Assembly (NCBI RefSeq): GCF_002001165.1
Contig: NZ_MUNQ01000008.1
Coordinates: 186,001-250,000, forward strand
Source of the DNA: Rhodanobacter sp. C05
Lineage (GTDB): Bacteria; Pseudomonadota; Gammaproteobacteria; Xanthomonadales; Rhodanobacteraceae
Direction of reading: 5' to 3'
DNA length: 64,000 bases
Shown here: piece after piece, positions 1 through 64,000 of the stretch
Layout of the letters: each line of letters begins with the position of its first letter
How positions within the stretch are numbered: the stretch's first letter is position 1
Program-made: the position numbers and the translations under genes
The notes under the pieces: generated by a model
What the model was told of the DNA's origin: nothing
Databases searched by the model: none
Seen by the model: the letters and a program-made list of their open reading frames with translations, nothing else

Positions 1-69
1 GGCGTGCCCGAATCGCCGGCGATCCGACTGGAGCCGGAGCAAGAACTTCTTCAGAGGGCCATCGCATGA
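1..69 (+). CDS. C-terminal end of an unidentified upstream gene (partial)
   Basis: Frame 1 is open from the window edge to a TGA at 67-69 and encodes 22 residues ending ELLQRAIA. Its stop overlaps the ATG of the next gene in an ATGA arrangement, which is typical of translationally coupled genes and is the only reason to believe it is coding. The fragment is too short to assign a family. It implies that the transporter downstream is the second or later gene of an operon. Confidence 0.4.
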   Translation, partial: GVPESPAIRLEPEQELLQRAIA

Positions 70-1073
70 ACAGTGTCGTGATCGAGTCGCCGGCGCGCTG
101 GCGCCAGCTGGACAAGCTTCCCATCGGCCTGTTCGGCTCGGTGATGGGACTGACCGGATTGAGTATTGCGTGGCGTTTGGCACACGCCCATTTCGGTGCG
201 CCGGCATGGATCGCCGATGGGATCGGCGTCGTGGCCATCGCGGCGTTTGTTGCCATTTCACTCGGCTATGCCGTGAAGCTGGCGACAGCACCGGACGCCG
301 TGCGTGACGAATTTCACCACCCGATCGCAGGCAGTCTGTTCGGCACCTTACTGATCAGCATCTTGCTGTTGCCCATCATCATCGCCCCGGTCAATGTTTT
401 CCTGGCACGCGTGCTTTGGGCCATTGGCGCCATCACCATGAATGCTTTTGGTTGGCTCATGATCAGCCGCTGGATGAGTGATCGGCAACAAGCCGCGCAC
501 GCCACACCTACCTGGATCGTCCCTTTGGTCGGGCTGCTGGATGTGCCTCTGGCCGTCCCCTCGCTGGGTTTGCCAACCGTCATCTATGCCAGCGTGCACC
601 AGTTGATGGTGCTGGATCTGGCGGTCGGACTGTTTTTCGCGATTCCGCTATTCACGATGATCTTTTCCCGCTTGCTGTTCGATGCGCCGCTGCCCGATGC
701 CTTGCAAGCTACGCTGCTCATTCTGGTGGTGCCTTTCTCCGTGGGGTTTTCGACCTATACGGTGACGACCGGAGCGACCGATATTTTCGCCCAGGCGCTT
801 TACCTGCTGTCGTTGTTTGTTCTCGCCGTCCTGTTGGGCAGGCTTCGGCACCTTGGGAGGTGCTGCCCATTCAAGTTGGCGTGGTGGTCGGTCAGCTTTC
901 CACTGGCGTCAGCGTCTATTGCGGCCTTGCACTATGCCGAGGCTATCTCCGGACCCATCGCCGATGCGCTCGCGCTTGCGTTGCTGGCGCTGGCAACGGT
1001 AGTCATCGCCGGGCTGCTGGTGCGCACACTGATGGGTCTGCTGCGCGGCGAATTGCGCACCCTCAGTGCCTGA
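66..1073 (+). CDS. TDT/SLAC1-type membrane transporter (TehA-like)
   Basis: This is a 335-residue, strongly hydrophobic protein with about ten predicted membrane helices and only short loops, beginning near residue 20 with a helix of the type LPIGLFGSVMGLTGLS. Glycine-rich helix starts, an FHHPIAGSLFG stretch near residue 83 and the overall length fit the tellurite-resistance/dicarboxylate transporter (TDT) family, which includes TehA and the plant SLAC1 anion channel. These proteins sit in the inner membrane and move anions or small organic acids; the substrate here cannot be read from sequence. The ATG overlaps the stop of the preceding frame (ATGA), which supports this start. A broken oxidoreductase fragment follows immediately. 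The family call is good, but a role in tellurite resistance should not be assumed. Confidence 0.75.
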   Translation: MNSVVIESPARWRQLDKLPIGLFGSVMGLTGLSIAWRLAHAHFGAPAWIADGIGVVAIAAFVAISLGYAVKLATAPDAVRDEFHHPIAGSLFGTLLISILLLPIIIAPVNVFLARVLWAIGAITMNAFGWLMISRWMSDRQQAAHATPTWIVPLVGLLDVPLAVPSLGLPTVIYASVHQLMVLDLAVGLFFAIPLFTMIFSRLLFDAPLPDALQATLLILVVPFSVGFSTYTVTTGATDIFAQALYLLSLFVLAVLLGRLRHLGRCCPFKLAWWSVSFPLASASIAALHYAEAISGPIADALALALLALATVVIAGLLVRTLMGLLRGELRTLSA

Positions 1074-1329
1074 TGATGACTGCGAGGATGCCGATCATGC
1101 GCGTCATCCGCTACCGGCCATCCTGGGCATCGATCTAGCCGGCGTCGTCACGGTGGCGGGTCCGGGTGTCACGGCCTTTCGGGTGGGCGATGAGGTCTAT
1201 GGCATGACCGGCGGCGCCGGTGGCGCGCAGGGTTCGCTGGCCGGGTATGCACGACAAGCTGGAAATCCTGATCGACGTCGGCACGACGATCTGCGGCTCA
1301 GCGAGTTAAAAGACCCCTCCGCTAGGTAA
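1066..1329 (+). pseudogene. Fragment of a zinc-type alcohol dehydrogenase/quinone oxidoreductase
   Basis: Residues about 14-62 of this frame (HPLPAILGIDLAGVV, then GPGVTAFRVGDEVYGMTGG) match the N-terminal GroES-like domain of MDR-family quinone oxidoreductases. In intact members this segment is preceded by about 25 residues and followed by a Rossmann NAD(P)-binding domain of over 200 residues. Both are missing. After GSLAGYA the sequence becomes unrelated and stops. A second short frame, starting at an ATG at 1247, runs to a TAA at 1307-1309 and may be debris from another gene. I read this as a deletion remnant left beside an accessory region. It is not expected to give an active enzyme. Confidence 0.6.
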
Positions 1330-1335
1330 CCGCGG

Positions 1336-3228
1336 TCATGTCACGCTGCGATTGTGCGTTAATTCATCCGTATCGGGACCAAAGTGCCTGTTCAGCCTGT
1401 TGTTTAGGCGATCGATCATGCCGCGCAGTGCACCAACCTCCCTAATCCATTCGCCATCGGCTTTTTCTCGCTGGAACGCGATAGCCAACGCGCGCGCAAT
1501 CGGATCTGCAATGGCAAGCAACGCCTCGCGTTCTTCCTTGCTGAAGAAGCTGCCATCTGGACGTGGGCCCAGCAGCAACCAGCCGAGCAGACCGACGCCG
1601 TCGGCGTATAACGGCACGCGCATCGGGAAAAACGGATCGGTGCGGTCACAATAGAGACGGCGGAAATTACTGGTCGGTGCCAAATCCTTCGCTAGCCATG
1701 CGCGCACAGTTTTGTCGGCGATGCCGTGGGCACTCAACACATCATTCTCTATGACTACTGCGCCGTGATCGGCGTGCACTCCCTTTTCGATGCGAGCGAG
1801 AGCGGTATTCGCAAGCGTCCGGGGTGTCGCAGTTTCGCGCATATCCGCGACAAGCAACGGCAGGCCGAGACGGAGATGGCCGAGTTGGCTACGAAAGCGA
1901 TGCTCAGCCCATAGTGTCACGCGATGATGCAGCGGTCCGATCATCACCGCCGCAATAGCCGCGCCCGTGCCACTGGCAATGGCGCCTAAGCGCTCTCCGA
2001 AATATTCCTCCCCCAGAATTTCAATGGCCTTTTCCGCGCCAGCGAATATCAAGAGCAGCGCGAGAGTAACTATGCCAAAGGTGATGGAGCGGCTGATCGT
2101 TTCGTCCGCGTCATACAACCTGTAACGCAGCAGTGAGATCGTGATCGCGATCATCAGCAGCGCGTTAAGCAAGGCGATGACCAGGTGCTGAAGAATGGTA
2201 GTCCAGATGGCCGCGGAAAACGTTGAGGCATTATCGGAAGCTATTTCGACTATTACCAACGCAACGATACAGACCAGCGACCAAAAGAAGCCAAGGAGAG
2301 CCCAACGAATTTGCTGTCGACCGGTGCCGGGAGGCATCGAACGATGACGGATGACTATCAGCACGACGGCCAACGCCATAAGCAGCAGAATGATGACATT
2401 TTCGACTTCGGGAGATAGACCGATGTGCGAGTAATTCATTGCGGGAACTACGATGGCAGTGCCTATCACAACGGCCCAAGTCCAACGAGGCTTGAAGCAC
2501 CCTTCAGGAAACAGGGCCAGCACTCCGACAAGCAGTACGAAAGCCGGAACATTGGCTTGTAGATGAATTTCGGTCCAAAACCCTGGCACGCTTTGATACC
2601 AGGAACTGGTGTCACTGGTAGCGAGCACCATGCTCAACATCATCATTGAAGCCCAAGGAGCAAGGCGATCTCGCGATCGTCGGCTCATGAGCCACGCAGC
2701 ACACGTTATCGTCAATGCGATGCGCAGGAAATCAACACCGCTAGTCAGAAGGACGTTGAGCGTCTGGTTCAGGCCCATAGCTTCCAGAGCCTGCTGCCTA
2801 TGGAGGGGATCTCTTGTCAGCCGGTGGCGTGATAGCTGGCCCAAACGTGAGCGCGCGTCGATCATGACACTGCCGCTTATAGGTCCTGCCAACTGTGCAT
2901 CGATTGTTTGCCGGTCTGCGCCGACGGGCTTTCCATCGATCGCGACCAGCCGGTCGCCTGGGTGCAGTCCCGAACGGATTGCCTCGTCGCCAAGGATAAG
3001 GCGGACCGTTGGCCATTGCGCGTCGCCGACCATGATGCCGACAAGTTGCGTTGGCGAGGTAGTCGCGTGGCCAGGGCGGAAATCCTTCCAGGCACCCGAG
3101 ATCGCCCCGATTAGACTTAACGCCAACAGAAACCACCACACAATCATGAATACAAATCGGAACCACCCGTCAAGCGGTACTAGCTCGCGCGGGAGACCGA
3201 AGCCGTTACGGTACTTCATGCCGTTCAT
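1336..3228 (-). CDS. Membrane protein with PDZ, multi-helix and GAF-like regions (kinase-less sensor)
   Basis: The 630-residue protein has one N-terminal membrane helix (about 27-47), then a PDZ-type segment around residues 78-105 (GDEAIRSGLHPGDRLVAIDGKPV split by the usual glycine turns). About seven further helices follow between residues 160 and 440. A cytoplasmic GAF-like region at about 460-600 contains LLGWLLLGPRPDGSFFSKEE. The layout resembles the sensory half of ComP-like membrane histidine kinases. However, there is no H-box, no ATP-binding N/G boxes and no output domain; the protein ends about 45 residues after the GAF-like part in a probable coiled coil (LRGMIDRLNNRLNRH). It may be a receptor subunit signalling through a partner, or a kinase that lost its catalytic half. 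No partner kinase or response regulator lies nearby. Confidence 0.55.
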   Translation of the reverse strand: MNGMKYRNGFGLPRELVPLDGWFRFVFMIVWWFLLALSLIGAISGAWKDFRPGHATTSPTQLVGIMVGDAQWPTVRLILGDEAIRSGLHPGDRLVAIDGKPVGADRQTIDAQLAGPISGSVMIDARSRLGQLSRHRLTRDPLHRQQALEAMGLNQTLNVLLTSGVDFLRIALTITCAAWLMSRRSRDRLAPWASMMMLSMVLATSDTSSWYQSVPGFWTEIHLQANVPAFVLLVGVLALFPEGCFKPRWTWAVVIGTAIVVPAMNYSHIGLSPEVENVIILLLMALAVVLIVIRHRSMPPGTGRQQIRWALLGFFWSLVCIVALVIVEIASDNASTFSAAIWTTILQHLVIALLNALLMIAITISLLRYRLYDADETISRSITFGIVTLALLLIFAGAEKAIEILGEEYFGERLGAIASGTGAAIAAVMIGPLHHRVTLWAEHRFRSQLGHLRLGLPLLVADMRETATPRTLANTALARIEKGVHADHGAVVIENDVLSAHGIADKTVRAWLAKDLAPTSNFRRLYCDRTDPFFPMRVPLYADGVGLLGWLLLGPRPDGSFFSKEEREALLAIADPIARALAIAFQREKADGEWIREVGALRGMIDRLNNRLNRHFGPDTDELTHNRSVT

Positions 3229-3554
3229 TAAGCGCCCCCATCGTGACCCCTAGCCGTTGCAATCGAGAATAGACATTTCGTGACTTATGAGTGACGAAAG
3301 GAAATTCCAGCTCAGGCAGAACACGCCACGGTGACGTTTTGAAAAACGCTTTGAGCCCTTCGTCAGTTGCTTGGACGTAGTTAAATTCTGACGGCGAACA
3401 AGCAAAAAAACTCCTGCTCACAAGTATCTCAGTGACGAGAATCATCGACTAGCCCACCATAACAACCGTTACTGTGCCGGCGATTCACCCTTAAGTAGTA
3501 CCGCCAAGTCTGGCTGGCTAGCTGTTCCGATGGACGTTAACGTTCACGGTGCCG

Positions 3555-3668
3555 AAGTTGGCATCGGTGGACGGTCTTCCCACAGCATTGCTGGCGGCTC
3601 AGCAGGCGCTGCAGGCGGCAACCCAGCGTGAAGCGGCGCTGCACATGGCATGTGAGATACACAAATGA
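3555..3668 (+). pseudogene. Remnant of a kfrA-like gene (3' end)
   Basis: The frame GTG at 3567 to TGA at 3666-3668 encodes VDGLPTALLAAQQALQAATQ followed by REAALHMACEIHK. This aligns without gaps to the end of the intact KfrA encoded at 21647-22591, whose matching segment reads MDGLPAALLAAQHALKASTQ then REVALQAKLD. The match is also visible in DNA, for example both copies contain GGACGGTCTTCC. The upstream part of the gene, including the helix-turn-helix domain, is missing. Both copies lie on the same strand, about 19 kb apart, and they bracket the defence-type genes. Confidence 0.65.
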
Positions 3669-3681
3669 AAGCAGGCGCCCG

Positions 3682-3700
3682 CGATAACTTCGCCTTATCG
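3682..3700. promoter_or_regulatory. Inverted repeat with kfrA-operator half-sites
   Basis: CGATAA and TTATCG are separated by seven bases. The intact kfrA operator at 21574-21604 contains exactly the same two hexamers with the same seven-base spacing. The site lies just downstream of the kfrA remnant. It may be a decayed operator or a binding site for the intact KfrA. Arms of six bases alone are weak evidence; the shared architecture is what makes it notable. Confidence 0.35.
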
Positions 3701-3792
3701 TGGGTAGGACATGTCCGCTGCCAGCCGATAACAGCCGTCGTGCCGCATTCTGGTTAAGCGCGTCGAATGCCCAAGTCGCCCAGAGCGTATGG

Positions 3793-4626
3793 CTAAATGA
3801 ACGTCCCTTGAGGAAACTTGTTCGGATTGCGAATAGCCAGCAAGAATTGGGGCGGGCGCTCGATCTTGAGATCGATGGCGGCGCCATAGATGCGAATGAT
3901 GTATTTGGCTACCGCCTGTCGCGCGTCGAAAACCAAGGCGGTGGTTCCGCCCATGTACTCATCACGAATCAGTTTGGCTTGGGCGGCGCTCAGATCCGGA
4001 TGGGGGACTAGCCTCAGTGTGACCTGGGTGTTCCATGCTTGATCGGCTTCCGGTCCCGGCAGGACTGAGTTACCAGAGTCGTCGACTCGGGCAATCCGGC
4101 CGAGGTTGAAGTCGCGGAATGCGCCGGCACGCGCACAGTACGCGCGCACATGCCAGCGTGGGCCGGCTTGGATGAAAGCATGAGGCCGAATGATGCGCTC
4201 GTGGGCTGTCGGGTTCGTGAGCGATCGATACTCGATGCAGATCTGCTTGCCCTCTCGGATCGCGGCATGGATCCGAGAGAACGGCCGAAATTGAACAGGC
4301 GTCGCGTGCTGTTCGGTAGAGACCAGATCGACTCCGGCGCGCAGGCCGTTACGCGGAAGAGTTCCCACCAAGCCCTCGTACTCCCGAAAGTGACCTTCCG
4401 TGAGTTGTGGGCGCGCATAGAGGGTGAGTACGTAACCTCGGACGCCGGTGTCGTACTGACAGTTGTCGGGGGCCTGTTCGGCGTAGCTGGCCATGTCACG
4501 GCTCAGGATCGAACCGTGGACGTCGAAGATTTCGCTTAGGCGAGGGCGGGAGACTTGCCCCTCCCACAGAAGCAGGATTTCGATTGCTTTCAGGCGCTCT
4601 TGCTGGCCGCGAAGGGTCTTCGCCAT
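3793..4626 (-). CDS. WYL-domain transcriptional regulator divergent from Wadjet
   Basis: The 277-residue protein begins with a DNA-binding winged-helix region (about residues 8-50, RLKAIEILLLWEGQVSRPRL). A central WYL domain at about 125-185 follows, with IEYRSLTNPTAHERIIRPHA and GPRWHVRAYCARAGAFRDFN containing the conserved strand-R-P-H and H-V-R-A-Y patterns. A C-terminal WCX-type extension closes it. Family members such as BrxR and CapW are dimeric repressors of phage-defence operons that bind inverted repeats and are thought to sense a ligand through the WYL domain. This gene is transcribed away from jetA, and the 88 bases between the two starts hold a perfect 12-bp inverted repeat, the expected geometry for a repressor controlling itself and the defence operon. 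The repressor role is inferred. Confidence 0.82.
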   Translation of the reverse strand: MAKTLRGQQERLKAIEILLLWEGQVSRPRLSEIFDVHGSILSRDMASYAEQAPDNCQYDTGVRGYVLTLYARPQLTEGHFREYEGLVGTLPRNGLRAGVDLVSTEQHATPVQFRPFSRIHAAIREGKQICIEYRSLTNPTAHERIIRPHAFIQAGPRWHVRAYCARAGAFRDFNLGRIARVDDSGNSVLPGPEADQAWNTQVTLRLVPHPDLSAAQAKLIRDEYMGGTTALVFDARQAVAKYIIRIYGAAIDLKIERPPQFLLAIRNPNKFPQGTFI

Positions 4627-4648
4627 GAGGATTCTGGATTTGGGCTTG

Positions 4649-4686
4649 TCGGTAGCATAATGGCACCGGTCGCTTTATGCTACCGA
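4649..4686. promoter_or_regulatory. Perfect 12-bp inverted repeat, probable operator of the WYL regulator
   Basis: TCGGTAGCATAA (4649-4660) and TTATGCTACCGA (4675-4686) are exact reverse complements separated by 14 bases. The repeat lies in the only gap between the WYL regulator start (4626) and the jetA start (4715), so it could control both directions. Binding by the regulator is inferred from position and symmetry. The repeat could instead form a cruciform or hairpin in the jetA leader. Confidence 0.7.
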
Positions 4687-4714
4687 AAAGCCATCAGGAT
4701 ATCCGAGGCACGAA

Positions 4715-6145
4715 TTGGACCAAGAAGCAGTTGCACCGCTTTTCGACCAGCTCCCGGAAGACATCTTCCGGCCCTTGGGCGTGGCCAACAACCGGCGCTA
4801 CTGGGACGTGCTGTCCCGAGTGATGTCGACGCTTTGGGGCGAGGACGGGCGTTCACCGGGTGAGGAGGTGACCAAGACGGTTGTGATCAGGGTGATTGAG
4901 TCGTGCATCGTGGCCGATGATCCTTGGGAGGGCGAGCTTGAGACATCGGTAGGTGGGCAGAGCCACAACGTCTTCCGTAGCCTGTCGGAAGCAGGTTGGT
5001 TCTCGGTACGGCGCCGCGGCCTTGTCGACATGGTTACCGTGAAGCCGCGGATTGGAATGCTGTTCACGATGCTCAGCGAGTTTGCGCGACAGGAGCCGGA
5101 GTACATCGGCGGCCAAGTACGCTCGATCCTTTTGAACCTTCGATCTGTCACGGAGGACAGCGCCGACCCTAATGCCTGCAGCGCCTATCAGATTGCCGCC
5201 AAGCAGGCCCGGCAGTGCATGGCGCACATCGTCAACACCGGCTGCCGCGTGCAGGACTTAATGGACAGTCTGGTCGAGCTGGATTCCGCACGCGACTTCG
5301 TCCATGGATTCTTCACCGACTTCGTGGAGCGTGTCTATATCGCCGACTACAGCGAATTGCGCACACGCAACCACCCGCTTCAGTACCGCGGCCAGATCAT
5401 CGAGAAGACCTACGCGCTGATGGACGAAGAGCCCTCGCGCGAGCGTCTTGTCGTTTGGTACACCGAACATATTGGAAGAGGTGATCGCGAGAAGGGCGAA
5501 GCGGCGTACAGGCGCGACACCAACCAGCTTCTGCGGTTGAACAACATCGAGGACCACCTCGCGCGGCTGGACGAAGAGATCAACATCGCCAACCAGCGGG
5601 CGCTCGCGTTGATCGAGTACAAGCTACGCGCCCCGAAGCACCTGGACAAACTGATCAAGCGAGCCTGCGCCGCCCTGTCCGTACTGGACGAAGATCACCC
5701 GGCGTTGCCAGGCGATGCCGGTGGCGTGCACTGGTCGGCACTGGCGCTGGCCAAACCTCGCAAGCCACCGCGGGATCAGGTAGCTACCGCCGTCGAGACA
5801 ATTGAGCTGTCGGACGAAGAGCTGGCGATGGAGTGGCTGCGCCGGCGCATGGTTGAAAACCGCAAGGTCACCGCGGTGCAGCTGGCCAACTACGTGGCAA
5901 GGATGCTTGATGGCAGGAATAGGGTGGACTCGGACATGCTCGAGGTGGGATCGATCAATGACCTGTGCTGTTACCAGCGACTGCTGCTGATTGCTTCTCG
6001 CGATGATGCCCCGCTGCAACTGCGGCGTCATGATCCCGTGGTGCAGATGCTCCGTGGTATCAGGATTCGGTTCGAGGAAGAACGCATGACCAACAATGAC
6101 TACATGATCCATCGGCGATTCGTCGTCGAACGCGAGGAAGCGTAA
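4715..6145 (+). CDS. jetA: Wadjet anti-plasmid system protein JetA (MukF-like kleisin)
   Basis: The 476-residue protein is the first gene of a four-gene operon whose order, overlaps and partner proteins are those of Wadjet. JetA is the kleisin-like subunit that joins the two ends of the JetC SMC dimer, comparable with MukF. The N-terminus (PLFDQLPEDIFRPLGVANNR then YWDVL) and a long helical central part around residues 260-330 rich in charged heptads fit this family. The start chosen is the TTG at 4715, preceded by GAGG at 4705-4708; the frame is closed shortly upstream. Its stop overlaps the start of jetB by one base. Assignment rests on the operon as well as on the protein, and I cannot assign the Wadjet subtype. 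Confidence 0.82.
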   Translation: MDQEAVAPLFDQLPEDIFRPLGVANNRRYWDVLSRVMSTLWGEDGRSPGEEVTKTVVIRVIESCIVADDPWEGELETSVGGQSHNVFRSLSEAGWFSVRRRGLVDMVTVKPRIGMLFTMLSEFARQEPEYIGGQVRSILLNLRSVTEDSADPNACSAYQIAAKQARQCMAHIVNTGCRVQDLMDSLVELDSARDFVHGFFTDFVERVYIADYSELRTRNHPLQYRGQIIEKTYALMDEEPSRERLVVWYTEHIGRGDREKGEAAYRRDTNQLLRLNNIEDHLARLDEEINIANQRALALIEYKLRAPKHLDKLIKRACAALSVLDEDHPALPGDAGGVHWSALALAKPRKPPRDQVATAVETIELSDEELAMEWLRRRMVENRKVTAVQLANYVARMLDGRNRVDSDMLEVGSINDLCCYQRLLLIASRDDAPLQLRRHDPVVQMLRGIRIRFEEERMTNNDYMIHRRFVVEREEA

Positions 6146-6759
6146 TGGCCAACTGGGAACGCGTGGCGGCGCAGAGCAACGGGCTGTACGAAGAGCAGGA
6201 CTACCAGCAAGCCGCCTACAGGCTGATGATGGAGCAGGTGATCTACGCCGGCGATCGCGGCGGACGCGTACCTTACGAATTGGTGACTCGGCATCTGGGT
6301 CCGTTCCGAGACGTATTCGATCAGTTCGGGATGACGATCACCCACAACCCGCATCACGGGTATGTCGTAACGATCCCTCGCCACGCCTTCGGCGCCCGCA
6401 TGCGCCTGGAAGAGACGCGGCTGGCGCTGCTGTTGCGTCGTGTCTACGACGACCGAATCAATGCGGTCGACATCGTGGAGGGAGAGGCCTTCGTCACCCT
6501 TGAGGAGCTCGAACAACTCTACAAGGATGTGCTGGGCAGGCAGCTGCCAGATCGCAGTGAGATGCGCGATCTGGTGCGCTCGCTCAAACGCAACGGCATG
6601 GCACGCGAGGTGGATGCGGCGGACGACCAACCATTCCAGATTGCGATCCGCCCAGCGATCACAGACATCCTGGGTGAGACTGCGTTGTTGCAGCTGGCCG
6701 CCTACGGCGTGGATGCCGAGGACAGTGGGAATCAGGAGGAAGGCAATGAAGCAGCTTGA
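6145..6759 (+). CDS. jetB: Wadjet protein JetB (MukE-like, DUF4194)
   Basis: JetB (204 residues) is the KITE/MukE-like subunit that binds the kleisin JetA. The sequence shows a winged-helix-rich small protein with the family-typical DYQQAAYRLMMEQVIYAGDR near residue 27, then a strand pair FGMTITHNPHHGYVVTIP and the helix RLEETRLALLLRRVYDDRI. The start overlaps jetA by one base. The 3' end overlaps jetC by 14 bases, which suggests translational coupling and fixed stoichiometry of the complex. Length agrees with other JetB proteins (about 200 residues). Confidence 0.85.
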   Translation: MANWERVAAQSNGLYEEQDYQQAAYRLMMEQVIYAGDRGGRVPYELVTRHLGPFRDVFDQFGMTITHNPHHGYVVTIPRHAFGARMRLEETRLALLLRRVYDDRINAVDIVEGEAFVTLEELEQLYKDVLGRQLPDRSEMRDLVRSLKRNGMAREVDAADDQPFQIAIRPAITDILGETALLQLAAYGVDAEDSGNQEEGNEAA

Positions 6760-9700
6760 GTCGATAGGACTGGTCCAGTACTTCCTCTACAACCGCATCG
6801 ATCTTGATGTTGGCAGGAATACGGCATTCCTTGGTCCGAACGGTACCGGGAAGACAGCATTACTCGATGCGCTGCAGATCGTGCTGCTTGGCGCTGATCG
6901 CAATCGGATCCACTTCAACGCGTCCAGCGAGGGCAAGCGTAAGGCACGAAGCCTACGCGACTACTGTTTGGGTGTGTACGGGCAACGGCCGAGCGAAGTG
7001 TGTCGCCCTTCAGCGAACACTTACGTCAACCTGGTGTTCCGTGACACGGAGACAAACGTGCCCGTGACTGCCGGAGTCTCACTCTCGGCACATGTCGATA
7101 GTCCTGACCACATCTTCAACAGCCTCTACATCCTGCCCGGCGTCGCGCTTAAAACCGGGCAGATGATCGAGATGCAGGGCGGCCAAGAGATGGTGTTGCC
7201 ATGGAGGCGCATACAGCATGAGTTCCGTGACAAGTGTAGGGAAGCAGGGACGACTGCCGTATTCACCATCAATGGCGAGGAGTTCTCCCGCCAGTTGTTT
7301 GCCGGACACCTGGCCAGCCGCGGTGAGTCCCCGAACCATCGGGCGATCCGCAGTGCGTTCGCGCGCTCGCTCAAACTCAACCGTGATGTCGACGATCTCA
7401 ACGAGACTCTGCGTAGCCACCTTATCGAGGTGCGACCGACGAACGTGACCCAGTTCCGGGCGCGGTTGGATCAGTTTCGAGAGATCCAGCGCACCATCCA
7501 GCAGCTTGCCGAGCGGCTAGCCGAGGCGGAGGCGGTCGAGAAGCAGTACCGAATCGTGAGGCAGTACTTCGTCAAGGCAGCTAACTATGGCTACTTGAAG
7601 GCCGTGTACCTGTCTGAACAACTGGGCGCACAGGTTGCCGAGGCAGGGGACACGATCGAGCACTTGCAGAACGAAGAGATCAAGGCCCGGTCATCTTTGC
7701 AGACAGCGGAGTCCGCGGCGACTGCGGCGCACAAACGGCTGGTGACAGCGCAGGTGGCGTTGAACCAGGATCCCGAGTACTTGCGCCAGCTGGGAAGCAG
7801 GACCGAGCTGGCCAAGGGCTGGGAGAGTTTGGATGGACTGAGGGTGGGGTTCAAGGAGGACCTAGGGCGGCTGGTAGCTGCCGTGCGGCGTCTGGTGGGC
7901 AACAAAGATCTCGCAGGCGTGCAGGGCGAGGGAGCCAACGCTCTTCAGCACTTGGTCACGCTTAGCGAGTTGGTAGGGCGAGAAGAAGATATCCAGGCCG
8001 AGGACACCTTGATTGTTGCCAACTCGATCGGCACCTTGCAAAAGGCCGTCGATGGTGTGCGGTTGGACATGACGCAGCAGTCGGCGCAAGCCGCTACGGC
8101 TGTGACGGTGGCCAAAGGCGACGTCGCCCGGGCAGGCTCGGGGCGTGCGTCGCTTCGCCGCGAGGTGGCGGCGCTGCAGGCATTACTGGAGGACGAGGGA
8201 ATTTCCACTGCTCCGGTATGCGATCTAGTCGAGGTTAAGGACAAGGATTGGCAGCCGGCGCTAGAGGCCTACCTGCGGCGGAACGTCGATGCGCTGCTGG
8301 TCCACGACAACAATCACGAAAAGAACGCGATCGATTTTTATCGCAGGAACCGCCGAGACATCTACGGTGCCAAGCTGGCACTGAGCACGCGCACGCGACC
8401 ATGGCAGGCGCCCGGTGGTGGACGGTTTGCCGCGCAGTTGATCGCCGGCGACGACAAGGCGGCAGTGCGCTTCCTGCAAGGAGAACTGGGCCGACTGGCG
8501 CTGGTGGACAGCAGTGAGCAACTGCGCGTGGGCGATAAGACGCTGTCGATCGACGGTATGGTCAGTTCGGGCGGTGGCATCGATCGCCTGAAGTTGGCGC
8601 GCGGGTCAGGACTGCGCATCGGTGCTGTTAGCAGCGAAGACCAGCAACGCGTCGCCCGGGAAGACTTGCGCAAGGCAGAGGAGCACCAGGGCGAGATCAA
8701 ACACCGATTGGAGTTGGTGAATGGCATCGGGCAGGCGATGGCCTCTGCTGGAGACCGTGAGGCAATTCAGGCCCGCCTGCAGGCCGTGGTGAGCCAGATC
8801 GTGCACCAGCAGGCTGCCCTAAACCAGGCAGAGATCCTGGCGGTGGCCGGAGCGTCAGGCGGTGTAGCGGCGTTGGAGGAAGCTGCAGCCGTGGCCGAGA
8901 CTGACCATCACGAGAAAGACAAGGCAAAGACCGACGCTAACACTGCGCTCGTGAAGATCGGATCCGCGCTAGGTGGCATGCGGGAGCAGCTCAAAAAACT
9001 GATCGGCCAACAGGCTGGCGTCCGGGAACAAGAGGCCGCAGCGCGGAAAAATCCGTTGTGCGACCTCAACGCTGCAGAGGATCTTCGGCAATCCGTCGAC
9101 GGCCAGACAAACGATGACGCAGAGGCGGCCATCACGGCATGCAACAAGCACCTTGAGGACAGCTCAAGGCATGGGAACAGCGCCAACACGAAAGCATGGG
9201 GGCTGATGACGACTTACCTGGCGAACTACCAGATGGAGAACCACGAGATCCGAGACCAGGACTGGCAGCAGGCGCAGGCCATGATCCACGCCGAAATCAA
9301 GCGGATGACGGAACTGGAGCTGGTGGAGAAGAAGGATGAAGCAGACCGCGCATACATCGCAGCGGTCGAAGTATTCAGATCGGATGTGGCGCATACGCTG
9401 CTCAACGGCTTTGACGCGATCGAGGAACAGATCAAGGGGCTGAACCGCATCCTGGACAAGGCCCCGGAGTTCACCAACGGGGAGCGCTTCCGGTTCCAGG
9501 CCACCAAAGTTGAGCAACACAAAAAGCTGTACGACTTCCTTCAGCGTGTGCGCGAGATGGGCGAAAGCGAGAGCACGTTGTTTGGCGGCTCTGGGCCGAT
9601 TCCTGAGGAGTTCCGACTTCTGGTGGAAGGCGACGGCAAGGGCTCGCCGCTGCAATTGGAGAACAGCCCGCTCAACGACCACCGTCTGTTCTTCAGCTAC

Positions 9701-10162
9701 GACGTCGAGATCCATGCCGGTGGCGAACGGAAAGGATTGCTCAGCAAGCGGTTCGGGCCAGGCTCTGGCGGTGAACACCGCACGCCGCTGTACGTGATCT
9801 TCGGCGCGGCGCTGGCGGCTGCGTTCGGCAAGTCACCAGGGACGGCCGGGTGCGGCGGACTGATCATGCTGGATGAGGCCTTCGAGAAGATGGACGCCCA
9901 GAACGTCCGCGCGACGGCCGAGTACCTCAATGCCTTGGGCCTGCAGATGATCATCGCCGGACCCGAGTCCGACCAGGCCAAGATGTCGTCGTTCCTGGAC
10001 GTCTACTGGGACATGGCGCGCTTCGGCTCGAAGCGGATCCAACTGTTCCGCAACGAAGTGAAGCCCGCTGCCCGAGAGCTGCTGGCCAGCGATATCGTCA
10101 GCGTCCATCCAGAGCTGATGGACGAGGCACTGGCTGAGGTCGGGACGTATGCAAACGTCTGA
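6746..10162 (+). CDS. jetC: Wadjet SMC-like ATPase JetC (MukB-like)
   Basis: JetC (1138 residues) is the SMC motor that extrudes DNA loops and presents small circular DNA to the nuclease JetD. The ATG at 6746 is preceded by an excellent ribosome site (AGGAGG at 6734-6739). The Walker A loop GPNGTGKT lies at residues 30-37. The signature region FGPGSGGEHRTPLY is near residue 1010 and the Walker B segment GGLIMLDEAFEKMD near 1040. Between the head halves are two long coiled-coil arms (about 230-330 and 640-900) and a hinge-like globular part. The open frame extends much further upstream, but that part overlaps jetB in another phase and is not coding. Both ends overlap neighbours by 14 bases. 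Confidence 0.9.
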   Translation: MKQLESIGLVQYFLYNRIDLDVGRNTAFLGPNGTGKTALLDALQIVLLGADRNRIHFNASSEGKRKARSLRDYCLGVYGQRPSEVCRPSANTYVNLVFRDTETNVPVTAGVSLSAHVDSPDHIFNSLYILPGVALKTGQMIEMQGGQEMVLPWRRIQHEFRDKCREAGTTAVFTINGEEFSRQLFAGHLASRGESPNHRAIRSAFARSLKLNRDVDDLNETLRSHLIEVRPTNVTQFRARLDQFREIQRTIQQLAERLAEAEAVEKQYRIVRQYFVKAANYGYLKAVYLSEQLGAQVAEAGDTIEHLQNEEIKARSSLQTAESAATAAHKRLVTAQVALNQDPEYLRQLGSRTELAKGWESLDGLRVGFKEDLGRLVAAVRRLVGNKDLAGVQGEGANALQHLVTLSELVGREEDIQAEDTLIVANSIGTLQKAVDGVRLDMTQQSAQAATAVTVAKGDVARAGSGRASLRREVAALQALLEDEGISTAPVCDLVEVKDKDWQPALEAYLRRNVDALLVHDNNHEKNAIDFYRRNRRDIYGAKLALSTRTRPWQAPGGGRFAAQLIAGDDKAAVRFLQGELGRLALVDSSEQLRVGDKTLSIDGMVSSGGGIDRLKLARGSGLRIGAVSSEDQQRVAREDLRKAEEHQGEIKHRLELVNGIGQAMASAGDREAIQARLQAVVSQIVHQQAALNQAEILAVAGASGGVAALEEAAAVAETDHHEKDKAKTDANTALVKIGSALGGMREQLKKLIGQQAGVREQEAAARKNPLCDLNAAEDLRQSVDGQTNDDAEAAITACNKHLEDSSRHGNSANTKAWGLMTTYLANYQMENHEIRDQDWQQAQAMIHAEIKRMTELELVEKKDEADRAYIAAVEVFRSDVAHTLLNGFDAIEEQIKGLNRILDKAPEFTNGERFRFQATKVEQHKKLYDFLQRVREMGESESTLFGGSGPIPEEFRLLVEGDGKGSPLQLENSPLNDHRLFFSYDVEIHAGGERKGLLSKRFGPGSGGEHRTPLYVIFGAALAAAFGKSPGTAGCGGLIMLDEAFEKMDAQNVRATAEYLNALGLQMIIAGPESDQAKMSSFLDVYWDMARFGSKRIQLFRNEVKPAARELLASDIVSVHPELMDEALAEVGTYANV

Positions 10163-11357
10163 GCGCCGCGCGGCGGTGACGTTCTGCCCCTGGGTCGAGA
10201 CGATCCTGCGCGAGCAGCTGCAGCGCGGCGAGCGAAAGCGGGTAACTGGTTCGACCGCAGCGCCTCCGAAGACGAACCTCAAACCCACTAGCTCGATCTA
10301 CTGGCAACAGGACTTCGGCGAACGGACGCGCGGGCACGAGCAGATCCGGGCTGCGGTCAGGCAGGGTGCAATTGATGCAGGTTGGAGTGATCAGGGCGGC
10401 GAGGACCGGCCGCTGGACTGGGTGCGCGTGCGGGATGTCGATGTGCTGGCCACGCTGCTCGGCGTAAGCACGAACGTGGAACAACTGCACGCGGCTCAGG
10501 CAGGTCTCAAGCCTTGGCTGGGGCGTTACGCGCGCTTGGGCGAAGTGCTGCAGGCTTGGTCGGCGATGCGCCGGGTGCGCGCCGCTGGCCCGGAATCCTG
10601 GGAATGTTGGCGAGACGCCCTGCGGGTGCTCGATGCCCTTGCGGCCATGCCCGGTGAGGATCAGGTCATCCGTGTGCTGAGCGGACACCTATTTTCGGAC
10701 ACAAAGCGGATCGAGCAACTGCTGCCGCAGCTCGACGTGCTCTCAGGTGAAGGGTTGGCGAGCAGACATCGCAGCAAGTGGGAGGTTCTGAAGACCCTCG
10801 GCCTGGTCAAACAACCAATGCCCCTGATGGTCGCTGGGGTGGGTAGGATCCGGATGGAAGAAGGACCGGACTGCACTGTCGTGCGGCCATACGTGGGCGT
10901 TGCGCCGCAGAGCATACGTGGCTTCGTGGGCACGCCGACGTGGGTGCTGACCATCGAGAACCTCACGACGTTCCACCAGGCGGCTGAAGCGCTGCGGGGG
11001 AGGGGGGATGGCCTGGTGGTGTTCACCGCTGGCATGCCTTCGCCGGCGTGGGTGGCAGGATTCCGTGCACTAACCTGCGAGCTGCCGCCAGCAACGGCGT
11101 TTCACCACTGGGGCGACATTGATGTAGGTGGGTTTCGGATCGCGGCACGGCTGCAGGAGATCGCGATGCCCGCAGGTGTGTCGCTTCAGCCTTGGCTGAT
11201 GGATATCACGCTGGATGGTCGAGGGAACGAAGTGAAGGATTCGACTCGGGATGCCATGAGGGCTGCAGCAATCAGGGCAGGCTGGTTAACTTTCGATCGA
11301 CTGCCCGCACTGACTCTTGAACAAGAACGTTTGAGTGTGATTTTGCCCAGCCTCTGA
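10149..11357 (+). CDS. jetD: Wadjet TOPRIM nuclease JetD
   Basis: JetD (402 residues) is the endonuclease of Wadjet; its TOPRIM domain cleaves plasmid DNA once the SMC complex has reeled it in. The C-terminal half carries the expected acidic residues: the glutamate of VLTIENLTTFHQ near residue 278 and the aspartates of HHWGDIDVGGFRI near 324-331. The N-terminal half is the arm that docks onto the SMC head. The start overlaps jetC by 14 bases. The operon ends here: 210 bases later the next gene lies on the opposite strand. A weak hairpin (TCCCA/TGGGA, 11367-11380) without a T tract follows the stop, so I do not call a terminator. All catalytic motifs seem intact, so the system is probably functional. 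Confidence 0.88.
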   Translation: MQTSERRAAVTFCPWVETILREQLQRGERKRVTGSTAAPPKTNLKPTSSIYWQQDFGERTRGHEQIRAAVRQGAIDAGWSDQGGEDRPLDWVRVRDVDVLATLLGVSTNVEQLHAAQAGLKPWLGRYARLGEVLQAWSAMRRVRAAGPESWECWRDALRVLDALAAMPGEDQVIRVLSGHLFSDTKRIEQLLPQLDVLSGEGLASRHRSKWEVLKTLGLVKQPMPLMVAGVGRIRMEEGPDCTVVRPYVGVAPQSIRGFVGTPTWVLTIENLTTFHQAAEALRGRGDGLVVFTAGMPSPAWVAGFRALTCELPPATAFHHWGDIDVGGFRIAARLQEIAMPAGVSLQPWLMDITLDGRGNEVKDSTRDAMRAAAIRAGWLTFDRLPALTLEQERLSVILPSL

Positions 11358-11567
11358 TTTAACTGATCCCAATTATGGGACTTCGCCCAGACGACGGGTG
11401 CAAGCATGTGCCCGGGGCAGGTACGCATCTGAAAACTGGCAATTAGATCGGGTTTTCGGGGGTAGGGAAAAGCAGCTTTCAACCCAGAACGGTGCCCGAG
11501 AATTACCTCAACATCATGATGCGAAATAAAAAGCAGCTTCAAGGGCGCTTTATCTTGAATGAGAAGG

Positions 11568-12662
11568 TCAGTATCCGGCTACACCAAATAACTGCTGTGC
11601 CATGTTATGAGGACCCACAACATTGATCCCTGTCCCTATGCTTCTATCGCTGTGACACAATAGTTGTTCAACGGCCTTGTCAAGAATCTTCGTATCGCTT
11701 TCCTCTTGCAGGTGTGCTTGATACCAACGCATAGATAGGCCCGCCACAATGTCGGATAGCTGAATTCCAGTGCTCTCCGGTGAAGCCTTAAAGAGCAAAT
11801 CGGCCATTTTCTGGAAGTTGTAGTCCGAATATGGCGTCTTGAACTTTGTGGGATCTACCTTGGCGTTTTCAGCTTGAAATTTAGCTTCCGCAATGATTTC
11901 ATCAAAGTGCTCTTGTTCATCATGAAGGATACGACATCCTTCCAACCTTCCCGACAAATAAAAATTTATTCGAGCATAGATGTTGGCGAAGGATGAGAAG
12001 TTCGGAAGCAGCCAAACCTCCTGGTCACGCTTGCCTATATCTGGGAGAGGCAAGAATCGTCTATGCGCTTTGTCCCCTTCCTGCTCAATCATGATACGGA
12101 AGTCATGCTTGCTTTCCTCAACCTGCGAGGCAATGCCCCGAGCAACTTCGTGGGAATGTTGGCTCACACAGCTCCTGAGAAGATCGAAGTAGGCTCCAAT
12201 CTTTTCATTTGATGGGTTGTTCATGCACTGAACGAACTCATGAATAATATCGTTGGGAACTCGGTGATAGACGTAGTCCGCAAAGATGTTTTTCATCCAA
12301 ACGGTATCTTGTGACTCTTCAGCATTGAAGTATGGAGGCCAGATGAAGCCGTTGGTGATACTCGCCGCGAGCTGATACTTCTTGTCCACAACTTCAACAA
12401 AGAACGGGAAATCGTTCCTCACCAACAGGTCAACAGCGTCAAGAGCAAAGTCAGGCTTGCGCTTCAGGATCCTGCTGAGTTTGAGTTCGGTAGCTTGAAC
12501 CTTATGCTTCTTCCTCAGAGCATCAAGTTCTTTAGTAAGGCTGCTCTCGTTGGCAATCCCTACTGCAGCCAAGCTGAAAACGGCTTGTCCGCCGAAGTCT
12601 AGAGCTGCACTCGTTCGCGCGAGATCTCCGGTGTTGCCACTCTCGTCTAAGTAGAAATCCAT
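11568..12662 (-). CDS. DUF3800 domain protein (RNase H-like fold)
   Basis: The 364-residue protein opens with MDFYLDESGNTGD, the hallmark of DUF3800, in which D6 and E7 are the presumed metal ligands of an RNase H-like fold. The distal family motif IQLSDIVAG appears near residue 307 (Q-x-x-D). DUF3800 proteins are common in mobile and defence regions; nuclease activity is suspected but is not proven for this one. The start has a strong ribosome site (GGGGAGAG just upstream). It is the last gene of a three-gene operon, 19 bases after the NDT-like gene. It is longer than many DUF3800 proteins (about 220-280), with an insertion around residues 110-190. Confidence 0.75.
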   Translation of the reverse strand: MDFYLDESGNTGDLARTSAALDFGGQAVFSLAAVGIANESSLTKELDALRKKHKVQATELKLSRILKRKPDFALDAVDLLVRNDFPFFVEVVDKKYQLAASITNGFIWPPYFNAEESQDTVWMKNIFADYVYHRVPNDIIHEFVQCMNNPSNEKIGAYFDLLRSCVSQHSHEVARGIASQVEESKHDFRIMIEQEGDKAHRRFLPLPDIGKRDQEVWLLPNFSSFANIYARINFYLSGRLEGCRILHDEQEHFDEIIAEAKFQAENAKVDPTKFKTPYSDYNFQKMADLLFKASPESTGIQLSDIVAGLSMRWYQAHLQEESDTKILDKAVEQLLCHSDRSIGTGINVVGPHNMAQQLFGVAGY

Positions 12663-12681
12663 ACTCTCCCCGTTGCCGTGA

Positions 12682-13215
12682 TCAATTACGAATAGATGTC
12701 GTCAATAAATCTTTTCGGCTCAATGCTGCACATATTGCGTCCCGCGCCGCTATCGGTGAGTCGTATGGAATTACCTTGACGACTGATGGCAGTCCGAGAG
12801 CCATGAGCGACACATAGCCTTCCCCAACTTGTAGCTGGTGGCTGGTGTGATCCGGATTTTGGTAGGCCACGGGAGACGCCCGGTGCGCTCCGTTCGTCTG
12901 AAAAAGGATCGTGATAGGAATTGCGCGCGACGCCGCGATCTGGAGCTCAATTCCCAAACCTGTCGAAGGAAAACTGGCTTCTGCGACGACGATATCTGCC
13001 CATTCGACCATCTCCTTGTCCCATAGGTAACACAGCCGTGCCCGTTCATTGAATGGCTTCTCCGCGAGTTGCGGGTCACTGTCGCGTAGCGCGTATTTGA
13101 CCTCAGCCCCCAGCTCTCGCTTGAGATGTTCGGCGGTGTCGTGAAGGAAACGTACGTAATCTTCGAACTCATCGCGAGGCACATGCGTAAGAGCACAAGC
13201 AAGATAAATCTTCAT
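12682..13215 (-). CDS. Nucleoside 2-deoxyribosyltransferase-like protein
   Basis: This 177-residue protein starts with the strand MKIYLACALTHVPRDEFEDY and carries ADIVVAEASFPSTGLGIELQ, where E90 occupies the position of the catalytic glutamate in nucleoside 2-deoxyribosyltransferases (pattern G-x-G-x-E). The fold is a Rossmann-like one related to TIR and other NAD- or nucleotide-processing domains. The reaction could be N-glycosidic cleavage of a nucleotide or of NAD; the substrate is unknown. It sits between the YaaC-like gene (8 bases upstream) and the DUF3800 gene (19 bases downstream), so the three are almost certainly co-transcribed. An abortive-infection effector is one reading, but this is inference from fold and neighbourhood. 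Confidence 0.6.
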   Translation of the reverse strand: MKIYLACALTHVPRDEFEDYVRFLHDTAEHLKRELGAEVKYALRDSDPQLAEKPFNERARLCYLWDKEMVEWADIVVAEASFPSTGLGIELQIAASRAIPITILFQTNGAHRASPVAYQNPDHTSHQLQVGEGYVSLMALGLPSVVKVIPYDSPIAARDAICAALSRKDLLTTSIRN

Positions 13216-13223
13216 AAGGCGTC

Positions 13224-14273
13224 TTAGGTCGCTGGTCGGACGTTTGGCATCATGAATTGCTGACCTGTCAGCTCAGCTGCCATCTCGTCGATGAATTGGA
13301 TGGGGGACATGCGTATGAACTCGGTGAGGAGCCAGTTCTTTTGACCAGCAAGAAACGCTGCCAACTGCATCGGTCGATACCTACAGATTTCACTCAGTCT
13401 GTGCATCGCAAGGAGCGTGCAGGTAAGTGGGGAGCGGGCCAAGCGCGCGGGCCCGGGGACGACAGCTTTTGCGTACCACAGCGTTTGAGAGCCGGCGAGA
13501 TACTGCAGATCCAGACGTAGCGAGCTGAGGAAAGCAGAGGCTTGCGCGATGGACGCGGGTTGCCGATCTAGGCTCGGAGATGCCAGGTTGAACGAGGCGC
13601 GCGATCGTATCGCCCTAGTATCAACGGCTGCGAGATCGCGTACGAGGAGAGCGGGCAAACGGCGCACATATTTCGTGCTGGCAAAATCCTCAGAAAGCCG
13701 CGCTGCAAGGTATGCCTGACTCGTGGCGTCGTCGAAAATAAGACGGCAATCTGTAAGCGGAAGAAACATGTCTTCCTGGCGGGTATACGTCAGGCAAAAC
13801 GTCCGATGGACGCACGGCAGGTTGAAGAGTAGCTGCTCGAGGCTGTGAATGTTTGCTGTTTCAGGCTCACCAAGATAGCTCGATAACGCAGGTGCCACGC
13901 CGTGATTCAAAATTCGGACACCTTCGTTCGAGAGGGTGATCTTGGATGTTGCACCTCGCATATTGTGGGCGCGAACTCCATGGTGTTCTGCGAACGCGAT
14001 CCCTTTAGCGACCAAGAGTGCCTTAGTAGCATTCATGAAGGAGTAGTAGAGGAGGAGGGGGGCTGATTCCACGGGGAGGCCGTTCGCTGCCGACGCAAAC
14101 GTATGCGCTTGCTGCCAGAAGAACAGGGCGTCGCTCTTGCCCTGCCGTTTGAGCCAAAGCGACACATATTCCCAGTGACTGTTAGTCAGTACTGTCCGTG
14201 TGCCCAATTGCGGCGATGTGGTCGCCTTGTGGGGTTTGACCTCACGTCCAGCAATCTTGACCGGCTCCGTCAC
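13224..14273 (-). CDS. YaaC-like protein
   Basis: The 349-residue protein contains the segment ESAPLLLYYSFMNATKALLV near residues 70-90, which I recognise as the core motif of the YaaC family (named after the Bacillus subtilis protein of unknown function). The rest is mostly helical with no membrane span. The start is a GTG at 14273 preceded by GGGGA; an ATG slightly upstream leads only to a five-codon peptide in another frame. It is the first gene of the tight operon with the NDT-like and DUF3800 genes. YaaC-like proteins have no established biochemical role, so only the family and the operon can be stated. It may be the sensor or scaffold of the module. Confidence 0.6.
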   Translation of the reverse strand: MTEPVKIAGREVKPHKATTSPQLGTRTVLTNSHWEYVSLWLKRQGKSDALFFWQQAHTFASAANGLPVESAPLLLYYSFMNATKALLVAKGIAFAEHHGVRAHNMRGATSKITLSNEGVRILNHGVAPALSSYLGEPETANIHSLEQLLFNLPCVHRTFCLTYTRQEDMFLPLTDCRLIFDDATSQAYLAARLSEDFASTKYVRRLPALLVRDLAAVDTRAIRSRASFNLASPSLDRQPASIAQASAFLSSLRLDLQYLAGSQTLWYAKAVVPGPARLARSPLTCTLLAMHRLSEICRYRPMQLAAFLAGQKNWLLTEFIRMSPIQFIDEMAAELTGQQFMMPNVRPAT

Positions 14274-14405
14274 GGCGGTATCCCCATGTGAACTCCCTCT
14301 GCAGAGAGGATATAGAAGGTAGGGGCAAACTTGCCAGAAGGTTGACGCTCCCTGGCTCGGAGTAGCGCAGCGATTTGGCGGCGCTATCGGGGGTAGAAGC
14401 GGGGG

Positions 14406-16559
14406 TCAGCAATAGGCGACGGAGTCAGCCTTGACCTGATAGCGCGCCTGGATAATTTCTTGGTGCTTCTCGGGATTGAATGTCCAGCTTTTGAGAACCA
14501 GTGTCTTGGCACCGAATGTATACGCGTAGTCGATCTGCTCCAGTGATGCGAAGTGATCGCCCAGCAGGCCATCACGGGTCAGGTAGCGATCGAGATCAGC
14601 GGTGCTAAACGCATCGCCGTCCCAGAAGCGATAAACCGTTTCCGGGCCTCGAATTTCGCCGCGGCTTACAACGTTGATGAACTCATGGGCTTGGCGCACC
14701 GGGTGACTCTCGATAAGGGTACCGGTAAAAACACGATTGGCGATGAGCACAGCGGTGCGGATCGCCGTAGGCGGCGGTAAGTTCCACCCCAAAGTCTTCC
14801 ACACCTTCGTCTGGTAGGCGACTTCACTGAATTTCTGCTGGCGAAGGGTCAGCTGCGTGCCGGCCTTCCGGATGTGGTCGTAGCTGTTGCGCATCTCATG
14901 CGGATTGCAGGGGTGATATGCATTCTTGCACTCGAACAGATACAGCACACCGTCCCGGTAAGCGACCAGATCGGTATCCCCGGTCTTGCTCTTCTTCGAA
15001 TCCGACACCTCCACGCCGACACGGAAGCCCGCGCCCCGCAAAGCCTGCGCTACGGCCGCCTGCATCGGGTCGTCTCCGTCGATTCGATCGGCGTTCAGCC
15101 GATTGGCGAAGGCGACGTTGCGCACAAGATTGGAATTGGCGATTAGCGACGGCGCGAGCAGGTAGTAGTCGTCGATCTTCAGGAACGGGGTGTACTGGAG
15201 ATCGACGAGCTCACGTGTTTCGTCACATACCAACAACGCCAGAATCCTTTCGGCCTTCTCTTGCGGCAGCACGGTACCGAGGAGGGCAAGCAATTGCTCC
15301 CGTTGCATGACCGCGACGACCGAGTGCAGGGCCAACCGTCGGCGGTCCGCCGTGTCCTCTACCTTCTCCAATTCGCGCTGGAACAGATAGGCCATCAGAG
15401 CAAAGAGGCGATTGACCTTGAACAAGTCGATCGACAGGACACCGGGGGCAACTTCGAATGGCTCCAGCTCGAAGTCCTCATAGTCTTCGACGCTCAGCTG
15501 CAGCAGTGCCAACAGGTCCTCACGGAAATACCGGTCGTCGGCCAGCGGCTTAAGCAGATTTGGAATGTTGGGAATACCAAACGTGATCCGTGGCAGCGGC
15601 CGAGTCTTAATTTCGACGAAGCGCTCGATGATGCCTTCGTATGACACCTTGAAGATGTCCAAGAGGGACATGGGCGGTTGATCGATCTTCTCCCATAGCT
15701 CTTCCAGCTTCCGCCGTCCGATGAGCACCTGCATTTCCATCTGCACGTAACCCATGCGCACAGACTTCTCGACGTCGAGGTCGATCGATTCCACGACGAT
15801 GTCGTTGCCTACGAGTTGAGCGCGATACGGCAAGCCATCGATTAGGGCTTCCGCCTGATACAACTCTTCCAATCGCAGAGCGCAGTGGAGGTCCTCACTG
15901 TAGGTGCCGTCCAACTTGTAGAGCGCCTGTTCGTCCGTGTAGAGGAAGTCTTTTTTGTGAAGTCCCTCGGCTTTGCGGTAGAGAGCAATTACTCGCGAAA
16001 CAGCGCTGGCGATGTCTTCGGGGCTGATTCGCCCAGTTGGGCTCACCGCCGCATTGGGATCGGGCAGTCCGCCGTGGGCAAACGTCTGATTGGCCAGCAC
16101 CAGGAAGGTCTTGAGCGCCTTGCCGCGTCGACGGGATAGGCGGGTGAGCAGCCCATCGCGCAGGCGTTTGGCCTCCGAGACAAGCTCGTATAGCGCGTCG
16201 ACGGACTCTAGGTATTGAAGCCATCGGTTCTCCAGGCCGAGCGCGTCATGCAGGCGGCCCAACAATCGGACCAGCTCGCGTAGCGCGCCGGCCTTGAAGT
16301 CATAGCGCGAGGCACGCAGGACGCCGCGACGACGCAAGTTGGCGAGTAGGGCATTGCCGTCGTCCACCATCGCTACCGACAACGTCAAAGCCGCCGCTTC
16401 GTGTCGCTGGTTCTGCTTGAGGAGGTCGTGAATCCGGTCGATGTGGTCTCGCGACGATTTGCCCTGCGCGGCCTGTCCGACCTGGGCGCGAACCCATGCT
16501 TCCTTCGCTGCTATGGTGGGGCACGACAACAGCTGTTTCTCGACCGTTTCCACACTCAT
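14406..16559 (-). CDS. Large protein with C-terminal PD-(D/E)XK nuclease-like domain
   Basis: The 717-residue protein has a long helical N-terminal part without recognisable family. Its C-terminal region around residues 515-560 reads GDTDLVAYRDGVLYLFECKN, which is the D-x(n)-E-x-K core of restriction-endonuclease-fold nucleases; the aspartate is near residue 529 and the ECK triad near 541-543. The segment before it (AAVAQALRGAGFRVGVEV) is the usual helix-strand that precedes the core. The protein is soluble and has no helicase or ATPase motif. It lies 132 bases upstream of the YaaC-like operon on the same strand and could be transcribed with it. A defence nuclease is a reasonable guess. The target is unknown. 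Confidence 0.6.
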   Translation of the reverse strand: MSVETVEKQLLSCPTIAAKEAWVRAQVGQAAQGKSSRDHIDRIHDLLKQNQRHEAAALTLSVAMVDDGNALLANLRRRGVLRASRYDFKAGALRELVRLLGRLHDALGLENRWLQYLESVDALYELVSEAKRLRDGLLTRLSRRRGKALKTFLVLANQTFAHGGLPDPNAAVSPTGRISPEDIASAVSRVIALYRKAEGLHKKDFLYTDEQALYKLDGTYSEDLHCALRLEELYQAEALIDGLPYRAQLVGNDIVVESIDLDVEKSVRMGYVQMEMQVLIGRRKLEELWEKIDQPPMSLLDIFKVSYEGIIERFVEIKTRPLPRITFGIPNIPNLLKPLADDRYFREDLLALLQLSVEDYEDFELEPFEVAPGVLSIDLFKVNRLFALMAYLFQRELEKVEDTADRRRLALHSVVAVMQREQLLALLGTVLPQEKAERILALLVCDETRELVDLQYTPFLKIDDYYLLAPSLIANSNLVRNVAFANRLNADRIDGDDPMQAAVAQALRGAGFRVGVEVSDSKKSKTGDTDLVAYRDGVLYLFECKNAYHPCNPHEMRNSYDHIRKAGTQLTLRQQKFSEVAYQTKVWKTLGWNLPPPTAIRTAVLIANRVFTGTLIESHPVRQAHEFINVVSRGEIRGPETVYRFWDGDAFSTADLDRYLTRDGLLGDHFASLEQIDYAYTFGAKTLVLKSWTFNPEKHQEIIQARYQVKADSVAYC

Positions 16560-16885
16560 TGGACCGACTCCGCCTCTGGGAAGATATAACTGGTGGCGAG
16601 GCGATTCTTCTCAAGCCGGCGCACGCGCGTGGACCCATCGTCGCACGTTCGTGCGGTGCGACACGTAGAGTGACTAGGGACATCGGGCCTTCGTGTTCCC
16701 GGTAGGACGAGGCAAGAAGGCTCGGCATTATTCCGGAAACGCGGGGTAGACGAGCAGTGTTCGTGCCACGGTGGCGTCGGGCAGACGTGAGGCTTGTAGA
16801 GCTAAGGGGAGTGTGAGCCATGAAAAAAACCCCGCAGGAGAGATCCAGCGAGGCTTCGGTTATTCGGACTCAGATTCGGCAGAAA
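16560..16885. other. Intergenic stretch with the H-NS gene terminator
   Basis: About 325 bases separate the start of the 717-aa nuclease gene from the stop of the H-NS gene, both on the minus strand. The stretch must hold the promoter of the nuclease gene; I cannot pick out clear -35/-10 boxes. It also holds the terminator at 16823-16853. No further gene is evident. Confidence 0.5.
16823..16853 (-). terminator. Rho-independent terminator after the H-NS gene
   Basis: Read on the minus strand, CCTCGC pairs with GCGGGG (one G-T wobble) around a 12-base loop and is followed directly by seven T residues. It lies about 33 bases after the stop of the H-NS family gene, in the right place and orientation to end its transcript and to insulate the nuclease gene downstream. 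Confidence 0.7.
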
Positions 16886-17302
16886 TTAAGTTTTGACGAC
16901 CTTTTTGGTTGCTTTTTTCCCTTTGGTGGCCACCGTCTTCTTGGCTGGTGCCGCCTTGGATGTACCACCGTCGATCAGGAAGCTCTCTAGGGTCACACCA
17001 CGTTTCTTCAGTGCACCAGCGAGCCAGAGTGGACGCTTCCCACGACCGGACCAAGTCTGCTCAGGGTTGGCAGGATTGCGGTACTTCGGTGCCACCGAGG
17101 ACTTCTTGCCGTTCTTTGTTCCTTTGCTGCGACGGGCCGGATAGACCTCATCCAAATTCAGGCCGGCAGATTTGAGTAAGCCATCAATCTTTTCACGGAC
17201 GGTGCGAACCTGGGTTGCATGAGCTTCTTGCATCTGGGCGTTCGCGCCCGCGATGAGGGCTTGGAGTTCTTTGGGGGACAGTGCTTTCAGATCAATTGCC
17301 AT
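16886..17302 (-). CDS. H-NS family nucleoid-associated protein
   Basis: The 138-residue protein has the H-NS layout: an N-terminal coiled-coil oligomerisation part (about 1-60, starting MAIDLKALSPKELQALI) and the C-terminal DNA-binding motif YRNPANPEQTWSGRGKRPLW near residues 75-95. A lysine/alanine-rich tail ending TKGKKATKKVVKT follows. Such proteins bind AT-rich and foreign DNA and silence it, often forming mixed oligomers with the core-genome H-NS. The start at 17302 is chosen over an in-frame ATG seven codons upstream because AAAGGAAA sits at the proper distance from it. The gene ends in a clear terminator. Carriage inside a defence-type island suggests a role in keeping the island quiet, which is inference. 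Confidence 0.85.
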   Translation of the reverse strand: MAIDLKALSPKELQALIAGANAQMQEAHATQVRTVREKIDGLLKSAGLNLDEVYPARRSKGTKNGKKSSVAPKYRNPANPEQTWSGRGKRPLWLAGALKKRGVTLESFLIDGGTSKAAPAKKTVATKGKKATKKVVKT

Positions 17303-17360
17303 GATTTTCCTTTGGATGATCAAGTTAAGTAACGAGCGCGGTAACGTAGTCTAGCCAATC

Positions 17361-17386
17361 GGCCTAATTACCTAGGATAGGCCTAT
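17361..17386. promoter_or_regulatory. Palindromic control region between divergent H-NS and SEC-C genes
   Basis: GGCCTA (17361-17366) and TAGGCC (17378-17383) form an inverted repeat around the palindrome CCTAGG (17371-17376). ATAGGCCTAT (17377-17386) is itself a perfect ten-base palindrome. The elements lie in the 121-base gap between two divergent genes, so an operator is plausible. No regulator can be assigned. Confidence 0.35.
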
Positions 17387-17423
17387 TTCGTATGTTCACA
17401 TCCCAAAGCCATAGGGAGTCAAC

Positions 17424-19568
17424 GTGAGAACAGAGGCTGAAGTGTTTGCGGACTTACGAGACCTATGCAGAGAGCCAGGGTATGTCCATGCCCTGGCCTT
17501 TATATGCTTTCGTGACAACATGATCAGCTTCAAGCGGGAGGTCAAGGCCAAGGATATGCGACATATGTTTTCCTCTGGCCGTTTGCTCAGAACTGAAATT
17601 TCCGTGCTTGCCGGCCTATTGGTTCAGGGTAAGATCGATTACGCACTTCCGAGCCCCATGCTGTTCCAGAGCTACATCACCCAGAGCGATGAAATTTTCA
17701 AAGAATTTCACGATGTGATGGGCGCGGCGATGATGCAGGGGCTGTTAGAAGGCAGGGGCGTTGACGAACGAGGAGAAGCATTCGGGCGGGGAGCCTTCTT
17801 GCGAGAACCGTTTTTCTACGGGGGCGAGGCTGCCTATAGTTTCCAGTACAGAGACTTTGCGCCACAAAAATACTGGAGGGACAACGATTGGCTGTCCCAA
17901 AGCAAGGGCTTTGAAATAGCTGAGGCTAGAGACGCTGCGGAAGCCATCGCAAATCTGCAGAACAAAAAATTGCATTCGACGCAGATGGAGATGCAAAAAT
18001 CTTCGCCCGACACATGGACGATTCTTCCGGGCTACATGTTGACTGCTGAAGAAGTAGCCCAGGAAAGTGGCTTGTCTGCGGACAAGGCCCGCAGAGTCCT
18101 GGAGGCGTTTACGCATTCTGAGCACAACGAGAAATTTCAATCTGTTGGAGATTTCAACGCTATCTGCGCTTCGCCATTGATACGTGTCGACGGTGAAAGG
18201 TATCTGCTCCTCCAGTACTACAACCTTGTTGAAGCTCTGTACGAATCTCCCTTCTACTGGATGATTCAGGACAATGCCTATCGGTCGAAAGCTTCCGAGA
18301 ATCGTGGAAAATTTACTGAGACATTTGCCACAGACCGGCTAGCGAAAGTCTTCGGGTCAACGAGCGTCCACCAAAACATTGACCTCGTTGCGAAGAAGGG
18401 CTCGAAGCTCGGCGAGATAGATGCCCTGGTCGTGTTTGGCGACCGCCTCATAGTTCTTCAGGCCAAGTCTAAGCGTTTGACTCTTGGTGCGAAAAAGGGT
18501 GACGACGAGAAGATTCGGGCTGACTTCCAAAAGGCTATTCAAGATTCCTACGACCAAGCCTTGAGCTGTGCGAAGCATCTCCTCACTGGAGACTGCAAGG
18601 TGCTCACCGCAGGCGGTGATGAAGTTCAGCTGGAATGGATGCCAAAGGAAATCTTTCTACTTTGTGTCGTCGCAGACAACTATCCGGCACTGAGCTTTCA
18701 ATCTCGCCAGTTCCTGAAGTATGAGGAATCTGCGCAAATCAAACCGCCCCTAGTCATAGATGTGTTCTTCCTAGACGTCTTGGCTGAGATGCTCGATTCG
18801 CCTCTTCGTTTCCTGAGCTACGTCAAGCGAAGAGTTGAGTACAACGAACGCATCCATGCCACGCATGAATTGACGGTTCTGTCATACCACCTGAAGACTA
18901 ACCTATGGTTGGACGATGACCACGGTGTGGTCAGCTTGGGGGACGACATTGCTGTTGACCTCGATGTAGCTATGAGCGTTCGGCGTGACAATTTGCCGGG
19001 GGCACGCACGCCGACCGGCATCCTTACGCACCTCTCAGGCACCTCTTTCGACCGGCTCATCAAGAAGATTGAGGGGAAGGGTGATCCTGGATCGATTGAG
19101 CTTGGGTTTTTCCTTTTGACCTTGTCGGAAAACACGAGCAAGTCCATGAGCATGGGGCTGGACCAGATAACGCGCATGGTCCGTGCGGATGGAAAAGCTC
19201 ACGATTTTTCCATCGGAACTGTGGTTTCCAAGGAGGGGCTCACTGTCCATTGCAATCCAGCTTCGGAAGAGAAATCGGCTCGAATGTTGCTGACACATTG
19301 CTCGGGAAAGAAGTACGCGCAACGCGCAAACAAGTGGTTCGGTCTGTGTGTGGATCTCGACGCGGAGCCTGTTCATGGCGTTTGTTTAGAGTTCGATTGG
19401 GAACAATCCGACGAGATGGACAAAGAAGCATCGCGATATTTTCGCGGCGCACCGATCAAAGATATGGCCACAGGATTTAGCAACAATAGACGACGAAAGA
19501 TCGGACGCAACGATCACTGCCCCTGCGGAAGCGGGCTGAAATACAAGCGGTGTTGTATTGGACGCTGA
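17424..19568 (+). CDS. Nuclease-like protein with C-terminal SEC-C zinc motif
   Basis: This 714-residue protein starts at a GTG preceded by AGGGAG (17413-17418). Around residues 330-350 it carries GEIDALVVFGDRLIVLQAKS, a restriction-endonuclease-fold core with D followed by Q-x-K, as in NERD and related nucleases where Q replaces E; KFTETFATDRLAKVF before it supplies the usual preceding helix. The extreme C-terminus has RNDHCPCGSGLKYKRCC, the zinc-binding SEC-C motif (C-x-C-x8-C-C), known from the SecA tail and from many defence-associated proteins. No ATPase motif is seen. It is transcribed alone, divergent from the H-NS gene and convergent with the next gene. A single-gene defence nuclease is a plausible reading, not shown by the sequence. 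Confidence 0.65.
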   Translation: MRTEAEVFADLRDLCREPGYVHALAFICFRDNMISFKREVKAKDMRHMFSSGRLLRTEISVLAGLLVQGKIDYALPSPMLFQSYITQSDEIFKEFHDVMGAAMMQGLLEGRGVDERGEAFGRGAFLREPFFYGGEAAYSFQYRDFAPQKYWRDNDWLSQSKGFEIAEARDAAEAIANLQNKKLHSTQMEMQKSSPDTWTILPGYMLTAEEVAQESGLSADKARRVLEAFTHSEHNEKFQSVGDFNAICASPLIRVDGERYLLLQYYNLVEALYESPFYWMIQDNAYRSKASENRGKFTETFATDRLAKVFGSTSVHQNIDLVAKKGSKLGEIDALVVFGDRLIVLQAKSKRLTLGAKKGDDEKIRADFQKAIQDSYDQALSCAKHLLTGDCKVLTAGGDEVQLEWMPKEIFLLCVVADNYPALSFQSRQFLKYEESAQIKPPLVIDVFFLDVLAEMLDSPLRFLSYVKRRVEYNERIHATHELTVLSYHLKTNLWLDDDHGVVSLGDDIAVDLDVAMSVRRDNLPGARTPTGILTHLSGTSFDRLIKKIEGKGDPGSIELGFFLLTLSENTSKSMSMGLDQITRMVRADGKAHDFSIGTVVSKEGLTVHCNPASEEKSARMLLTHCSGKKYAQRANKWFGLCVDLDAEPVHGVCLEFDWEQSDEMDKEASRYFRGAPIKDMATGFSNNRRRKIGRNDHCPCGSGLKYKRCCIGR

Positions 19569-19611
19569 CGCATGTTCCGACTGCGCGCCACGTTCTGCCT
19601 ATGAACTTTGA

Positions 19612-20259
19612 TCATGGCTCATCTGAGCCACCCTTACGAATCGCCTGAGCATCGCGAACATGTTTTGGCAACGGGTCGACAACTTCAAGGTCGTCGGACA
19701 GTGGGTTAAACGCAACCAGCAGAAATCCGCCCACAGGCTTTGCTTCATCCGGACCTCCACCAGAAATGGCTTCAAGGTTAGAGTCATGAATGGACGTCAA
19801 AAGCTCCATGAAAAGTTCAACCGCTTTGTTACATTGCTCAGGGGTAAAAGTAGGTTCGAGCAAGAGTTTTAGGGACAGGCCTGGCCGAAGTTCGGCGACC
19901 ACTGAAAAGAGCATCGAGTACTTCGGGATCTGTGACGCGGTTTTTCCTTTTAAGAAAATTAGTTTGACTCGTGCTGCAGATGGCCCGATGAAATTGCTTG
20001 TTAGTGAGTGAATGCCTTTTTTCAACAGCAGATAGTGGTCTTTTCCTGCCTCTTTCAGAAATCCATCGAAGTAAGACTTGCCGATGTAGATGAACACTGC
20101 AGTCGGGATGAGCCACTCCAACGCGGCATAGGGGCCTGGATTCGGCCTTGCAATTTGCTTCAGTTCGAGAGCTGGATGCTTTACCGCTTTGGAGAATTCG
20201 TCGAAGGGCTCTACGGACATTTCATCAAGGTAGATAAGACCAAGGTGTGCGGCCTGCAT
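19612..20259 (-). CDS. Unrecognised 215-aa protein
   Basis: I do not recognise a family. The protein is soluble, mixed alpha/beta, with one hydrophobic strand pair LEWLIPTAVFIYIGKSYFDG around residues 47-67 and a probable helix-rich second half. The start has a good ribosome site (AGGAGAAG a few bases before the ATG). Codon use and length suggest a real gene. It converges on the SEC-C nuclease gene with 43 bases between the two stops, and lies 198 bases downstream of the integrase stop on the same strand. Its position inside the island suggests an accessory function that the sequence does not reveal. Confidence 0.5.
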   Translation of the reverse strand: MQAAHLGLIYLDEMSVEPFDEFSKAVKHPALELKQIARPNPGPYAALEWLIPTAVFIYIGKSYFDGFLKEAGKDHYLLLKKGIHSLTSNFIGPSAARVKLIFLKGKTASQIPKYSMLFSVVAELRPGLSLKLLLEPTFTPEQCNKAVELFMELLTSIHDSNLEAISGGGPDEAKPVGGFLLVAFNPLSDDLEVVDPLPKHVRDAQAIRKGGSDEP

Positions 20260-20457
20260 GCTCTTCTCCTGAGGGTTGAACCGTCGCGGTCAGTGTCTCA
20301 TGGCTGATATTAGCGACCGGCCGGCACATGATTGCATGCGCAAGGCTGATGCTTGACGCCACCCCGGGGAACGGCAGGATCACTCCACACTTCGAACCAC
20401 GGTAAGGCAACGCGCCGACTGAGGAAGATCACCTTCCACACTCTCTCTGCTTGCTGT

Positions 20458-21537
20458 TTAGTCGTCCTCAAGTAGCCGTGCCGCTGGGTTATCGGCCACG
20501 CCTCCCGCCTGAAAATATCCCACAACACTGGCCACTGACCGATGCTCGGTCATCGCCATCAACGCGGGCAGGGCGACACCCTGGCGTGCACCTTCGGTGA
20601 TAAAGCCCGAGCGCAGGCTATGCCCGCCAAAGCTCCCCTTCAAGCCCGCCTTCGCGGCCCGCCGTTGGACGATCGCGCCGACCGCCGCCGGCGACAACGC
20701 GTCACCGGTCCGCTTCGTCCACAGCCGCCGAAAGATCGCTCCTTCCGTGAGGCCACTGGCGGTCAACCAGGCCGTCATCGCCTGACCGGCAATGCCCAGG
20801 ATCGGTTTGTCCGGCGTCGACGTCGCGCTCGGGCCGGCCTGCTGCGTCTTGCTGTGTTCCAGCCGGTACACGTATTGGTCCGGTCCGATCAGCCGCAGAT
20901 CGCTGAGGTCGGCCGCCGCGACTTCACTACGTCGCCGCCCCCCGCTGGCAAACGCAAAGTAGAGCAGGGCACGATCACGAACTCCTTCCAACGAGTCGTC
21001 ACACGTCGCGATCAGCGCCTCAAGGCCGCTGCGCACGATCGCGGTTTTCTTGCTCGGCCGCTCGCCGCGTTTTACCGCCGCCCGCCGCGCGCGTGCCAAA
21101 AGATGGCGCACCGCGGGCTGTTCGCACGGATTGGGCTGCTTTTTCAGCTGGTGCACCGACGACAGCACCGCGATCCGATGCACGACCGTGCTGAGCTTGT
21201 ACGCGCCGGCATGCTGTTTCAGGCCGGCGGCCACCAACTGGGTATCCAGCGCCACCGGCAGCTCCCACACTAGGCCAGCTTTGGCGCGTCGAGCGACGTG
21301 ATCGACGATGAATTGCACCACGGCGGCCTCGGGTACCGGCAACGCAATCGGCGTCCCAAAGCGCCCCTGGAACCACGCGGCCCAGTAGCGCAGGGCGCTG
21401 TGATAGCTGCGCGTGGTGTTGGCGGACGCCGCTTCGGCCAGGATTTCACGCACGGCCTCGGCGGCGCTGGTGGCCAGCGCATCTGGTGCCAACACCGGAA
21501 AGCTCGACAGGGTAGGCAGATGTACGTTATTTTTCAT
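20458..21537 (-). CDS. Tyrosine recombinase (phage-type integrase)
   Basis: The protein has the two-domain layout of tyrosine recombinases: an N-terminal SAM-like core-binding domain (TTRSYHSALRYWAAWFQGRF near the start) and a catalytic domain. All key residues are visible: Arg in GGRRRSEVAAADL, Lys in the following strand pair, H-x-x-R in GGHSLRSGFI, His in TEHRSVASVVG and the nucleophilic Tyr in VVGYFQAGG. The start is uncertain. I prefer the ATG at 21537 (359 residues); a GTG at 21573 would add 12 residues but would abut the operator palindrome and leave no room for a ribosome site. The gene diverges from kfrA across a perfect inverted repeat. It probably mobilised some or all of the island; no attachment site or tRNA gene was found next to it. 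Confidence 0.85.
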   Translation of the reverse strand: MKNNVHLPTLSSFPVLAPDALATSAAEAVREILAEAASANTTRSYHSALRYWAAWFQGRFGTPIALPVPEAAVVQFIVDHVARRAKAGLVWELPVALDTQLVAAGLKQHAGAYKLSTVVHRIAVLSSVHQLKKQPNPCEQPAVRHLLARARRAAVKRGERPSKKTAIVRSGLEALIATCDDSLEGVRDRALLYFAFASGGRRRSEVAAADLSDLRLIGPDQYVYRLEHSKTQQAGPSATSTPDKPILGIAGQAMTAWLTASGLTEGAIFRRLWTKRTGDALSPAAVGAIVQRRAAKAGLKGSFGGHSLRSGFITEGARQGVALPALMAMTEHRSVASVVGYFQAGGVADNPAARLLEDD

Positions 21538-21573
21538 ATGTACCACATATGTTTTAATACGAATATGCGCCAC

Positions 21574-21604
21574 TACCGACGATAATCATCCATTATCGTC
21601 GGTA
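21574..21604. promoter_or_regulatory. Perfect 13-bp inverted repeat, probable KfrA operator
   Basis: TACCGACGATAAT (21574-21586) and ATTATCGTCGGTA (21592-21604) are exact reverse complements with a five-base spacer. The repeat lies between the divergent integrase and kfrA genes. KfrA of plasmid R751 is known to bind its own promoter region, so autoregulation together with control of the integrase is the natural reading. The central hexamers recur with the same spacing at 3682-3700. Confidence 0.75.
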
Positions 21605-21646
21605 TCTAAACAAGCGGGTAGGGCGCCGATCAAGGAGACATCTGAA

Positions 21647-22591
21647 ATGCCCAAAGGCATCACGCAAGAGCAGGTCAGTGCCGCGGCCGACGCATTGGTC
21701 GCCGCCGGCGATAAACCGACCGTCGACAAAATCCGCCAGGCGCTCGGCACGGGCTCGCCCAACACGGTGACCCGCATGCTGGACACTTGGCGGGGCGCGC
21801 TCGCCACGCGGCTAGGCCAAGTGCTTGCGTTGCCCGAGGTCCCAGGGGACGTGGGGCAGGCGTTTGCGGAAGTCTGGCGATTAGCCGTCACCCATGCAGA
21901 ATCACTTGCTCAGGCCGCCCTCGCGCACGAGCAGAACGCCCTGCTGGCGGCCCAAACGTCCCTCACGCAAGAACGCAAACTCTGGGAAATCGCGATCGCC
22001 GAGGCCCAGGCGCAGGCACAGAGCGCGGCGCAGGCGCGTGCGGTCGCCGACACGCGACTGGCGGATGTCCAACGTCTCGTGGAGCAACAGGCGGCTCAAT
22101 TGGCCGAACTGATGCAACAACGCGATGGGTTACTGCAGCGTGCGGATCAGCTTACCGAGGCCTTCGACACGCATAAGAGCATCGTGACGACCGAACGTGA
22201 GGCCCAAGCGGCGCATGTTCGGGCGGTAGAGGATCGAGCGCACGCGGAAATCGATCGGGCTCGGGAAGAAACCAAAACCCTTCAGGCGGTGCTGCGGCAG
22301 AAGGAACGGGAAATCTCAGAGGTCGCCTCACGTCTGGAAACCGCCGAGACGTCGGCTCGCGCCGCAGCGCACCTGGCCACCGAACACGGGGCTCGCGCTA
22401 ACACCTTGGAGCAGCAACTGGCACGGATGGACGGTCTTCCAGCAGCGCTGCTCGCGGCTCAGCACGCCTTGAAAGCCAGTACACAACGGGAAGTGGCGCT
22501 TCAAGCCAAGTTGGATGGCACTGCGGCGAACGCGAAGATCAAGCCGGCAGCCAGGAAAAGAAAGTCGCGAGGTGCGTCGGGAGCTGGCTAG
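21647..22591 (+). CDS. kfrA: KfrA-type DNA-binding coiled-coil protein
   Basis: The 314-residue protein begins with the KfrA N-terminal DNA-binding domain (KGITQEQVSAAADALVAAG, then TVDKIRQALGTGSPNTVTRM). This is followed by an almost uninterrupted alanine/glutamine-rich coiled coil from about residue 75 to 285 and a basic tail. KfrA proteins are plasmid-borne autoregulators that form filaments and help with plasmid stability; chromosomal versions often lie beside integrases and restriction genes. The start is the ATG at 21647 with AAGGAGA at 21632-21638; the frame stays open further upstream but lacks family similarity there. A fragment of a second kfrA copy lies at 3555-3668, so this protein marks the likely right border of the island. 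Confidence 0.85.
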   Translation: MPKGITQEQVSAAADALVAAGDKPTVDKIRQALGTGSPNTVTRMLDTWRGALATRLGQVLALPEVPGDVGQAFAEVWRLAVTHAESLAQAALAHEQNALLAAQTSLTQERKLWEIAIAEAQAQAQSAAQARAVADTRLADVQRLVEQQAAQLAELMQQRDGLLQRADQLTEAFDTHKSIVTTEREAQAAHVRAVEDRAHAEIDRAREETKTLQAVLRQKEREISEVASRLETAETSARAAAHLATEHGARANTLEQQLARMDGLPAALLAAQHALKASTQREVALQAKLDGTAANAKIKPAARKRKSRGASGAG

Positions 22592-22770
22592 ATTTCACTG
22601 CGCGCGCACAACGACTACAGCGCTCTGGTGCTGATTTTCTTTCATGTGCGACCAGACGGCTCGTCATCGCATCGATCGGTGTACTTACTGATGACGAAGC
22701 GTCCCGCCATGTTCAGTTATTGATGTGGCGTACCGAATTCAGTAGGTTACTGAGCATGAAAGGAAAATCC

Positions 22771-23058
22771 ATGATGAGCAACAGACACATCGGCGGAGAC
22801 TTCGATGATTTCCTGGCACTGAATGGAATCCTCGAAGAAAGCACTGCAATCGCCATGAAGCGAGTGATCGCCTGGCAGATTCAGCAAGAAATGAAGGCGC
22901 AGAAAATCAGCAAGAGCAAAATTGCTGTGCTCATGGGAATCAGTCGGTCACGCCTCGATAGCCTGCTCGATGAATCTGACGTCAGCCCCACACTAAAGAC
23001 GTTGGCCAGCGCAGCTATCGCACTGGGCAAGAAGTTGCACATAGAGCTGGCCGCCTGA
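22771..23058 (+). CDS. XRE-type helix-turn-helix regulator (orphan antitoxin-like)
   Basis: The 95-residue protein has a family-typical N-terminus (IGGDFDDFLALNGILEE) and a helix-turn-helix at about residues 45-75 (KISKSKIAVLMGISRSRLDS, where the recognition helix is rich in S/R). It resembles the antitoxin or regulator half of HigBA-like type II modules. I place the start at the ATG at 22771 because AAAGGAAA precedes it closely; in-frame ATGs upstream at 22756 and 22720 are possible. No toxin gene is evident in the 180 bases upstream or in the 800 bases downstream. It is the last gene before the dif-like site. Confidence 0.65.
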   Translation: MMSNRHIGGDFDDFLALNGILEESTAIAMKRVIAWQIQQEMKAQKISKSKIAVLMGISRSRLDSLLDESDVSPTLKTLASAAIALGKKLHIELAA

Positions 23059-23863
23059 CATCTAGCAATTCCTTATGGGAAGCACGCTCAAGAAGATGTG
23101 TGGCGGTTTTTTGGTTCAAATTTACAAATTGAGGGCGTTTTGTTGGTGGAGCTGCAAATCGAGGGAAAGTTGTGGGTGCGAAAACTGTCATCTATAGGCA
23201 GCTGCAAGGGCAATTCGTGGTCGTTGATCACTTAGTACGGCATATGTGTCGCAAGGGTGAGGATAACCAAGATCAATAATTTCGCATAATGTATATTATG
23301 TCAAATAAAGAATGACGCGTATGAGTAGAGTCAGTCGGAGCTTCAGGGTTCGTGACCCAACGCAGATGTTCGCGCCGCTCGTTGATTTGCTTAGAAATTA
23401 GAAGCGGCGTTTTCGCACCGTCAACGTCAACGACGACTTCAACCGCGAGTCGTTGCGAATCGAGATCCACACCAGAGAGCGTCGAGCTGAGTCACACCGT
23501 AAGAGATGTCGTCCTTTCCCCAGCTCGTGCGTTTGTGCCTTACCCGAAGCCTTCACGGATCGAACATGGCGTGCGTGGATTGCCGTGCAGGTACAGACCT
23601 CCGGCCAACGTCACTGGAGGTGTCCGACCATTCATGCGATACGACCATGTGTCCTCACATCCTGGTGAAGCAAAATCTTGCGCCACCGGCTTATTCCAGC
23701 AGTCTTCAAAGCCACGCAAGACAGTGTCCTATGGCATATGGTCGCTTGCCAAAATACCAGCCTAGGCTATTACTCTTTGCCCCTTCCCCAGCAAACATAA
23801 AATCTGATCACGCACGACGGACCTGTATCCGTCCGCAGGCGTGGCTGATGGAAATCAGTAGTT
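23059..23863. other. Non-coding stretch around the dif-like site
   Basis: About 800 bases lie between the XRE gene and the efflux pump. The most distinct element is the dif-like site at 23279-23306. Several short open frames exist, but none has a recognisable product or a ribosome site. One minus-strand frame reads LSGVDLDSQRLAVEVVVDVD around 23400-23475 and might be a gene remnant, but its end runs through the dif-like site. The promoter of the efflux operon must lie in the last part; no clear boxes were identified. Confidence 0.6.
23279..23306 (+). other. dif: dif-like XerC/XerD recombination site
   Basis: The 28-base site has a left arm ATTTCGCATAA (23279-23289), a six-base centre TGTATA and a right arm TTATGTCAAAT (23296-23306). 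Compared from memory with E. coli dif, the 19 bases starting at CGCATAATG are identical, the centre is identical, and the right arm differs by one base (C for T). XerC and XerD resolve chromosome dimers here, under FtsK control, at the replication terminus. The same sites are used by Xer-dependent integrating phages and elements, known in Xanthomonas and Vibrio. I found no second copy in the window. Confidence 0.88.
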
Positions 23864-26800
23864 ATGTGGATAGTCAAAATCGCGCTGGATCGGCCGCTAA
23901 CGTTCATCGTTCTGGCGCTGCTGCTGCTGATACTCGGACCGCTCGCGATTCTGAATACACCGACCGACATTTTTCCGAACATCAACATCCCGGTCGTCTC
24001 GGTGGTATGGCAGTACACCGGTCTGCCCGCGGAGGACATGAACAACCGCATCGTGACCGGTTTCGAGCGCTCGATCACCACGACGGTCAACGATGTCGAG
24101 CATACCGAGACGCAGTCATTGAACGGCGTCGGTCTGGTCAAGGTGTTCTTCCAGCCGAACGTCAACATCGACATGGCGGTCGCGCAGATCACCTCGATTT
24201 CGCAAACTGTGCTGAGATCGATGCCGGCAGGCACAACGCCGCCGCTGGTGATCGTCTACAACGCATCCAGCGTGCCGATCCTGCAGTTTGCGCTGTCGTC
24301 GAAGGACTTGTCCGAAGCGACCATCTTCGACGATGCCAACCAGATCGTGCGCACCTTCGTCACCAGTGTGCGCGGCGCCGCCACGCCCTACCCCTATGGC
24401 GGCAAGCAGCGGCAGATCGAGGTCGATCTGAACCCGCAGGCGTTGCTGGCTCACGGCATGTCGCCGAATGACGTGGTCACGGCCATCGGCCAGCAGAACC
24501 TGATCCTGCCGGCGGGTACGGAAAAGATCGGGGACATCGAATACAGCGTGAAGTTGAACGGCAGTCCGCAACAGATCGCCGACCTCAACAATGCGCCGAT
24601 CCGAACCGTCAACGGCGTCACGACGTATATCCGCGATGTCGCACTGGTGCATGACGGCTCACCACCGCAGACCAATATCGTGCGCGTGGACGGCCAGCGT
24701 GCCGTGCTGATGTCGATCCTGAAGATCGGCAATGCCTCCACCCTGGACATTGTCGACAGCCTGCGCGGGATGCTGCCGAAAATTCGTGAGGCGATACCGA
24801 CGAACCTGAAGGTCCAGGCATTGTCCGATCAGTCACTGTTCGTACGTGCGGCCATTTCAGGCGTGATCCGCGAAGGCGTCATCGCGGCGGCCCTCACCGG
24901 CTTGATGATCCTGCTGTTCCTGGGATCGTGGCGCTCGACGCTGATCATCGCGATCTCGATCCCGCTGTCGATCCTGGCTTCGATCATTGCGCTTTCCGCG
25001 CTGGGCGAAACGATCAACATCATGACCCTGGGTGGCCTCGCGTTGGCGGTGGGCATCCTGGTCGACGATGCCACGGTAACCATCGAGAACATCAACTCGC
25101 ATCTGGAGCAAGGCAAGGACGTCTACGAAGCGATCATGGAAGGCGCACATCAGATCGCGATTCCGGCGCTGGTTTCCACCTTGTCGATCTGCATCGTGTT
25201 CGTGCCGATCTTCTTCCTTGGCGGTGTCGCCAAGTATCTGTTCGCACCATTGGCCGAGGCCGTCGTATTCGCGATGCTGGCGTCATACGTGCTGTCGCGA
25301 ACACTGGTGCCGACACTTTCGCTGTATTGGCTGAAAAAGCATGCACACGGGGACCAGGCCCCCAAAGGGCCGCTTGCACGCTTCCAGGCCGGCTTCGAAC
25401 GGCGCTTCGAGAAGACCCGCGACGGTTATCGTGGCGCCCTCGTGGCCGCCGAAGAACACCGCGGGCTGTTCGCCATTCTCTTCTTCAGCGCGTGTGCGCT
25501 CTCGGTGGCCTTGCTGGTGCCGTGGCTGGGGCGAGATTTTTTCCCGTACGTCGACGGTGGTCAGATCGAACTGCATTTCCGCGCTCAGACCGGCCTGCGC
25601 ATCGAGGAAACCGCACGCCTGGCCGATGGCATCGAGAACACGATTCGCCAGACCATCCCGAAGAAGGAACTGGTCAGCGTCGTCGATACGCTTGGCCTGC
25701 CCTACAGCGGCATCAACCTGTCCTACAGCAACACTGGCGTGGTTGGCACATCCGATGGCGACATCTTCGTCAGCCTGGGCGAAGGTCATCATCCGACCAT
25801 CGATTATGTGCGCACGTTGCGACAGCGTTTGATGCAACGCTATCCCGGTATCATCTTTTCCTTCCTGCCGGCGGACATCGTTGGCCAGATCCTGAACTTT
25901 GGTTCGCCAGCACCGATCGATGTGCAGGTCAGCGGGCGCGATGCGGCGACCACCGCCAAGGTTGCCAACGAGCTCTATGGCAAGCTCCTGCGCGTGCCGG
26001 GGCTGGTCGATCTGCGCCTGCAACAGGCACTCAACCTGCCGCAGATCAACGTCAATGTCGATCGTACCCGCGCCAACCTGGTCGGCCTGACGCAGCAGGA
26101 TGTAGCCGGCAACCTGCTGACGGCGCTCGCTGGTTCCTCGCAGGTCAGCCCGACGTTCTGGGTCGATCCGAAAACCGGTGTGAGCTATTCCATCGCAACC
26201 CAGGCACCGCAGTATCGGCTCGATACCTTGCAGGCATTGAAGACGCTGCCGATTACCAGTGAAGCTGCGGGAGCGGGAGCAGCGGCGGCAACGGCAGCCG
26301 CATCGGGCACCAACAATGGCAGCAGCGGTTTGCCCAGCCAGACCCTGCAGGACGTGGCAAGTTTTTCGCGCAGCGCCGGGCCTGCCATCGTGACCCACTA
26401 CAGCACGCGGCCCACCATGGATCTGTATGCCGCGGTGGACCGTACCGACCTCGGCAGTGTGGCCGCCGACGTGCAGCGCATCGTCGACACGTATTCCAAA
26501 AACTTGCCACGTGGCGTCGAAATCGACGTGCGCGGTCAGGTGAAGACCATGGCCGAGTCTTACCGTGGCCTTATCGGTGGTCTCGCCTTCGCCATCGTGC
26601 TGGTCTATCTGCTGATCGTGGTCAATTTCCAGAGCTGGGTGGATCCGCTGATCATCATCGCGGCCTTGCCCGCCGCGCTGGCCGGACTGGTCTGGATGCT
26701 GTTCCTGACGGGTACACCGTTGTCGGTGCCTGCGCTGATGGGCGCGATCATGTGCATGGGCGTTGCCACCGCCAACTCGATCCTGGTGATCAGTTTCGCG

Positions 26801-27079
26801 CGCGAGCAGCTCGATCAGCACGGCGATCCGGTCAAGGCAGCGATCGAGGCCGGCTTTGCGCGTTTCCGCCCGGTGCTGATGACCGCCTTTGCGATGATCA
26901 TCGGCATGGTGCCAATGGCGTTGGGAATGGGTGAAGGCGGCGAGCAGAATGCGCCACTCGGCCGTGCCGTGATCGGCGGCCTGTTGCTGGCGACCGCGGC
27001 CACACTGTTCTTCGTACCCACCTTCTTCAGTCTGTTGCATCGGCGTCGCCAGGCGCGCCTCAATGCCGCCGCCGCTTGA
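23864..27079 (+). CDS. RND efflux pump permease (HAE1/AcrB family)
   Basis: The 1071-residue protein is a full-length RND inner-membrane permease: a first helix at about 10-30, a large periplasmic loop, six helices at about 335-535, a second periplasmic loop and five more helices at about 855-1060. The proton-relay acids of TM4 are present in GILVDDATVTIEN (D401, D402). RND permeases work as trimers and drive drug or metabolite export with proton influx. One oddity is an alanine/glycine/serine-rich linker in the second periplasmic part (around residues 803-825). The adaptor gene follows with a start close to this stop. The pump abuts the biosynthetic cluster and may serve it, which is inference. 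No regulator gene is adjacent. Confidence 0.92.
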   Translation: MWIVKIALDRPLTFIVLALLLLILGPLAILNTPTDIFPNINIPVVSVVWQYTGLPAEDMNNRIVTGFERSITTTVNDVEHTETQSLNGVGLVKVFFQPNVNIDMAVAQITSISQTVLRSMPAGTTPPLVIVYNASSVPILQFALSSKDLSEATIFDDANQIVRTFVTSVRGAATPYPYGGKQRQIEVDLNPQALLAHGMSPNDVVTAIGQQNLILPAGTEKIGDIEYSVKLNGSPQQIADLNNAPIRTVNGVTTYIRDVALVHDGSPPQTNIVRVDGQRAVLMSILKIGNASTLDIVDSLRGMLPKIREAIPTNLKVQALSDQSLFVRAAISGVIREGVIAAALTGLMILLFLGSWRSTLIIAISIPLSILASIIALSALGETINIMTLGGLALAVGILVDDATVTIENINSHLEQGKDVYEAIMEGAHQIAIPALVSTLSICIVFVPIFFLGGVAKYLFAPLAEAVVFAMLASYVLSRTLVPTLSLYWLKKHAHGDQAPKGPLARFQAGFERRFEKTRDGYRGALVAAEEHRGLFAILFFSACALSVALLVPWLGRDFFPYVDGGQIELHFRAQTGLRIEETARLADGIENTIRQTIPKKELVSVVDTLGLPYSGINLSYSNTGVVGTSDGDIFVSLGEGHHPTIDYVRTLRQRLMQRYPGIIFSFLPADIVGQILNFGSPAPIDVQVSGRDAATTAKVANELYGKLLRVPGLVDLRLQQALNLPQINVNVDRTRANLVGLTQQDVAGNLLTALAGSSQVSPTFWVDPKTGVSYSIATQAPQYRLDTLQALKTLPITSEAAGAGAAAATAAASGTNNGSSGLPSQTLQDVASFSRSAGPAIVTHYSTRPTMDLYAAVDRTDLGSVAADVQRIVDTYSKNLPRGVEIDVRGQVKTMAESYRGLIGGLAFAIVLVYLLIVVNFQSWVDPLIIIAALPAALAGLVWMLFLTGTPLSVPALMGAIMCMGVATANSILVISFAREQLDQHGDPVKAAIEAGFARFRPVLMTAFAMIIGMVPMALGMGEGGEQNAPLGRAVIGGLLLATAATLFFVPTFFSLLHRRRQARLNAAAA

Positions 27080-27089
27080 GATACTGATC

Positions 27090-28256
27090 ATGACCAGCCC
27101 AAATGCCCCTTCCCCGCAGCGTTCGTCCAAGCCGTCACATCGCGTACGACTCGTGCTGATCGTGCTCGGTGTCGTGCTGATCGTGCTTGCTGCACTCGGC
27201 ATCCTCAAGCGTGTTCACGCGCGTCAGGTATTGAGCGAGGACACCGATCGCAACGCCATTCCGACAGTGTCGACACTGACACCGCAGGCTGCGCCAGAGA
27301 ATCAGTTCATGACGCTGCCCGGCACGGTCAAGTCCTGGCAGGATGCTGAGATCTACGCACGCACGACGGGGTACGTGAAGAAGTGGTACGTGGATATCGG
27401 TGCACGGGTGAAACAAGGCCAGCGTCTCGCCGATCTCGACACGCCTGATGTGGACAACGAGCTTTTGCAGGGTCAGGCGCAAATGCGTACCGACCAGGCG
27501 AATGAGAAGCTGGCCAAGGTCACCGCCGATCGCTACGAAGCGCTGGTCAAACAGGGCCTGGTAGCAATGCAGACAGGTGACCAGTACGTCGCCCAGTTGA
27601 ATGCCGACATCGCGACGGTGGAAGCGGACCGCGCCAATGTGGCCAAGCTTCAGAACATGGAGGAGTTCAAGTACATCAACGCACCATTCGATGGCGTGAT
27701 CACCCAGCGCAATCTGGACGTGGGCGCGCTGGTCGATGCCGGTTCCACCGGCAGCAACCTGTTCGTGATCGCCGACACCACCCGGCTACGCGTGTTCATC
27801 GATGTGCCGGAAGGTTATGCGAACAGCGTACGCATCGGCACGCCGGTGACCGTGACCCTCAGCAGCTACGGCACCAAGCCGTTTACCGGCACGATTGCCC
27901 GCACCGCGGACGCGCTTGATTCCAGCACGCGCACCTTGCGCACCGAGATCGACGTGGACAATGCGGGCCAGGCACTGGTCCCTGGCGTATACGCCGACGT
28001 CAAGCTGGCGCTTTCAACCCCGACACAGAATTTCATCGTACCGGCCAATACCCTGCTGTTCCGGAGCGAGGGCCTGCGTATCGCGTTGGTTGATGCGCAG
28101 AAGCACGTCCATCTGCAGCCAATCACGCTGGGCCGCGACTTCGGCAACACGATCGAGGTGACCGAAGGCCTCGATTCAGGTATGCGCATCATCCTGAATC
28201 CGGCCGATTCGCTGTACGAAGGCGAGCGGGTAGACATCGCCACGCATGACAAGTAA
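27090..28256 (+). CDS. RND periplasmic adaptor (membrane-fusion protein)
   Basis: The 388-residue adaptor has a positively charged N-terminus followed by one membrane anchor (RLVLIVLGVVLIVLAALGIL, about residues 22-41). Then come a barrel-sandwich (lipoyl-like) half with YARTTGYVKKWYVDIGARVK, an alpha-helical hairpin around 135-190, the second sandwich half FDGVITQRNLDVGALVDAG and a beta-barrel region. It links the permease to an outer-membrane channel. The ATG at 27090 is preferred because it gives a normal anchor; an ATG at 27063 overlaps the end of the permease gene. No TolC-type gene follows, so the pump must borrow an outer-membrane factor encoded elsewhere. Confidence 0.9.
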   Translation: MTSPNAPSPQRSSKPSHRVRLVLIVLGVVLIVLAALGILKRVHARQVLSEDTDRNAIPTVSTLTPQAAPENQFMTLPGTVKSWQDAEIYARTTGYVKKWYVDIGARVKQGQRLADLDTPDVDNELLQGQAQMRTDQANEKLAKVTADRYEALVKQGLVAMQTGDQYVAQLNADIATVEADRANVAKLQNMEEFKYINAPFDGVITQRNLDVGALVDAGSTGSNLFVIADTTRLRVFIDVPEGYANSVRIGTPVTVTLSSYGTKPFTGTIARTADALDSSTRTLRTEIDVDNAGQALVPGVYADVKLALSTPTQNFIVPANTLLFRSEGLRIALVDAQKHVHLQPITLGRDFGNTIEVTEGLDSGMRIILNPADSLYEGERVDIATHDK

Positions 28257-28649
28257 CCCGAAATTCCGGACTCAAGCGCAGCCGTGGCACTGCACTTTTC
28301 CGTGTGCCCGAACCGAAGCCTGTGCACCCTTGATCATGGCCAACCAGTCATAACCATCCTTCAACTGGATGGCCGTCGCCTCGGCGGTATAGCGAAAATT
28401 TGGACGTTTTTGTCTTCAAGTGCAAAAATTGCAGGCGAAAGTAATTTGCAATTCTTTGCTGTATATAAATAATTCGAGCAAATGTACTTGCTGCATCAAA
28501 CTGCTATGCCTGCAGATTGGCATGGGACGAGTTTCGGCCTTCCATCAAGTCGCCTTTGACGTGCCTACGTTGATTCGCATGCAAAGAGGCCCCCTTCGAT
28601 TCGCTGGACCTCAGGAACCCACGACGTGGGCTCGCCGCAGTATGGATGT
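28257..28649. other. Convergent intergenic region, AT-rich
   Basis: The efflux operon and the biosynthetic operon end facing each other across about 390 bases. The segment 28390-28500 is clearly more AT-rich than its surroundings and contains the inverted repeat AATTGCA/TGCAATT. No gene is evident. Terminators for both operons are expected here, but I see no textbook hairpin with a T tract. Confidence 0.5.
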
Positions 28650-29075
28650 TCATAGTCCCGCCCAAGCTGGATTCCTGGTCGCCTGGTAACGCTCCAGGCT
28701 AGGTGCCGGGCAATAAACCGTGTCTACGAAAATGTTGCGCTCTGCCCAGAAAACCTCCAGGTCGTAGACACAGAACGAATATTTTTGGGGTTGTTCGACC
28801 CAGCCCTGCTCGCTCAGCACCGAAACCGAATTGAACAATTCATTGTCGTTTCCCCACCAGGCCAGGATCAGGTATGGAAACGATGCGCCCTGATGGAAGA
28901 TGGCGAAATGAGGCGTGGTGTGCCAGTGCAGGTCGCGCACCTGTTTCACTGCCTTGAGACGATCGAGGAAAAACGCCTGGTCAACCGGGAGACCGCTTGC
29001 CGAGATCGTATAAATCTTGCCGCCGTCAGCGTCCTTCCATTCGAGCGGCCCGCGGATGGTTCTAGGTCTGAACAT
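28650..29075 (-). CDS. Unrecognised 141-aa protein, last gene of the biosynthetic operon
   Basis: I do not recognise a family. The protein is small, soluble and rich in aromatic residues (for example HWHTTPHFAIFHQGASFPYL near residues 51-70, followed by AWWGNDNELF), which gives a look of a small beta-rich binding or cyclase-type fold, but this is only an impression. The start has a good ribosome site (GGAGCC before the ATG), 15 bases after the stop of the KASIII-like gene, so it belongs to the same transcript. It could be a tailoring or immunity protein of the pathway. Several histidines are present, yet no established metal motif. Confidence 0.45.
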   Translation of the reverse strand: MFRPRTIRGPLEWKDADGGKIYTISASGLPVDQAFFLDRLKAVKQVRDLHWHTTPHFAIFHQGASFPYLILAWWGNDNELFNSVSVLSEQGWVEQPQKYSFCVYDLEVFWAERNIFVDTVYCPAPSLERYQATRNPAWAGL

Positions 29076-29090
29076 GTCGGCTCCTTGAGC

Positions 29091-30032
29091 TCAGCCCTGC
29101 ACGGCTGCACCGGTTCGCTCTACCAACATCGAGGCGAGCAACCCCATGGCGAACGCTTGCAGCAAATAGCGGTCTCCCGGTTGTCCTGCTGGCTTGCGGT
29201 TGTAATGGTCGAGATTGATCAAGGCATCTGCGGAAAGGCAATGGCCCAGATCCAGCAACGTGTCTGCGTGCAGCAGCTGTGTGGAAAATCCTGCCGCAGT
29301 GGCGTTGTAGGTGGCAAGCGGCCAGAAAAAATTGGTGGAAAATACCTTCGCCACTCCAGCGAGCGGCATGCCTGCATCGGAAAGCGCGGCTACGGTCACC
29401 TTGTTGATCAGGGCCTGGCGCTGGTCGAGATTGTCCTCGCCATGCATCCCCTGCACGTTGCCATATTGCGCAAAGCCGAGCACCCTGAAGTCCAGCGGAT
29501 CAATCGAGGATATCAGGCATGCCACCGCTGCATCGCTGATGACGCCGAAGGATTGTATGCGATGCGCATCCGCGCCGGCCTGGTCGTAGGATGCCACCAG
29601 TATTCGTCGACCAAGACCGCTGCGAATATGCATGCACGCGGTGTGGATCGCCGACAATAACCCCGTGCACTCCTGCGCAACGATCGCCATCGGTACCGCG
29701 CGAAGCAAGCCATGGCGCTTGAGCAAGTCGGGTACCAGCCTGCGGTCCGCAAGAAATCCTGCGGAGGCCGAAGTCAGGATGAACATGTCAATGTCCGAGG
29801 CTTCCACACCGGTGTCTTCCAGGCAGCGCTCGATCACGCGCGAGATGACCGTGCCGGGCGCAAGCGTACTTTCGCGAAAATGCCGGTATCGCAACAAGGC
29901 ACTGTTCATGGGAAGTTTGAGCGCCGCAAATTGTTCGCGCGCTCCGGCGATGGCTTCCACTTCGCGGATCGTGTCGCCTAGCTCGACGGTCAGGCCGCCC
30001 AGGCCGAAGCTGGCACCCTGCTCCTCACGCTG
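29091..30032 (-). CDS. KASIII-like (beta-ketoacyl-ACP synthase III family) protein
   Basis: The 313-residue protein has the thiolase-fold pattern of KASIII enzymes: helix VISRVIERCLEDTGVEASDI, strand DMFILTSASAG and an active-site-like loop VAQECTGLLSAIHTA with C123. In FabH the triad is completed by His (in PHQAN) and Asn (in HGNTSAA). The aligned segments here read VFSTNFFW and LGHCLSA, so neither residue is at its usual place. That points to acyl transfer rather than normal condensation, as in several biosynthetic KASIII relatives. The ATG at 30032 overlaps the stop of the GNAT/diiron gene by 8 bases. The open frame reaches further upstream but is out of phase with that gene and not coding. 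Confidence 0.75.
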   Translation of the reverse strand, partial: QREEQGASFGLGGLTVELGDTIREVEAIAGAREQFAALKLPMNSALLRYRHFRESTLAPGTVISRVIERCLEDTGVEASDIDMFILTSASAGFLADRRLVPDLLKRHGLLRAVPMAIVAQECTGLLSAIHTACMHIRSGLGRRILVASYDQAGADAHRIQSFGVISDAAVACLISSIDPLDFRVLGFAQYGNVQGMHGEDNLDQRQALINKVTVAALSDAGMPLAGVAKVFSTNFFWPLATYNATAAGFSTQLLHADTLLDLGHCLSADALINLDHYNRKPAGQPGDRYLLQAFAMGLLASMLVERTGAAVQG

Positions 30033-31272
30033 CATAGGCTTGAGCCATTCCTTCGTACATGCCATAGAACAGATCGCAGGTTTTGCGAACCGCCTCCAGG
30101 GCTTCCTGCTGCATGGACGCCGTGGTGCAGATGTCGGCGACCAGGCTGATGCCCTCGGCGACATGACCGATATCTTCTTTCTGGTGCACCGAGAAAAATT
30201 GCAAGTCGGTCTCCGTAAGGCTGTAGATGCGCGGCAGCAGTTCATGGCGGGCCTCGCCGGCTGCGGTTTCCAAATTCTGCCCTTCACTGGCAATCATCAC
30301 GGCGGCAGCGCCCATGTGAAACGTGTGCCGATTGCGCACGAGGTCCATACGGTAATCGATCAGCGCCTTGGTCGACGGAAGCGGTATGGCGGCATCGCGA
30401 TCGGCGTCGCCGACGCCTATGGCCCTGATGAAATTCTCCATCAAGTTCACATGGTTGTCGGTCCTGGAAAAGCGCCCGGTCTCTTCTTCGTACATATTGA
30501 GAAGCAGGCGTTTCTTGTGTATGCCGCGCGGACAATGATGATAAAGCGTTTCGATGTATTCGAGAAAATGCTTGGTCAATTGATAGCCTTGCAAGGTAAC
30601 CCTGCGCAGCAGCTCCCATTGCGGCGTGCCATTCAAGATTTTCTTGACGATGGGATGGGTCAAGGTAATGCGCGACTCCAGTTCGTCCCTGAGTTTCTTC
30701 TTGAATTCATCGGCCGAAAGCAACGCCGGCGACGATGCGCTCAGGCGGGCACGCAAGGAAGCACTGGATTGCTGCATGTACACGCCGGGATGCGCAATGC
30801 CGTCCACCCGCGCGTAATCGACCAGGCGGCCATATTCGGTAAAGCCCAGGCCCTGCCAAAGCTGATGCGGCCGGGAGTTTTCCCTTACGTCCAGCGTGAT
30901 CAGGCTGTAGCCATGCGCATCGCAATAGTCGCATATGTTCAGAAAGGCGCCCCTGACCAGGCCGCGCTTCTGATAATCGGAACGAATGATGCCCTTGGAA
31001 AGGTTGGCAATATGTCGGCAGTTGGGCATCTCGCTCGACGCCAGGAGAGCCATGCCAATGAAGTCGTCTCCATCGCGGATCACGAACAAGGCCAAGCCGC
31101 CCCGACGCAGCGAATCCTCGAGATCGGCGACTAGCGCCTGCCCTTCGTCGTCGTTCAAGGCCTGCCGATAACCGATTACATCGGTATGCTGGATGGCATC
31201 GTTGTACAAGGCGACAATCCCAGCGCCAGTGCTCGGATCGATCGATGTCGGCCAAAAGAATTGCACGCTCAC
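30025..31272 (-). CDS. GNAT acyltransferase fused to haem-oxygenase-like diiron domain
   Basis: The 415-residue protein combines two domains. Residues 1-160 form a GNAT N-acyltransferase (strand LALFVIRDGDDFIGMALLAS, then acyl-CoA loop region SDYQKRGLVRGAFLNICDYC and helix GYSLITLDVRENSRPHQLW). Residues about 190-415 form a haem-oxygenase-like domain of the diiron oxidase/oxygenase type, with candidate ligands E262-E264, H274, E330 and the H-x3-D-x2-H triplet H363/D367/H370 in HQKEDIGH. Such HDO enzymes perform N-oxygenation, C-C cleavage or desaturation on amino acids and fatty acids. The start is the GTG at 31272, which overlaps the stop of the amidohydrolase gene in a GTGA; upstream open frame is out of phase with that gene. 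The fusion suggests both steps act on one intermediate. Confidence 0.78.
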   Translation of the reverse strand: MSVQFFWPTSIDPSTGAGIVALYNDAIQHTDVIGYRQALNDDEGQALVADLEDSLRRGGLALFVIRDGDDFIGMALLASSEMPNCRHIANLSKGIIRSDYQKRGLVRGAFLNICDYCDAHGYSLITLDVRENSRPHQLWQGLGFTEYGRLVDYARVDGIAHPGVYMQQSSASLRARLSASSPALLSADEFKKKLRDELESRITLTHPIVKKILNGTPQWELLRRVTLQGYQLTKHFLEYIETLYHHCPRGIHKKRLLLNMYEEETGRFSRTDNHVNLMENFIRAIGVGDADRDAAIPLPSTKALIDYRMDLVRNRHTFHMGAAAVMIASEGQNLETAAGEARHELLPRIYSLTETDLQFFSVHQKEDIGHVAEGISLVADICTTASMQQEALEAVRKTCDLFYGMYEGMAQAYAA

Positions 31273-32261
31273 GGTTTTTCTCCTTCGAGTTCGAACATCG
31301 GACCGATGCCGCTCGCTTGGGTGGCAACGGATGGGCTGGGCAACAGCTTGCCGATCGTGCCGGCCATGATGGCCGCAACGGTCGAATCGGCGAGACTGCG
31401 CATGGGCCCGGTTTCTTCGAGCAAGCCGCTCACCATGGCGGCAAGGTCGTCCTTCATGGAAAAAACGGGCCAGTCGGTACCAAAGATGATCTTGTGGTTG
31501 ATGCCCTGGGAAAAAAGGTCGGCAAGATGCTGCTGCCAGCCCGACGCCGACATGGCGGCGGGAAAGCCTGAGATGTCCAGATACACATTGGCCCGGTAGT
31601 TGCACATCAATTTCGCCTGTTCCACGAAATTGACGCCACCGTGCGCCAGAATGAAGTTCACGCCGGGAAAGTGTTTCGCTGCGGCGTCGATCAGATAAGG
31701 ATCTGCGTAACTAAAGTCCAGGGTGGGCGTAGTGGGTCCGGTATGCAGCAGCACGGGAAGCTGGCGCGCTGCGCAGAATTCGTACAACGGGAACATGCGT
31801 TCGTCGCTGGGCGAAAACCCGCAAGGCGGATAAACCTTGAGCCCCTCGAAGCCATGGCGATCGACGACCCGCTCGAACAGGTCATAGCCGGATCTGCCCC
31901 AGCGCGGGTCCACACCGAAGAAAACATGGAAGCGGCCCGGGTGGCGCGCACGGACGGCGGCGTGTTGGGCAGCCATGTCTTCCAGGCTGTACTGCGATTT
32001 GAAGACATGCGTGAAATCCGGCGCAAGCAGGACGGTGCGAGCGATGCCCGCTTCGTCCATCTTGCGGACCAGCCGGTCGGCATCATGGTCATGATACTGA
32101 AGCTCCAGCACCCTGCCCAGCTTTTCCGCTTCGCCGGAACGTTCGCGCGCGAACTGCTTTCTGGCCATGTTGCGCGCCACACCGACGAAAAATTCGCTAG
32201 GTATGCAGCGTGAAGATGCCAAATGGCAATGTCCATCGACGATCAGGGGCGGACGACGCAT
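31269..32261 (-). CDS. Amidohydrolase-family (amidohydrolase 2) metallohydrolase
   Basis: The 330-residue protein is a TIM-barrel amidohydrolase with the metal ligands in order: H11 and H13 in DGHCHL, a His in LLHTGPTTP, a His in ILAHGGVNFVEQ and the catalytic Asp in IIFGTDWPVFS near residue 275. Members of the amidohydrolase 2 group act as hydrolases or decarboxylases on cyclic or carboxylated substrates. The gene starts 3 bases after the ACP stop and ends in a 4-base overlap with the GNAT/diiron gene. In this context it may decarboxylate or ring-open an intermediate of the special building block. The precise reaction is not readable from sequence. Confidence 0.8.
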   Translation of the reverse strand: MRRPPLIVDGHCHLASSRCIPSEFFVGVARNMARKQFARERSGEAEKLGRVLELQYHDHDADRLVRKMDEAGIARTVLLAPDFTHVFKSQYSLEDMAAQHAAVRARHPGRFHVFFGVDPRWGRSGYDLFERVVDRHGFEGLKVYPPCGFSPSDERMFPLYEFCAARQLPVLLHTGPTTPTLDFSYADPYLIDAAAKHFPGVNFILAHGGVNFVEQAKLMCNYRANVYLDISGFPAAMSASGWQQHLADLFSQGINHKIIFGTDWPVFSMKDDLAAMVSGLLEETGPMRSLADSTVAAIMAGTIGKLLPSPSVATQASGIGPMFELEGEKP

Positions 32262-32264
32262 GCG

Positions 32265-32537
32265 TCAATGTCCTGCGGTCAGGCTGGCGACAAAGCGAGC
32301 CGTATCGCCCACCGTTTGCAGTTCGACCAATTGGGTCATGTGCCGTTCCAGGCTGACGCCGCACTCCTGCTCCAGCAGGCTCAGCAGCATCAGCCGGTTG
32401 ATCGACTGCATGCCAAGGTCTTCAGTGAAGCGGGTCTGCGCAGCGATCACCGCGACCGGCGGTTCATCGCCCATGGCGAGTCGGATAAGGCCGGCCAGTT
32501 TTTCCACGTCCGCGTTTTCGTCAATGATCGCGCTCAT
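32265..32537 (-). CDS. Free-standing acyl carrier protein
   Basis: The 90-residue protein has the acyl/peptidyl carrier fold with the phosphopantetheine attachment site in EDLGMQSINRLML, where S45 is the modified serine. It begins in an ATGA overlap with the AMP-ligase gene and precedes the amidohydrolase gene by 3 bases. The obvious partner is the AMP ligase just upstream, which would load its substrate onto this carrier. The bound intermediate could then be worked on by the neighbouring oxygenase, NAS-like and diiron enzymes before transfer to the assembly line. The pairing is inferred from overlap and family habit. Confidence 0.88.
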   Translation of the reverse strand: MSAIIDENADVEKLAGLIRLAMGDEPPVAVIAAQTRFTEDLGMQSINRLMLLSLLEQECGVSLERHMTQLVELQTVGDTARFVASLTAGH

Positions 32538-34030
32538 GCTTGGGTCACCTCGATTTGCTGCTGGAAGTATCGGTAGACGCCCTTTCGGTCGTATTTGAGG
32601 TTCCGCGTCAGCATGCCGTTGTCGATACTTGGAATCGTGCTGGTGATGACCTTGCGCGATATGTGCATGTAGCTGGGTATCGACTGGTTGAGCGCGCGGA
32701 TATCTTCATCGGCGATGCCAGATGCCTGCGACGCGTCGGCTTCATCCGTGACCAGTACCGCTACCACTTCCTGGCCACGCTGGGACTGCAGGACGATCGC
32801 GTGTCGCACCCCGTTCAACGAGGTCAGCTTCCGCTCCAGTTCCTCCGGATGGAACTTCGCTCCGCCGCTGGTCAGGATGATTTCCTTTTTGCGCCCCTTC
32901 AGATACAGGAAGCCGTCGTCGTCGAGGGCGCCGATGTCGCCGGTGGCGATCGTGCCATCGGCAAGAAAGGTCTGTGCGCCATCGCTGCCAGTACTGTCGA
33001 AATATCCTTGGGTAAGCGGAAATGGGCGACGTATCACCACTTCCGATTCCTCGTTGAAATGGACGTGTTCGGGGTGAATCGGACGCCCTACCGAACCGAT
33101 GCGCTGGGTGGCCGGAGTATTCCAGGCGATCATGCCGGTCTCGGTGACGCCGTAGGCCTCCAGCAGCGGAAAGCCAAGTTCGTTATAGGCGCGCAGCAAC
33201 TCGTGGCGGATAGGCGCCATGCCGGTAATCATGAAGCGGATGTTTCCGCCGAGAAACGCGCCCAGCTTCTGTGCGGCTTGCTGCCCTCGTCCATGCACGT
33301 GATAGATGTTTTCGTAGATGGCCGGCGGCGCCACGATGAAACTCGGCTTGAACGCACCCAATTCCTGAAAAACCGAGGTGTGCCGCACCACACGGATCGA
33401 AGCTCCGGCCCACAGGCAGCCATAGACGGAAAGTCGCTGCTGGTAATTGGAAAGCGGAAGGAAGATGAGGTGGCTGTCGGCCGGGTCAAGCGCAAAAGCC
33501 GCAATGAAGTCGCTGACCAACGCCTCGGTGCCGCGGCGGCTGATGTTGAGCCCCTTCAGGTAGCCCGAGCTCCCTGACGAATAGACCCTGGTGTGCAGAT
33601 CCTGGTCTTCCAGCCGCCCCGCTGCCGGGTCGATGGCAAGCGGATGATCGGTGCAGGTGTCGGCCAGGTCGACGCGATACGGATGCCCAGGCAATGCCTG
33701 CCTGTTTTCGCATACCCATAAGGCCGCGTCATGCTGTTGTACCAGGGCGGCAAGCTTTTCCGGGGGCAGTTCTTCGGGCACGGTGTGAATGACGGCACCC
33801 AGCTTGATGGCTGCCAGGTCCCATAGCAGGTATTCGTAACCATTGCCGGCTTGCAGCCCGATCTGCATGCCGGGTCGAATGCCCGCTTGGGTGAGCTTGG
33901 CAGCAAGCGCCTCGACGTCGTCCAGTAATGCCGGTACCGATACCTGATGATCGCTGCCATCCATGCGTCTGGCAGAAAGCGTGTTCGAGGCATGGCCACG
34001 GGCTCGTTCCAGTAAGGCGGCGAAGTTCAT
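32534..34030 (-). CDS. Acyl/amino-acid AMP ligase (ANL superfamily)
   Basis: The 498-residue protein carries the adenylation core motifs: the P-loop-like RVYSSGSSGYLKGLNISRRG near residue 150, LLEAYGVTETGMIAWN, and ATGDIGALDDDGFLYLKGRK with the catalytic region EIILTSGGAKFHPEELE. The C-terminal lysine region reads LTRNLKYDRKGVY. Such enzymes activate a carboxylic acid as the adenylate and load a carrier protein. The ATG at 34030 is chosen because it lies two bases after the stop of the NAS-like gene; the frame continues upstream but would overlap that gene entirely. Substrate specificity cannot be predicted safely. The ACP gene overlaps its end. Confidence 0.85.
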   Translation of the reverse strand: MNFAALLERARGHASNTLSARRMDGSDHQVSVPALLDDVEALAAKLTQAGIRPGMQIGLQAGNGYEYLLWDLAAIKLGAVIHTVPEELPPEKLAALVQQHDAALWVCENRQALPGHPYRVDLADTCTDHPLAIDPAAGRLEDQDLHTRVYSSGSSGYLKGLNISRRGTEALVSDFIAAFALDPADSHLIFLPLSNYQQRLSVYGCLWAGASIRVVRHTSVFQELGAFKPSFIVAPPAIYENIYHVHGRGQQAAQKLGAFLGGNIRFMITGMAPIRHELLRAYNELGFPLLEAYGVTETGMIAWNTPATQRIGSVGRPIHPEHVHFNEESEVVIRRPFPLTQGYFDSTGSDGAQTFLADGTIATGDIGALDDDGFLYLKGRKKEIILTSGGAKFHPEELERKLTSLNGVRHAIVLQSQRGQEVVAVLVTDEADASQASGIADEDIRALNQSIPSYMHISRKVITSTIPSIDNGMLTRNLKYDRKGVYRYFQQQIEVTQA

Positions 34031-34032
34031 CG

Positions 34033-34923
34033 TTAACCAATCCTGTTGAGCAGTAGCGAGGAGATGGTGTCGTCCGCGGTGCCGGAAATGACCCGGGCAT
34101 CGCTGATGGTGAATTTGTGCAGTATGTCCGGGGAGATGTGGGTAGGCTCGTATAGCACGCTGCGCAACCCCGAAGATGTACGGCAAATCACTTCGCAATC
34201 GGGTTTGGCCGAGGCGTGGATGTTGTCGAGGATCAATTTTTTCGGCTTCGCCAACAAGGCAATGATGATCACGTCGTAGGCGCTGACGTCGTAATGGGGA
34301 GAATCTCCATGGATGACGTTGATCACCCCTTTCAGATCAAGCTTGGCGATCAGGCCTCGCGAACGTTCCACCGCGTCCATGGAAAGATCCAGCCCGTCGA
34401 CGGCAATGCCCAGGTACCGGTGCAGCCACATCGCGCTGATCGGAAAAGGACCGGATCCGATGAACAATGCGCGCCGATGCGTTCGATGGCGCAACATTGA
34501 AATTTCCCTCTTCAGAAGGCGCTGGAAACGATTGTTGAGGCGGTAATCGTTCAGTGAGCTGGTTCCTGCGCACAACCGTTCGACAAAGATCTGTTCCAGT
34601 GCCGTTTCCCAGGCACAGTAGGCGTTGTTCAGCAATTCCACCTCATCGCGACCATAGCCTAGTCCGAACAGCAGCTGGTCCACGTCGTTGGCGAGAAAAA
34701 CCTTGGATTCCAGATACTCGACCAGTGGATCCAGCAGGTGGAAGTGATCCCGTGCATCGCTTACCAGTATCGGGTATTCGCGAAGGACCTGGACCGCCTT
34801 GCCCACACTCTCGTGAAACGATGAAGTGCAACGAACCAGCGCATCGATCATCTTTTCGACATCTCGAATCGAACCGACACGCTCGTCCAGGTCATCTTTC
34901 ATTTTCAGCAGGTCTAAATGCAT
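34033..34923 (-). CDS. Nicotianamine-synthase-like aminocarboxypropyl transferase
   Basis: The 296-residue protein has a helical N-terminal domain and a Rossmann SAM-binding domain beginning RRALFIGSGPFPISAMWLHR near residue 153. The signatures FIGSGP, SAYDVIIIALLAKPKK and CRTSSGLRSVLYEP line up with nicotianamine synthases of plants, archaea and fungi and with the bacterial metallophore enzyme CntL. These transfer the aminobutyrate arm of SAM, and nicotianamine formation ends in an azetidine ring. In an NRPS cluster such an enzyme could make a diamino acid or azetidine-2-carboxylate unit, or a metal-binding arm; this is inference. The ATG at 34923 follows AAGGAGGGAG at ideal distance; an ATG ten codons earlier lacks such a site. 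Confidence 0.75.
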   Translation of the reverse strand: MHLDLLKMKDDLDERVGSIRDVEKMIDALVRCTSSFHESVGKAVQVLREYPILVSDARDHFHLLDPLVEYLESKVFLANDVDQLLFGLGYGRDEVELLNNAYCAWETALEQIFVERLCAGTSSLNDYRLNNRFQRLLKREISMLRHRTHRRALFIGSGPFPISAMWLHRYLGIAVDGLDLSMDAVERSRGLIAKLDLKGVINVIHGDSPHYDVSAYDVIIIALLAKPKKLILDNIHASAKPDCEVICRTSSGLRSVLYEPTHISPDILHKFTISDARVISGTADDTISSLLLNRIG

Positions 34924-35027
34924 AACTCCCTCCTTTTCAGCGCATAAAGGCATGCGGTGATGTCATTGCGCGAACGATTGATTGAGTAGGTGAACAACGT
35001 GTCCTTTCTTGTTCGTCGATGCGTATT

Positions 35028-35852
35028 TCACGATACGGAATTCCTGTATGAGGGGTTGCCGAAACTTTGGTGAATGACATCGGCGACGGCATAGAAGTCG
35101 ATGCTGCTGCCATGGCGCAGGCTCGCATAGGGTGGCGCCCGGAAACACGGATTCTGGAAATACATGATCGACAGCCTTGGCTCGATCGCTTCGTCACAGG
35201 AAACCGCGTGCAAGACGCTGCGGATTTCATTGTCGGTGGCCAGTTCCAGGAGCTTGCCGGCCATGACGAAGATTTCATCGGGAGCGAAGTTGATATGTTG
35301 CAGCCGCTGGTGATCGCCCACCATCAGGCCCTGATCGGTTTGCGCGATAAAGGTCAACAGCTGGCTGTCGACATGTGGATCCATGCGGTATTCGCGCTGG
35401 CGTTCCGCGGCCGAGTATTCGAGGTTATAACGGCAAACCTGGATATAGGAATCGTCGCCTGGGGCCTTGGGCGCCGTACCGCCCAGCCGCGCGAAGACCG
35501 CATCGAGCACGACGTTGGAGAGCGCAGCCGCGGCCTGCTCGTAGGCGACGATCGCGCGGTAAAAAGACGTCGAAGCCGTGGGATATCTGGCGTGCAGCGC
35601 GCGGTACTTCTGAAAATAACAGAAGCGTTCGCATAAATCGGGGTGGCCGGGATTGTTCGCCGCATACTCCGAGCCGAAAGGAAGAAATCCGTCCAACTGC
35701 TCCGGAAAACAGAACTGCTGCTTTTCGTCCTCGGAAATTTCCGCGAGCCCGGCGGGGATAAGCCGGAAAGCTTCGCGTAACGTCGGCGGCATCGAAAATA
35801 CGGCGTAGCCATTCTCAAGAAGGCCATCCACAACCCGGCTAATCTCGTTCAT
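35028..35852 (-). CDS. 2-oxoglutarate/Fe(II)-dependent oxygenase (IPNS-like)
   Basis: The 274-residue protein belongs to the isopenicillin-N-synthase-like superfamily. The iron triad is H160-x-D162 in DPHVDSQLLTF and H215 in SVLHAVS, and the co-substrate-binding R226-x-S228 lies in EPRLSIMYFQNP. Typical reactions are hydroxylation, desaturation or ring closure of amino acids or carrier-bound acids. It starts at the ATG at 35852 with AAAGGAG directly upstream, and the NAS-like gene begins about 100 bases downstream. It follows the terminal NRPS gene after a 250-base gap, so it may have its own promoter. It is the first of the eight small genes that I read as the building-block pathway. Confidence 0.85.
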   Translation of the reverse strand: MNEISRVVDGLLENGYAVFSMPPTLREAFRLIPAGLAEISEDEKQQFCFPEQLDGFLPFGSEYAANNPGHPDLCERFCYFQKYRALHARYPTASTSFYRAIVAYEQAAAALSNVVLDAVFARLGGTAPKAPGDDSYIQVCRYNLEYSAAERQREYRMDPHVDSQLLTFIAQTDQGLMVGDHQRLQHINFAPDEIFVMAGKLLELATDNEIRSVLHAVSCDEAIEPRLSIMYFQNPCFRAPPYASLRHGSSIDFYAVADVIHQSFGNPSYRNSVS

Positions 35853-35916
35853 GACGCTCCTTTATCGTGAATACCCTGCATGTTTGCGATGCTTCCGATG
35901 ACGTCGACGGGAGTGT

Positions 35917-36087
35917 TCAAAGCTGCAGCTGGCGATCGGTCGCCATGCCCGTGACGAGCGTATGGAAATCGTTGAAGTTCAGACTGAGGCGCTAGTGCCG
36001 GGGCGATGGCACTCGCGCGGACTCTTCCGCGCCGAGAACCTGCGCCGCGCCGATGACGAAGCCCGGTGCGTCCGCAGTGGCATGCAT
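35917..36087 (-). pseudogene. Possible remnant between the NRPS and the oxygenase gene
   Basis: Starting 19 bases after the NRPS stop, an ATG opens a frame MHATADAPGFVIGAAQVLGA that meets a TAG after 31 codons. It stays in phase with a further 24 sense codons (RLSLNFNDFHTLVTGMATD and a few more) before a TGA. The pieces look protein-like but match no family I know. It may be a decayed gene or chance. Confidence 0.2.
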
Positions 36088-36105
36088 CGGAGTTAGCTGT
36101 GCGCT

Positions 36106-39100
36106 TCATGACACGACCTGACCGGCAGGTTGCCGCAACGGCTGCTGCTCATGGGTGGGTAAGCCCGGCAGGTCCTGACGCATTCGTTGTGCAATTGCCT
36201 GGGTACATGCCCCCTTCATAATCGTGTAGTGATTGGCCGCCAGCGCGATGCATTCCAGCAAACCATGGGTGCGACGACTCCATTCATCGCGAAGGTGATC
36301 GGCGTACGCCCCTTCCGCCGCGATGAACAGCACGGCCATCTGCTCGGCGGACGGCACGCTGTAGGTTTCCATCGCATAGAGATTACGGTCATAGGTAGCA
36401 AGGAGCTTTGCCGTTTCTTGCCGGCGTGTTGCCTCGGCCACCAGGTCGAGCCTGACCAGCAGGTTTTCCAGCGCATCCAGGCCGCCTTGCAGGTCACGCG
36501 GATCCAGGACCACGCCATCGTCCTGGCCGAGTACGTCCTCGCGCACGTGGGAAATGACTCGTCGCATCCGCTGCGCACTGGTCGCCGGGGGAGACGGCTG
36601 TGGCGGGTGCGTGTCGATCATGACCAATTGCGACACAAGTTCGCCTTGCGCGCGTAGTTGCGCAGCCATTTCCCACGCAAGCAGACCGCCGAAGGACCAT
36701 CCTGCCAAGCGATACGGCCCGGCGGGTTGAACCTGGCGCAGCCGTTTCAGGTAATGCTCGGCAAGTTCGGTCATGCCGAGCATGTCGTCTTCTTCGTCGA
36801 AATCCGATTCCAGCGCGTAGACACTCGCCTGCGGTTCCAGCAGGCGCGCCAGTTCGGCGTAGCAGAACGCGGTGCCGCCGATAGGATGCAGGAAGAAAAC
36901 CGGCTGGCGTTCGCTCTCCTTGGTCAGGGCTACGACGCCTTCCACACCGCTCGCTTGCGGTGACTCGTCGTGCTCGCCACGTGAAGCGGCGGCAATCCAG
37001 GCAGCGATCGATGCCGGCGTCGACAACGTAAAAATGTTTTGCAGTCGAAAATCTGCCGATGCAAGCTGGCTGATGCGTCGTACTAATTGCACCGCCAGCA
37101 GCGAGTGACCGCCAAGTTCGAAGAAGTTGTCGTTGCGGCCCACGCGCTCCACGCCGAGGAGCTCTTGCCAGAGCCGGACCAGGGTGGTCTCGACCTCGCC
37201 CTGCGGCGGCTCGTATTCACGGCGAGCGAAGGCACTGTCGTCGGGCGCCGGCAGCGCTCTTTGATCGAGCTTGCCATTGGGAGTGAGCGGCAGAGCGTCC
37301 AGCCTTACGAAGGCCACCGGCACCATGTAATCGGGAAGGTGCACGCTCAAATAGCTGCGCAGTGCAGCGGCCAACGCATCGGCTTCCGCATCATCCTTCC
37401 GAGTTGGGACGATGTAGGCGACCAGCCGCTTGTCGCCGGGGACGTCCTCACGTGCAAGCACGACGGTCTCGCGCACGGCGGGGTGTTCGGTCAGGCGCGA
37501 TTCGATTTCGCCCAGCTCGATGCGGAAGCCGCGAATCTTGACCTGTTGATCATTGCGGCCGAGGAAGACGAGATTGCCGTCAGGCAGATAACGGGCCAGA
37601 TCACCGGTGCGATACATCCGTGAATCGGGGTGCGGACTGAACGGGTCGGTGAGGAAGCGCTCGGCGGTCAGCTCGGGCCGGTTGAGATAGCCACGCGCCA
37701 CGCCCGCGCCGCCAACGTAGAGCTCGCCTATGGCGCCGCGTGGCACCAGCTGCCCGCACGCGTCCAGCAAATAAATCCGCGTATTGGCGAGAGGACGGCC
37801 GATGGGCACGATCTCGTTGCCGGGTACTTTTGCGCTGACTACGTAGGTAGTACAGCCGATGGTGGTCTCGGTGGGGCCGTATTCGTTGATCAACTGAACA
37901 TGCGGATAGCGTTCCTGCCAGAACGCGAGGTCACCCGGTACCAGCGCTTCGCCGCCCAGGATCAGGCTGCGCGCGGGCGCACTGGCATTCGAGGCATCCA
38001 AGACGGGATTGAGTATCTTCAAATGGGCGGGCGTCAGCTTGAGCAATTCGAATGCGCCTCCGACCGCCGCAGCGGAAACATCGGGCTTGCCCAGCGCCAT
38101 CAGTTCATTTTCAACCGGCAACAAGATCAGTGGCTGACCGGCGATGAGCGGTCCAAAGAAGATCGTCACACTGCCATCGAAGGCAAAGGACAACGAGGCG
38201 GGCGATCCGTTGCCGCCGGGCCGGTAATACGTCGCCTGTGTCGCCGTGAAATAGTTGACGAGATTGCGATGCTCGACCATGACGCCCTTGGGCGTGCCGG
38301 TCGAACCGGAGGTATAAATCACATAGGCCAGATGCTCGGAGGCAAGGCCCAGCTCGCGTGGATCTGGATCGGCATCGGCATGCACGATCCACGGCGCGTG
38401 CTCGCTCGCGAGGTCAAGTACCGTCAGCGAGGCAAGCGCCTCCTCACCGAGGGCATCACGCCCAATGGCGTCGCTGAGCAAGATCGCCGGGCCCGCATCG
38501 GCGAGGATCTGGGTGAGGCGTGTGCAGGGATAGGCCGGATCGAGCGGTACATAGGCACCGCCTGCCTTGAGGGTGGCCAGCAGACCGACCACCATGGCCG
38601 GGCTCCGCTCCAGGCAGATCGCGACGCGATCGTCCGGGCGCACGCCTTGCTCGATCAGGTAATGCGCCAGACGGTTGGCCTCGGCATTGAGCCGGGCGTA
38701 ACTGAGCGACTGCTCCTCGAAACGCAGGGCGATCGCATCGGGGGTGCGTTCGACCTGCTGCTCGAACAGCCGATGGATGCACAAATGGGCCGGATACGGC
38801 GCATCGGTATCATTCCAGGTCTTGAGCAGCAGGTTGCGTTCGGCAGCGGGCAGCATGTCCAGCTGGCTGATTGCCTGTGTCGGGTCGCGCACCATCGCCT
38901 GCAGCACGCGCCGCAGATAGACCGCCACGCGTTCGACGGTGCTGTGCTCAAACAAGGCCGTGGCGTATTCGAGACCGCCTTCGATCGTAGATCCCTGTTC
39001 TTCCAGCATCAGCGTCAAATCGAATTTTGATTTGCGCCGATGAGGTATGTCCAAGTCACGGTTCGCAATACCGTGCAACATCGATTCGCCGCTACCGCTG

Positions 39101-42100
39101 CCCTGGCCGGCTTGTACATGCCAGGTGAACATCACCTGGAAGATCGGGCTATAAGCGGGATCGCGTGGCGGCCGTACCACTTCCACTACCTGCTCGAACG
39201 AAAGATGTTCGTGCTCCTGCGCTTCCAGGAAGGTCGTGCGTGCCTGCTTCAGCAACTGGCTGACGCTGAGCGTGCCGGGTACCTCCATGCGCAGCGCCAG
39301 CATGTTGACGAAGAAACCAATCAGCTCCTCCAGCTCGCGCATCGGGCGATTGGCGGTCGGCGTGCCGATCACCACATCGTGCTGTCCCGACAACCGGCTC
39401 AGTACCACCGACCAGGCGGCCAGCATCGTCATGTACAAGGTGATGCCATGCGATTGGCTGAGCCGCCGCAAGCCCGTGGTCAACTCCGCATCCAAACCGA
39501 AGTCGACAAAATCGCCCGCGAGATCCTGCTGCGCCGGCCGTGGTCGATCGGTGGGCAAGGTCAGTTGCGCGGGCGCGTCACCCAGCGTCTTCTTCCAGTA
39601 CTCCTGCTGCTGCGCCAGCACGTCGCCGGACAGCCACTGCCGCTGCCATTGTGCGTAGTCGGCATATTGGTAGCCCAGCACCGGTAGCGGATTGGGTTGA
39701 CCTGCCTGGAAGGCGCGATACAGCGCTCCGAAGTCATTCCAGAACAAACCGATCGACCAGCCATCGGCAATGATGTGATGCACGGTCACCAGCAACACAT
39801 GTTCTTCGTCGGCCGTGCGAATCAGGCGGCCACGAATCAGCGGCCCCTGCGCCAGATCGAAACCGGCACTCGCTTCCGCTTCGATGCATCGACTCACGGC
39901 TTGCGGATCGGTACTCGCGCGCAGGTCTTCTTCGTCCAGTTGGAAGCGGCTGTCCGACGCGGCGGCAATGCTTTGCACCGGCACTTCGTTCACCGTGGGG
40001 AACGTGGTGCGCAATGCCTCATGCCGCCACAGCAGATGATCCAGCGCCTGCCGTACCGCCGCGTGGTCCAGCCGGCCAGTGAGTATCTGGCCCAGCGGGA
40101 TGTTGTAGGTCGCACCGACACCTTCGAACTGATTGAGGAACCACAACCGTTGCTGCGCGAACGATAACGGCGCCTGTTTGCGCAACGTCGGTTGCTGCAT
40201 CGAGGGCAGCTTGGTCTGCGGTGCCTGTGCCTGATCCAGCACTTGCGCGATCTGTTGCACGGTCGGATAGGTGAACAGGTCCATCAGGCGGAACTGGCGA
40301 TCCAGTCCGCGCTGGATACGGCTGATCAACTGCACGGCCAACAGTGAATGACCGCCCAGTTCGAAGAAGTTGTCGTTGCGTCCGACCCGCTCGACTTGCA
40401 ACACCTCCGCGAAGATCTCGGCCAGGCGCCGTTCGGTCTCGCCCTGCGGCGGTTCATAGCTACGTGCAGCCACGCCGCTCTGGTCCGGTGCCGGCAATGC
40501 CTTGCGATCAAGCTTGCCGTTTGGCGTCAGCGGCATTGTCTCTAAGCCCACGAATGCCGTTGGCACCATATAAGCCGGCAACGTATCCATCAGCTCCTTG
40601 CGCCAGGCCGCGACATCACCGTCGCCCTGCCCGACTACGTAGGCCACCAATTGCTTGTGTCCCGGCACGTCCTCGCGCATCAGCACGACGGCTTGCCGCA
40701 CTGTCGCCTGGCGTTCCAGTGCTTGCTCGATTTCGCCCAGTTCGATGCGATAGCCGCGCAGCTTTATCTGGTGATCAGCGCGGCCGAGATAATCGATCCG
40801 GCCATCCGCACGCCAACGCGCCAGATCGCCGGTGCGATACATGCGCGCCGATGCATCCGGCACGAACGGATCGCGCTTGAAGCGCTCGCCGGTCAATTCT
40901 TCACGGCAGTAATAGCCGCGTGCCACGCCTGCCCCGCTGATATACAACTCGCCACTCACGCCCACTGGCACCGGCTCGCCTTGCGCGTCGAGAATATAGA
41001 TACGCGTGTTTGCGATAGGCTGGCCGATATGCCCGTCGTAAATCTCCTCGCGTGTGATGCGGGTGTAGGTCGAATACGTGGTTGTCTCGGTCGGGCCGTA
41101 CAGGTTGTGCACCAGCTCCACCTGTGGCTGCGCAAACACACGCTTGACCAGCGCGGGCTTCAAGGCTTCGCCTGCCAGGTTCACCACCCGCACTGTCGAC
41201 GGCAGCATGCCTTCGTCCAGCAACACTTCCAGCGCCGAGGGCACGGTGTTGAGCAGCGTCACCGGTACCGGCGTCTTGGCCAGTTCCAGCACATTGGCCA
41301 CTACTTGCACCGTGCCGCCGCAGCTCAGCGGCAACAGAATCTCGAACACCGCCAAGTCGAAACTCAACGATGTGGCCGCCAGTGTTTGCTCCAGCATCGC
41401 GCTGTCGAATGCTTCCTGACCCCAATGCAGGAAGTTGGCCAGATTCGCACGCTGCAACATCACACCCTTGGGCGTGCCGGTCGAACCGGAGGTGTAGATC
41501 AGATAGGCCAGGTGCTCGGACGTCAGGCCTTCGGCTTGAGGCAAGTCGTCATCGGACTGACCGGCCACGGCGTGACTGTCATCGAGATCCAGGCATCGCC
41601 CTTCCCAGTGACCCAAGGCTGCATGCAGTGTCGATTGAGTCAACACTACCGCCGGCGCCGCATCGACCAGCATTGCCTGCAAGCGCGCCGGTGGATACGC
41701 CGGATCTAACGGCACATACGCACCGCCCGCCTTGAGCACGGCCAGCATCGCCACGACCATTGTCGTGCCGCGTTCCACGCACAAGCCCACGCGTACATCC
41801 GGACCAATACCTTCGGCGCGCAAGCAACGGGCCAATTGATTGGCCTGCGCATTGAGCTGGGCATAACTGAGCGTATCCGCACCGTGCGCCACGGCGATCT
41901 GGTCCGGCGTGCGGCGTACCTGCGCCTCGATCATTCGATGCGCGTCTTCGAAAACGTAGTCGCGCGCGGTCGACTTGTTCCAGCCATGCAGCACCTGGCT
42001 GCGTTCGGCGGACGGCAACATATCGAGCTGGCTGATTGTTTGCGCCGGATCGCGCACCATCGCCTGCAGTACGCGTCGCAGATAAACCAGGAGGCGCTCG

Positions 42101-45100
42101 ATGGTCGCACGCTCAAACAATGCCGTGGCGTATTCGAGACCACCACCGATCGTCGTGCCTTCTTCTAGCGCAAGCGTCAAATCGAATTTTGATTTGCGCG
42201 GAGCAGGCATATCCACATCGCGGATCGCGATACCCGGCAAGATCGATTCGCCGCTACCGCCGCCCTGGCCGGCTTTTACATGCCAGGTGAACATCACCTG
42301 GAAGATCGGGCTATAAGCGGGATCGCGTGGCGGCCGTACCACTTCCACTACCTGCTCGAACGAAAGATGTTCGTGCTCCTGCGCTTCCAGGAAGGTCGTG
42401 CGTGCCTGCGTCAGCAACTGGCTGACGCTGAGCGTGCCGGGTACCTCCATGCGCAGCGCCAGCATGTTGACGAAGAAACCAATCAGCTCCTCCAGCTCGC
42501 GCATCGGGCGATTGGCGGTCGGCGTGCCGATCACCACATCGCGCTGTCCCGACAACCGGCTCAGTACCACCGACCAGGCGGCCAGCATCGTCATGTACAA
42601 GGTGATGCCATGCGATTGGCTGAGCCGCCGCAAGCCCGTGGTCAACTCCGCATCCAAACCGAAGCTGATAAAATCACCTGCGAAATCCTGCTGCGCCGGC
42701 CGTGGTCGATCGGTGGGCAAGGTCAGTTGCGCGGGTGCGTCGCCCAGTGTCTTCTTCCAGTACTCCTGCTGCTGCGCCAGTACGTCGCCGGACAGCCACT
42801 GCCGCTGCCATTGTGCGTAGTCGGCATATTGGTAACCCAGCACCGGTAACGGATTGGGTTGGCCTGCCTGGAAGGCGCGATACAGCGCACCGAAGTCATT
42901 CCAGAACAAATCGATCGACCAGCCATCGGCAATGATGTGATGCACGGTCACCAGCAACACATGTTCTTCGTCGGCCGTGCGAATCAGGCGGCCACGAATC
43001 AGCGGCCCCTGCGCCAGATCGAAACCGGCAGTCGCTTCCGCTTCGACGCGTCGACGGACAGCTTGCGGATCGGTACTTGCGCGCAGGTCTTCTTCATCCA
43101 GTTGGAAGCGGCTGTCCGACACCGCGGCAATGTTTTGCATCGGCGCTTCGTTCACCGTGGGGAACGTGGTGCGCAATGCCTCATGCCGCCACAGCAGATG
43201 ATCCAGCGCCTGCCGTACCGCGGCACGGTCCAACCGGCCAGTCAGCACCAGGCCCAGCGGGATGTTGTAGGCCGAGCCGACACCTTCGATCTGATTGAGG
43301 AACCACAACCGTTGCTGCGCGAACGATAACGGCGCCTGTTTGCGCAACGTCGGTTGCTGCATCGAGGGCAGCTTGGTCTGCGGTGCCTGTGCCTGATCCA
43401 GCACTTGCGCGATCTGTTGCACGGTCGGATAGGTGAACAGGTCCATCAGGCGGAACTGGCGATCCAGTCCGCGCTGGATACGGCTGATCAACTGCACGGC
43501 CAACAGTGAATGACCGCCCAGTTCGAAGAAACTATCCCAGCGCCCGACCCTCTCGAGCTTGAGAACTTCTTCGAAAATCGCAGCCACACGCTGCTCGGTC
43601 TCACCTTGCGGCGGTTCGTAGCTACGTGAAGCCACGTCGCTCTGGTCCGGTGCGGGCAAAGCGCTGCGATCAAGCTTGCCATTGGGCATGAGCGGAATCG
43701 CGCCGAGCAGGACGAATGCCACCGGCACCATATAAGCAGGCAATGACTTCGTTACATGCTCGCGTAGCTCGGATACTTGCGGCGCCGAACGCGCCGCTGC
43801 GTCGTTCACAACGTAAGCCACCAGCTGCTGCATGCCGGGCTGATCTTCGCGAATCATCACGATGGCTTGCGCAACGGCGGCGTGGCTTTCGATCGCACGC
43901 TCGATTTCGCCCAGTTCGATGCGATAGCCGCGCAGTTTTACCTGGTGATCGGTTCGGCCGAGGAATTCCAACTGTCCATCCGGCCGCCAGCGCACCTGAT
44001 CGCCGGTGCGATACAACCGCTCGCCGTGCTTGCCGAATGGATCCGGTACAAACTTGTCCGCGGTGAGGCCGGGGTGGCCCAAGTAACCGCGAGCCAGACC
44101 AATACCGCCGATAAACAGCTCGCCGCGCGTGCCGATCGGCGCCAACCGCATCTGAGTGTCCAGCACGTAAAGCTGCGTATGCGCGACCGGCCAGCCGATC
44201 GGCACGATGGCTGGTCCATCCAATTGATCCGACCAGGCCGACTGGATCGCTGTTTCGGTAGGCCCGTAGCAGTTGACCAATCGGGCAGTGAAATGCTCCT
44301 TGAAAAAACGTACCTGTTCCGGCCGCAACGCTTCGCCACCGCAGACGACCAGGCGAACCTGTCGCCAAGTGGCAGGATCCACCAGAGCCAGCAACGCATC
44401 GAGCAGCGATGGCGAAAGATCAACGCAGGTTACGCCTTGCTCGGCCACCAACTCGGCAAGGTACTGCGGATCGTATTCGCCACGTGGACGGGCAACCACC
44501 AGGCTCGCACCCGATACCAGTGGTGCCAGCATTTCGGTAATGGACGCGTCGAAACTGATCGACGTCTTTTGCAGAAAGCGATCTTGCGCCGATAACGCGA
44601 AGGTCGCTGGAACCCAGCGCAACTGATTGACCAGGGCCTGCTGCGGCACGCCCACGCCCTTGGGCTGCCCGGTGGAACCGGAGGTATAAATGATATAGGC
44701 GAGATGGTCGGCATCCACGCGGCACGGCAAATCCTCGCTCGATATCTGCTGCAACGCTTCGCCGACCTGATCCAGGTCGATGCGCTGCCAATTGCCCTCC
44801 GCCAGCAGGTGACGCGTCTGTGCATCGAGCAGCAGCACCGTCAGGGATGAATCTGCGGCCATATAGGCCAGGCGATCTTCGGGGAGCGTGGGATCCAGCG
44901 GCACATACACGCCGCCGGCTTTCATCACGCCAAGCATGACGGCACAAAGATTCGCACCTCGATCGAGCAATACCCCCACTCTTACTTCCGGACCGACACC
45001 TGCCTCGACCAGATATCGGGCAATCTGGTTGGCGCGCGCGTTCAATTGCCGATAGGTAAGCGTTTCCTCGGTGCAAAAGACCGCTGGCACGTCGGCGTGC

Positions 45101-46602
45101 TGATGCGCCGCACGCTCGAATTGTTGTGCCACTGACATACCGTCGTTCGGCTTGCCTTCCTGGCGTCCCCACTCTCGTACGCGATGCAGCTCGACGTCCG
45201 GCAAAAAAGCATCGTTGGTAGCGTCTGCATCGGGATCTGCCACCATCGCTTCGAGCAGGCGGCCGAAATACTCCAGCATGTGTTGCATCCGGGCAGGCTC
45301 GAACAGATCCGCGTCGTACTCGAAGTTGCACCCGTAGACACCGCCTTGCTCATCGATGGACATGGTCATTTCCAGCTTGGTCATGTCCATGCCGATATTC
45401 ACATAGGCTTGTTCCAGATCTTGTATTTGTTTGTCCGATGGATAGTTCTGCAACGTGAACATCGCTTGGAACAGCGGCGTACGGCTGAGCGTTTGCACCG
45501 GCACCAGTTTTTCCACCAGCCTTTCGAACGGCATCTCCTGATGTTCGTAGGCAGACAAGGTGCGTTCGCGAACCCGCGACACGAGCTGGCGAAAACTGAG
45601 GCCGGCGCGCACGTCGCTGCGAAGGACGATGGTATTCATCAAGCAACCGACGATGTTTTCGGTTTCAAGCCGATTGCGGTTGGCGGTTGGCGTACCGACA
45701 AGAAAGTCGTCGATACCTGCGTAGCGCGCCAGCGCGAGCTGGAACATCGCCAGGAACACCATAAAGGGCGTGGCATTTTCCCGGCGACAAAACTCGGTGA
45801 TGTTCTTGCTCAATTCCGCCGCATAGGCGGCGTGCAGCATATGGCCCTGGTGCGCAAGTACCGCTGGACGCGGATAGTCGGTGGGAATGGTGGCTTCCTC
45901 GACACCATCCAGTTGTTCCTTCCAGAACGCCAGCTGTTGCGTCATCACTTCGCCGTTCAACCAGCCGCGCTGCCAGATGGCGTAGTCGCCGTACTGAAGT
46001 TGCGGCTTGGGCAACGGCGACGTTTCGGCGCCGTTGGCGTAGGCCTGATAAAGCGTGTCGAGTTCGCGTTGAAGGATGTAGCAGGACCAGCCATCACCGA
46101 TGATGTGATGCATGTTGAAATACATCACATGGTCCAGCTCGTCCATGCGGAACACCACGGCGCGGAACAACGGTCCCCTGGCAAGCTGGAACGGCGTCAT
46201 CGTCTGCGCCTTGATCTGGCGCGCGAGCTCTTCTTCTCGCTCCTCGGCGGGAATGCCCGACAAGTCGACGGTCTGGCCAAAACCGACCAACTCAGGCAAC
46301 ACCTCCTGCACCGCCACGCCATTGCGCGTAGGGAAAACTGTGCGCAACGACTCATGCCGTTCAATCAGTTCGCCAATCGCCCGCCACAGCGCCGCATGGT
46401 CCACGGCGCCTTTTTGACGGCTGCCGAAAGGCATGTTGTAAAGCGCCGTGTCCGGCTCCAGCTGATCGATGAACCACATGCCGAGCTGCGAATAGGCAAT
46501 CGGATAGCTCCGCACGCCACGCGCGTCCCCGGCATTGAGTCGCTCCAGCAGCCGCTGCCGAGCCGGACTGAGATTCTGGATGCGCTTTGAAATATCGCTC
46601 AT
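36106..46602 (-). CDS. Trimodular NRPS with terminal thioesterase (C-A-T-C-A-T-C-A-T-TE)
   Basis: The 3498-residue protein carries C1 (about 15-450, HHIIGDGW), A1 (480-990), T1 (GGHSL near 1032), C2 (HHIIADGW near 1220), A2 (1540-2040), T2 (near 2082), C3 (near 2273), A3 (2590-3110), T3 (near 3164) and a type I thioesterase (nucleophile in GWSFGG near 3300). Pocket residues read by alignment to GrsA: A1 D-A-T-D-V-G-C-I-Q-K (no clear match), A2 D-L-F-N-N-A-L-T-Y-K (recalled as an alanine code), A3 D-G-T-K-I-G-E-I-G-K (close to asparagine codes). There is no epimerase or methyltransferase. The terminal TE makes this the releasing protein, by hydrolysis or cyclisation. T1-C2 and T2-C3 are near-identical in DNA. 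Confidence 0.93.
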   Translation of the reverse strand: MSDISKRIQNLSPARQRLLERLNAGDARGVRSYPIAYSQLGMWFIDQLEPDTALYNMPFGSRQKGAVDHAALWRAIGELIERHESLRTVFPTRNGVAVQEVLPELVGFGQTVDLSGIPAEEREEELARQIKAQTMTPFQLARGPLFRAVVFRMDELDHVMYFNMHHIIGDGWSCYILQRELDTLYQAYANGAETSPLPKPQLQYGDYAIWQRGWLNGEVMTQQLAFWKEQLDGVEEATIPTDYPRPAVLAHQGHMLHAAYAAELSKNITEFCRRENATPFMVFLAMFQLALARYAGIDDFLVGTPTANRNRLETENIVGCLMNTIVLRSDVRAGLSFRQLVSRVRERTLSAYEHQEMPFERLVEKLVPVQTLSRTPLFQAMFTLQNYPSDKQIQDLEQAYVNIGMDMTKLEMTMSIDEQGGVYGCNFEYDADLFEPARMQHMLEYFGRLLEAMVADPDADATNDAFLPDVELHRVREWGRQEGKPNDGMSVAQQFERAAHQHADVPAVFCTEETLTYRQLNARANQIARYLVEAGVGPEVRVGVLLDRGANLCAVMLGVMKAGGVYVPLDPTLPEDRLAYMAADSSLTVLLLDAQTRHLLAEGNWQRIDLDQVGEALQQISSEDLPCRVDADHLAYIIYTSGSTGQPKGVGVPQQALVNQLRWVPATFALSAQDRFLQKTSISFDASITEMLAPLVSGASLVVARPRGEYDPQYLAELVAEQGVTCVDLSPSLLDALLALVDPATWRQVRLVVCGGEALRPEQVRFFKEHFTARLVNCYGPTETAIQSAWSDQLDGPAIVPIGWPVAHTQLYVLDTQMRLAPIGTRGELFIGGIGLARGYLGHPGLTADKFVPDPFGKHGERLYRTGDQVRWRPDGQLEFLGRTDHQVKLRGYRIELGEIERAIESHAAVAQAIVMIREDQPGMQQLVAYVVNDAAARSAPQVSELREHVTKSLPAYMVPVAFVLLGAIPLMPNGKLDRSALPAPDQSDVASRSYEPPQGETEQRVAAIFEEVLKLERVGRWDSFFELGGHSLLAVQLISRIQRGLDRQFRLMDLFTYPTVQQIAQVLDQAQAPQTKLPSMQQPTLRKQAPLSFAQQRLWFLNQIEGVGSAYNIPLGLVLTGRLDRAAVRQALDHLLWRHEALRTTFPTVNEAPMQNIAAVSDSRFQLDEEDLRASTDPQAVRRRVEAEATAGFDLAQGPLIRGRLIRTADEEHVLLVTVHHIIADGWSIDLFWNDFGALYRAFQAGQPNPLPVLGYQYADYAQWQRQWLSGDVLAQQQEYWKKTLGDAPAQLTLPTDRPRPAQQDFAGDFISFGLDAELTTGLRRLSQSHGITLYMTMLAAWSVVLSRLSGQRDVVIGTPTANRPMRELEELIGFFVNMLALRMEVPGTLSVSQLLTQARTTFLEAQEHEHLSFEQVVEVVRPPRDPAYSPIFQVMFTWHVKAGQGGGSGESILPGIAIRDVDMPAPRKSKFDLTLALEEGTTIGGGLEYATALFERATIERLLVYLRRVLQAMVRDPAQTISQLDMLPSAERSQVLHGWNKSTARDYVFEDAHRMIEAQVRRTPDQIAVAHGADTLSYAQLNAQANQLARCLRAEGIGPDVRVGLCVERGTTMVVAMLAVLKAGGAYVPLDPAYPPARLQAMLVDAAPAVVLTQSTLHAALGHWEGRCLDLDDSHAVAGQSDDDLPQAEGLTSEHLAYLIYTSGSTGTPKGVMLQRANLANFLHWGQEAFDSAMLEQTLAATSLSFDLAVFEILLPLSCGGTVQVVANVLELAKTPVPVTLLNTVPSALEVLLDEGMLPSTVRVVNLAGEALKPALVKRVFAQPQVELVHNLYGPTETTTYSTYTRITREEIYDGHIGQPIANTRIYILDAQGEPVPVGVSGELYISGAGVARGYYCREELTGERFKRDPFVPDASARMYRTGDLARWRADGRIDYLGRADHQIKLRGYRIELGEIEQALERQATVRQAVVLMREDVPGHKQLVAYVVGQGDGDVAAWRKELMDTLPAYMVPTAFVGLETMPLTPNGKLDRKALPAPDQSGVAARSYEPPQGETERRLAEIFAEVLQVERVGRNDNFFELGGHSLLAVQLISRIQRGLDRQFRLMDLFTYPTVQQIAQVLDQAQAPQTKLPSMQQPTLRKQAPLSFAQQRLWFLNQFEGVGATYNIPLGQILTGRLDHAAVRQALDHLLWRHEALRTTFPTVNEVPVQSIAAASDSRFQLDEEDLRASTDPQAVSRCIEAEASAGFDLAQGPLIRGRLIRTADEEHVLLVTVHHIIADGWSIGLFWNDFGALYRAFQAGQPNPLPVLGYQYADYAQWQRQWLSGDVLAQQQEYWKKTLGDAPAQLTLPTDRPRPAQQDLAGDFVDFGLDAELTTGLRRLSQSHGITLYMTMLAAWSVVLSRLSGQHDVVIGTPTANRPMRELEELIGFFVNMLALRMEVPGTLSVSQLLKQARTTFLEAQEHEHLSFEQVVEVVRPPRDPAYSPIFQVMFTWHVQAGQGSGSGESMLHGIANRDLDIPHRRKSKFDLTLMLEEQGSTIEGGLEYATALFEHSTVERVAVYLRRVLQAMVRDPTQAISQLDMLPAAERNLLLKTWNDTDAPYPAHLCIHRLFEQQVERTPDAIALRFEEQSLSYARLNAEANRLAHYLIEQGVRPDDRVAICLERSPAMVVGLLATLKAGGAYVPLDPAYPCTRLTQILADAGPAILLSDAIGRDALGEEALASLTVLDLASEHAPWIVHADADPDPRELGLASEHLAYVIYTSGSTGTPKGVMVEHRNLVNYFTATQATYYRPGGNGSPASLSFAFDGSVTIFFGPLIAGQPLILLPVENELMALGKPDVSAAAVGGAFELLKLTPAHLKILNPVLDASNASAPARSLILGGEALVPGDLAFWQERYPHVQLINEYGPTETTIGCTTYVVSAKVPGNEIVPIGRPLANTRIYLLDACGQLVPRGAIGELYVGGAGVARGYLNRPELTAERFLTDPFSPHPDSRMYRTGDLARYLPDGNLVFLGRNDQQVKIRGFRIELGEIESRLTEHPAVRETVVLAREDVPGDKRLVAYIVPTRKDDAEADALAAALRSYLSVHLPDYMVPVAFVRLDALPLTPNGKLDQRALPAPDDSAFARREYEPPQGEVETTLVRLWQELLGVERVGRNDNFFELGGHSLLAVQLVRRISQLASADFRLQNIFTLSTPASIAAWIAAASRGEHDESPQASGVEGVVALTKESERQPVFFLHPIGGTAFCYAELARLLEPQASVYALESDFDEEDDMLGMTELAEHYLKRLRQVQPAGPYRLAGWSFGGLLAWEMAAQLRAQGELVSQLVMIDTHPPQPSPPATSAQRMRRVISHVREDVLGQDDGVVLDPRDLQGGLDALENLLVRLDLVAEATRRQETAKLLATYDRNLYAMETYSVPSAEQMAVLFIAAEGAYADHLRDEWSRRTHGLLECIALAANHYTIMKGACTQAIAQRMRQDLPGLPTHEQQPLRQPAGQVVS
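39015..40370 (-). repeat. T-C segment repeat, copy 2 (T2-C3)
   Basis: This segment, from the FFELGG motif of T2 to the KSKFDL region of C3, is nearly identical in DNA to 42177-43532 at a constant offset of 3162 bases (one module). Long stretches match base for base with only scattered differences. Similarity falls off sharply in the flanking A domains, so the unit exchanged is T-C, not a whole module. Confidence 0.9.
42177..43532 (-). repeat. T-C segment repeat, copy 1 (T1-C2)
   Basis: Partner of the segment at 39015-40370. The near-identity of synonymous positions implies a recent duplication or ongoing gene conversion. The repeat is also a place where assemblies of this gene from short reads may collapse. 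Confidence 0.9.
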
Positions 46603-46708
46603 GCAAAGGATCCCTCTTCAATAATTGAAACCGAGCTTGCTGCAACGCATCCGTGCATGGCGACATCGATTGAACAGTTGCGGTTGCTGCGCGCCCTCCC
46701 TGCTCTGC

Positions 46709-49700
46709 TCATGGCACGCGTCCTTCCTGTTCGAGCTGTTCGAGCAGTAGTTCCACTTCCTCGTCGGAAAGCGTGTCCAGGCTCGCCAACAGACGGTCGG
46801 CGTGAGCTTTCCCGTCGTCTGCTGCCGCTTCGGTGCGCATGGTCTGTCCGGCACCGGCCCGCTCTTCCACCATGGCAGCCAGTTGCGCTGGCGTGGATGC
46901 CTCGAAAATCAAGCGCACCGGCAGCTCGATCGAGAACAAGGCTTCCAGTCGCGATACCACGCGTACTGCAGTAAGCGAGTGGATGCCGAGGTCGAAAAAA
47001 TTGTCGTGCACGCCGATACGTTCCCACTGCAGAAGCTCCGCTAGCGAGGTGCATATCTGTGCCTCGATCGTGTTGCGGGGCGCGACATAGTCGCGACTGT
47101 CGATCGACGCTTCGCCGGGCGCCGGCAGCGCAGCGCGATCGAGCTTGCCATTGGCATTCACCGGCAAGACGTCCAGCGTCGTCCAGTACACCGGCACCAT
47201 GTAGCGCGGCAGTCGCTCTCCCAGCCATTCGCGCAAGCCTGCCAGGTCGTATTGCTCGTGCACCGCGACGTAGGCCGCCAGTGCCGGGATACCCGTCTGG
47301 ACTTCGCACACCGCCACAGCCGCCTGTTTGACCGCGGGATGTCGATGCAGCGCCGACTCGATTTCGCCAAGCTCGATACGAAAGCCGCGCAGCTTTATCT
47401 GACCATCTAGACGGCCAAAGAATTCCAACTGTCCGTCCTGTCTCCAGCGCACTTGATCACCGGTGCGATACATCAGGCTGCCGGGTTCGCCATATGGGTC
47501 GGGAATGAATTTCTCGGCAGTCAATGCCGGGTTGGCGTAATAACCGCGCGCCAGTGCCGCGCCGCCGATATGCAGCTCGCCGCGCACTCCAGGCGGTACC
47601 AAGGCAAGTTGCGAATCCAGCACGTAGCAGTGCGTATTGGCGATGGGACGCCCGATCGGCAATGGTCCGCGGTGCCCCGTCGCAAGCGTCCAGGTCGTCT
47701 GAATGGTCGCCTCAGTTGGACCATAAGTGTTGTAGAGCAGCGCGCTATGCCGCGCATGGAAAGCGTCGACCAGTTCCGGATGCAAGACTTCGCCACCGCT
47801 CCATACCGCTCTTACCGTCTGCCATGCCGCCGGCCGGGCCGAACGCATCAAGGCATCGAGCAGCGACGGCGTCAGATCGATACAGGTGACGCCCTCCCGT
47901 TCGATCAGTGCGTTGAGATAATCCACGTCATGCTCGCCCTGCGCGCGTGCCACGATCAGGCTCGCACCGGCGGTCAGGCTGCCGAATATTTCCTCGATGG
48001 AGGGATCGAAGCTGATCGAGGTCTTCTGCAAGAAACGATCGGCCGGCGTCAGCGCGAATGTTTCGCGGAACCACTCAATCTGGTTGGCGAGTGCGGCATG
48101 GGTGATGCCCACGCCCTTGGGCTTGCCGCTGGATCCGGAGGTGTAGACCAGATAAGCCAGGTTGTATGGATCAATTTGCGCAACCGGCTCCGTCGTGGGG
48201 AACCGCGCGAGCTGCTCGTCCAGCATGTCCAGGTCGATGCGTTGCCGCCCATCGCCCAGATCCAGATGCCTGGTGGGCACATGCAGCAGCACCGCCGCCA
48301 TATCCGCGTCCGCGGCAATCCAGCGGAGGCGATCGATAGGATAAGCCGGGTCCAGCGGCACGTACACGGCGCCGAGTTTCATCAGCGCAAGCAGTGCAAC
48401 GCACAACTCCACGCCGCGCTCGGCCAACACGCCAACGCGCATCTCCGTGACCATGCCGCGCTCGCGCAGATAATGCGCAAGTTGGCTGGAGCGGCCATCC
48501 AGTTCGCCATAACCGAACGAACCGGCGTCGGTGATCACGGCTATCGCGTCAGGCGCACTGCGCGCGCAAGCGCTGAAACGGGAAACGACTAGCTCTACCT
48601 GACCCGTGCGCCGCGCACCCTGGCCCCACGCCAGCAAAGCAGCGCGATCTGCCGTCCCAAGCAGGTCCAAGGCATCGATCGCGCAGGAGGTATGCAGCAA
48701 GCTCTCTTGCAGGATGCGTACATAGGTATCGAGCAGCCTGCAGATGGTGGTGCGGCCATACAGATCGGTGCGGTATTCGGCGAATCCGACAAAGCCCGCG
48801 TTTTCCTCACACAACGTCAGGCAAAAGTCCTCCACCGCCACGCCGATATCGATCGGTTCGCGTACGACCGTGAGGTTTTCGCCCAAGGCCAGCACATCGT
48901 TCGGTTCGTTCTCTAATACGAACATGACGCGGAAAAAGGGATTGCCGTACGCTTCTCGTCGCGTAGCCGCGCGCTCGACCACTTTCTGAAATGGCGCGTC
49001 GGAATGCTCATGGGCGTCCAAGGTGGTGGCGGCAACGCGCTGCAGCGCCTCGCGAAAGCTCAGATCGCCGCGTAGCTCGGTGCGTAGCGCAACGCTATTG
49101 GTCAGATCGCCGACCAAGGCTTCCGTTTCCAGCTTGCGCCGGACGGAGAACGCGGTGCCGATCACGATGTCTTCAACACCGGTCATCCGCAACAGCAACA
49201 CCTTGAACGCGGTCAGCAACCAGTTGAACGGCGTTACGCCGAACTCGGCGCAACGTTCCTTCAGCTTCGCCGTCAACGCGGCCGGCAAAGTCAGCGGCTC
49301 GCGGCAGCCATGGAAGGAACGGACAATGGCCGGCGCGCCGTCCTGCGGAAAGCTTACCGGCGACACGGTGCCCTGCAGCTTGTGCGCCCAATATTCCAAG
49401 CTCTGCTGCAGCCGGTTCTGATCCAGCCAGCGGCGCTGCCAGACTGCATAGTCCGCGTATTGCACGGCTAGCTCCGGCAACCGGGAAGCCGTGTCGAAAC
49501 GGGTATACAGCGCGCTGATATCGCGCCGCAGCACACTCTGGCTCCAGCCGTCGGTGACGATGTGGTGCACCGTCAGCACCAGCCAATGATTGAGCGGTCC
49601 GCATTGCAGCAGGGTGGCGCGCAACAACGGCCCCTTATCCAAGGCGAACGGAATTTTCGCGCTATCGATTTGCCATTGGCGTGCGTGCTCGCGACGCTCG

Positions 49701-51856
49701 TCGGCCTCGGTGGAACCTGTCAGGTCAAATACCGGTATGGACAGCGTCGCCGGCGGTGGATCGATCCGTTGCACGACCTCTTCGTCTTCGCGCACAAAAC
49801 GGGTGCGCAGCACTTCGTGCCGTCGTACTACTTCAGTCAGTGCCCATTCCAACGCCCGCACGTTGAGTTCGCCGACGATGTGGAAACTCTCGGTGACGTT
49901 GTAACAAAGCGCATCCTGCGCCAGCTGGTTTTCCAGGTAGAGCATTTCCTGGCTATAGGACAGCGGTGCCCGCGTGGCGCCCAGGCGGTCTAACGGCAGG
50001 GACGCCGCAGGATCCTCCATCGCCAGGCTGTCGATTTTCGCCGCGAGATCCTTGAGTACGGGCGCAGAAAAAACGTCCTTGAGCGCCAGTTCGACCGCGC
50101 ATTCACTCTGCACGCGCACCAGCACGCACATCGCCGTAAGAGAATGGCCGCCCCGCAGAAAGAAGTCATCTTCGCGACCGATCTCCGCCACGGTCAGCAA
50201 GCCTGACCAGATGGATGCCAGCGTCCGTTCCGTTTCGCTGCGAGGCGGCACGAACGCAGGTGCCGAATCCGGCGCGTCCATAGGAAGCTGTGACAACGCG
50301 CTACGGTCCAACTTGCCATTGAGCGTCGTCGGCAAGCGGTCGAGCGCGACCCAACCGGTCGGTACCATGTAATCGGGCAAGCGCTGACGCAGGCGCTCAC
50401 GCAATGTCTCGCGCTGCAGCATGGCTGCATCGCCGCGCGGCGCCACGAACGCGACCAAGCGCCGGCTCTCGTCGTCGCCGAGCAGCATCACAGCCGCTTG
50501 CTCCAGTGCCGGGTCCTCACAGAGAACGGCCTCGATCTCGCCGAGCTCGATGCGATAGCCGTGCAGTTTCACCTGAAAATCGAAGCGGCCGGCATAAAGA
50601 AGCTGACCGTCGCCACCCACCTTCACCCGGTCGCCGGTGCGATACATGCGACGGCCGATGCTATCGGCGAACGGATCGGGCAAGAACCGCTCGGCACTCA
50701 AGGCGGGACGTCTGATATAGCCGTCCGCCACGCCATCGCCGCCGATATACAGTTCTCCCTCCTCGCCATCCGGTACCGGCTGCAGTCGGTCATCCAATAC
50801 GTAACAGCGGGTACCGGCAATGGGGTGCCCAATCGGTGCATGGGCCGCATCGGCATGCCTCTCCATGAGGGCGAAGGTGGCATACGTCGTGCATTCCGAA
50901 GGCCCGTACAGATTGAACACGCGCTCGATATGCGTATGCTCGTAGAGCCTGCCGACCAGCGCTTGCGGCAACACCTCACCGGCGAGATTCACCGTCCTGA
51001 CCGTGTGCGGCAAGCGATGTTGGCGCAGCAGTTCGGTCATCAACGACGGCACAGTGTTCACCAGGGTGATGCGCCCCCGCTCCGCCAGCGCAGGCAAGTC
51101 GAGCAGGTTGGCGGCGACCACCACCTGGCCGCCGATGCTCAGCGGCACGAACAATTCAAAAATCGACAGATCGAAACACACTGAAGTGGCGAACAGCACA
51201 CTCGCCAGCTCGTCCGGCGTGAATACGCGCAATGCCCAATCCACGAAGGCCGCGGCGTTTGCATGCTGCACGCCAGCCGCCTTGGGCCGTCCGGTGGAGC
51301 CGGAGGTATAGGTGACGTAGGCCAGATGCGATGGCAACAGCCGGCGCGGCGCCGCAAGCTCGGCCGCGGGCACATCGCCGCGCAAAGTCTGCTGCAGGTC
51401 AAGCACCGTTCCATCGAATTCCGCGTCCAGTCGAATAGCGAGCGCGTACTCCGAAATCAGCAGCCGGGTGCCGGTGTCGTGCAACATGAACTTCAGGCGC
51501 TGCAACGGATAGGTGGGATCCAGCGGCACATAGGCCGCACCCGCCTTGAGCACGCCGAGCAACGCCGTAACCAGACCGCAGCTGCGTCCCAGCATGACGC
51601 CTACGCAATCGCCCGGCCCGATGCCCAGCATCGCCAATCGCGCTGCCACGATATCGGCATCTGCGTTGAGCGTCGCGTAGCTAAGCTGCCTTTCGGCATC
51701 GATAACGGCAATCGCCTGAGGATACCGCTGCGCCTGCTGCTCAATGCGACGATGGATGAAGATGCCGTCCGCGCCGGCGCCGGCCGACAGCGGCATGCGC
51801 GTGCATCCGGATGCTGGCGTTCCTTCTTGTTGCATTGCATCGTCGACTGAGCTCAT
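46709..51856 (-). CDS. Bimodular NRPS A-T-C-A-T
   Basis: The 1715-residue protein begins directly with an adenylation domain (about 40-540, YTSGSTGRPK, FDLSIFEL near 226). T (GGHSLTAM near 570), C (HHIVTDGW near 765), A (FDPSIEEI near 1285) and T (LGIHSLTAV near 1625) follow. Pocket residues are D-L-F-N-N-A-L-T-Y-K for the first A, the same as A2 of the trimodular protein, and D-P-E-D-W-G-T-I-Q-K for the second, which shares D278 and the I-Q pair with A1 of that protein. The last carrier has Ile for the second Gly of LGGHS but keeps the serine. The ATG at 51856 is preferred over one nine codons upstream because GGGGAGAG precedes it. There is no condensation domain before the first module, and no docking domain is visible. 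Confidence 0.9.
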   Translation of the reverse strand: MSSVDDAMQQEGTPASGCTRMPLSAGAGADGIFIHRRIEQQAQRYPQAIAVIDAERQLSYATLNADADIVAARLAMLGIGPGDCVGVMLGRSCGLVTALLGVLKAGAAYVPLDPTYPLQRLKFMLHDTGTRLLISEYALAIRLDAEFDGTVLDLQQTLRGDVPAAELAAPRRLLPSHLAYVTYTSGSTGRPKAAGVQHANAAAFVDWALRVFTPDELASVLFATSVCFDLSIFELFVPLSIGGQVVVAANLLDLPALAERGRITLVNTVPSLMTELLRQHRLPHTVRTVNLAGEVLPQALVGRLYEHTHIERVFNLYGPSECTTYATFALMERHADAAHAPIGHPIAGTRCYVLDDRLQPVPDGEEGELYIGGDGVADGYIRRPALSAERFLPDPFADSIGRRMYRTGDRVKVGGDGQLLYAGRFDFQVKLHGYRIELGEIEAVLCEDPALEQAAVMLLGDDESRRLVAFVAPRGDAAMLQRETLRERLRQRLPDYMVPTGWVALDRLPTTLNGKLDRSALSQLPMDAPDSAPAFVPPRSETERTLASIWSGLLTVAEIGREDDFFLRGGHSLTAMCVLVRVQSECAVELALKDVFSAPVLKDLAAKIDSLAMEDPAASLPLDRLGATRAPLSYSQEMLYLENQLAQDALCYNVTESFHIVGELNVRALEWALTEVVRRHEVLRTRFVREDEEVVQRIDPPPATLSIPVFDLTGSTEADERREHARQWQIDSAKIPFALDKGPLLRATLLQCGPLNHWLVLTVHHIVTDGWSQSVLRRDISALYTRFDTASRLPELAVQYADYAVWQRRWLDQNRLQQSLEYWAHKLQGTVSPVSFPQDGAPAIVRSFHGCREPLTLPAALTAKLKERCAEFGVTPFNWLLTAFKVLLLRMTGVEDIVIGTAFSVRRKLETEALVGDLTNSVALRTELRGDLSFREALQRVAATTLDAHEHSDAPFQKVVERAATRREAYGNPFFRVMFVLENEPNDVLALGENLTVVREPIDIGVAVEDFCLTLCEENAGFVGFAEYRTDLYGRTTICRLLDTYVRILQESLLHTSCAIDALDLLGTADRAALLAWGQGARRTGQVELVVSRFSACARSAPDAIAVITDAGSFGYGELDGRSSQLAHYLRERGMVTEMRVGVLAERGVELCVALLALMKLGAVYVPLDPAYPIDRLRWIAADADMAAVLLHVPTRHLDLGDGRQRIDLDMLDEQLARFPTTEPVAQIDPYNLAYLVYTSGSSGKPKGVGITHAALANQIEWFRETFALTPADRFLQKTSISFDPSIEEIFGSLTAGASLIVARAQGEHDVDYLNALIEREGVTCIDLTPSLLDALMRSARPAAWQTVRAVWSGGEVLHPELVDAFHARHSALLYNTYGPTEATIQTTWTLATGHRGPLPIGRPIANTHCYVLDSQLALVPPGVRGELHIGGAALARGYYANPALTAEKFIPDPYGEPGSLMYRTGDQVRWRQDGQLEFFGRLDGQIKLRGFRIELGEIESALHRHPAVKQAAVAVCEVQTGIPALAAYVAVHEQYDLAGLREWLGERLPRYMVPVYWTTLDVLPVNANGKLDRAALPAPGEASIDSRDYVAPRNTIEAQICTSLAELLQWERIGVHDNFFDLGIHSLTAVRVVSRLEALFSIELPVRLIFEASTPAQLAAMVEERAGAGQTMRTEAAADDGKAHADRLLASLDTLSDEEVELLLEQLEQEGRVP

Positions 51857-51936
51857 GACTCTCCCCAAGACACCATCAGGCAATCCACCAAATCTCCATT
51901 TGCATTGCGCTGGATGCGGTCCGCACCCAACTCGGC

Positions 51937-54900
51937 TTACTCACTCCCGTGCTCGCCCTCCGCGTCAAGCAAGGCTTCGATTTCCGAATCGGTCAGCTGC
52001 TCCAGGCCCGACAACATGTGCTCGATATCCGCATCGTTTGCATTGCCTTGTGCTGCTCCCGTGTCGTGCTGTTGTGCATCGGGCGAGCCGCCGATCAGCG
52101 TGCGCAGAGAAATCGGTCTGTCCCACTCCACGTGACTGGTGTGCGCCAGTTCCTCCACCACCGGTGCGAGTTCCATCACGGTCGGTGCCTCGAACAGGCG
52201 TCGCAGTGGCAGGTCGATGTGTAACTGTGCGTTGACGTACGCCACTACTCGGGTTGCCAACAGCGAGTGACCGCCAAGGTCGAAAAAGTTGTCGTTGACG
52301 CCTATCTCCTGCAGTTGCAATACCTTCATCCAGATGTCGCACAGCTGTTGTTCCAGCGGTGTGCGGGGGGCAATGCGCTCACCATCCGCGCCGCTGGCGT
52401 TGGCACCGGCGTCGGGCTTGGGCAGCACACGCTGGTTCACCTTGCCGTTGGCATTCAACGGCAGCACCGGCAGCAGCACGAATGCCGCCGGAATCATGTA
52501 GGACGGCGCCTTGGGCTTGAGGAACGCGCGCAGCATGATGGCGTTTAGCGACGCACCTGCGCGAGGCACTACGTAGGCCACCAGTCGCCGTTCGCCTGGC
52601 TCGTCTTCACGTGCCACGACCACCACGTCCTCGACCGCCTCGTACTCTTGCAGCAGCAGCTCGACTTCGCGCAGTTCAACGCGGTAGCCGCGAATTTTCA
52701 CTTGGTCGTCGGCACGCCCGCGATACTGCAGATTGCCGTCCGGCAGGAAGCGCGCGAGATCGCCGGTGCGATAGAGACGCGCGCCCGGTGTGTCACTGAA
52801 AGGATCCGGCACAAATTTCTCGGCCGTTAGCGCCGGTTTGCCAACGTAGCCGTGGGCTAGCGCCATGCCACCTATGAATACCTCGCCCGGAACACCATAA
52901 GGGACAGGCTGCAGCCACGGGTCGAGCACATAGACCGTGGTATTGGCGATCGGCTTGCCAATCAGTACTTCCGCCCCAGCCAGCTCCGGCAAGGGCGACG
53001 GCGGTACTTGATAGCGCGTTACGGCAATCGTGCTTTCAGTAGGTCCATAGGTATTGAACAGTGCGATTCGCCCGGCAACCTTTTCCTGCCACTGCACAAT
53101 TTTCTCAGGCAGTGCGCGCTCGCCGCCGATAACCACGCAACGCAGATCCGGCGGCAATGCCAGCGGGTCCAGGCTGGCGATCAGCTCGTGCCAGTAAACC
53201 GTGGGTAGCACCAACGTGCTCAAGCGCATGCTGCGGCAATGCGCGACGAATCCGTCGATTGAATCGAGCATGCGCTCGCCTCGCAGCACCAGCGTGCCAC
53301 CGCGGGAGAACGCTAAATAGCTTTCCTCCAGGCTGGCATCGAAGGCGATGGACGAAAATTGCAGAACTCGCTCCGACGCATCTACTCCGTATGCGTTCGC
53401 GCTATCTTCGGCGTAGTTGATCTGGGCACTGTGAGTAAGCGCCGCGCCTTTCGGCCGCCCGGTGGAACCGGATGTATAGAGGATGCAGGCCACTCCATCC
53501 GCAGCACCCAACGGCGGCAGATTGGTCTGCGCATGCGCGGCGATATCTGCGGCCTCGCTGTCGACCGCGACCTGCGCATGCTTGGACGCGGAAAGGTTCC
53601 CGGCCAGCGCACTTGTAGTCAACACCAGTTCGACCTTTGCATCCTCCAGGATGAAAGCAATGCGTTCGAGCGGATAGGTCACGTCCAGTGGCACGTAGCC
53701 GGCACCCGCTTTCAGCACGGCCATGATGGATACGAACAGGTCGATGGAGCGCTCGAAATACACGCCGACGCGAGCCTCCGGCTTAACGCCGCAGACGCCC
53801 AGATGGCGCGCAAGGCCATTGGCCTTGGCGTTCAACTGGCCATAGCTGATGACGTTTCCATCGTGCTCGATCGCAATGGCATCTGGCCGCAGCCGCGCCT
53901 GCCGTTCGATGAACTGATGCAGGTGCTGCACTTCCCAGGAAAGCTCCGGCCCACGGCTCCAGTGCTGCAGCAGTTCGGCGCGCTGCGTCGGCGTCTGCAG
54001 CGACAAATCACCAATCTTGCGCGTGGGATCCTGTGCTGCCGAACGCAACAGCAGCTGGAACCGCTCGACCAGGCTGGCGACGGAAGCTTGATTGAAAATA
54101 TCCGCGTTGTATTCGATTTTGCCCCAGATGCCGCCGTGCTTCTCGGTCAGCGTGATCGAGAAATCGAACATGGCGGTGCCATTGCCGAAATCAGCTTCGT
54201 AGGGGCCGAATTCACCCTGGAATCCGCTGATGTCGGCGGCCGCCTCATCGCGCCCCCACAAGCCTTCCGCGGCGCGTTCGACGCGTGGCGTATTGAGCAG
54301 CGTCAGCACGCTGCGAAACAGTGGGTTGCCGGTGCTGTCGCGCTCCACCGAGAGCTGCTGCATCAGCGATTCATACGGTACGGCCTGGAAGTTGTAGGCG
54401 CCCAAACAGGTCTCTTTGACCTGGCGCAGCAGCTCGCGAAACGTCGCCTGTCGATCGACGTGCACGCGCAATGGCAAGGTATTGAGCATGAAACCGATCA
54501 GGCTCTCAGTTTCCACCTTGCTGCGGTCGGAAATGGGCGAGCCGATGATGATGTCGTCCTGCCTGGAGTAATGCGCGAGCAGGCAGGCATAACCGGCCAA
54601 CGCTGCCATGAATAGCGTTACGCCTTCGGCTTCGCACAAACCATGCAGAGCGCGGGTCAACGCGGGCGGGAAAAAGAATTTGCCCTTTTCGCCGCGCACC
54701 GGTTGTTTGCGCGGGTGGTCGACCGGCAGGTTAAGCGTAGGCAATTCACCGCCCAAAACCTGTTTCCAGTAGTCAACATGCGATTGAAGATTCTGGCCGC
54801 TTAGCCATTTATGCTGCCATATGGAAAAATCTGCCCATTGGATGGCAAGCTCCGGCAACGGCGATGGTCGGCCATTGGCAAAGGCATCGTAAAGAACTTC

Positions 54901-55560
54901 CAGTTCTCTGCCGAGCAACTTCTTGGACCAGTCGTCGCTCACGATATGGTGGATGCTCAACAACCACATATACCGCTTCTGCTCCAGCTTGATCACACCC
55001 AGACGAAGCAAAGGTCCATGTGCCAGGTCGAAGGGTCGACGCCCTTCCTCAGCGGCCAGGCGACGCGCCTCGGTATCGCGCTGCGATACGGGCATGCCGC
55101 TCAGATCGGTGAAGGCCAGGGGAAATTCGTAAGGCGCCGCAATGTGCTGAACCGGCACACCCTCAACCGACGGAAAGCTAGTGCGCAACAATTCATGCCT
55201 GCGCACCAGTTCGGTCGCCGCTCGGCGCAGCGCGGGCACGTCGATCTCACGCACAAGCACGTCCGCATCGCAAACGTTGTAGGCGGGCACACCGGGCTGG
55301 AACTGGTCGAGAAACCATAGTCGTTGCTGCGCGAAGGTCAGCGGGATCGGTGCATCCCGCGCAACCCGCTCGATGCGTGGCTCGCCCACCGCCTGACGTT
55401 GACGCAACAGTCCGACGATTTCCGGCTTGCGCTGCGCGAGCTCGGCTTTCAGCTCGTCGGTAAAGCCCTCGCTGGGTGCGCGGAAGCGTAGCTTGTCGCC
55501 ATCTAGCGACAACTGGATGCCGAGCTCTTGCAACCGGTTGAGAAACTGCACGGTATTCAT
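51937..55560 (-). CDS. Monomodular NRPS with N-terminal docking domain ([dock]-C-A-T)
   Basis: The 1207-residue protein starts MNTVQFLNRLQELGIQLSLD, a TubC-type N-terminal docking domain (about 1-50), then C (about 80-510; motif HHIVSDDW with Asp in place of the usual Gly), A (about 540-1050; FDASLEES, YGPTESTIA) and T (FFDLGGHSLLATR near 1110). The pocket reads D-A-E-V-V-G-T-I-A-K, which I cannot assign. The ATG at 55560 overlaps the PKS stop by one base (TGATG), fixing the start; upstream open frame lies inside the PKS gene. The docking domain should bind the C-terminus of the PKS, so this C domain would accept the polyketide chain. The protein ends in a carrier domain without release function. 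Confidence 0.92.
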   Translation of the reverse strand: MNTVQFLNRLQELGIQLSLDGDKLRFRAPSEGFTDELKAELAQRKPEIVGLLRQRQAVGEPRIERVARDAPIPLTFAQQRLWFLDQFQPGVPAYNVCDADVLVREIDVPALRRAATELVRRHELLRTSFPSVEGVPVQHIAAPYEFPLAFTDLSGMPVSQRDTEARRLAAEEGRRPFDLAHGPLLRLGVIKLEQKRYMWLLSIHHIVSDDWSKKLLGRELEVLYDAFANGRPSPLPELAIQWADFSIWQHKWLSGQNLQSHVDYWKQVLGGELPTLNLPVDHPRKQPVRGEKGKFFFPPALTRALHGLCEAEGVTLFMAALAGYACLLAHYSRQDDIIIGSPISDRSKVETESLIGFMLNTLPLRVHVDRQATFRELLRQVKETCLGAYNFQAVPYESLMQQLSVERDSTGNPLFRSVLTLLNTPRVERAAEGLWGRDEAAADISGFQGEFGPYEADFGNGTAMFDFSITLTEKHGGIWGKIEYNADIFNQASVASLVERFQLLLRSAAQDPTRKIGDLSLQTPTQRAELLQHWSRGPELSWEVQHLHQFIERQARLRPDAIAIEHDGNVISYGQLNAKANGLARHLGVCGVKPEARVGVYFERSIDLFVSIMAVLKAGAGYVPLDVTYPLERIAFILEDAKVELVLTTSALAGNLSASKHAQVAVDSEAADIAAHAQTNLPPLGAADGVACILYTSGSTGRPKGAALTHSAQINYAEDSANAYGVDASERVLQFSSIAFDASLEESYLAFSRGGTLVLRGERMLDSIDGFVAHCRSMRLSTLVLPTVYWHELIASLDPLALPPDLRCVVIGGERALPEKIVQWQEKVAGRIALFNTYGPTESTIAVTRYQVPPSPLPELAGAEVLIGKPIANTTVYVLDPWLQPVPYGVPGEVFIGGMALAHGYVGKPALTAEKFVPDPFSDTPGARLYRTGDLARFLPDGNLQYRGRADDQVKIRGYRVELREVELLLQEYEAVEDVVVVAREDEPGERRLVAYVVPRAGASLNAIMLRAFLKPKAPSYMIPAAFVLLPVLPLNANGKVNQRVLPKPDAGANASGADGERIAPRTPLEQQLCDIWMKVLQLQEIGVNDNFFDLGGHSLLATRVVAYVNAQLHIDLPLRRLFEAPTVMELAPVVEELAHTSHVEWDRPISLRTLIGGSPDAQQHDTGAAQGNANDADIEHMLSGLEQLTDSEIEALLDAEGEHGSE

Positions 55561-58500
55561 CAGATCTCCCCTTCCAGCATCTCGCCCTCGAATTCCGCGC
55601 CACCTTCCACCGGCATGCCGAGCACCGCGCGAATCAGCGCGGCCTGACCGGCGATGGTCGATGACTCGAACACGCTGCGCAGTTGCAGGCCGATGCCGAA
55701 CTCGCGATTGATGCGCGCAAACAAACGCGTGCCAAGCAGCGAATGGCCGCCCAGTTCGAAGAAATCGTCGTCCACACCGACTTGTTCGATGCCGAGCAGT
55801 TCCTGCCAAACCGCGGATAGCTGCCGCTGCAATTCGTCACGCGGCGCCACGTAGATGCGGTCGATGTTGGGTCGCGCATGTCGCTTGAGCGGACTGTCGT
55901 CGGACCGCGTCGGCGCCGCGATCAAGGCGGGAGTTTCCACCCAGGCCTGGGTATCCACCCGCACCTGATTCAAGCCGCTTTCCACAATGCGCCAGACGAT
56001 GTCTGCGATGTGCTCCAAGTGCGTGGACGACGTATTGCCCCAGCCGTTGCAGGCGATCGAAACCACACGACGGCGCCGCGACGACTGCGCTGCCAGCGCG
56101 CCCTGGTAGGCCTCCAGCAATTTGCGCTGGCCGTGCGGCGACAAGTCGCTCGCACTGTCTGCCGCGGCCAGCAGCACGACCAGATCGATGGCCGTTTCGC
56201 GCAATATCTCGGCCAGCACGGCCAGACCCTGCATGCGCAGACGCTCCTCGCCAATGCCATGGACGCCGGCCTCCTCTGGCGAGATCGAGGGCGGCAGATC
56301 GCGTGCCACGTAGAACACGCCGCTCAAGACGCCGTCGCCACGCAGCAAATGCCCCAGCATGCCTTGCATGTCATCGGGCTGCGCTTTGTCGGCCACCACC
56401 ACCTGTACCTTGCAACCCAATTCTTCGATAACGCGAATCAGCCAGATGGATTGCGCGGTCTCGTTCTCTTCCAGGTTGCCGGCCACGCATGCGTCCCATT
56501 GCTCGCGCGGCGGCAGTTGCCATGGGTGGGTGATAACCAACTGTTCGGCACCGCGGCAGGCCAGCTGATACGCCAGCGTCAGTCCGATCGGACACAGTCC
56601 GTCGACCACCAGGTAGGTTCCCTTCGGCTGCACAGCGAATACCGGAGCAACATCGGTCGGCAGCAGCACTGGCTCCGACTGCAGCACCCAGCGCCGCATC
56701 CCGCGAATCGCCGCAGCGTGGTCCGGACCGACACACAAGGCCTCGGCCAAGATGCTATCGGCCAGATCCACCTCGCGATCGCTGTCCGGTGCCGGCAGCA
56801 CGACATCCAGCACCCGGCAGGCCACGCCATCGCTTGGCACATCATCCACCAGCAACAACGCGCGCTCGGCGTCGAACGCTTCCTCGCCGGTGACGCTGGC
56901 GGCGGCGGTGGTTACACGCAACACGCGACAGTCATGATCGACGCAAGCGTGCGTGATCGCTCCCTGCACCACTTTGAGGATGGCCATCTGCGCGAGCATG
57001 GCTTCGATGCGCGCGGGATGACCCTGATCGCTCGCGGCACTCGCCGTGGTCGACCACAGATCGACGATACGGCACGGTCCGTTGTGTCCCGCTACCGCCT
57101 GGCGCAGCAGATATTCCAAGTCTTCGGCGTGCGCAGGATTGACCGTGTGCGAACCGTCCGCGTTAGCCTTGAGCGCGTTGCCCTTGACGATGCAATAAGG
57201 CTCCGCACCCGACTGACGCAGCGCTGCCATCACACTGCGTGACAACGACGATGGATCGGCGAATACGATCCAGCGCACGTCGCCGGCCAATGCGTTGGTA
57301 AGCAGAGGCGATTGCTTCCAGCAGAATGCATGCAGGCATTGTTCGATATCGACCTGACTGGCCACCGTCGCCGGCTTGGCCAATTGCTGCTCACTCATGG
57401 CCTGGTAGTCGGCATCGATCCAGTAGCGCTCGCGCTCGAACGGATACGTCGGCAACAGCACGCGTTGGCGTTTGTTGTGTGCATGGAAGCCAGCCCAGTC
57501 GATCTCGCTTCCAGCCAGGTGCAACGAGGCCAGCGTACGCAGCAAGCAGGCTTGCTCCGTCAACTCCGCATGCGCCGTCGGCAACGCGTACAACACCTGC
57601 GACAGATGGTTCTGCGGTATCGGCGACAGACTCAGGAAGCTGCGATCCTTGATCGCGAGGAAGTTTTCCTGCGACGGCGACGGCTCGCCCGCGCAGATGA
57701 GCTCGGCCAGCCAGAATGCGGGCTGGATAGCTTGCTCGGGCGTAATGAAGCTATCGCCAGCGGAGACCATGCAGGCGCATGCGGGTGCATGCAGCTCGAT
57801 GCCGTGCAGCAGCTTCAGCAACGCTGCTTCATCGCGCCGACCCAGCTTCCATTCGGCCCGCGCGTGCACCATGGCAAGCGCGTCCGCCAGCGTGAAGCAG
57901 CCGCCCAGCATGCCGGCCAGAATCGCGCCGACACCCTCGCCGAATACGGCGTGAGGCAACACGCCCCACGCGGCAAGCAGGCGCGTCATTGCATAAGCGT
58001 TGGCGAACGCCAGCGCGTGTTGTACCGGCAGCGGCGCCGATACCTGCTCGGCGGGATGGCTCAGCAAATGAAACAGGTCTGCGTCGAGCAACGATTCGAA
58101 CATCTCGCAGCAGGCATCCATATGCTCGCGGAAGCTCGGCTCCGTCTGGTAGAGCTCGGCGGCCATGCCTGCATGCCAAGCACTTTCGTGCGGTAGCAAC
58201 AGCCCGAGCGAGCGACGCCGCGCATCCGCAACACCGGTCAATACACCCTTCGACTGCGTACCAGCCAATGCATTCAGAAGTTCCTCGCGTGTGCCGCATA
58301 CGATTGCGCGGCGATGCTGGAAGTGACGCCGTCCAACCTGCAAGGTGTAAGCGGCATCGTCCAGGTCGAGCTGCGGATGGCACTGAAGATGTTGCAGCAG
58401 GTTGGTGGTGGCCGCGTTCAGCGCCGAGGCAGTGCGCGCCGATATCAAAATCAGCTGCGTCGCACGTCCCGGTTCGCATGCGGACCGCACCGGCGCCTCT

Positions 58501-61500
58501 TCCAGGATGACGTGCGCATTGGTGCCGCCAGCGCCCACCGAATTCACACCCGCGCGGCGTGGTGTTGCCTTCTTCTGCCACGGTCGAAGTTGCGTGCTGA
58601 CGAAGAACGGACTGCGCTCGAAATCGATCTTGGGATTCGGTGTTTCGAAAAATAGCGTCGGTGGCAACTGTTCGTGCTTCATTGCCTCGACTGTCTTGAT
58701 CAGTCCGAGTACACCGGCGGCGCGGTCCGGATGACCTACATTCGGTTTGATCGAGCCCAACACGCAATATTGCTCGCGTTCGCTGGAGCCGCGGAAGGCG
58801 CGTGTCAACGAAGCGACTTCGATCGGATCGCCAAGTTCGGTGGCGGTACCGCTCGCCTCCACATAGTCGATGCTGTCGGCCGAGACGCCGGCAGCGGCCA
58901 ACGCCAGTGCGATCGCTTCAGCCTGCCCTTCCACGCTCGGTGCCGAATAACCGGCCTTCATCGCGCCATCGTTATTGATGGCGCTGCCCTTGATGACGGC
59001 GTGAATCACGTCGCCGTCTGCCAGTGCATCCTCCAGTCGTTTCAACAACACCATGCCGACGCCTTCGCCAAACACGGTGCCATCGGCGCGAGCGTCGAAG
59101 CTGCGGCTGTGACCATCCGCCGATTCGATGCTGCCTGCTTCAGGCAGGTAGCCGCGATGCGGTACGCGCAGCGCAACACCACCGGCCAAGGCCATCGAGC
59201 ATTCCCCGGCGAGGATGTTCTGACATGCCACATGCACGGCCACCATCGACGTCGAGCAGAACGTCTGCAGGGAGTAGCTCGGGCCGCGCAGATTAAGCTT
59301 GTACGAAACGGTCGTGGTGAGTGAATCCGCATCGCTGGGCAACGCCGATTCTTGTCGCTCGAACAACTCGGCGAAGCGCGCATCACGTCGAATATCCTGC
59401 GCATAGCTGCATATATTCGAGCCGGCAAACACACCTATCTGGCCATCGTAGCGTTGCGTGTCGTAGCCGGCGCTTTCCAACGCCTCCCATGACACTTCCA
59501 GCAGGATGCGGTGCTGCGGATCGATGATTTGGGCTTCCAGCGGCGAGAAGCCAAAGAACCCGGCATCGAACAAATCGGAATCCGGCACTACCGGCCGCGT
59601 CCTGACATAGCGCGGATCTTCGAACACCTTGCGCGGCACACCGGCCTTGAGCAGCTCGTCGTCGGAGAAACGGTGCAGCGACTCCACGCCGTCGGCCATG
59701 TTTTTCCAGAATTCATCGATCGTGCGCGCACCCGGGAAACGACCGGACATGCCGATGATGGCGATATCGCTCGATTCGCTGGTGCGTTTCTTGACCGCCT
59801 TGCGCTGCGCGATGTTTGACTTCAGCGTCGCTTCCTTGTCCTGCTCTGCGGCTGGAGCGAGTCGCTTGGCCAATTCGGCCACGGTCGGCGCTTCGAAAAT
59901 GACGATCGGTGACACCGGTGTTTTCAATTCACGCTGCAGTTCCGATACCAGTTGGATCGCCGAGAGCGACGTGCCGCCCAGATCGAAATAGTTGTCGTGA
60001 ATGCCGATTTCCTCGATACCCAGCACGCGCTGCCAGACCTTGGCAATGCGGCCTTCGGCGTCGTTGGTGGTCGGTGCGAAAGTGGTCAGCAAGGCTGGAC
60101 GTGCGTAGTACTGGGTCTTGGGCGCCGTTGCGCCGTCGTTGCGGCGACGCTTGAACGGTCCGCGCACCCATTGCTCAAGGCGCGTTTGCAGGCTGCCGGT
60201 GGATTCGACCAACTGGTCGCCCGGACGGCGGAAGATCAGGCGCTCAAACGCTTCGGCGCCTTCGGCCGGACTCATCTCGAACTCGAGCACGGTTTTGCCT
60301 ACCGTGGCGTGCTGGCCTTCATGCAGACGCCAGGTATCCCAGTTCACACTGATCCACGGTGTCGCGGCCGTGCGGTTATGCCGACGCGTGAATGCATCCA
60401 TGTATATGTTGGCGGCCGCATAGGGGATCATCGTCATGCCGCCTAGCACCGCCGACAGCGACGAAGTCAGCAGGCAGAAATCCAATGACCGGCCATGCAA
60501 GGCTTGCTGCAATGCCGTCAGACCATGCATCTTGGGCCTGAATTGATATTCCGAATCATCCCGTGCAACGTCCTGCACGGTACGGAAAGCCCAGCGATCG
60601 GAAATGCCGGCAGCGTGGACGACACCATGCAAGCCGCCGAAGCGCTGCTCAGCCGCCTGGATGGCTGCCTGCATCTGCGCGGGATCGGCAACATCCACCG
60701 CCATCACATGTACCTGCGCGCCATCCTCTTCCAGCGCCTGCACCTTGCGGATCTTGATGCTGGTTGCATCGTCTTCGCCGTGTTCGTCCAGCCAGCTTGC
60801 CCATGTTTCGCGCGCAGGCAGGCCGGTGCGACCGAGCAATACCAAACGGGCGCGCACTTTGCGTGCAAGGTGCGCAGCAAGGATCAGACCGACGCCACCC
60901 AGGCCGCCGGTGATCAGATACACGCCTTCTTCGCGCAATGCCGTTTCTTCGGGTGCCAACGCCTCGACATCGAGCGCGGTGTAATCCTGTGCGTAACGAA
61001 TGCCGCCACGATAGGCGACGGTCGGCTCGACCGGCTCCGACAGCAACTCGCCAAGCAGCGCCTTGACCACGCCCTCGTCGACCGGCGCACCAGCTACGCA
61101 GTTGGGAATATCCACGCTGCGCAGCAAGATGTGCGGGCTTTCCTGTGGGATGCCACGGCACGGCCCGAGCAACGTCGATTTGGCCGGTTCCAATACATCC
61201 TCGTCCAGTAACGACTGCATCTGGCTGGACACCACCACGATATCCAGCGGATCGAGCAGGTTGCGCTTGCCGAACGCCTGCACCAGCCACAGCAAGCTGT
61301 AATAACCCCGATCGAGCACGGAAGACTGCGCAGCCGGATCATCGAGTTCGGTGTCGGCAACCAATACGTTCACGCTAAAGCAGTGCGCGATGCGCGACGG
61401 CAACCGCCCTTCTTGTTGCAAGCTGCGAATCAGCCGGTCGTAGTCCTCTGCATGAGCCGGGCGAATTTCGAAGTGCGTATCGTCAAGTCGGCGGAATGCA

Positions 61501-64000
61501 TTGCCCGCGGCAACCAGCACGATCTCGCCCGCGACCTGGCGTAAACCGGGCAGTACCTGCGCGGCGTATCCCACCTCATCCTGAAATACCAGCCAGCGCT
61601 CGCCACCTGGTGTCTTGCTCGGCCTGCAACTGGATTCGCGCCAGATCGGCTGATAGAACCAGCGCGCGATATCGGCGGCTTTGCCGGTATCGCGCGTTTC
61701 CTCTTCGTCATCCAGCGCCTGACGCTTGCCGGCTTCCACCCAGTAACGCTGCTGATCGAAGGCATACGTCGGCAGCGACAGTTTCAGGCGTCGTTCGCCG
61801 CGGTAATACGCTGACCAATCCGGCTCGATACCGGCTATCCAAAGCCGACCCAGCACACCTTGCATGTAGTCTTCGTCGCTCTGCTCCTGATACACCGCGC
61901 GCAGCACCGACACTACCGGCGTCGTGTCTTTGTCGTATCCCGGATGCTGCTTGATAAACGAGCCCAGGCTCTGCCCAGCGCCCACTTCGATCAGCACCCG
62001 CTCCTTGTCTTTCAGCAACTCGCCGACGCCGTCGGCAAAACGCACCGTCTGGCACAGGTGCGACAGCCAGTAGTCCGGCGAGGTCACCTGCGCTTCTTCG
62101 ATCCATGTGCCGGTCAGGTTGGACAGATAGGGAATCGTCGGTGCTTTCAGCGCGATATCCGACAGCAACTCGCGCAAGCCTTCGCACGCCGGTTCCATCA
62201 TGTTCGAATGGAACGCATGCGTGGTCTGCAACCGGCGCGTCATGACCTGACGTTCACTCAAGCGTGCTTCCAACGCCTCGATCGCCGCCGTCGCCCCGGA
62301 TACCACGGTCATCTTCGGGCTGTTGCAGATCGCCACCGACAGCGCCTCGCCCAGCAGCCTGCGCACTTCATCTTCCGGCAACGGCACGGCCAGCATCGCC
62401 CCGCCCGGCAACGCGTCGATCAGCTTGGCGCGCAAGGCCACCACGCGCAGTGCATCTTCCAAGGACAAGCTGCCGGCCACCGTCGCGGCGACGTACTCGC
62501 CCAGGCTGTAGCCCACCAGCGCAGTCGGCATGAGGCCCCAGCTCATCAACAGATGCGCCAAGCAGTACTCGATCACGAACACACACGGCTGCGCCAACCA
62601 GGTCTGCTGCAAGCTGTCGCCGGCCTGCGGTCCTTGCTCGCCACGCTTGAGGAGTGCCTTCAGATCGACCGCCGCGCGCGCCTCACCGGACAGGCCGCCC
62701 GGCGTAAACAGCACCTCACGCAAATCCAGACCAATCACGGGTTCGAGCAGGCTGCAGCAGTGATCCAGTTCTTCGCGGAATACCGCTTCGTGCCGGTACA
62801 GATCTACCGCCATGTCCTGGTAGTGGTCGCCCACGCCCGGGAACATGAACACAGCCGAACGCTTGCTGTTGGGTGGTTGATGCGCAGCCAGCACACGCTT
62901 TACATCGCCCACTTCCAGAGCTGCGACCGCGTCGGTGTGATCGTGGCAAATGACCGCCTGTCTGAACTCGAGACGTTTGCGACCCGTCTGCAGTGTATAA
63001 GCCACGTCCGCCAGGTTCTGCTCGGGGTGCTCACGCAGATGCGCGCCGAGCCGGTCCACCATGCGCTCGAGCGAGCGCTGCGTCTTGGCCGAGAGCAACA
63101 GCAATTGTGCAGGCCTGGAGGCGCTGGATGCTTCGAGCAGCGGTGCTTCTTCCAGAATGAAGTGCACATTGGTGCCACCCAGGCCCAGCACATTCACGCC
63201 GGCGCGGCGCACGGTTTCACCGCGTGGCCACGCTATTGGCTTATTGGAGACAAAGAACGGGCTGTTGACGAAATCGATGTTCGGATTGGGGGCCGTGAAG
63301 TTCAACACTTGCGTAATCAACTCGTGCTGCAAGGACAGCGCTGCCTTGATCAACCCGGTGACACCTGAGGCACGATCCAGATGACCAATATTCGGCTTGA
63401 CCGAACCCAGCGCGCAGTAGCCAACGCGATCGGTACTGCCGCGATACGCCTTGGTCAGCGCCGCCACTTCGATTGGGTCACCCAGTTCAGTTGCCGTACC
63501 GTGGGTCTCGACGAAGCCGATGGTGCCGGCGTCGATACCCGCTACCGCCAGTGCCTCAGCGATGGCGACCGACTGGCCCTCCACGCTCGGTGCCGTGTAA
63601 CCCACTTTGAACGAACCATCGTTGTTGATGGCCGAACCTTTGACTACCGCGTAGATGTGATCGCCATCGGCCAGCGCATCTTCCAGGCGCTTGAATACCA
63701 CCATGCCTACACCGTCACCTAGTGCAGTGCCTTTCGAATTGACATCGAACGTACGCGTATGACCGTCGGGCGAGTCAATGCCGCCCTCTTCAAACATGTA
63801 GCCCGCCTTGCCGCTGATGGCGATGTGCACGCCACCGGCCATGGCGATGTCGGATTCGCCGAGCAACAGACTCTTGCATGCGAAATGCATCGCCACGCCC
63901 GAGGTCGAGCAGAAAGTCTGCACCGAAATCGCCGGGCCACGCAGGTTGAGCTTGTAAGCAACCCGCGTCGCCAATGCATCATTGCTGTTGCCGATACCAA
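55560..64000 (-). CDS. Bimodular type I PKS (5' end beyond the window): KS-AT-KR-ACP / KS*-AT*-KR*-ACP
   Basis: The frame stays open to the right edge, so the gene starts outside. Module 1: KS cut at the edge, with Cys in QTFCSTSG (63897-63923), ETHGTAT and KPNIGH intact; AT with GYSLGEY (near 62500) and the malonyl-type HAFH; KR with GGLGGVG (near 60900) and Tyr in PYAAAN; ACP with GGTSLS (near 59970). Module 2: KS keeps Cys (QTFCSTSM) and KPNVGH but has EASGTAT instead of EAHGTGT; the AT lacks its serine motif (FGEGVGA) and about 100 residues including HAFH; the KR-like part has DGLCPIG and no catalytic Ser/Tyr; the final carrier GGHSLLG is intact. Module 1 should add a malonate unit and reduce it to a beta-hydroxy acid. 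Module 2 seems able only to pass the chain on to the NRPS. Confidence 0.93.
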   Translation of the reverse strand, partial: GIGNSNDALATRVAYKLNLRGPAISVQTFCSTSGVAMHFACKSLLLGESDIAMAGGVHIAISGKAGYMFEEGGIDSPDGHTRTFDVNSKGTALGDGVGMVVFKRLEDALADGDHIYAVVKGSAINNDGSFKVGYTAPSVEGQSVAIAEALAVAGIDAGTIGFVETHGTATELGDPIEVAALTKAYRGSTDRVGYCALGSVKPNIGHLDRASGVTGLIKAALSLQHELITQVLNFTAPNPNIDFVNSPFFVSNKPIAWPRGETVRRAGVNVLGLGGTNVHFILEEAPLLEASSASRPAQLLLLSAKTQRSLERMVDRLGAHLREHPEQNLADVAYTLQTGRKRLEFRQAVICHDHTDAVAALEVGDVKRVLAAHQPPNSKRSAVFMFPGVGDHYQDMAVDLYRHEAVFREELDHCCSLLEPVIGLDLREVLFTPGGLSGEARAAVDLKALLKRGEQGPQAGDSLQQTWLAQPCVFVIEYCLAHLLMSWGLMPTALVGYSLGEYVAATVAGSLSLEDALRVVALRAKLIDALPGGAMLAVPLPEDEVRRLLGEALSVAICNSPKMTVVSGATAAIEALEARLSERQVMTRRLQTTHAFHSNMMEPACEGLRELLSDIALKAPTIPYLSNLTGTWIEEAQVTSPDYWLSHLCQTVRFADGVGELLKDKERVLIEVGAGQSLGSFIKQHPGYDKDTTPVVSVLRAVYQEQSDEDYMQGVLGRLWIAGIEPDWSAYYRGERRLKLSLPTYAFDQQRYWVEAGKRQALDDEEETRDTGKAADIARWFYQPIWRESSCRPSKTPGGERWLVFQDEVGYAAQVLPGLRQVAGEIVLVAAGNAFRRLDDTHFEIRPAHAEDYDRLIRSLQQEGRLPSRIAHCFSVNVLVADTELDDPAAQSSVLDRGYYSLLWLVQAFGKRNLLDPLDIVVVSSQMQSLLDEDVLEPAKSTLLGPCRGIPQESPHILLRSVDIPNCVAGAPVDEGVVKALLGELLSEPVEPTVAYRGGIRYAQDYTALDVEALAPEETALREEGVYLITGGLGGVGLILAAHLARKVRARLVLLGRTGLPARETWASWLDEHGEDDATSIKIRKVQALEEDGAQVHVMAVDVADPAQMQAAIQAAEQRFGGLHGVVHAAGISDRWAFRTVQDVARDDSEYQFRPKMHGLTALQQALHGRSLDFCLLTSSLSAVLGGMTMIPYAAANIYMDAFTRRHNRTAATPWISVNWDTWRLHEGQHATVGKTVLEFEMSPAEGAEAFERLIFRRPGDQLVESTGSLQTRLEQWVRGPFKRRRNDGATAPKTQYYARPALLTTFAPTTNDAEGRIAKVWQRVLGIEEIGIHDNYFDLGGTSLSAIQLVSELQRELKTPVSPIVIFEAPTVAELAKRLAPAAEQDKEATLKSNIAQRKAVKKRTSESSDIAIIGMSGRFPGARTIDEFWKNMADGVESLHRFSDDELLKAGVPRKVFEDPRYVRTRPVVPDSDLFDAGFFGFSPLEAQIIDPQHRILLEVSWEALESAGYDTQRYDGQIGVFAGSNICSYAQDIRRDARFAELFERQESALPSDADSLTTTVSYKLNLRGPSYSLQTFCSTSMVAVHVACQNILAGECSMALAGGVALRVPHRGYLPEAGSIESADGHSRSFDARADGTVFGEGVGMVLLKRLEDALADGDVIHAVIKGSAINNDGAMKAGYSAPSVEGQAEAIALALAAAGVSADSIDYVEASGTATELGDPIEVASLTRAFRGSSEREQYCVLGSIKPNVGHPDRAAGVLGLIKTVEAMKHEQLPPTLFFETPNPKIDFERSPFFVSTQLRPWQKKATPRRAGVNSVGAGGTNAHVILEEAPVRSACEPGRATQLILISARTASALNAATTNLLQHLQCHPQLDLDDAAYTLQVGRRHFQHRRAIVCGTREELLNALAGTQSKGVLTGVADARRRSLGLLLPHESAWHAGMAAELYQTEPSFREHMDACCEMFESLLDADLFHLLSHPAEQVSAPLPVQHALAFANAYAMTRLLAAWGVLPHAVFGEGVGAILAGMLGGCFTLADALAMVHARAEWKLGRRDEAALLKLLHGIELHAPACACMVSAGDSFITPEQAIQPAFWLAELICAGEPSPSQENFLAIKDRSFLSLSPIPQNHLSQVLYALPTAHAELTEQACLLRTLASLHLAGSEIDWAGFHAHNKRQRVLLPTYPFERERYWIDADYQAMSEQQLAKPATVASQVDIEQCLHAFCWKQSPLLTNALAGDVRWIVFADPSSLSRSVMAALRQSGAEPYCIVKGNALKANADGSHTVNPAHAEDLEYLLRQAVAGHNGPCRIVDLWSTTASAASDQGHPARIEAMLAQMAILKVVQGAITHACVDHDCRVLRVTTAAASVTGEEAFDAERALLLVDDVPSDGVACRVLDVVLPAPDSDREVDLADSILAEALCVGPDHAAAIRGMRRWVLQSEPVLLPTDVAPVFAVQPKGTYLVVDGLCPIGLTLAYQLACRGAEQLVITHPWQLPPREQWDACVAGNLEENETAQSIWLIRVIEELGCKVQVVVADKAQPDDMQGMLGHLLRGDGVLSGVFYVARDLPPSISPEEAGVHGIGEERLRMQGLAVLAEILRETAIDLVVLLAAADSASDLSPHGQRKLLEAYQGALAAQSSRRRRVVSIACNGWGNTSSTHLEHIADIVWRIVESGLNQVRVDTQAWVETPALIAAPTRSDDSPLKRHARPNIDRIYVAPRDELQRQLSAVWQELLGIEQVGVDDDFFELGGHSLLGTRLFARINREFGIGLQLRSVFESSTIAGQAALIRAVLGMPVEGGAEFEGEMLEGEI

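Follow-up and report, generated by a model that had tools for sequence, protein, structure and literature searches.

A candidate portable precursor pathway with a nicotianamine synthase-like enzyme and a GNAT-HDO fusion beside a PKS/NRPS in Rhodanobacter sp. C05

Introduction

What might a run of tightly packed enzyme genes contribute to the PKS/NRPS beside which it lies? This question is raised by the window analysed here, a stretch of 64,000 nucleotides from Rhodanobacter sp. C05, for which an earlier note proposed an eight-gene building-block pathway. In our assessment, with a probability of roughly one half, the locus carries a portable cassette in which an amino acid produced from SAM undergoes oxidation by an HDO and capping by a GNAT before it is loaded onto an ACP, trimmed and given to the assembly line.

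Organization of the locus

All eight proteins are present on the minus strand, with the families and in the order that the earlier note had given (Table 1). Pfam matches above the curated cut-offs were obtained for seven of them, namely 2OG-FeII_Oxy (42.3 bits), NAS (57.3 bits against a cut-off of 27.1), AMP-binding (134.3 bits), PP-binding (26.2 bits), Amidohydro_2 (124.3 bits), Haem_oxygenas_2 (76.7 bits) along with two GNAT models (24.0 and 23.6 bits) on a single chain, and, in the KASIII-like protein, ACP_syn_III (26.6 bits) and ACP_syn_III_C (30.3 bits). At E 0.01, neither Pfam nor NCBIfam yielded a match for the 141-aa protein, whose structure model is poor (pLDDT 53.9).

Table 1. Features of the locus, with coordinates in the window; the Pfam scan of the giant PKS/NRPS ORF covered its in-window part.
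Feature	Coordinates	Strand	Assignment and remarks
RND efflux pump	23864-27079	+	ACR_tran 675.6 bits; AcrB family
Periplasmic adaptor	27063-28256	+	TIGR01730 225.5 bits
141-aa protein, accessory	28650..29075	-	no family; in 2/3 clusters
KASIII-like acyltransferase, 314 aa	29091..30035	-	PF08545/PF08541; Cys-His-Asp triad
GNAT-HDO fusion, 415 aa, GTG start	30025..31272	-	PF13673/PF00583 N-terminal, PF14518 C-terminal
Amidohydro_2 family hydrolase, 330 aa	31269..32261	-	PF04909
Free acyl carrier protein, 90 aa	32265..32537	-	PF00550; GMQSI motif with Ser
AMP-forming acid ligase, 498 aa	32534..34030	-	PF00501
NAS-like protein, predicted SAM-dependent aminocarboxypropyl transferase, 296 aa from M11	34033..34923	-	PF03059; ORF opens 34953
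2OG-Fe(II) oxygenase	35028..35852	-	PF03171; H160-x-D162 ... H215 and RxS motifs
NRPS (C-A-T)x3-TE	36106..46602	-	Pfam domains
NRPS A-T-C-A-T	46709..51883	-	first A-T without C domain
NRPS TubC-C-A-T	51937..55809	-	domain scan
Giant PKS/NRPS ORF, 9467 aa	55560..64000, exits window (to 83963)	-	

The overlaps and very short gaps described earlier for most junctions were confirmed from the NAS-like gene, the start of which was placed at M11 (34923), preceded by AAGGAGG, to the 141-aa gene. The successive junctions are a gap of 2 bp (NAS to ligase), an overlap of 4 (ligase and ACP), a gap of 3 bp (ACP to amidohydrolase), overlaps of 4 (amidohydrolase and GNAT-HDO, GTG start at 31272) and 11 (GNAT-HDO and KASIII), and a gap of 15 bp (KASIII to the 141-aa gene). 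The 2OG gene is flanked by gaps of 253 bp on the NRPS side and 104 bp on the NAS side; because of these distances, the tight unit is taken to run from the NAS-like gene through the 141-aa gene, with the 2OG gene slightly apart. An 86-aa ORF at 35849-36109 was considered as a gene and rejected, as it looks non-coding (codon-position GC 0.68/0.62/0.52).

Conservation and portability of the gene set

Within the family, the NAS-like gene occurs in 3 of 233 genomes, representing three genera and including the window genome, and the GNAT-HDO fusion was found in the identical three, so the co-occurrence proposed as a check is observed; a further 11 matches to the fusion, each covering part of the protein, scored weakly (E 3.5e-9 at best). 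Seven genes in G224 form an unbroken block colinear with the window (76% at the nucleotide level over 6.3 kb). The six core genes of G1098 lie on one contig, on which the NAS gene is about 63 kb from the others and adjoins an NRPS gene, away from the ligase set. As all six core genes are again found on a single contig in each of two further genera, their arrangement is more than chance.

The conserved core thus consists of the NAS-like protein, AMP ligase, free ACP, amidohydrolase, GNAT-HDO fusion and KASIII-like protein, and the suggestion that all eight genes are one unit is not supported by the comparison. A search run without a positive control of its own found no relative of the 2OG oxygenase in G224, G1098 or the distant genome G719, for which reason this enzyme, apparently window-specific among the genomes compared, was left out of the core. 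The 141-aa protein has a 71% identical counterpart in G224, and no relative of it was found near the G1098 cassette.

The PKS/NRPS of the window is unlike those of G224 and G1098, which are partly alike and have modules in common. The stretch most similar to modules of G1098 (46%) and G224 (44%) is the first A-T of the A-T-C-A-T NRPS, and this common didomain adjoins the NAS gene in G1098 only, among the three clusters. The same genes therefore stand beside a differing assembly line, as the earlier idea of a portable building-block pathway had it, and the six- or seven-gene set suggests a portable precursor pathway so far undescribed; open-licence papers yielded no characterised cluster that has the same genes.

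Beyond the family, NAS searches returned 2 of 299 genomes at the order level and 3 of 398 at the phylum level, each count including the window genome. The other two genomes of the phylum, G364 and G368, encode 27-28% relatives of the window NAS, and neither yielded an HDO relative. Of 274 genomes of the class searched for the GNAT-HDO fusion, 20 had a match, which was strong only in G000 and G719. A profile search of genome contigs with the NAS alignment, which may leave out records near the window, returned a single locus, that of G719, and a tblastn search for NAS on plasmids gave no match.

In G719, HDO, NAS and GNAT are three separate adjacent genes, and no relatives of the ACP, amidohydrolase or KASIII-like protein were found within 20 kb. 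At a distance of 1.5 kb from this trio is a full-length AMP ligase that belongs to another type and is 26% similar to the window ligase, over part of its length only. Because the trio occurs together with no ACP relative in 20 kb, the HDO may act before loading and not, as the earlier note suggested for two iron enzymes, on a carrier-bound substrate. The reciprocal situation is seen in Nonomuraea, where ligase, amidohydrolase and KASIII occur together with a PhyH-type 2OG enzyme and no NAS, GNAT or HDO relatives were found with this set; the amidohydrolase therefore need not serve the GNAT. Such partial sets, like the placement of the G1098 NAS gene by an NRPS gene far from the ligase set, would also fit two pathways in one operon, with a NAS/HDO/GNAT unit serving an NRPS A domain and the ligase, ACP, amidohydrolase and KASIII-like protein handling a separate acyl group. 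This arrangement is nevertheless quite unlikely, as the GNAT-HDO gene sits inside the ligase set, with the amidohydrolase and KASIII genes on either side, in all three family genomes, and we continue with a single portable pathway as the preferred reading.

The NAS-like SAM enzyme

A fold comparison with the structure model of the NAS-like protein (pLDDT 79.8) ranks the archaeal nicotianamine synthase MtNAS (3fpg) first, with Z 24.4 over 255 aligned residues and an rmsd of 3.4, followed by the staphylopine enzyme CntL (Z 20.2) and then by methyltransferases (Z 16.1 and lower). With both enzymes it shares the fold across the whole core, the SAM-binding half and the catalytic Glu (Glu81 in MtNAS, Glu84 in CntL), which corresponds to E120 in ORF numbering and is invariant in 4/4 proteins. 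Tyr107 of MtNAS, in contrast, is not kept, its column holding Phe (F143) in all four. The earlier assignment as a SAM aminocarboxypropyl transferase is accordingly upheld in fold and catalytic Glu, and the protein is predicted to transfer an aminocarboxypropyl group with release of MTA. Unlike MtNAS and CntL, it is encoded by a PKS/NRPS, together with a ligase and an ACP.

As MtNAS and CntL are the closest solved folds, the enzyme could in principle equip an amino acid with an aminobutyrate arm, as happens in staphylopine, giving an accessory arm for metal binding. This is very unlikely here, given that no opine dehydrogenase was found among the scanned window proteins, that the adjoining pump is an RND protein of the AcrB family, and that the linked ACP, ligase and KASIII genes point to assembly-line use.

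Another possibility, which we consider unlikely, is that the NAS-like enzyme cyclises SAM to azetidine-2-carboxylate (AZE), that the GNAT caps or detoxifies this product, as yeast Mpr1 does with AZE, and that the HDO then alters the ring ahead of loading. Formation of an azetidine ring is a reaction of plant NAS itself, and a GNAT relative is present in 4/4 genomes with a close NAS, although in G1098 the two are about 63 kb apart. However, the closest folds are amine-acceptor enzymes, and no Pro-like A-domain code was recognised when the NRPS codes were read by motif, using what we take to be the code positions and their meanings. The AZE synthases AzeJ and VioH resemble the protein described here in being SAM-using and methyltransferase-like and in feeding NRPS building blocks, and their genes often lie near N-acetyltransferases (clusters II-IV; PMC11794875). 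They differ in that neither appears among its PDB sequence matches or best 50 fold matches and in that the tested AzeJ signature motifs, given as PFNxxGN and RxxYYxxC in that paper, are both absent from the protein.

The GNAT-HDO fusion

In the HDO domain, a haem-oxygenase-like dimetal oxidase, the ligand set E262, H272, E328, H361, D365 and H368 (A6 numbering, +2 from the GTG start), assigned by spacing and by alignment with CADD, is invariant in 5/5 sequences; the superfamily set comprises three His and three carboxylates, according to PMC13108848. The nearest solved relatives by sequence are the CADD-type HDOs 9pj4 (E 1.8e-21) and 1rcw (E 2.2e-9), which belong to the 4-aminobenzoate synthases, whereas the window HDO is fused to a GNAT and carries Val in place of Tyr27. 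We take Tyr27 to be the Tyr that CADD sacrifices and Lys152 to be its donor Lys. None of the five A6 rows has Tyr in the former column, and Lys152 aligns with Ala or Glu, depending on which of two alignments is used; in the Glu version, the A6 column reads Glu, Glu, Glu, Lys, Gln, the Lys being that of G719. The window HDO thus lacks the Tyr and Lys pair of a self-sacrificing pABA synthase.

The pyrophosphate loop of the GNAT domain is degenerate. Motif A of GNATs is Q/RxxGxG/A, and the tabtoxin-resistance protein has RGRGLG, whereas the four sequences compared have QKRGLV (window), QKRGIV, QKSGLM and RGVSIV (G719) and depart from the motif; owing to this loop, the GNAT may not use acyl-CoA in the normal manner.

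The ligase, carrier and transferase genes

The closest parallel considered is azaserine/triacsin biosynthesis (AzsS-P-Q-T-F-D and Tri31-29-30-22-13), which, according to PMC10445470, likewise employs a GNAT, an AMP ligase, a free carrier protein, a hydrolase, an oxidase and a KASIII-family protein; oxidation there occurs on the carrier, and AzsD, of the KASIII family, is the carrier-to-carrier transferase of the azs scheme. The window ligase and KASIII-like protein are 29-31% and 24-28% identical, respectively, to relatives in such clusters. In a 16-row tree with some long branches, the ligase clade is sister to the ligases of azaserine-like clusters (95/92), and the window ligase falls outside the azs-like ligase clade, in a sister clade (100/97 against 100/100). 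Judged by these comparisons, the two proteins are distant kin of the enzymes that load a protected amino acid on a carrier protein and pass it on in azaserine/triacsin-type pathways.

Differences are nonetheless evident. The window has a NAS-like SAM enzyme and no lysine N-hydroxylase, an HDO, with the block lacking a flavoprotein dehydrogenase, and an Amidohydro_2 protein instead of a C45 peptidase; its GNAT gave nothing below E 0.5 in BLAST comparisons with three GNATs from azaserine-like clusters, and its HDO gave a marginal match to a single cluster (B. stagnalis, E 1e-4). A true hydrazone or diazo pathway of the azaserine/triacsin type, with the HDO performing N-N or diazo oxidation, could draw on the kinship of ligase and KASIII-like protein and on the presence of HDOs in azaserine/triacsin-type clusters as well. 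It is extremely unlikely, however, in view of the GNAT, which shows no homology by BLAST, the hydrolase, which is from a different family, the position of the ligase, and the search for Lys_Orn_oxgnase (PF13434), which matched in 12 of 14 control genomes, gave no match in G000 or G224, and gave two weak matches on other contigs in G1098; the failure to find a lysine N-hydroxylase in the genome argues against hydrazine or diazo chemistry.

The amidohydrolase keeps its HxH, His and Asp motifs in 4/4 proteins compared. The Cys-His-Asp triad of the KASIII-like protein (C123, H265 and D270; C122, H264 and D269 in A4 numbering) is invariant in 7/7 rows, in keeping with its earlier designation as an acyltransferase. 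ChlB3 and CerJ also have this triad, and the Asp follows the His by five residues as in ChlB3 (Cys113-His296-Asp301; PMC9573744); identity to the two is low (E 2.9e-7 and 2.1e-7), and plain FabH scores higher. A KASIII profile search matched 224 of 249 genomes, and its counts were not used because FabH matches dominate them. A KASIII relative is present in 17 plasmid records, and in at least 13 of these a relative of the ligase lies no more than 20 kb away.

Proposed pathway

The order of steps in the preferred pathway is borrowed from azaserine/triacsin biosynthesis. The NAS-like enzyme would move the 3-amino-3-carboxypropyl group of SAM to an amine, or cyclise it onto itself, to give a small amino acid, which the HDO would oxidise and the fused GNAT would cap at the amine. 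The ligase would then adenylate the capped acid and load it onto the free ACP, the amidohydrolase might remove the cap or trim the carrier-bound acid, and the KASIII-like protein could finally pass the acyl group to a carrier domain or other acceptor of the PKS/NRPS. The carrier logic belongs to a known type, and the entry chemistry appears new. More specifically, though held more tentatively than the outline itself, HDO, NAS and GNAT may be the chemical heart, in which the enzyme of the NAS family, a family otherwise associated with metal chelators, starts a SAM-derived amino acid and the CADD-like HDO-GNAT converts it to a new warhead or side chain, with the azaserine-like ligase, ACP and KASIII-like protein as a reusable carrier adaptor.

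If this is correct, the nicotianamine synthase family enters PKS/NRPS precursor supply, HDOs nearest to self-sacrificing 4-aminobenzoate synthases gain a likely small-molecule job, and the azaserine/triacsin carrier logic of loading, deprotection and hand-over by a KASIII-family protein operates beyond hydrazine chemistry. The three clusters and the minimal trio allow each step to be tested with purified proteins.

The divergent neighbours of the cassette are the RND pump and its periplasmic adaptor (23864..28256). In G224 and G1098, the search around the cassette revealed no such pump; in the window, the pair is a possible exporter.

Organization and co-inheritance of the cassette

All eight proteins described in the earlier note are present on the minus strand of the window (part of a 4.25-Mb genome), in the order claimed. 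The close packing reported for them holds from the NAS-like gene through the gene for the 141-aa protein, with gaps of 2 to 15 bp or overlaps of 4 to 11 bp once starts are re-placed, but not for the 2OG gene, which lies 253 bp after the NRPS stop and 104 bp ahead of the NAS start. An 86-aa ORF between the NRPS and 2OG genes appears to be non-coding and was rejected as a gene.

Features of the window and of other records
Feature	Location	Remark
Window	G000:C22:186001-250000	Rhodanobacter sp. C05
WYL protein	3793-4626	beside Wadjet operon
Wadjet type I operon jetABCD	4715-11357	complete
DUF3800 and YaaC-like genes	11568-14273	beside Wadjet operon
Tyrosine recombinase	20458-21573	downstream of cassette, same strand
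NRPS A-T-C-A-T, starting with the A-T didomain; upstream of cassette	46709-51883	
NRPS C-A-T x3-TE		upstream of cassette
NRPS TubC-C-A-T		upstream of cassette
PKS/NRPS ORF, 9467 aa		upstream of cassette
Distant NAS relative, G364	L033:10445-11464	
Second HDO, G719	L036:1627-2349	
Relatives of 141-aa protein	L040:13224-14252; L044:14389-14802	
Massilia forsythiae plasmid	L055:7817-18029	
Nonomuraea gerenzanensis row	L056:16720-24398	
Burkholderia stagnalis plasmid	L057:11863-25169	

The NAS protein and the GNAT-HDO fusion, whose co-occurrence the earlier note proposed to check, were found in the identical 3 of 233 family genomes (3 of 26 genera), the GNAT-HDO count leaving out 11 weak matches (E 3.5e-9 or worse, each covering part of the protein). 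In G224, one of the other two carriers, seven genes are colinear with the window (6.3 kb at 76% nucleotide identity), with protein identities of 80% for NAS, 81% for the ligase, 69% for the ACP, 82% for the amidohydrolase, 81% for GNAT-HDO, 75% for KASIII, and 71% for the 141-aa protein. In the second, G1098, the corresponding values are 65% (ligase), 56% (ACP), 72% (amidohydrolase), 69% (GNAT-HDO), 49% (KASIII), and 57% (NAS), and the NAS gene shares the strand of the ligase but lies approximately 63 kb away, with NRPS genes, ABC-transporter genes, and more long ORFs in between. A single unit of all eight genes is not supported, since the 2OG protein is without match in G224, G1098, and the distant class-mate G719, and the 141-aa protein was not found near the G1098 cassette. 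Literature searches limited to open-licence papers returned no described cluster with the same gene set.

NRPS modules common to G224 and G1098 show identities of 57% over 1042 aa, 55% over 1086, and 48% over 1144, along with two kinds of A-domain code, whereas the window NRPSs reach 30-44% to these genomes (one stretch 26%) over the listed stretches >300 aa, apart from one A-T didomain. This didomain, which in the window begins its NRPS without a C domain, is 46% identical to its counterpart in the gene adjoining NAS in G1098 and 44% to that lying ~8.6 kb before NAS in G224 (other G224 stretches, 40% or less). Judged from these identities, the backbone in the window is distinct from those of G224 and G1098, which partly resemble each other, in keeping with the proposal of one sub-cluster beside differing NRPSs.

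Proposed pathway and enzyme features

From the observed gene sets, co-inheritance, folds, and active-site residues, we infer all substrates, the order of steps, the acceptor, and the product of a pathway, to which we assign a probability of about one half, in which a SAM-derived amino acid would be made by the NAS-like enzyme, oxidised, capped, loaded onto the ACP, trimmed, and passed to the PKS/NRPS.

A three-row profile of the NAS-like protein matched archaeal nicotianamine synthase (MtNAS) at 1.4e-28 and the staphylopine enzyme CntL at 1.6e-9, and its predicted model (pLDDT 79.8) matched the fold of MtNAS (Z 24.4) and CntL (20.2), with methyltransferases next at 16.1 and below. Invariant E120 aligns with MtNAS Glu81, which, according to PMC10491745, deprotonates the attacking amine with Tyr107; Phe occupies the Tyr107 position. 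The AzeJ signature motifs described in PMC11794875 are absent from the protein.

In the haem-oxygenase-like dimetal oxidase (HDO), six ligand positions are invariant in five proteins and match the three-His, three-carboxylate set given in section 4 of PMC13108848. The closest solved sequences are 4-aminobenzoate synthases. At the position of CADD Tyr27, the window HDO has Val and no compared row has Tyr; at that of CADD Lys152, it has Ala or Glu depending on the alignment, with Lys in the G719 row at the Glu column. The GNAT, for which the closest solved structure is a tabtoxin-resistance protein, has a degenerate pyrophosphate loop in 4/4 compared, making an ordinary acyl-CoA-dependent enzyme less likely. 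Cys, His, and Asp are invariant in seven KASIII-like proteins, a triad of the ChlB3/CerJ type as outlined in PMC9573744; in the profile search, ordinary FabH proteins score above both ChlB3 and CerJ. Metal-site motifs of the amidohydrolase are kept in 4/4, including a 47% identical Nonomuraea protein, and the 2OG enzyme has both HxD...H and RxS.

A minimal version in G719

The metagenome-assembled G719 ('Proteobacteria bacterium isolate WH4.bin33') carries HDO (55%), NAS (46%), and GNAT (35%) as three separate adjacent genes, so the window fusion combines into one protein two parts that G719 encodes individually. All four close-NAS genomes have an HDO, and none was found in the two with only a distant NAS relative. 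A gene for a full-length AMP ligase, which resembles that of the cassette at 26% across 216 aa, lies 1.5 kb upstream of the trio in the same orientation; an ORF on the other strand stands between them. Because the longest ORF listed in the 20 kb covered at this locus has 843 aa, no PKS/NRPS of usual size occurs among them. The arrangement of the trio tilts the balance, without deciding it, towards action of HDO and GNAT ahead of loading and away from the earlier suggestion that two iron enzymes modify a carrier-bound substrate.

A second G719 HDO (56% to the window's) lies elsewhere in that genome; genes close to it read as components of an ABC transporter, and the stretch covered there yielded no NAS relative. 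The distant NAS relative in G364 (28%, just below the Pfam cut-off) sits in what reads as a fatty-acid/aryl-polyene-type gene group.

Relation to azaserine and triacsin clusters

According to PMC10445470 (section 6 among others), in azaserine/triacsin (azs/tri) clusters the precursor is succinylated by a GNAT and placed on a carrier protein by a ligase, a hydrolase takes the cap off, a flavoprotein oxidises, and the KASIII-family AzsD transfers the acyl chain to a second carrier protein; section 8 of PMC13061610 describes a similar dob pathway. In a 16-row ligase tree with some long branches, the window, G224, G1098, Massilia, and Nonomuraea ligases form one clade (100/97), sister (95/92) to six azaserine-like cluster ligases (100/100); three further acyl ligases fall outside these groups. 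A KASIII relative occurs in 17 plasmid records, and in at least 13 of them, counting 25 of 51 ligase matches, a ligase relative lies no more than 20 kb away; several of the Sinorhizobium and Streptomyces records are near-copies, and the S. lavendulae record has the azs gene order. Four of the six azaserine-like ligases have a lysine N-hydroxylase gene nearby, that of B. stagnalis has a GNAT and a C45 peptidase, and Pfam found a GNAT in the unannotated Embleya record. By BLAST, the cassette GNAT shows no kinship to three GNATs of such clusters, and the sole match of the HDO, a marginal one, is to the B. stagnalis HDO (E 1e-4). Lysine N-hydroxylase has no match in G000 or G224 and two weak ones in G1098, on contigs other than the cassette's. 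The ligase and KASIII kinship, with GNAT kinship and lysine N-hydroxylase missing, indicates a cassette that would resemble azs/tri in how its carrier steps work without belonging to that group.

In Nonomuraea gerenzanensis, a ligase (31%), an amidohydrolase (47%), a PhyH-type 2OG enzyme (97.3 bits), a small protein, and a KASIII (30%) stand in a row; the small protein has an LGISSLN motif without a Pfam match and reads as ACP-like. No NAS, GNAT, or HDO relatives were found there by tblastn, suggesting that ligase, amidohydrolase, ACP, and KASIII may be a reusable adaptor taking different acid-making enzymes, and that GNAT and amidohydrolase are not necessarily counterparts. The row, possibly an undescribed cluster, also has a BtrH-like protein (below the Pfam cut-off) and then a gene read as ATP-grasp.

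The B. stagnalis plasmid bears an unusual azs-like cluster with AMP ligase, GNAT, C45 peptidase, ketosynthase-like genes, an HDO-family protein, a diiron oxygenase, an acyl-CoA dehydrogenase, and a small hypothetical protein that reads as carrier-like. On the Massilia forsythiae plasmid, the closest ligase elsewhere (34%) stands at the start of a small NRPS; genes for a 2OG oxygenase and for three hypothetical proteins precede it.

Wider neighbourhood

Downstream of the G224 cassette, in the same orientation, is a tyrosine recombinase 57% identical to the window's, which suggests an integrase-linked island as a possible setting for the cluster; none was found in the 100 kb of G1098 covered. 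The Wadjet operon (PADLOC bits: JetA1 572, JetB1 244, JetC1 1187, JetD1 388), with the WYL, DUF3800, and YaaC-like genes, is a defence island near the cluster. The 141-aa protein is part of a broader family: on a Yersinia frederiksenii plasmid, a relative shares one gene with an isochorismatase domain, and in another genome, G527, one stands alone among ordinary-looking genes.
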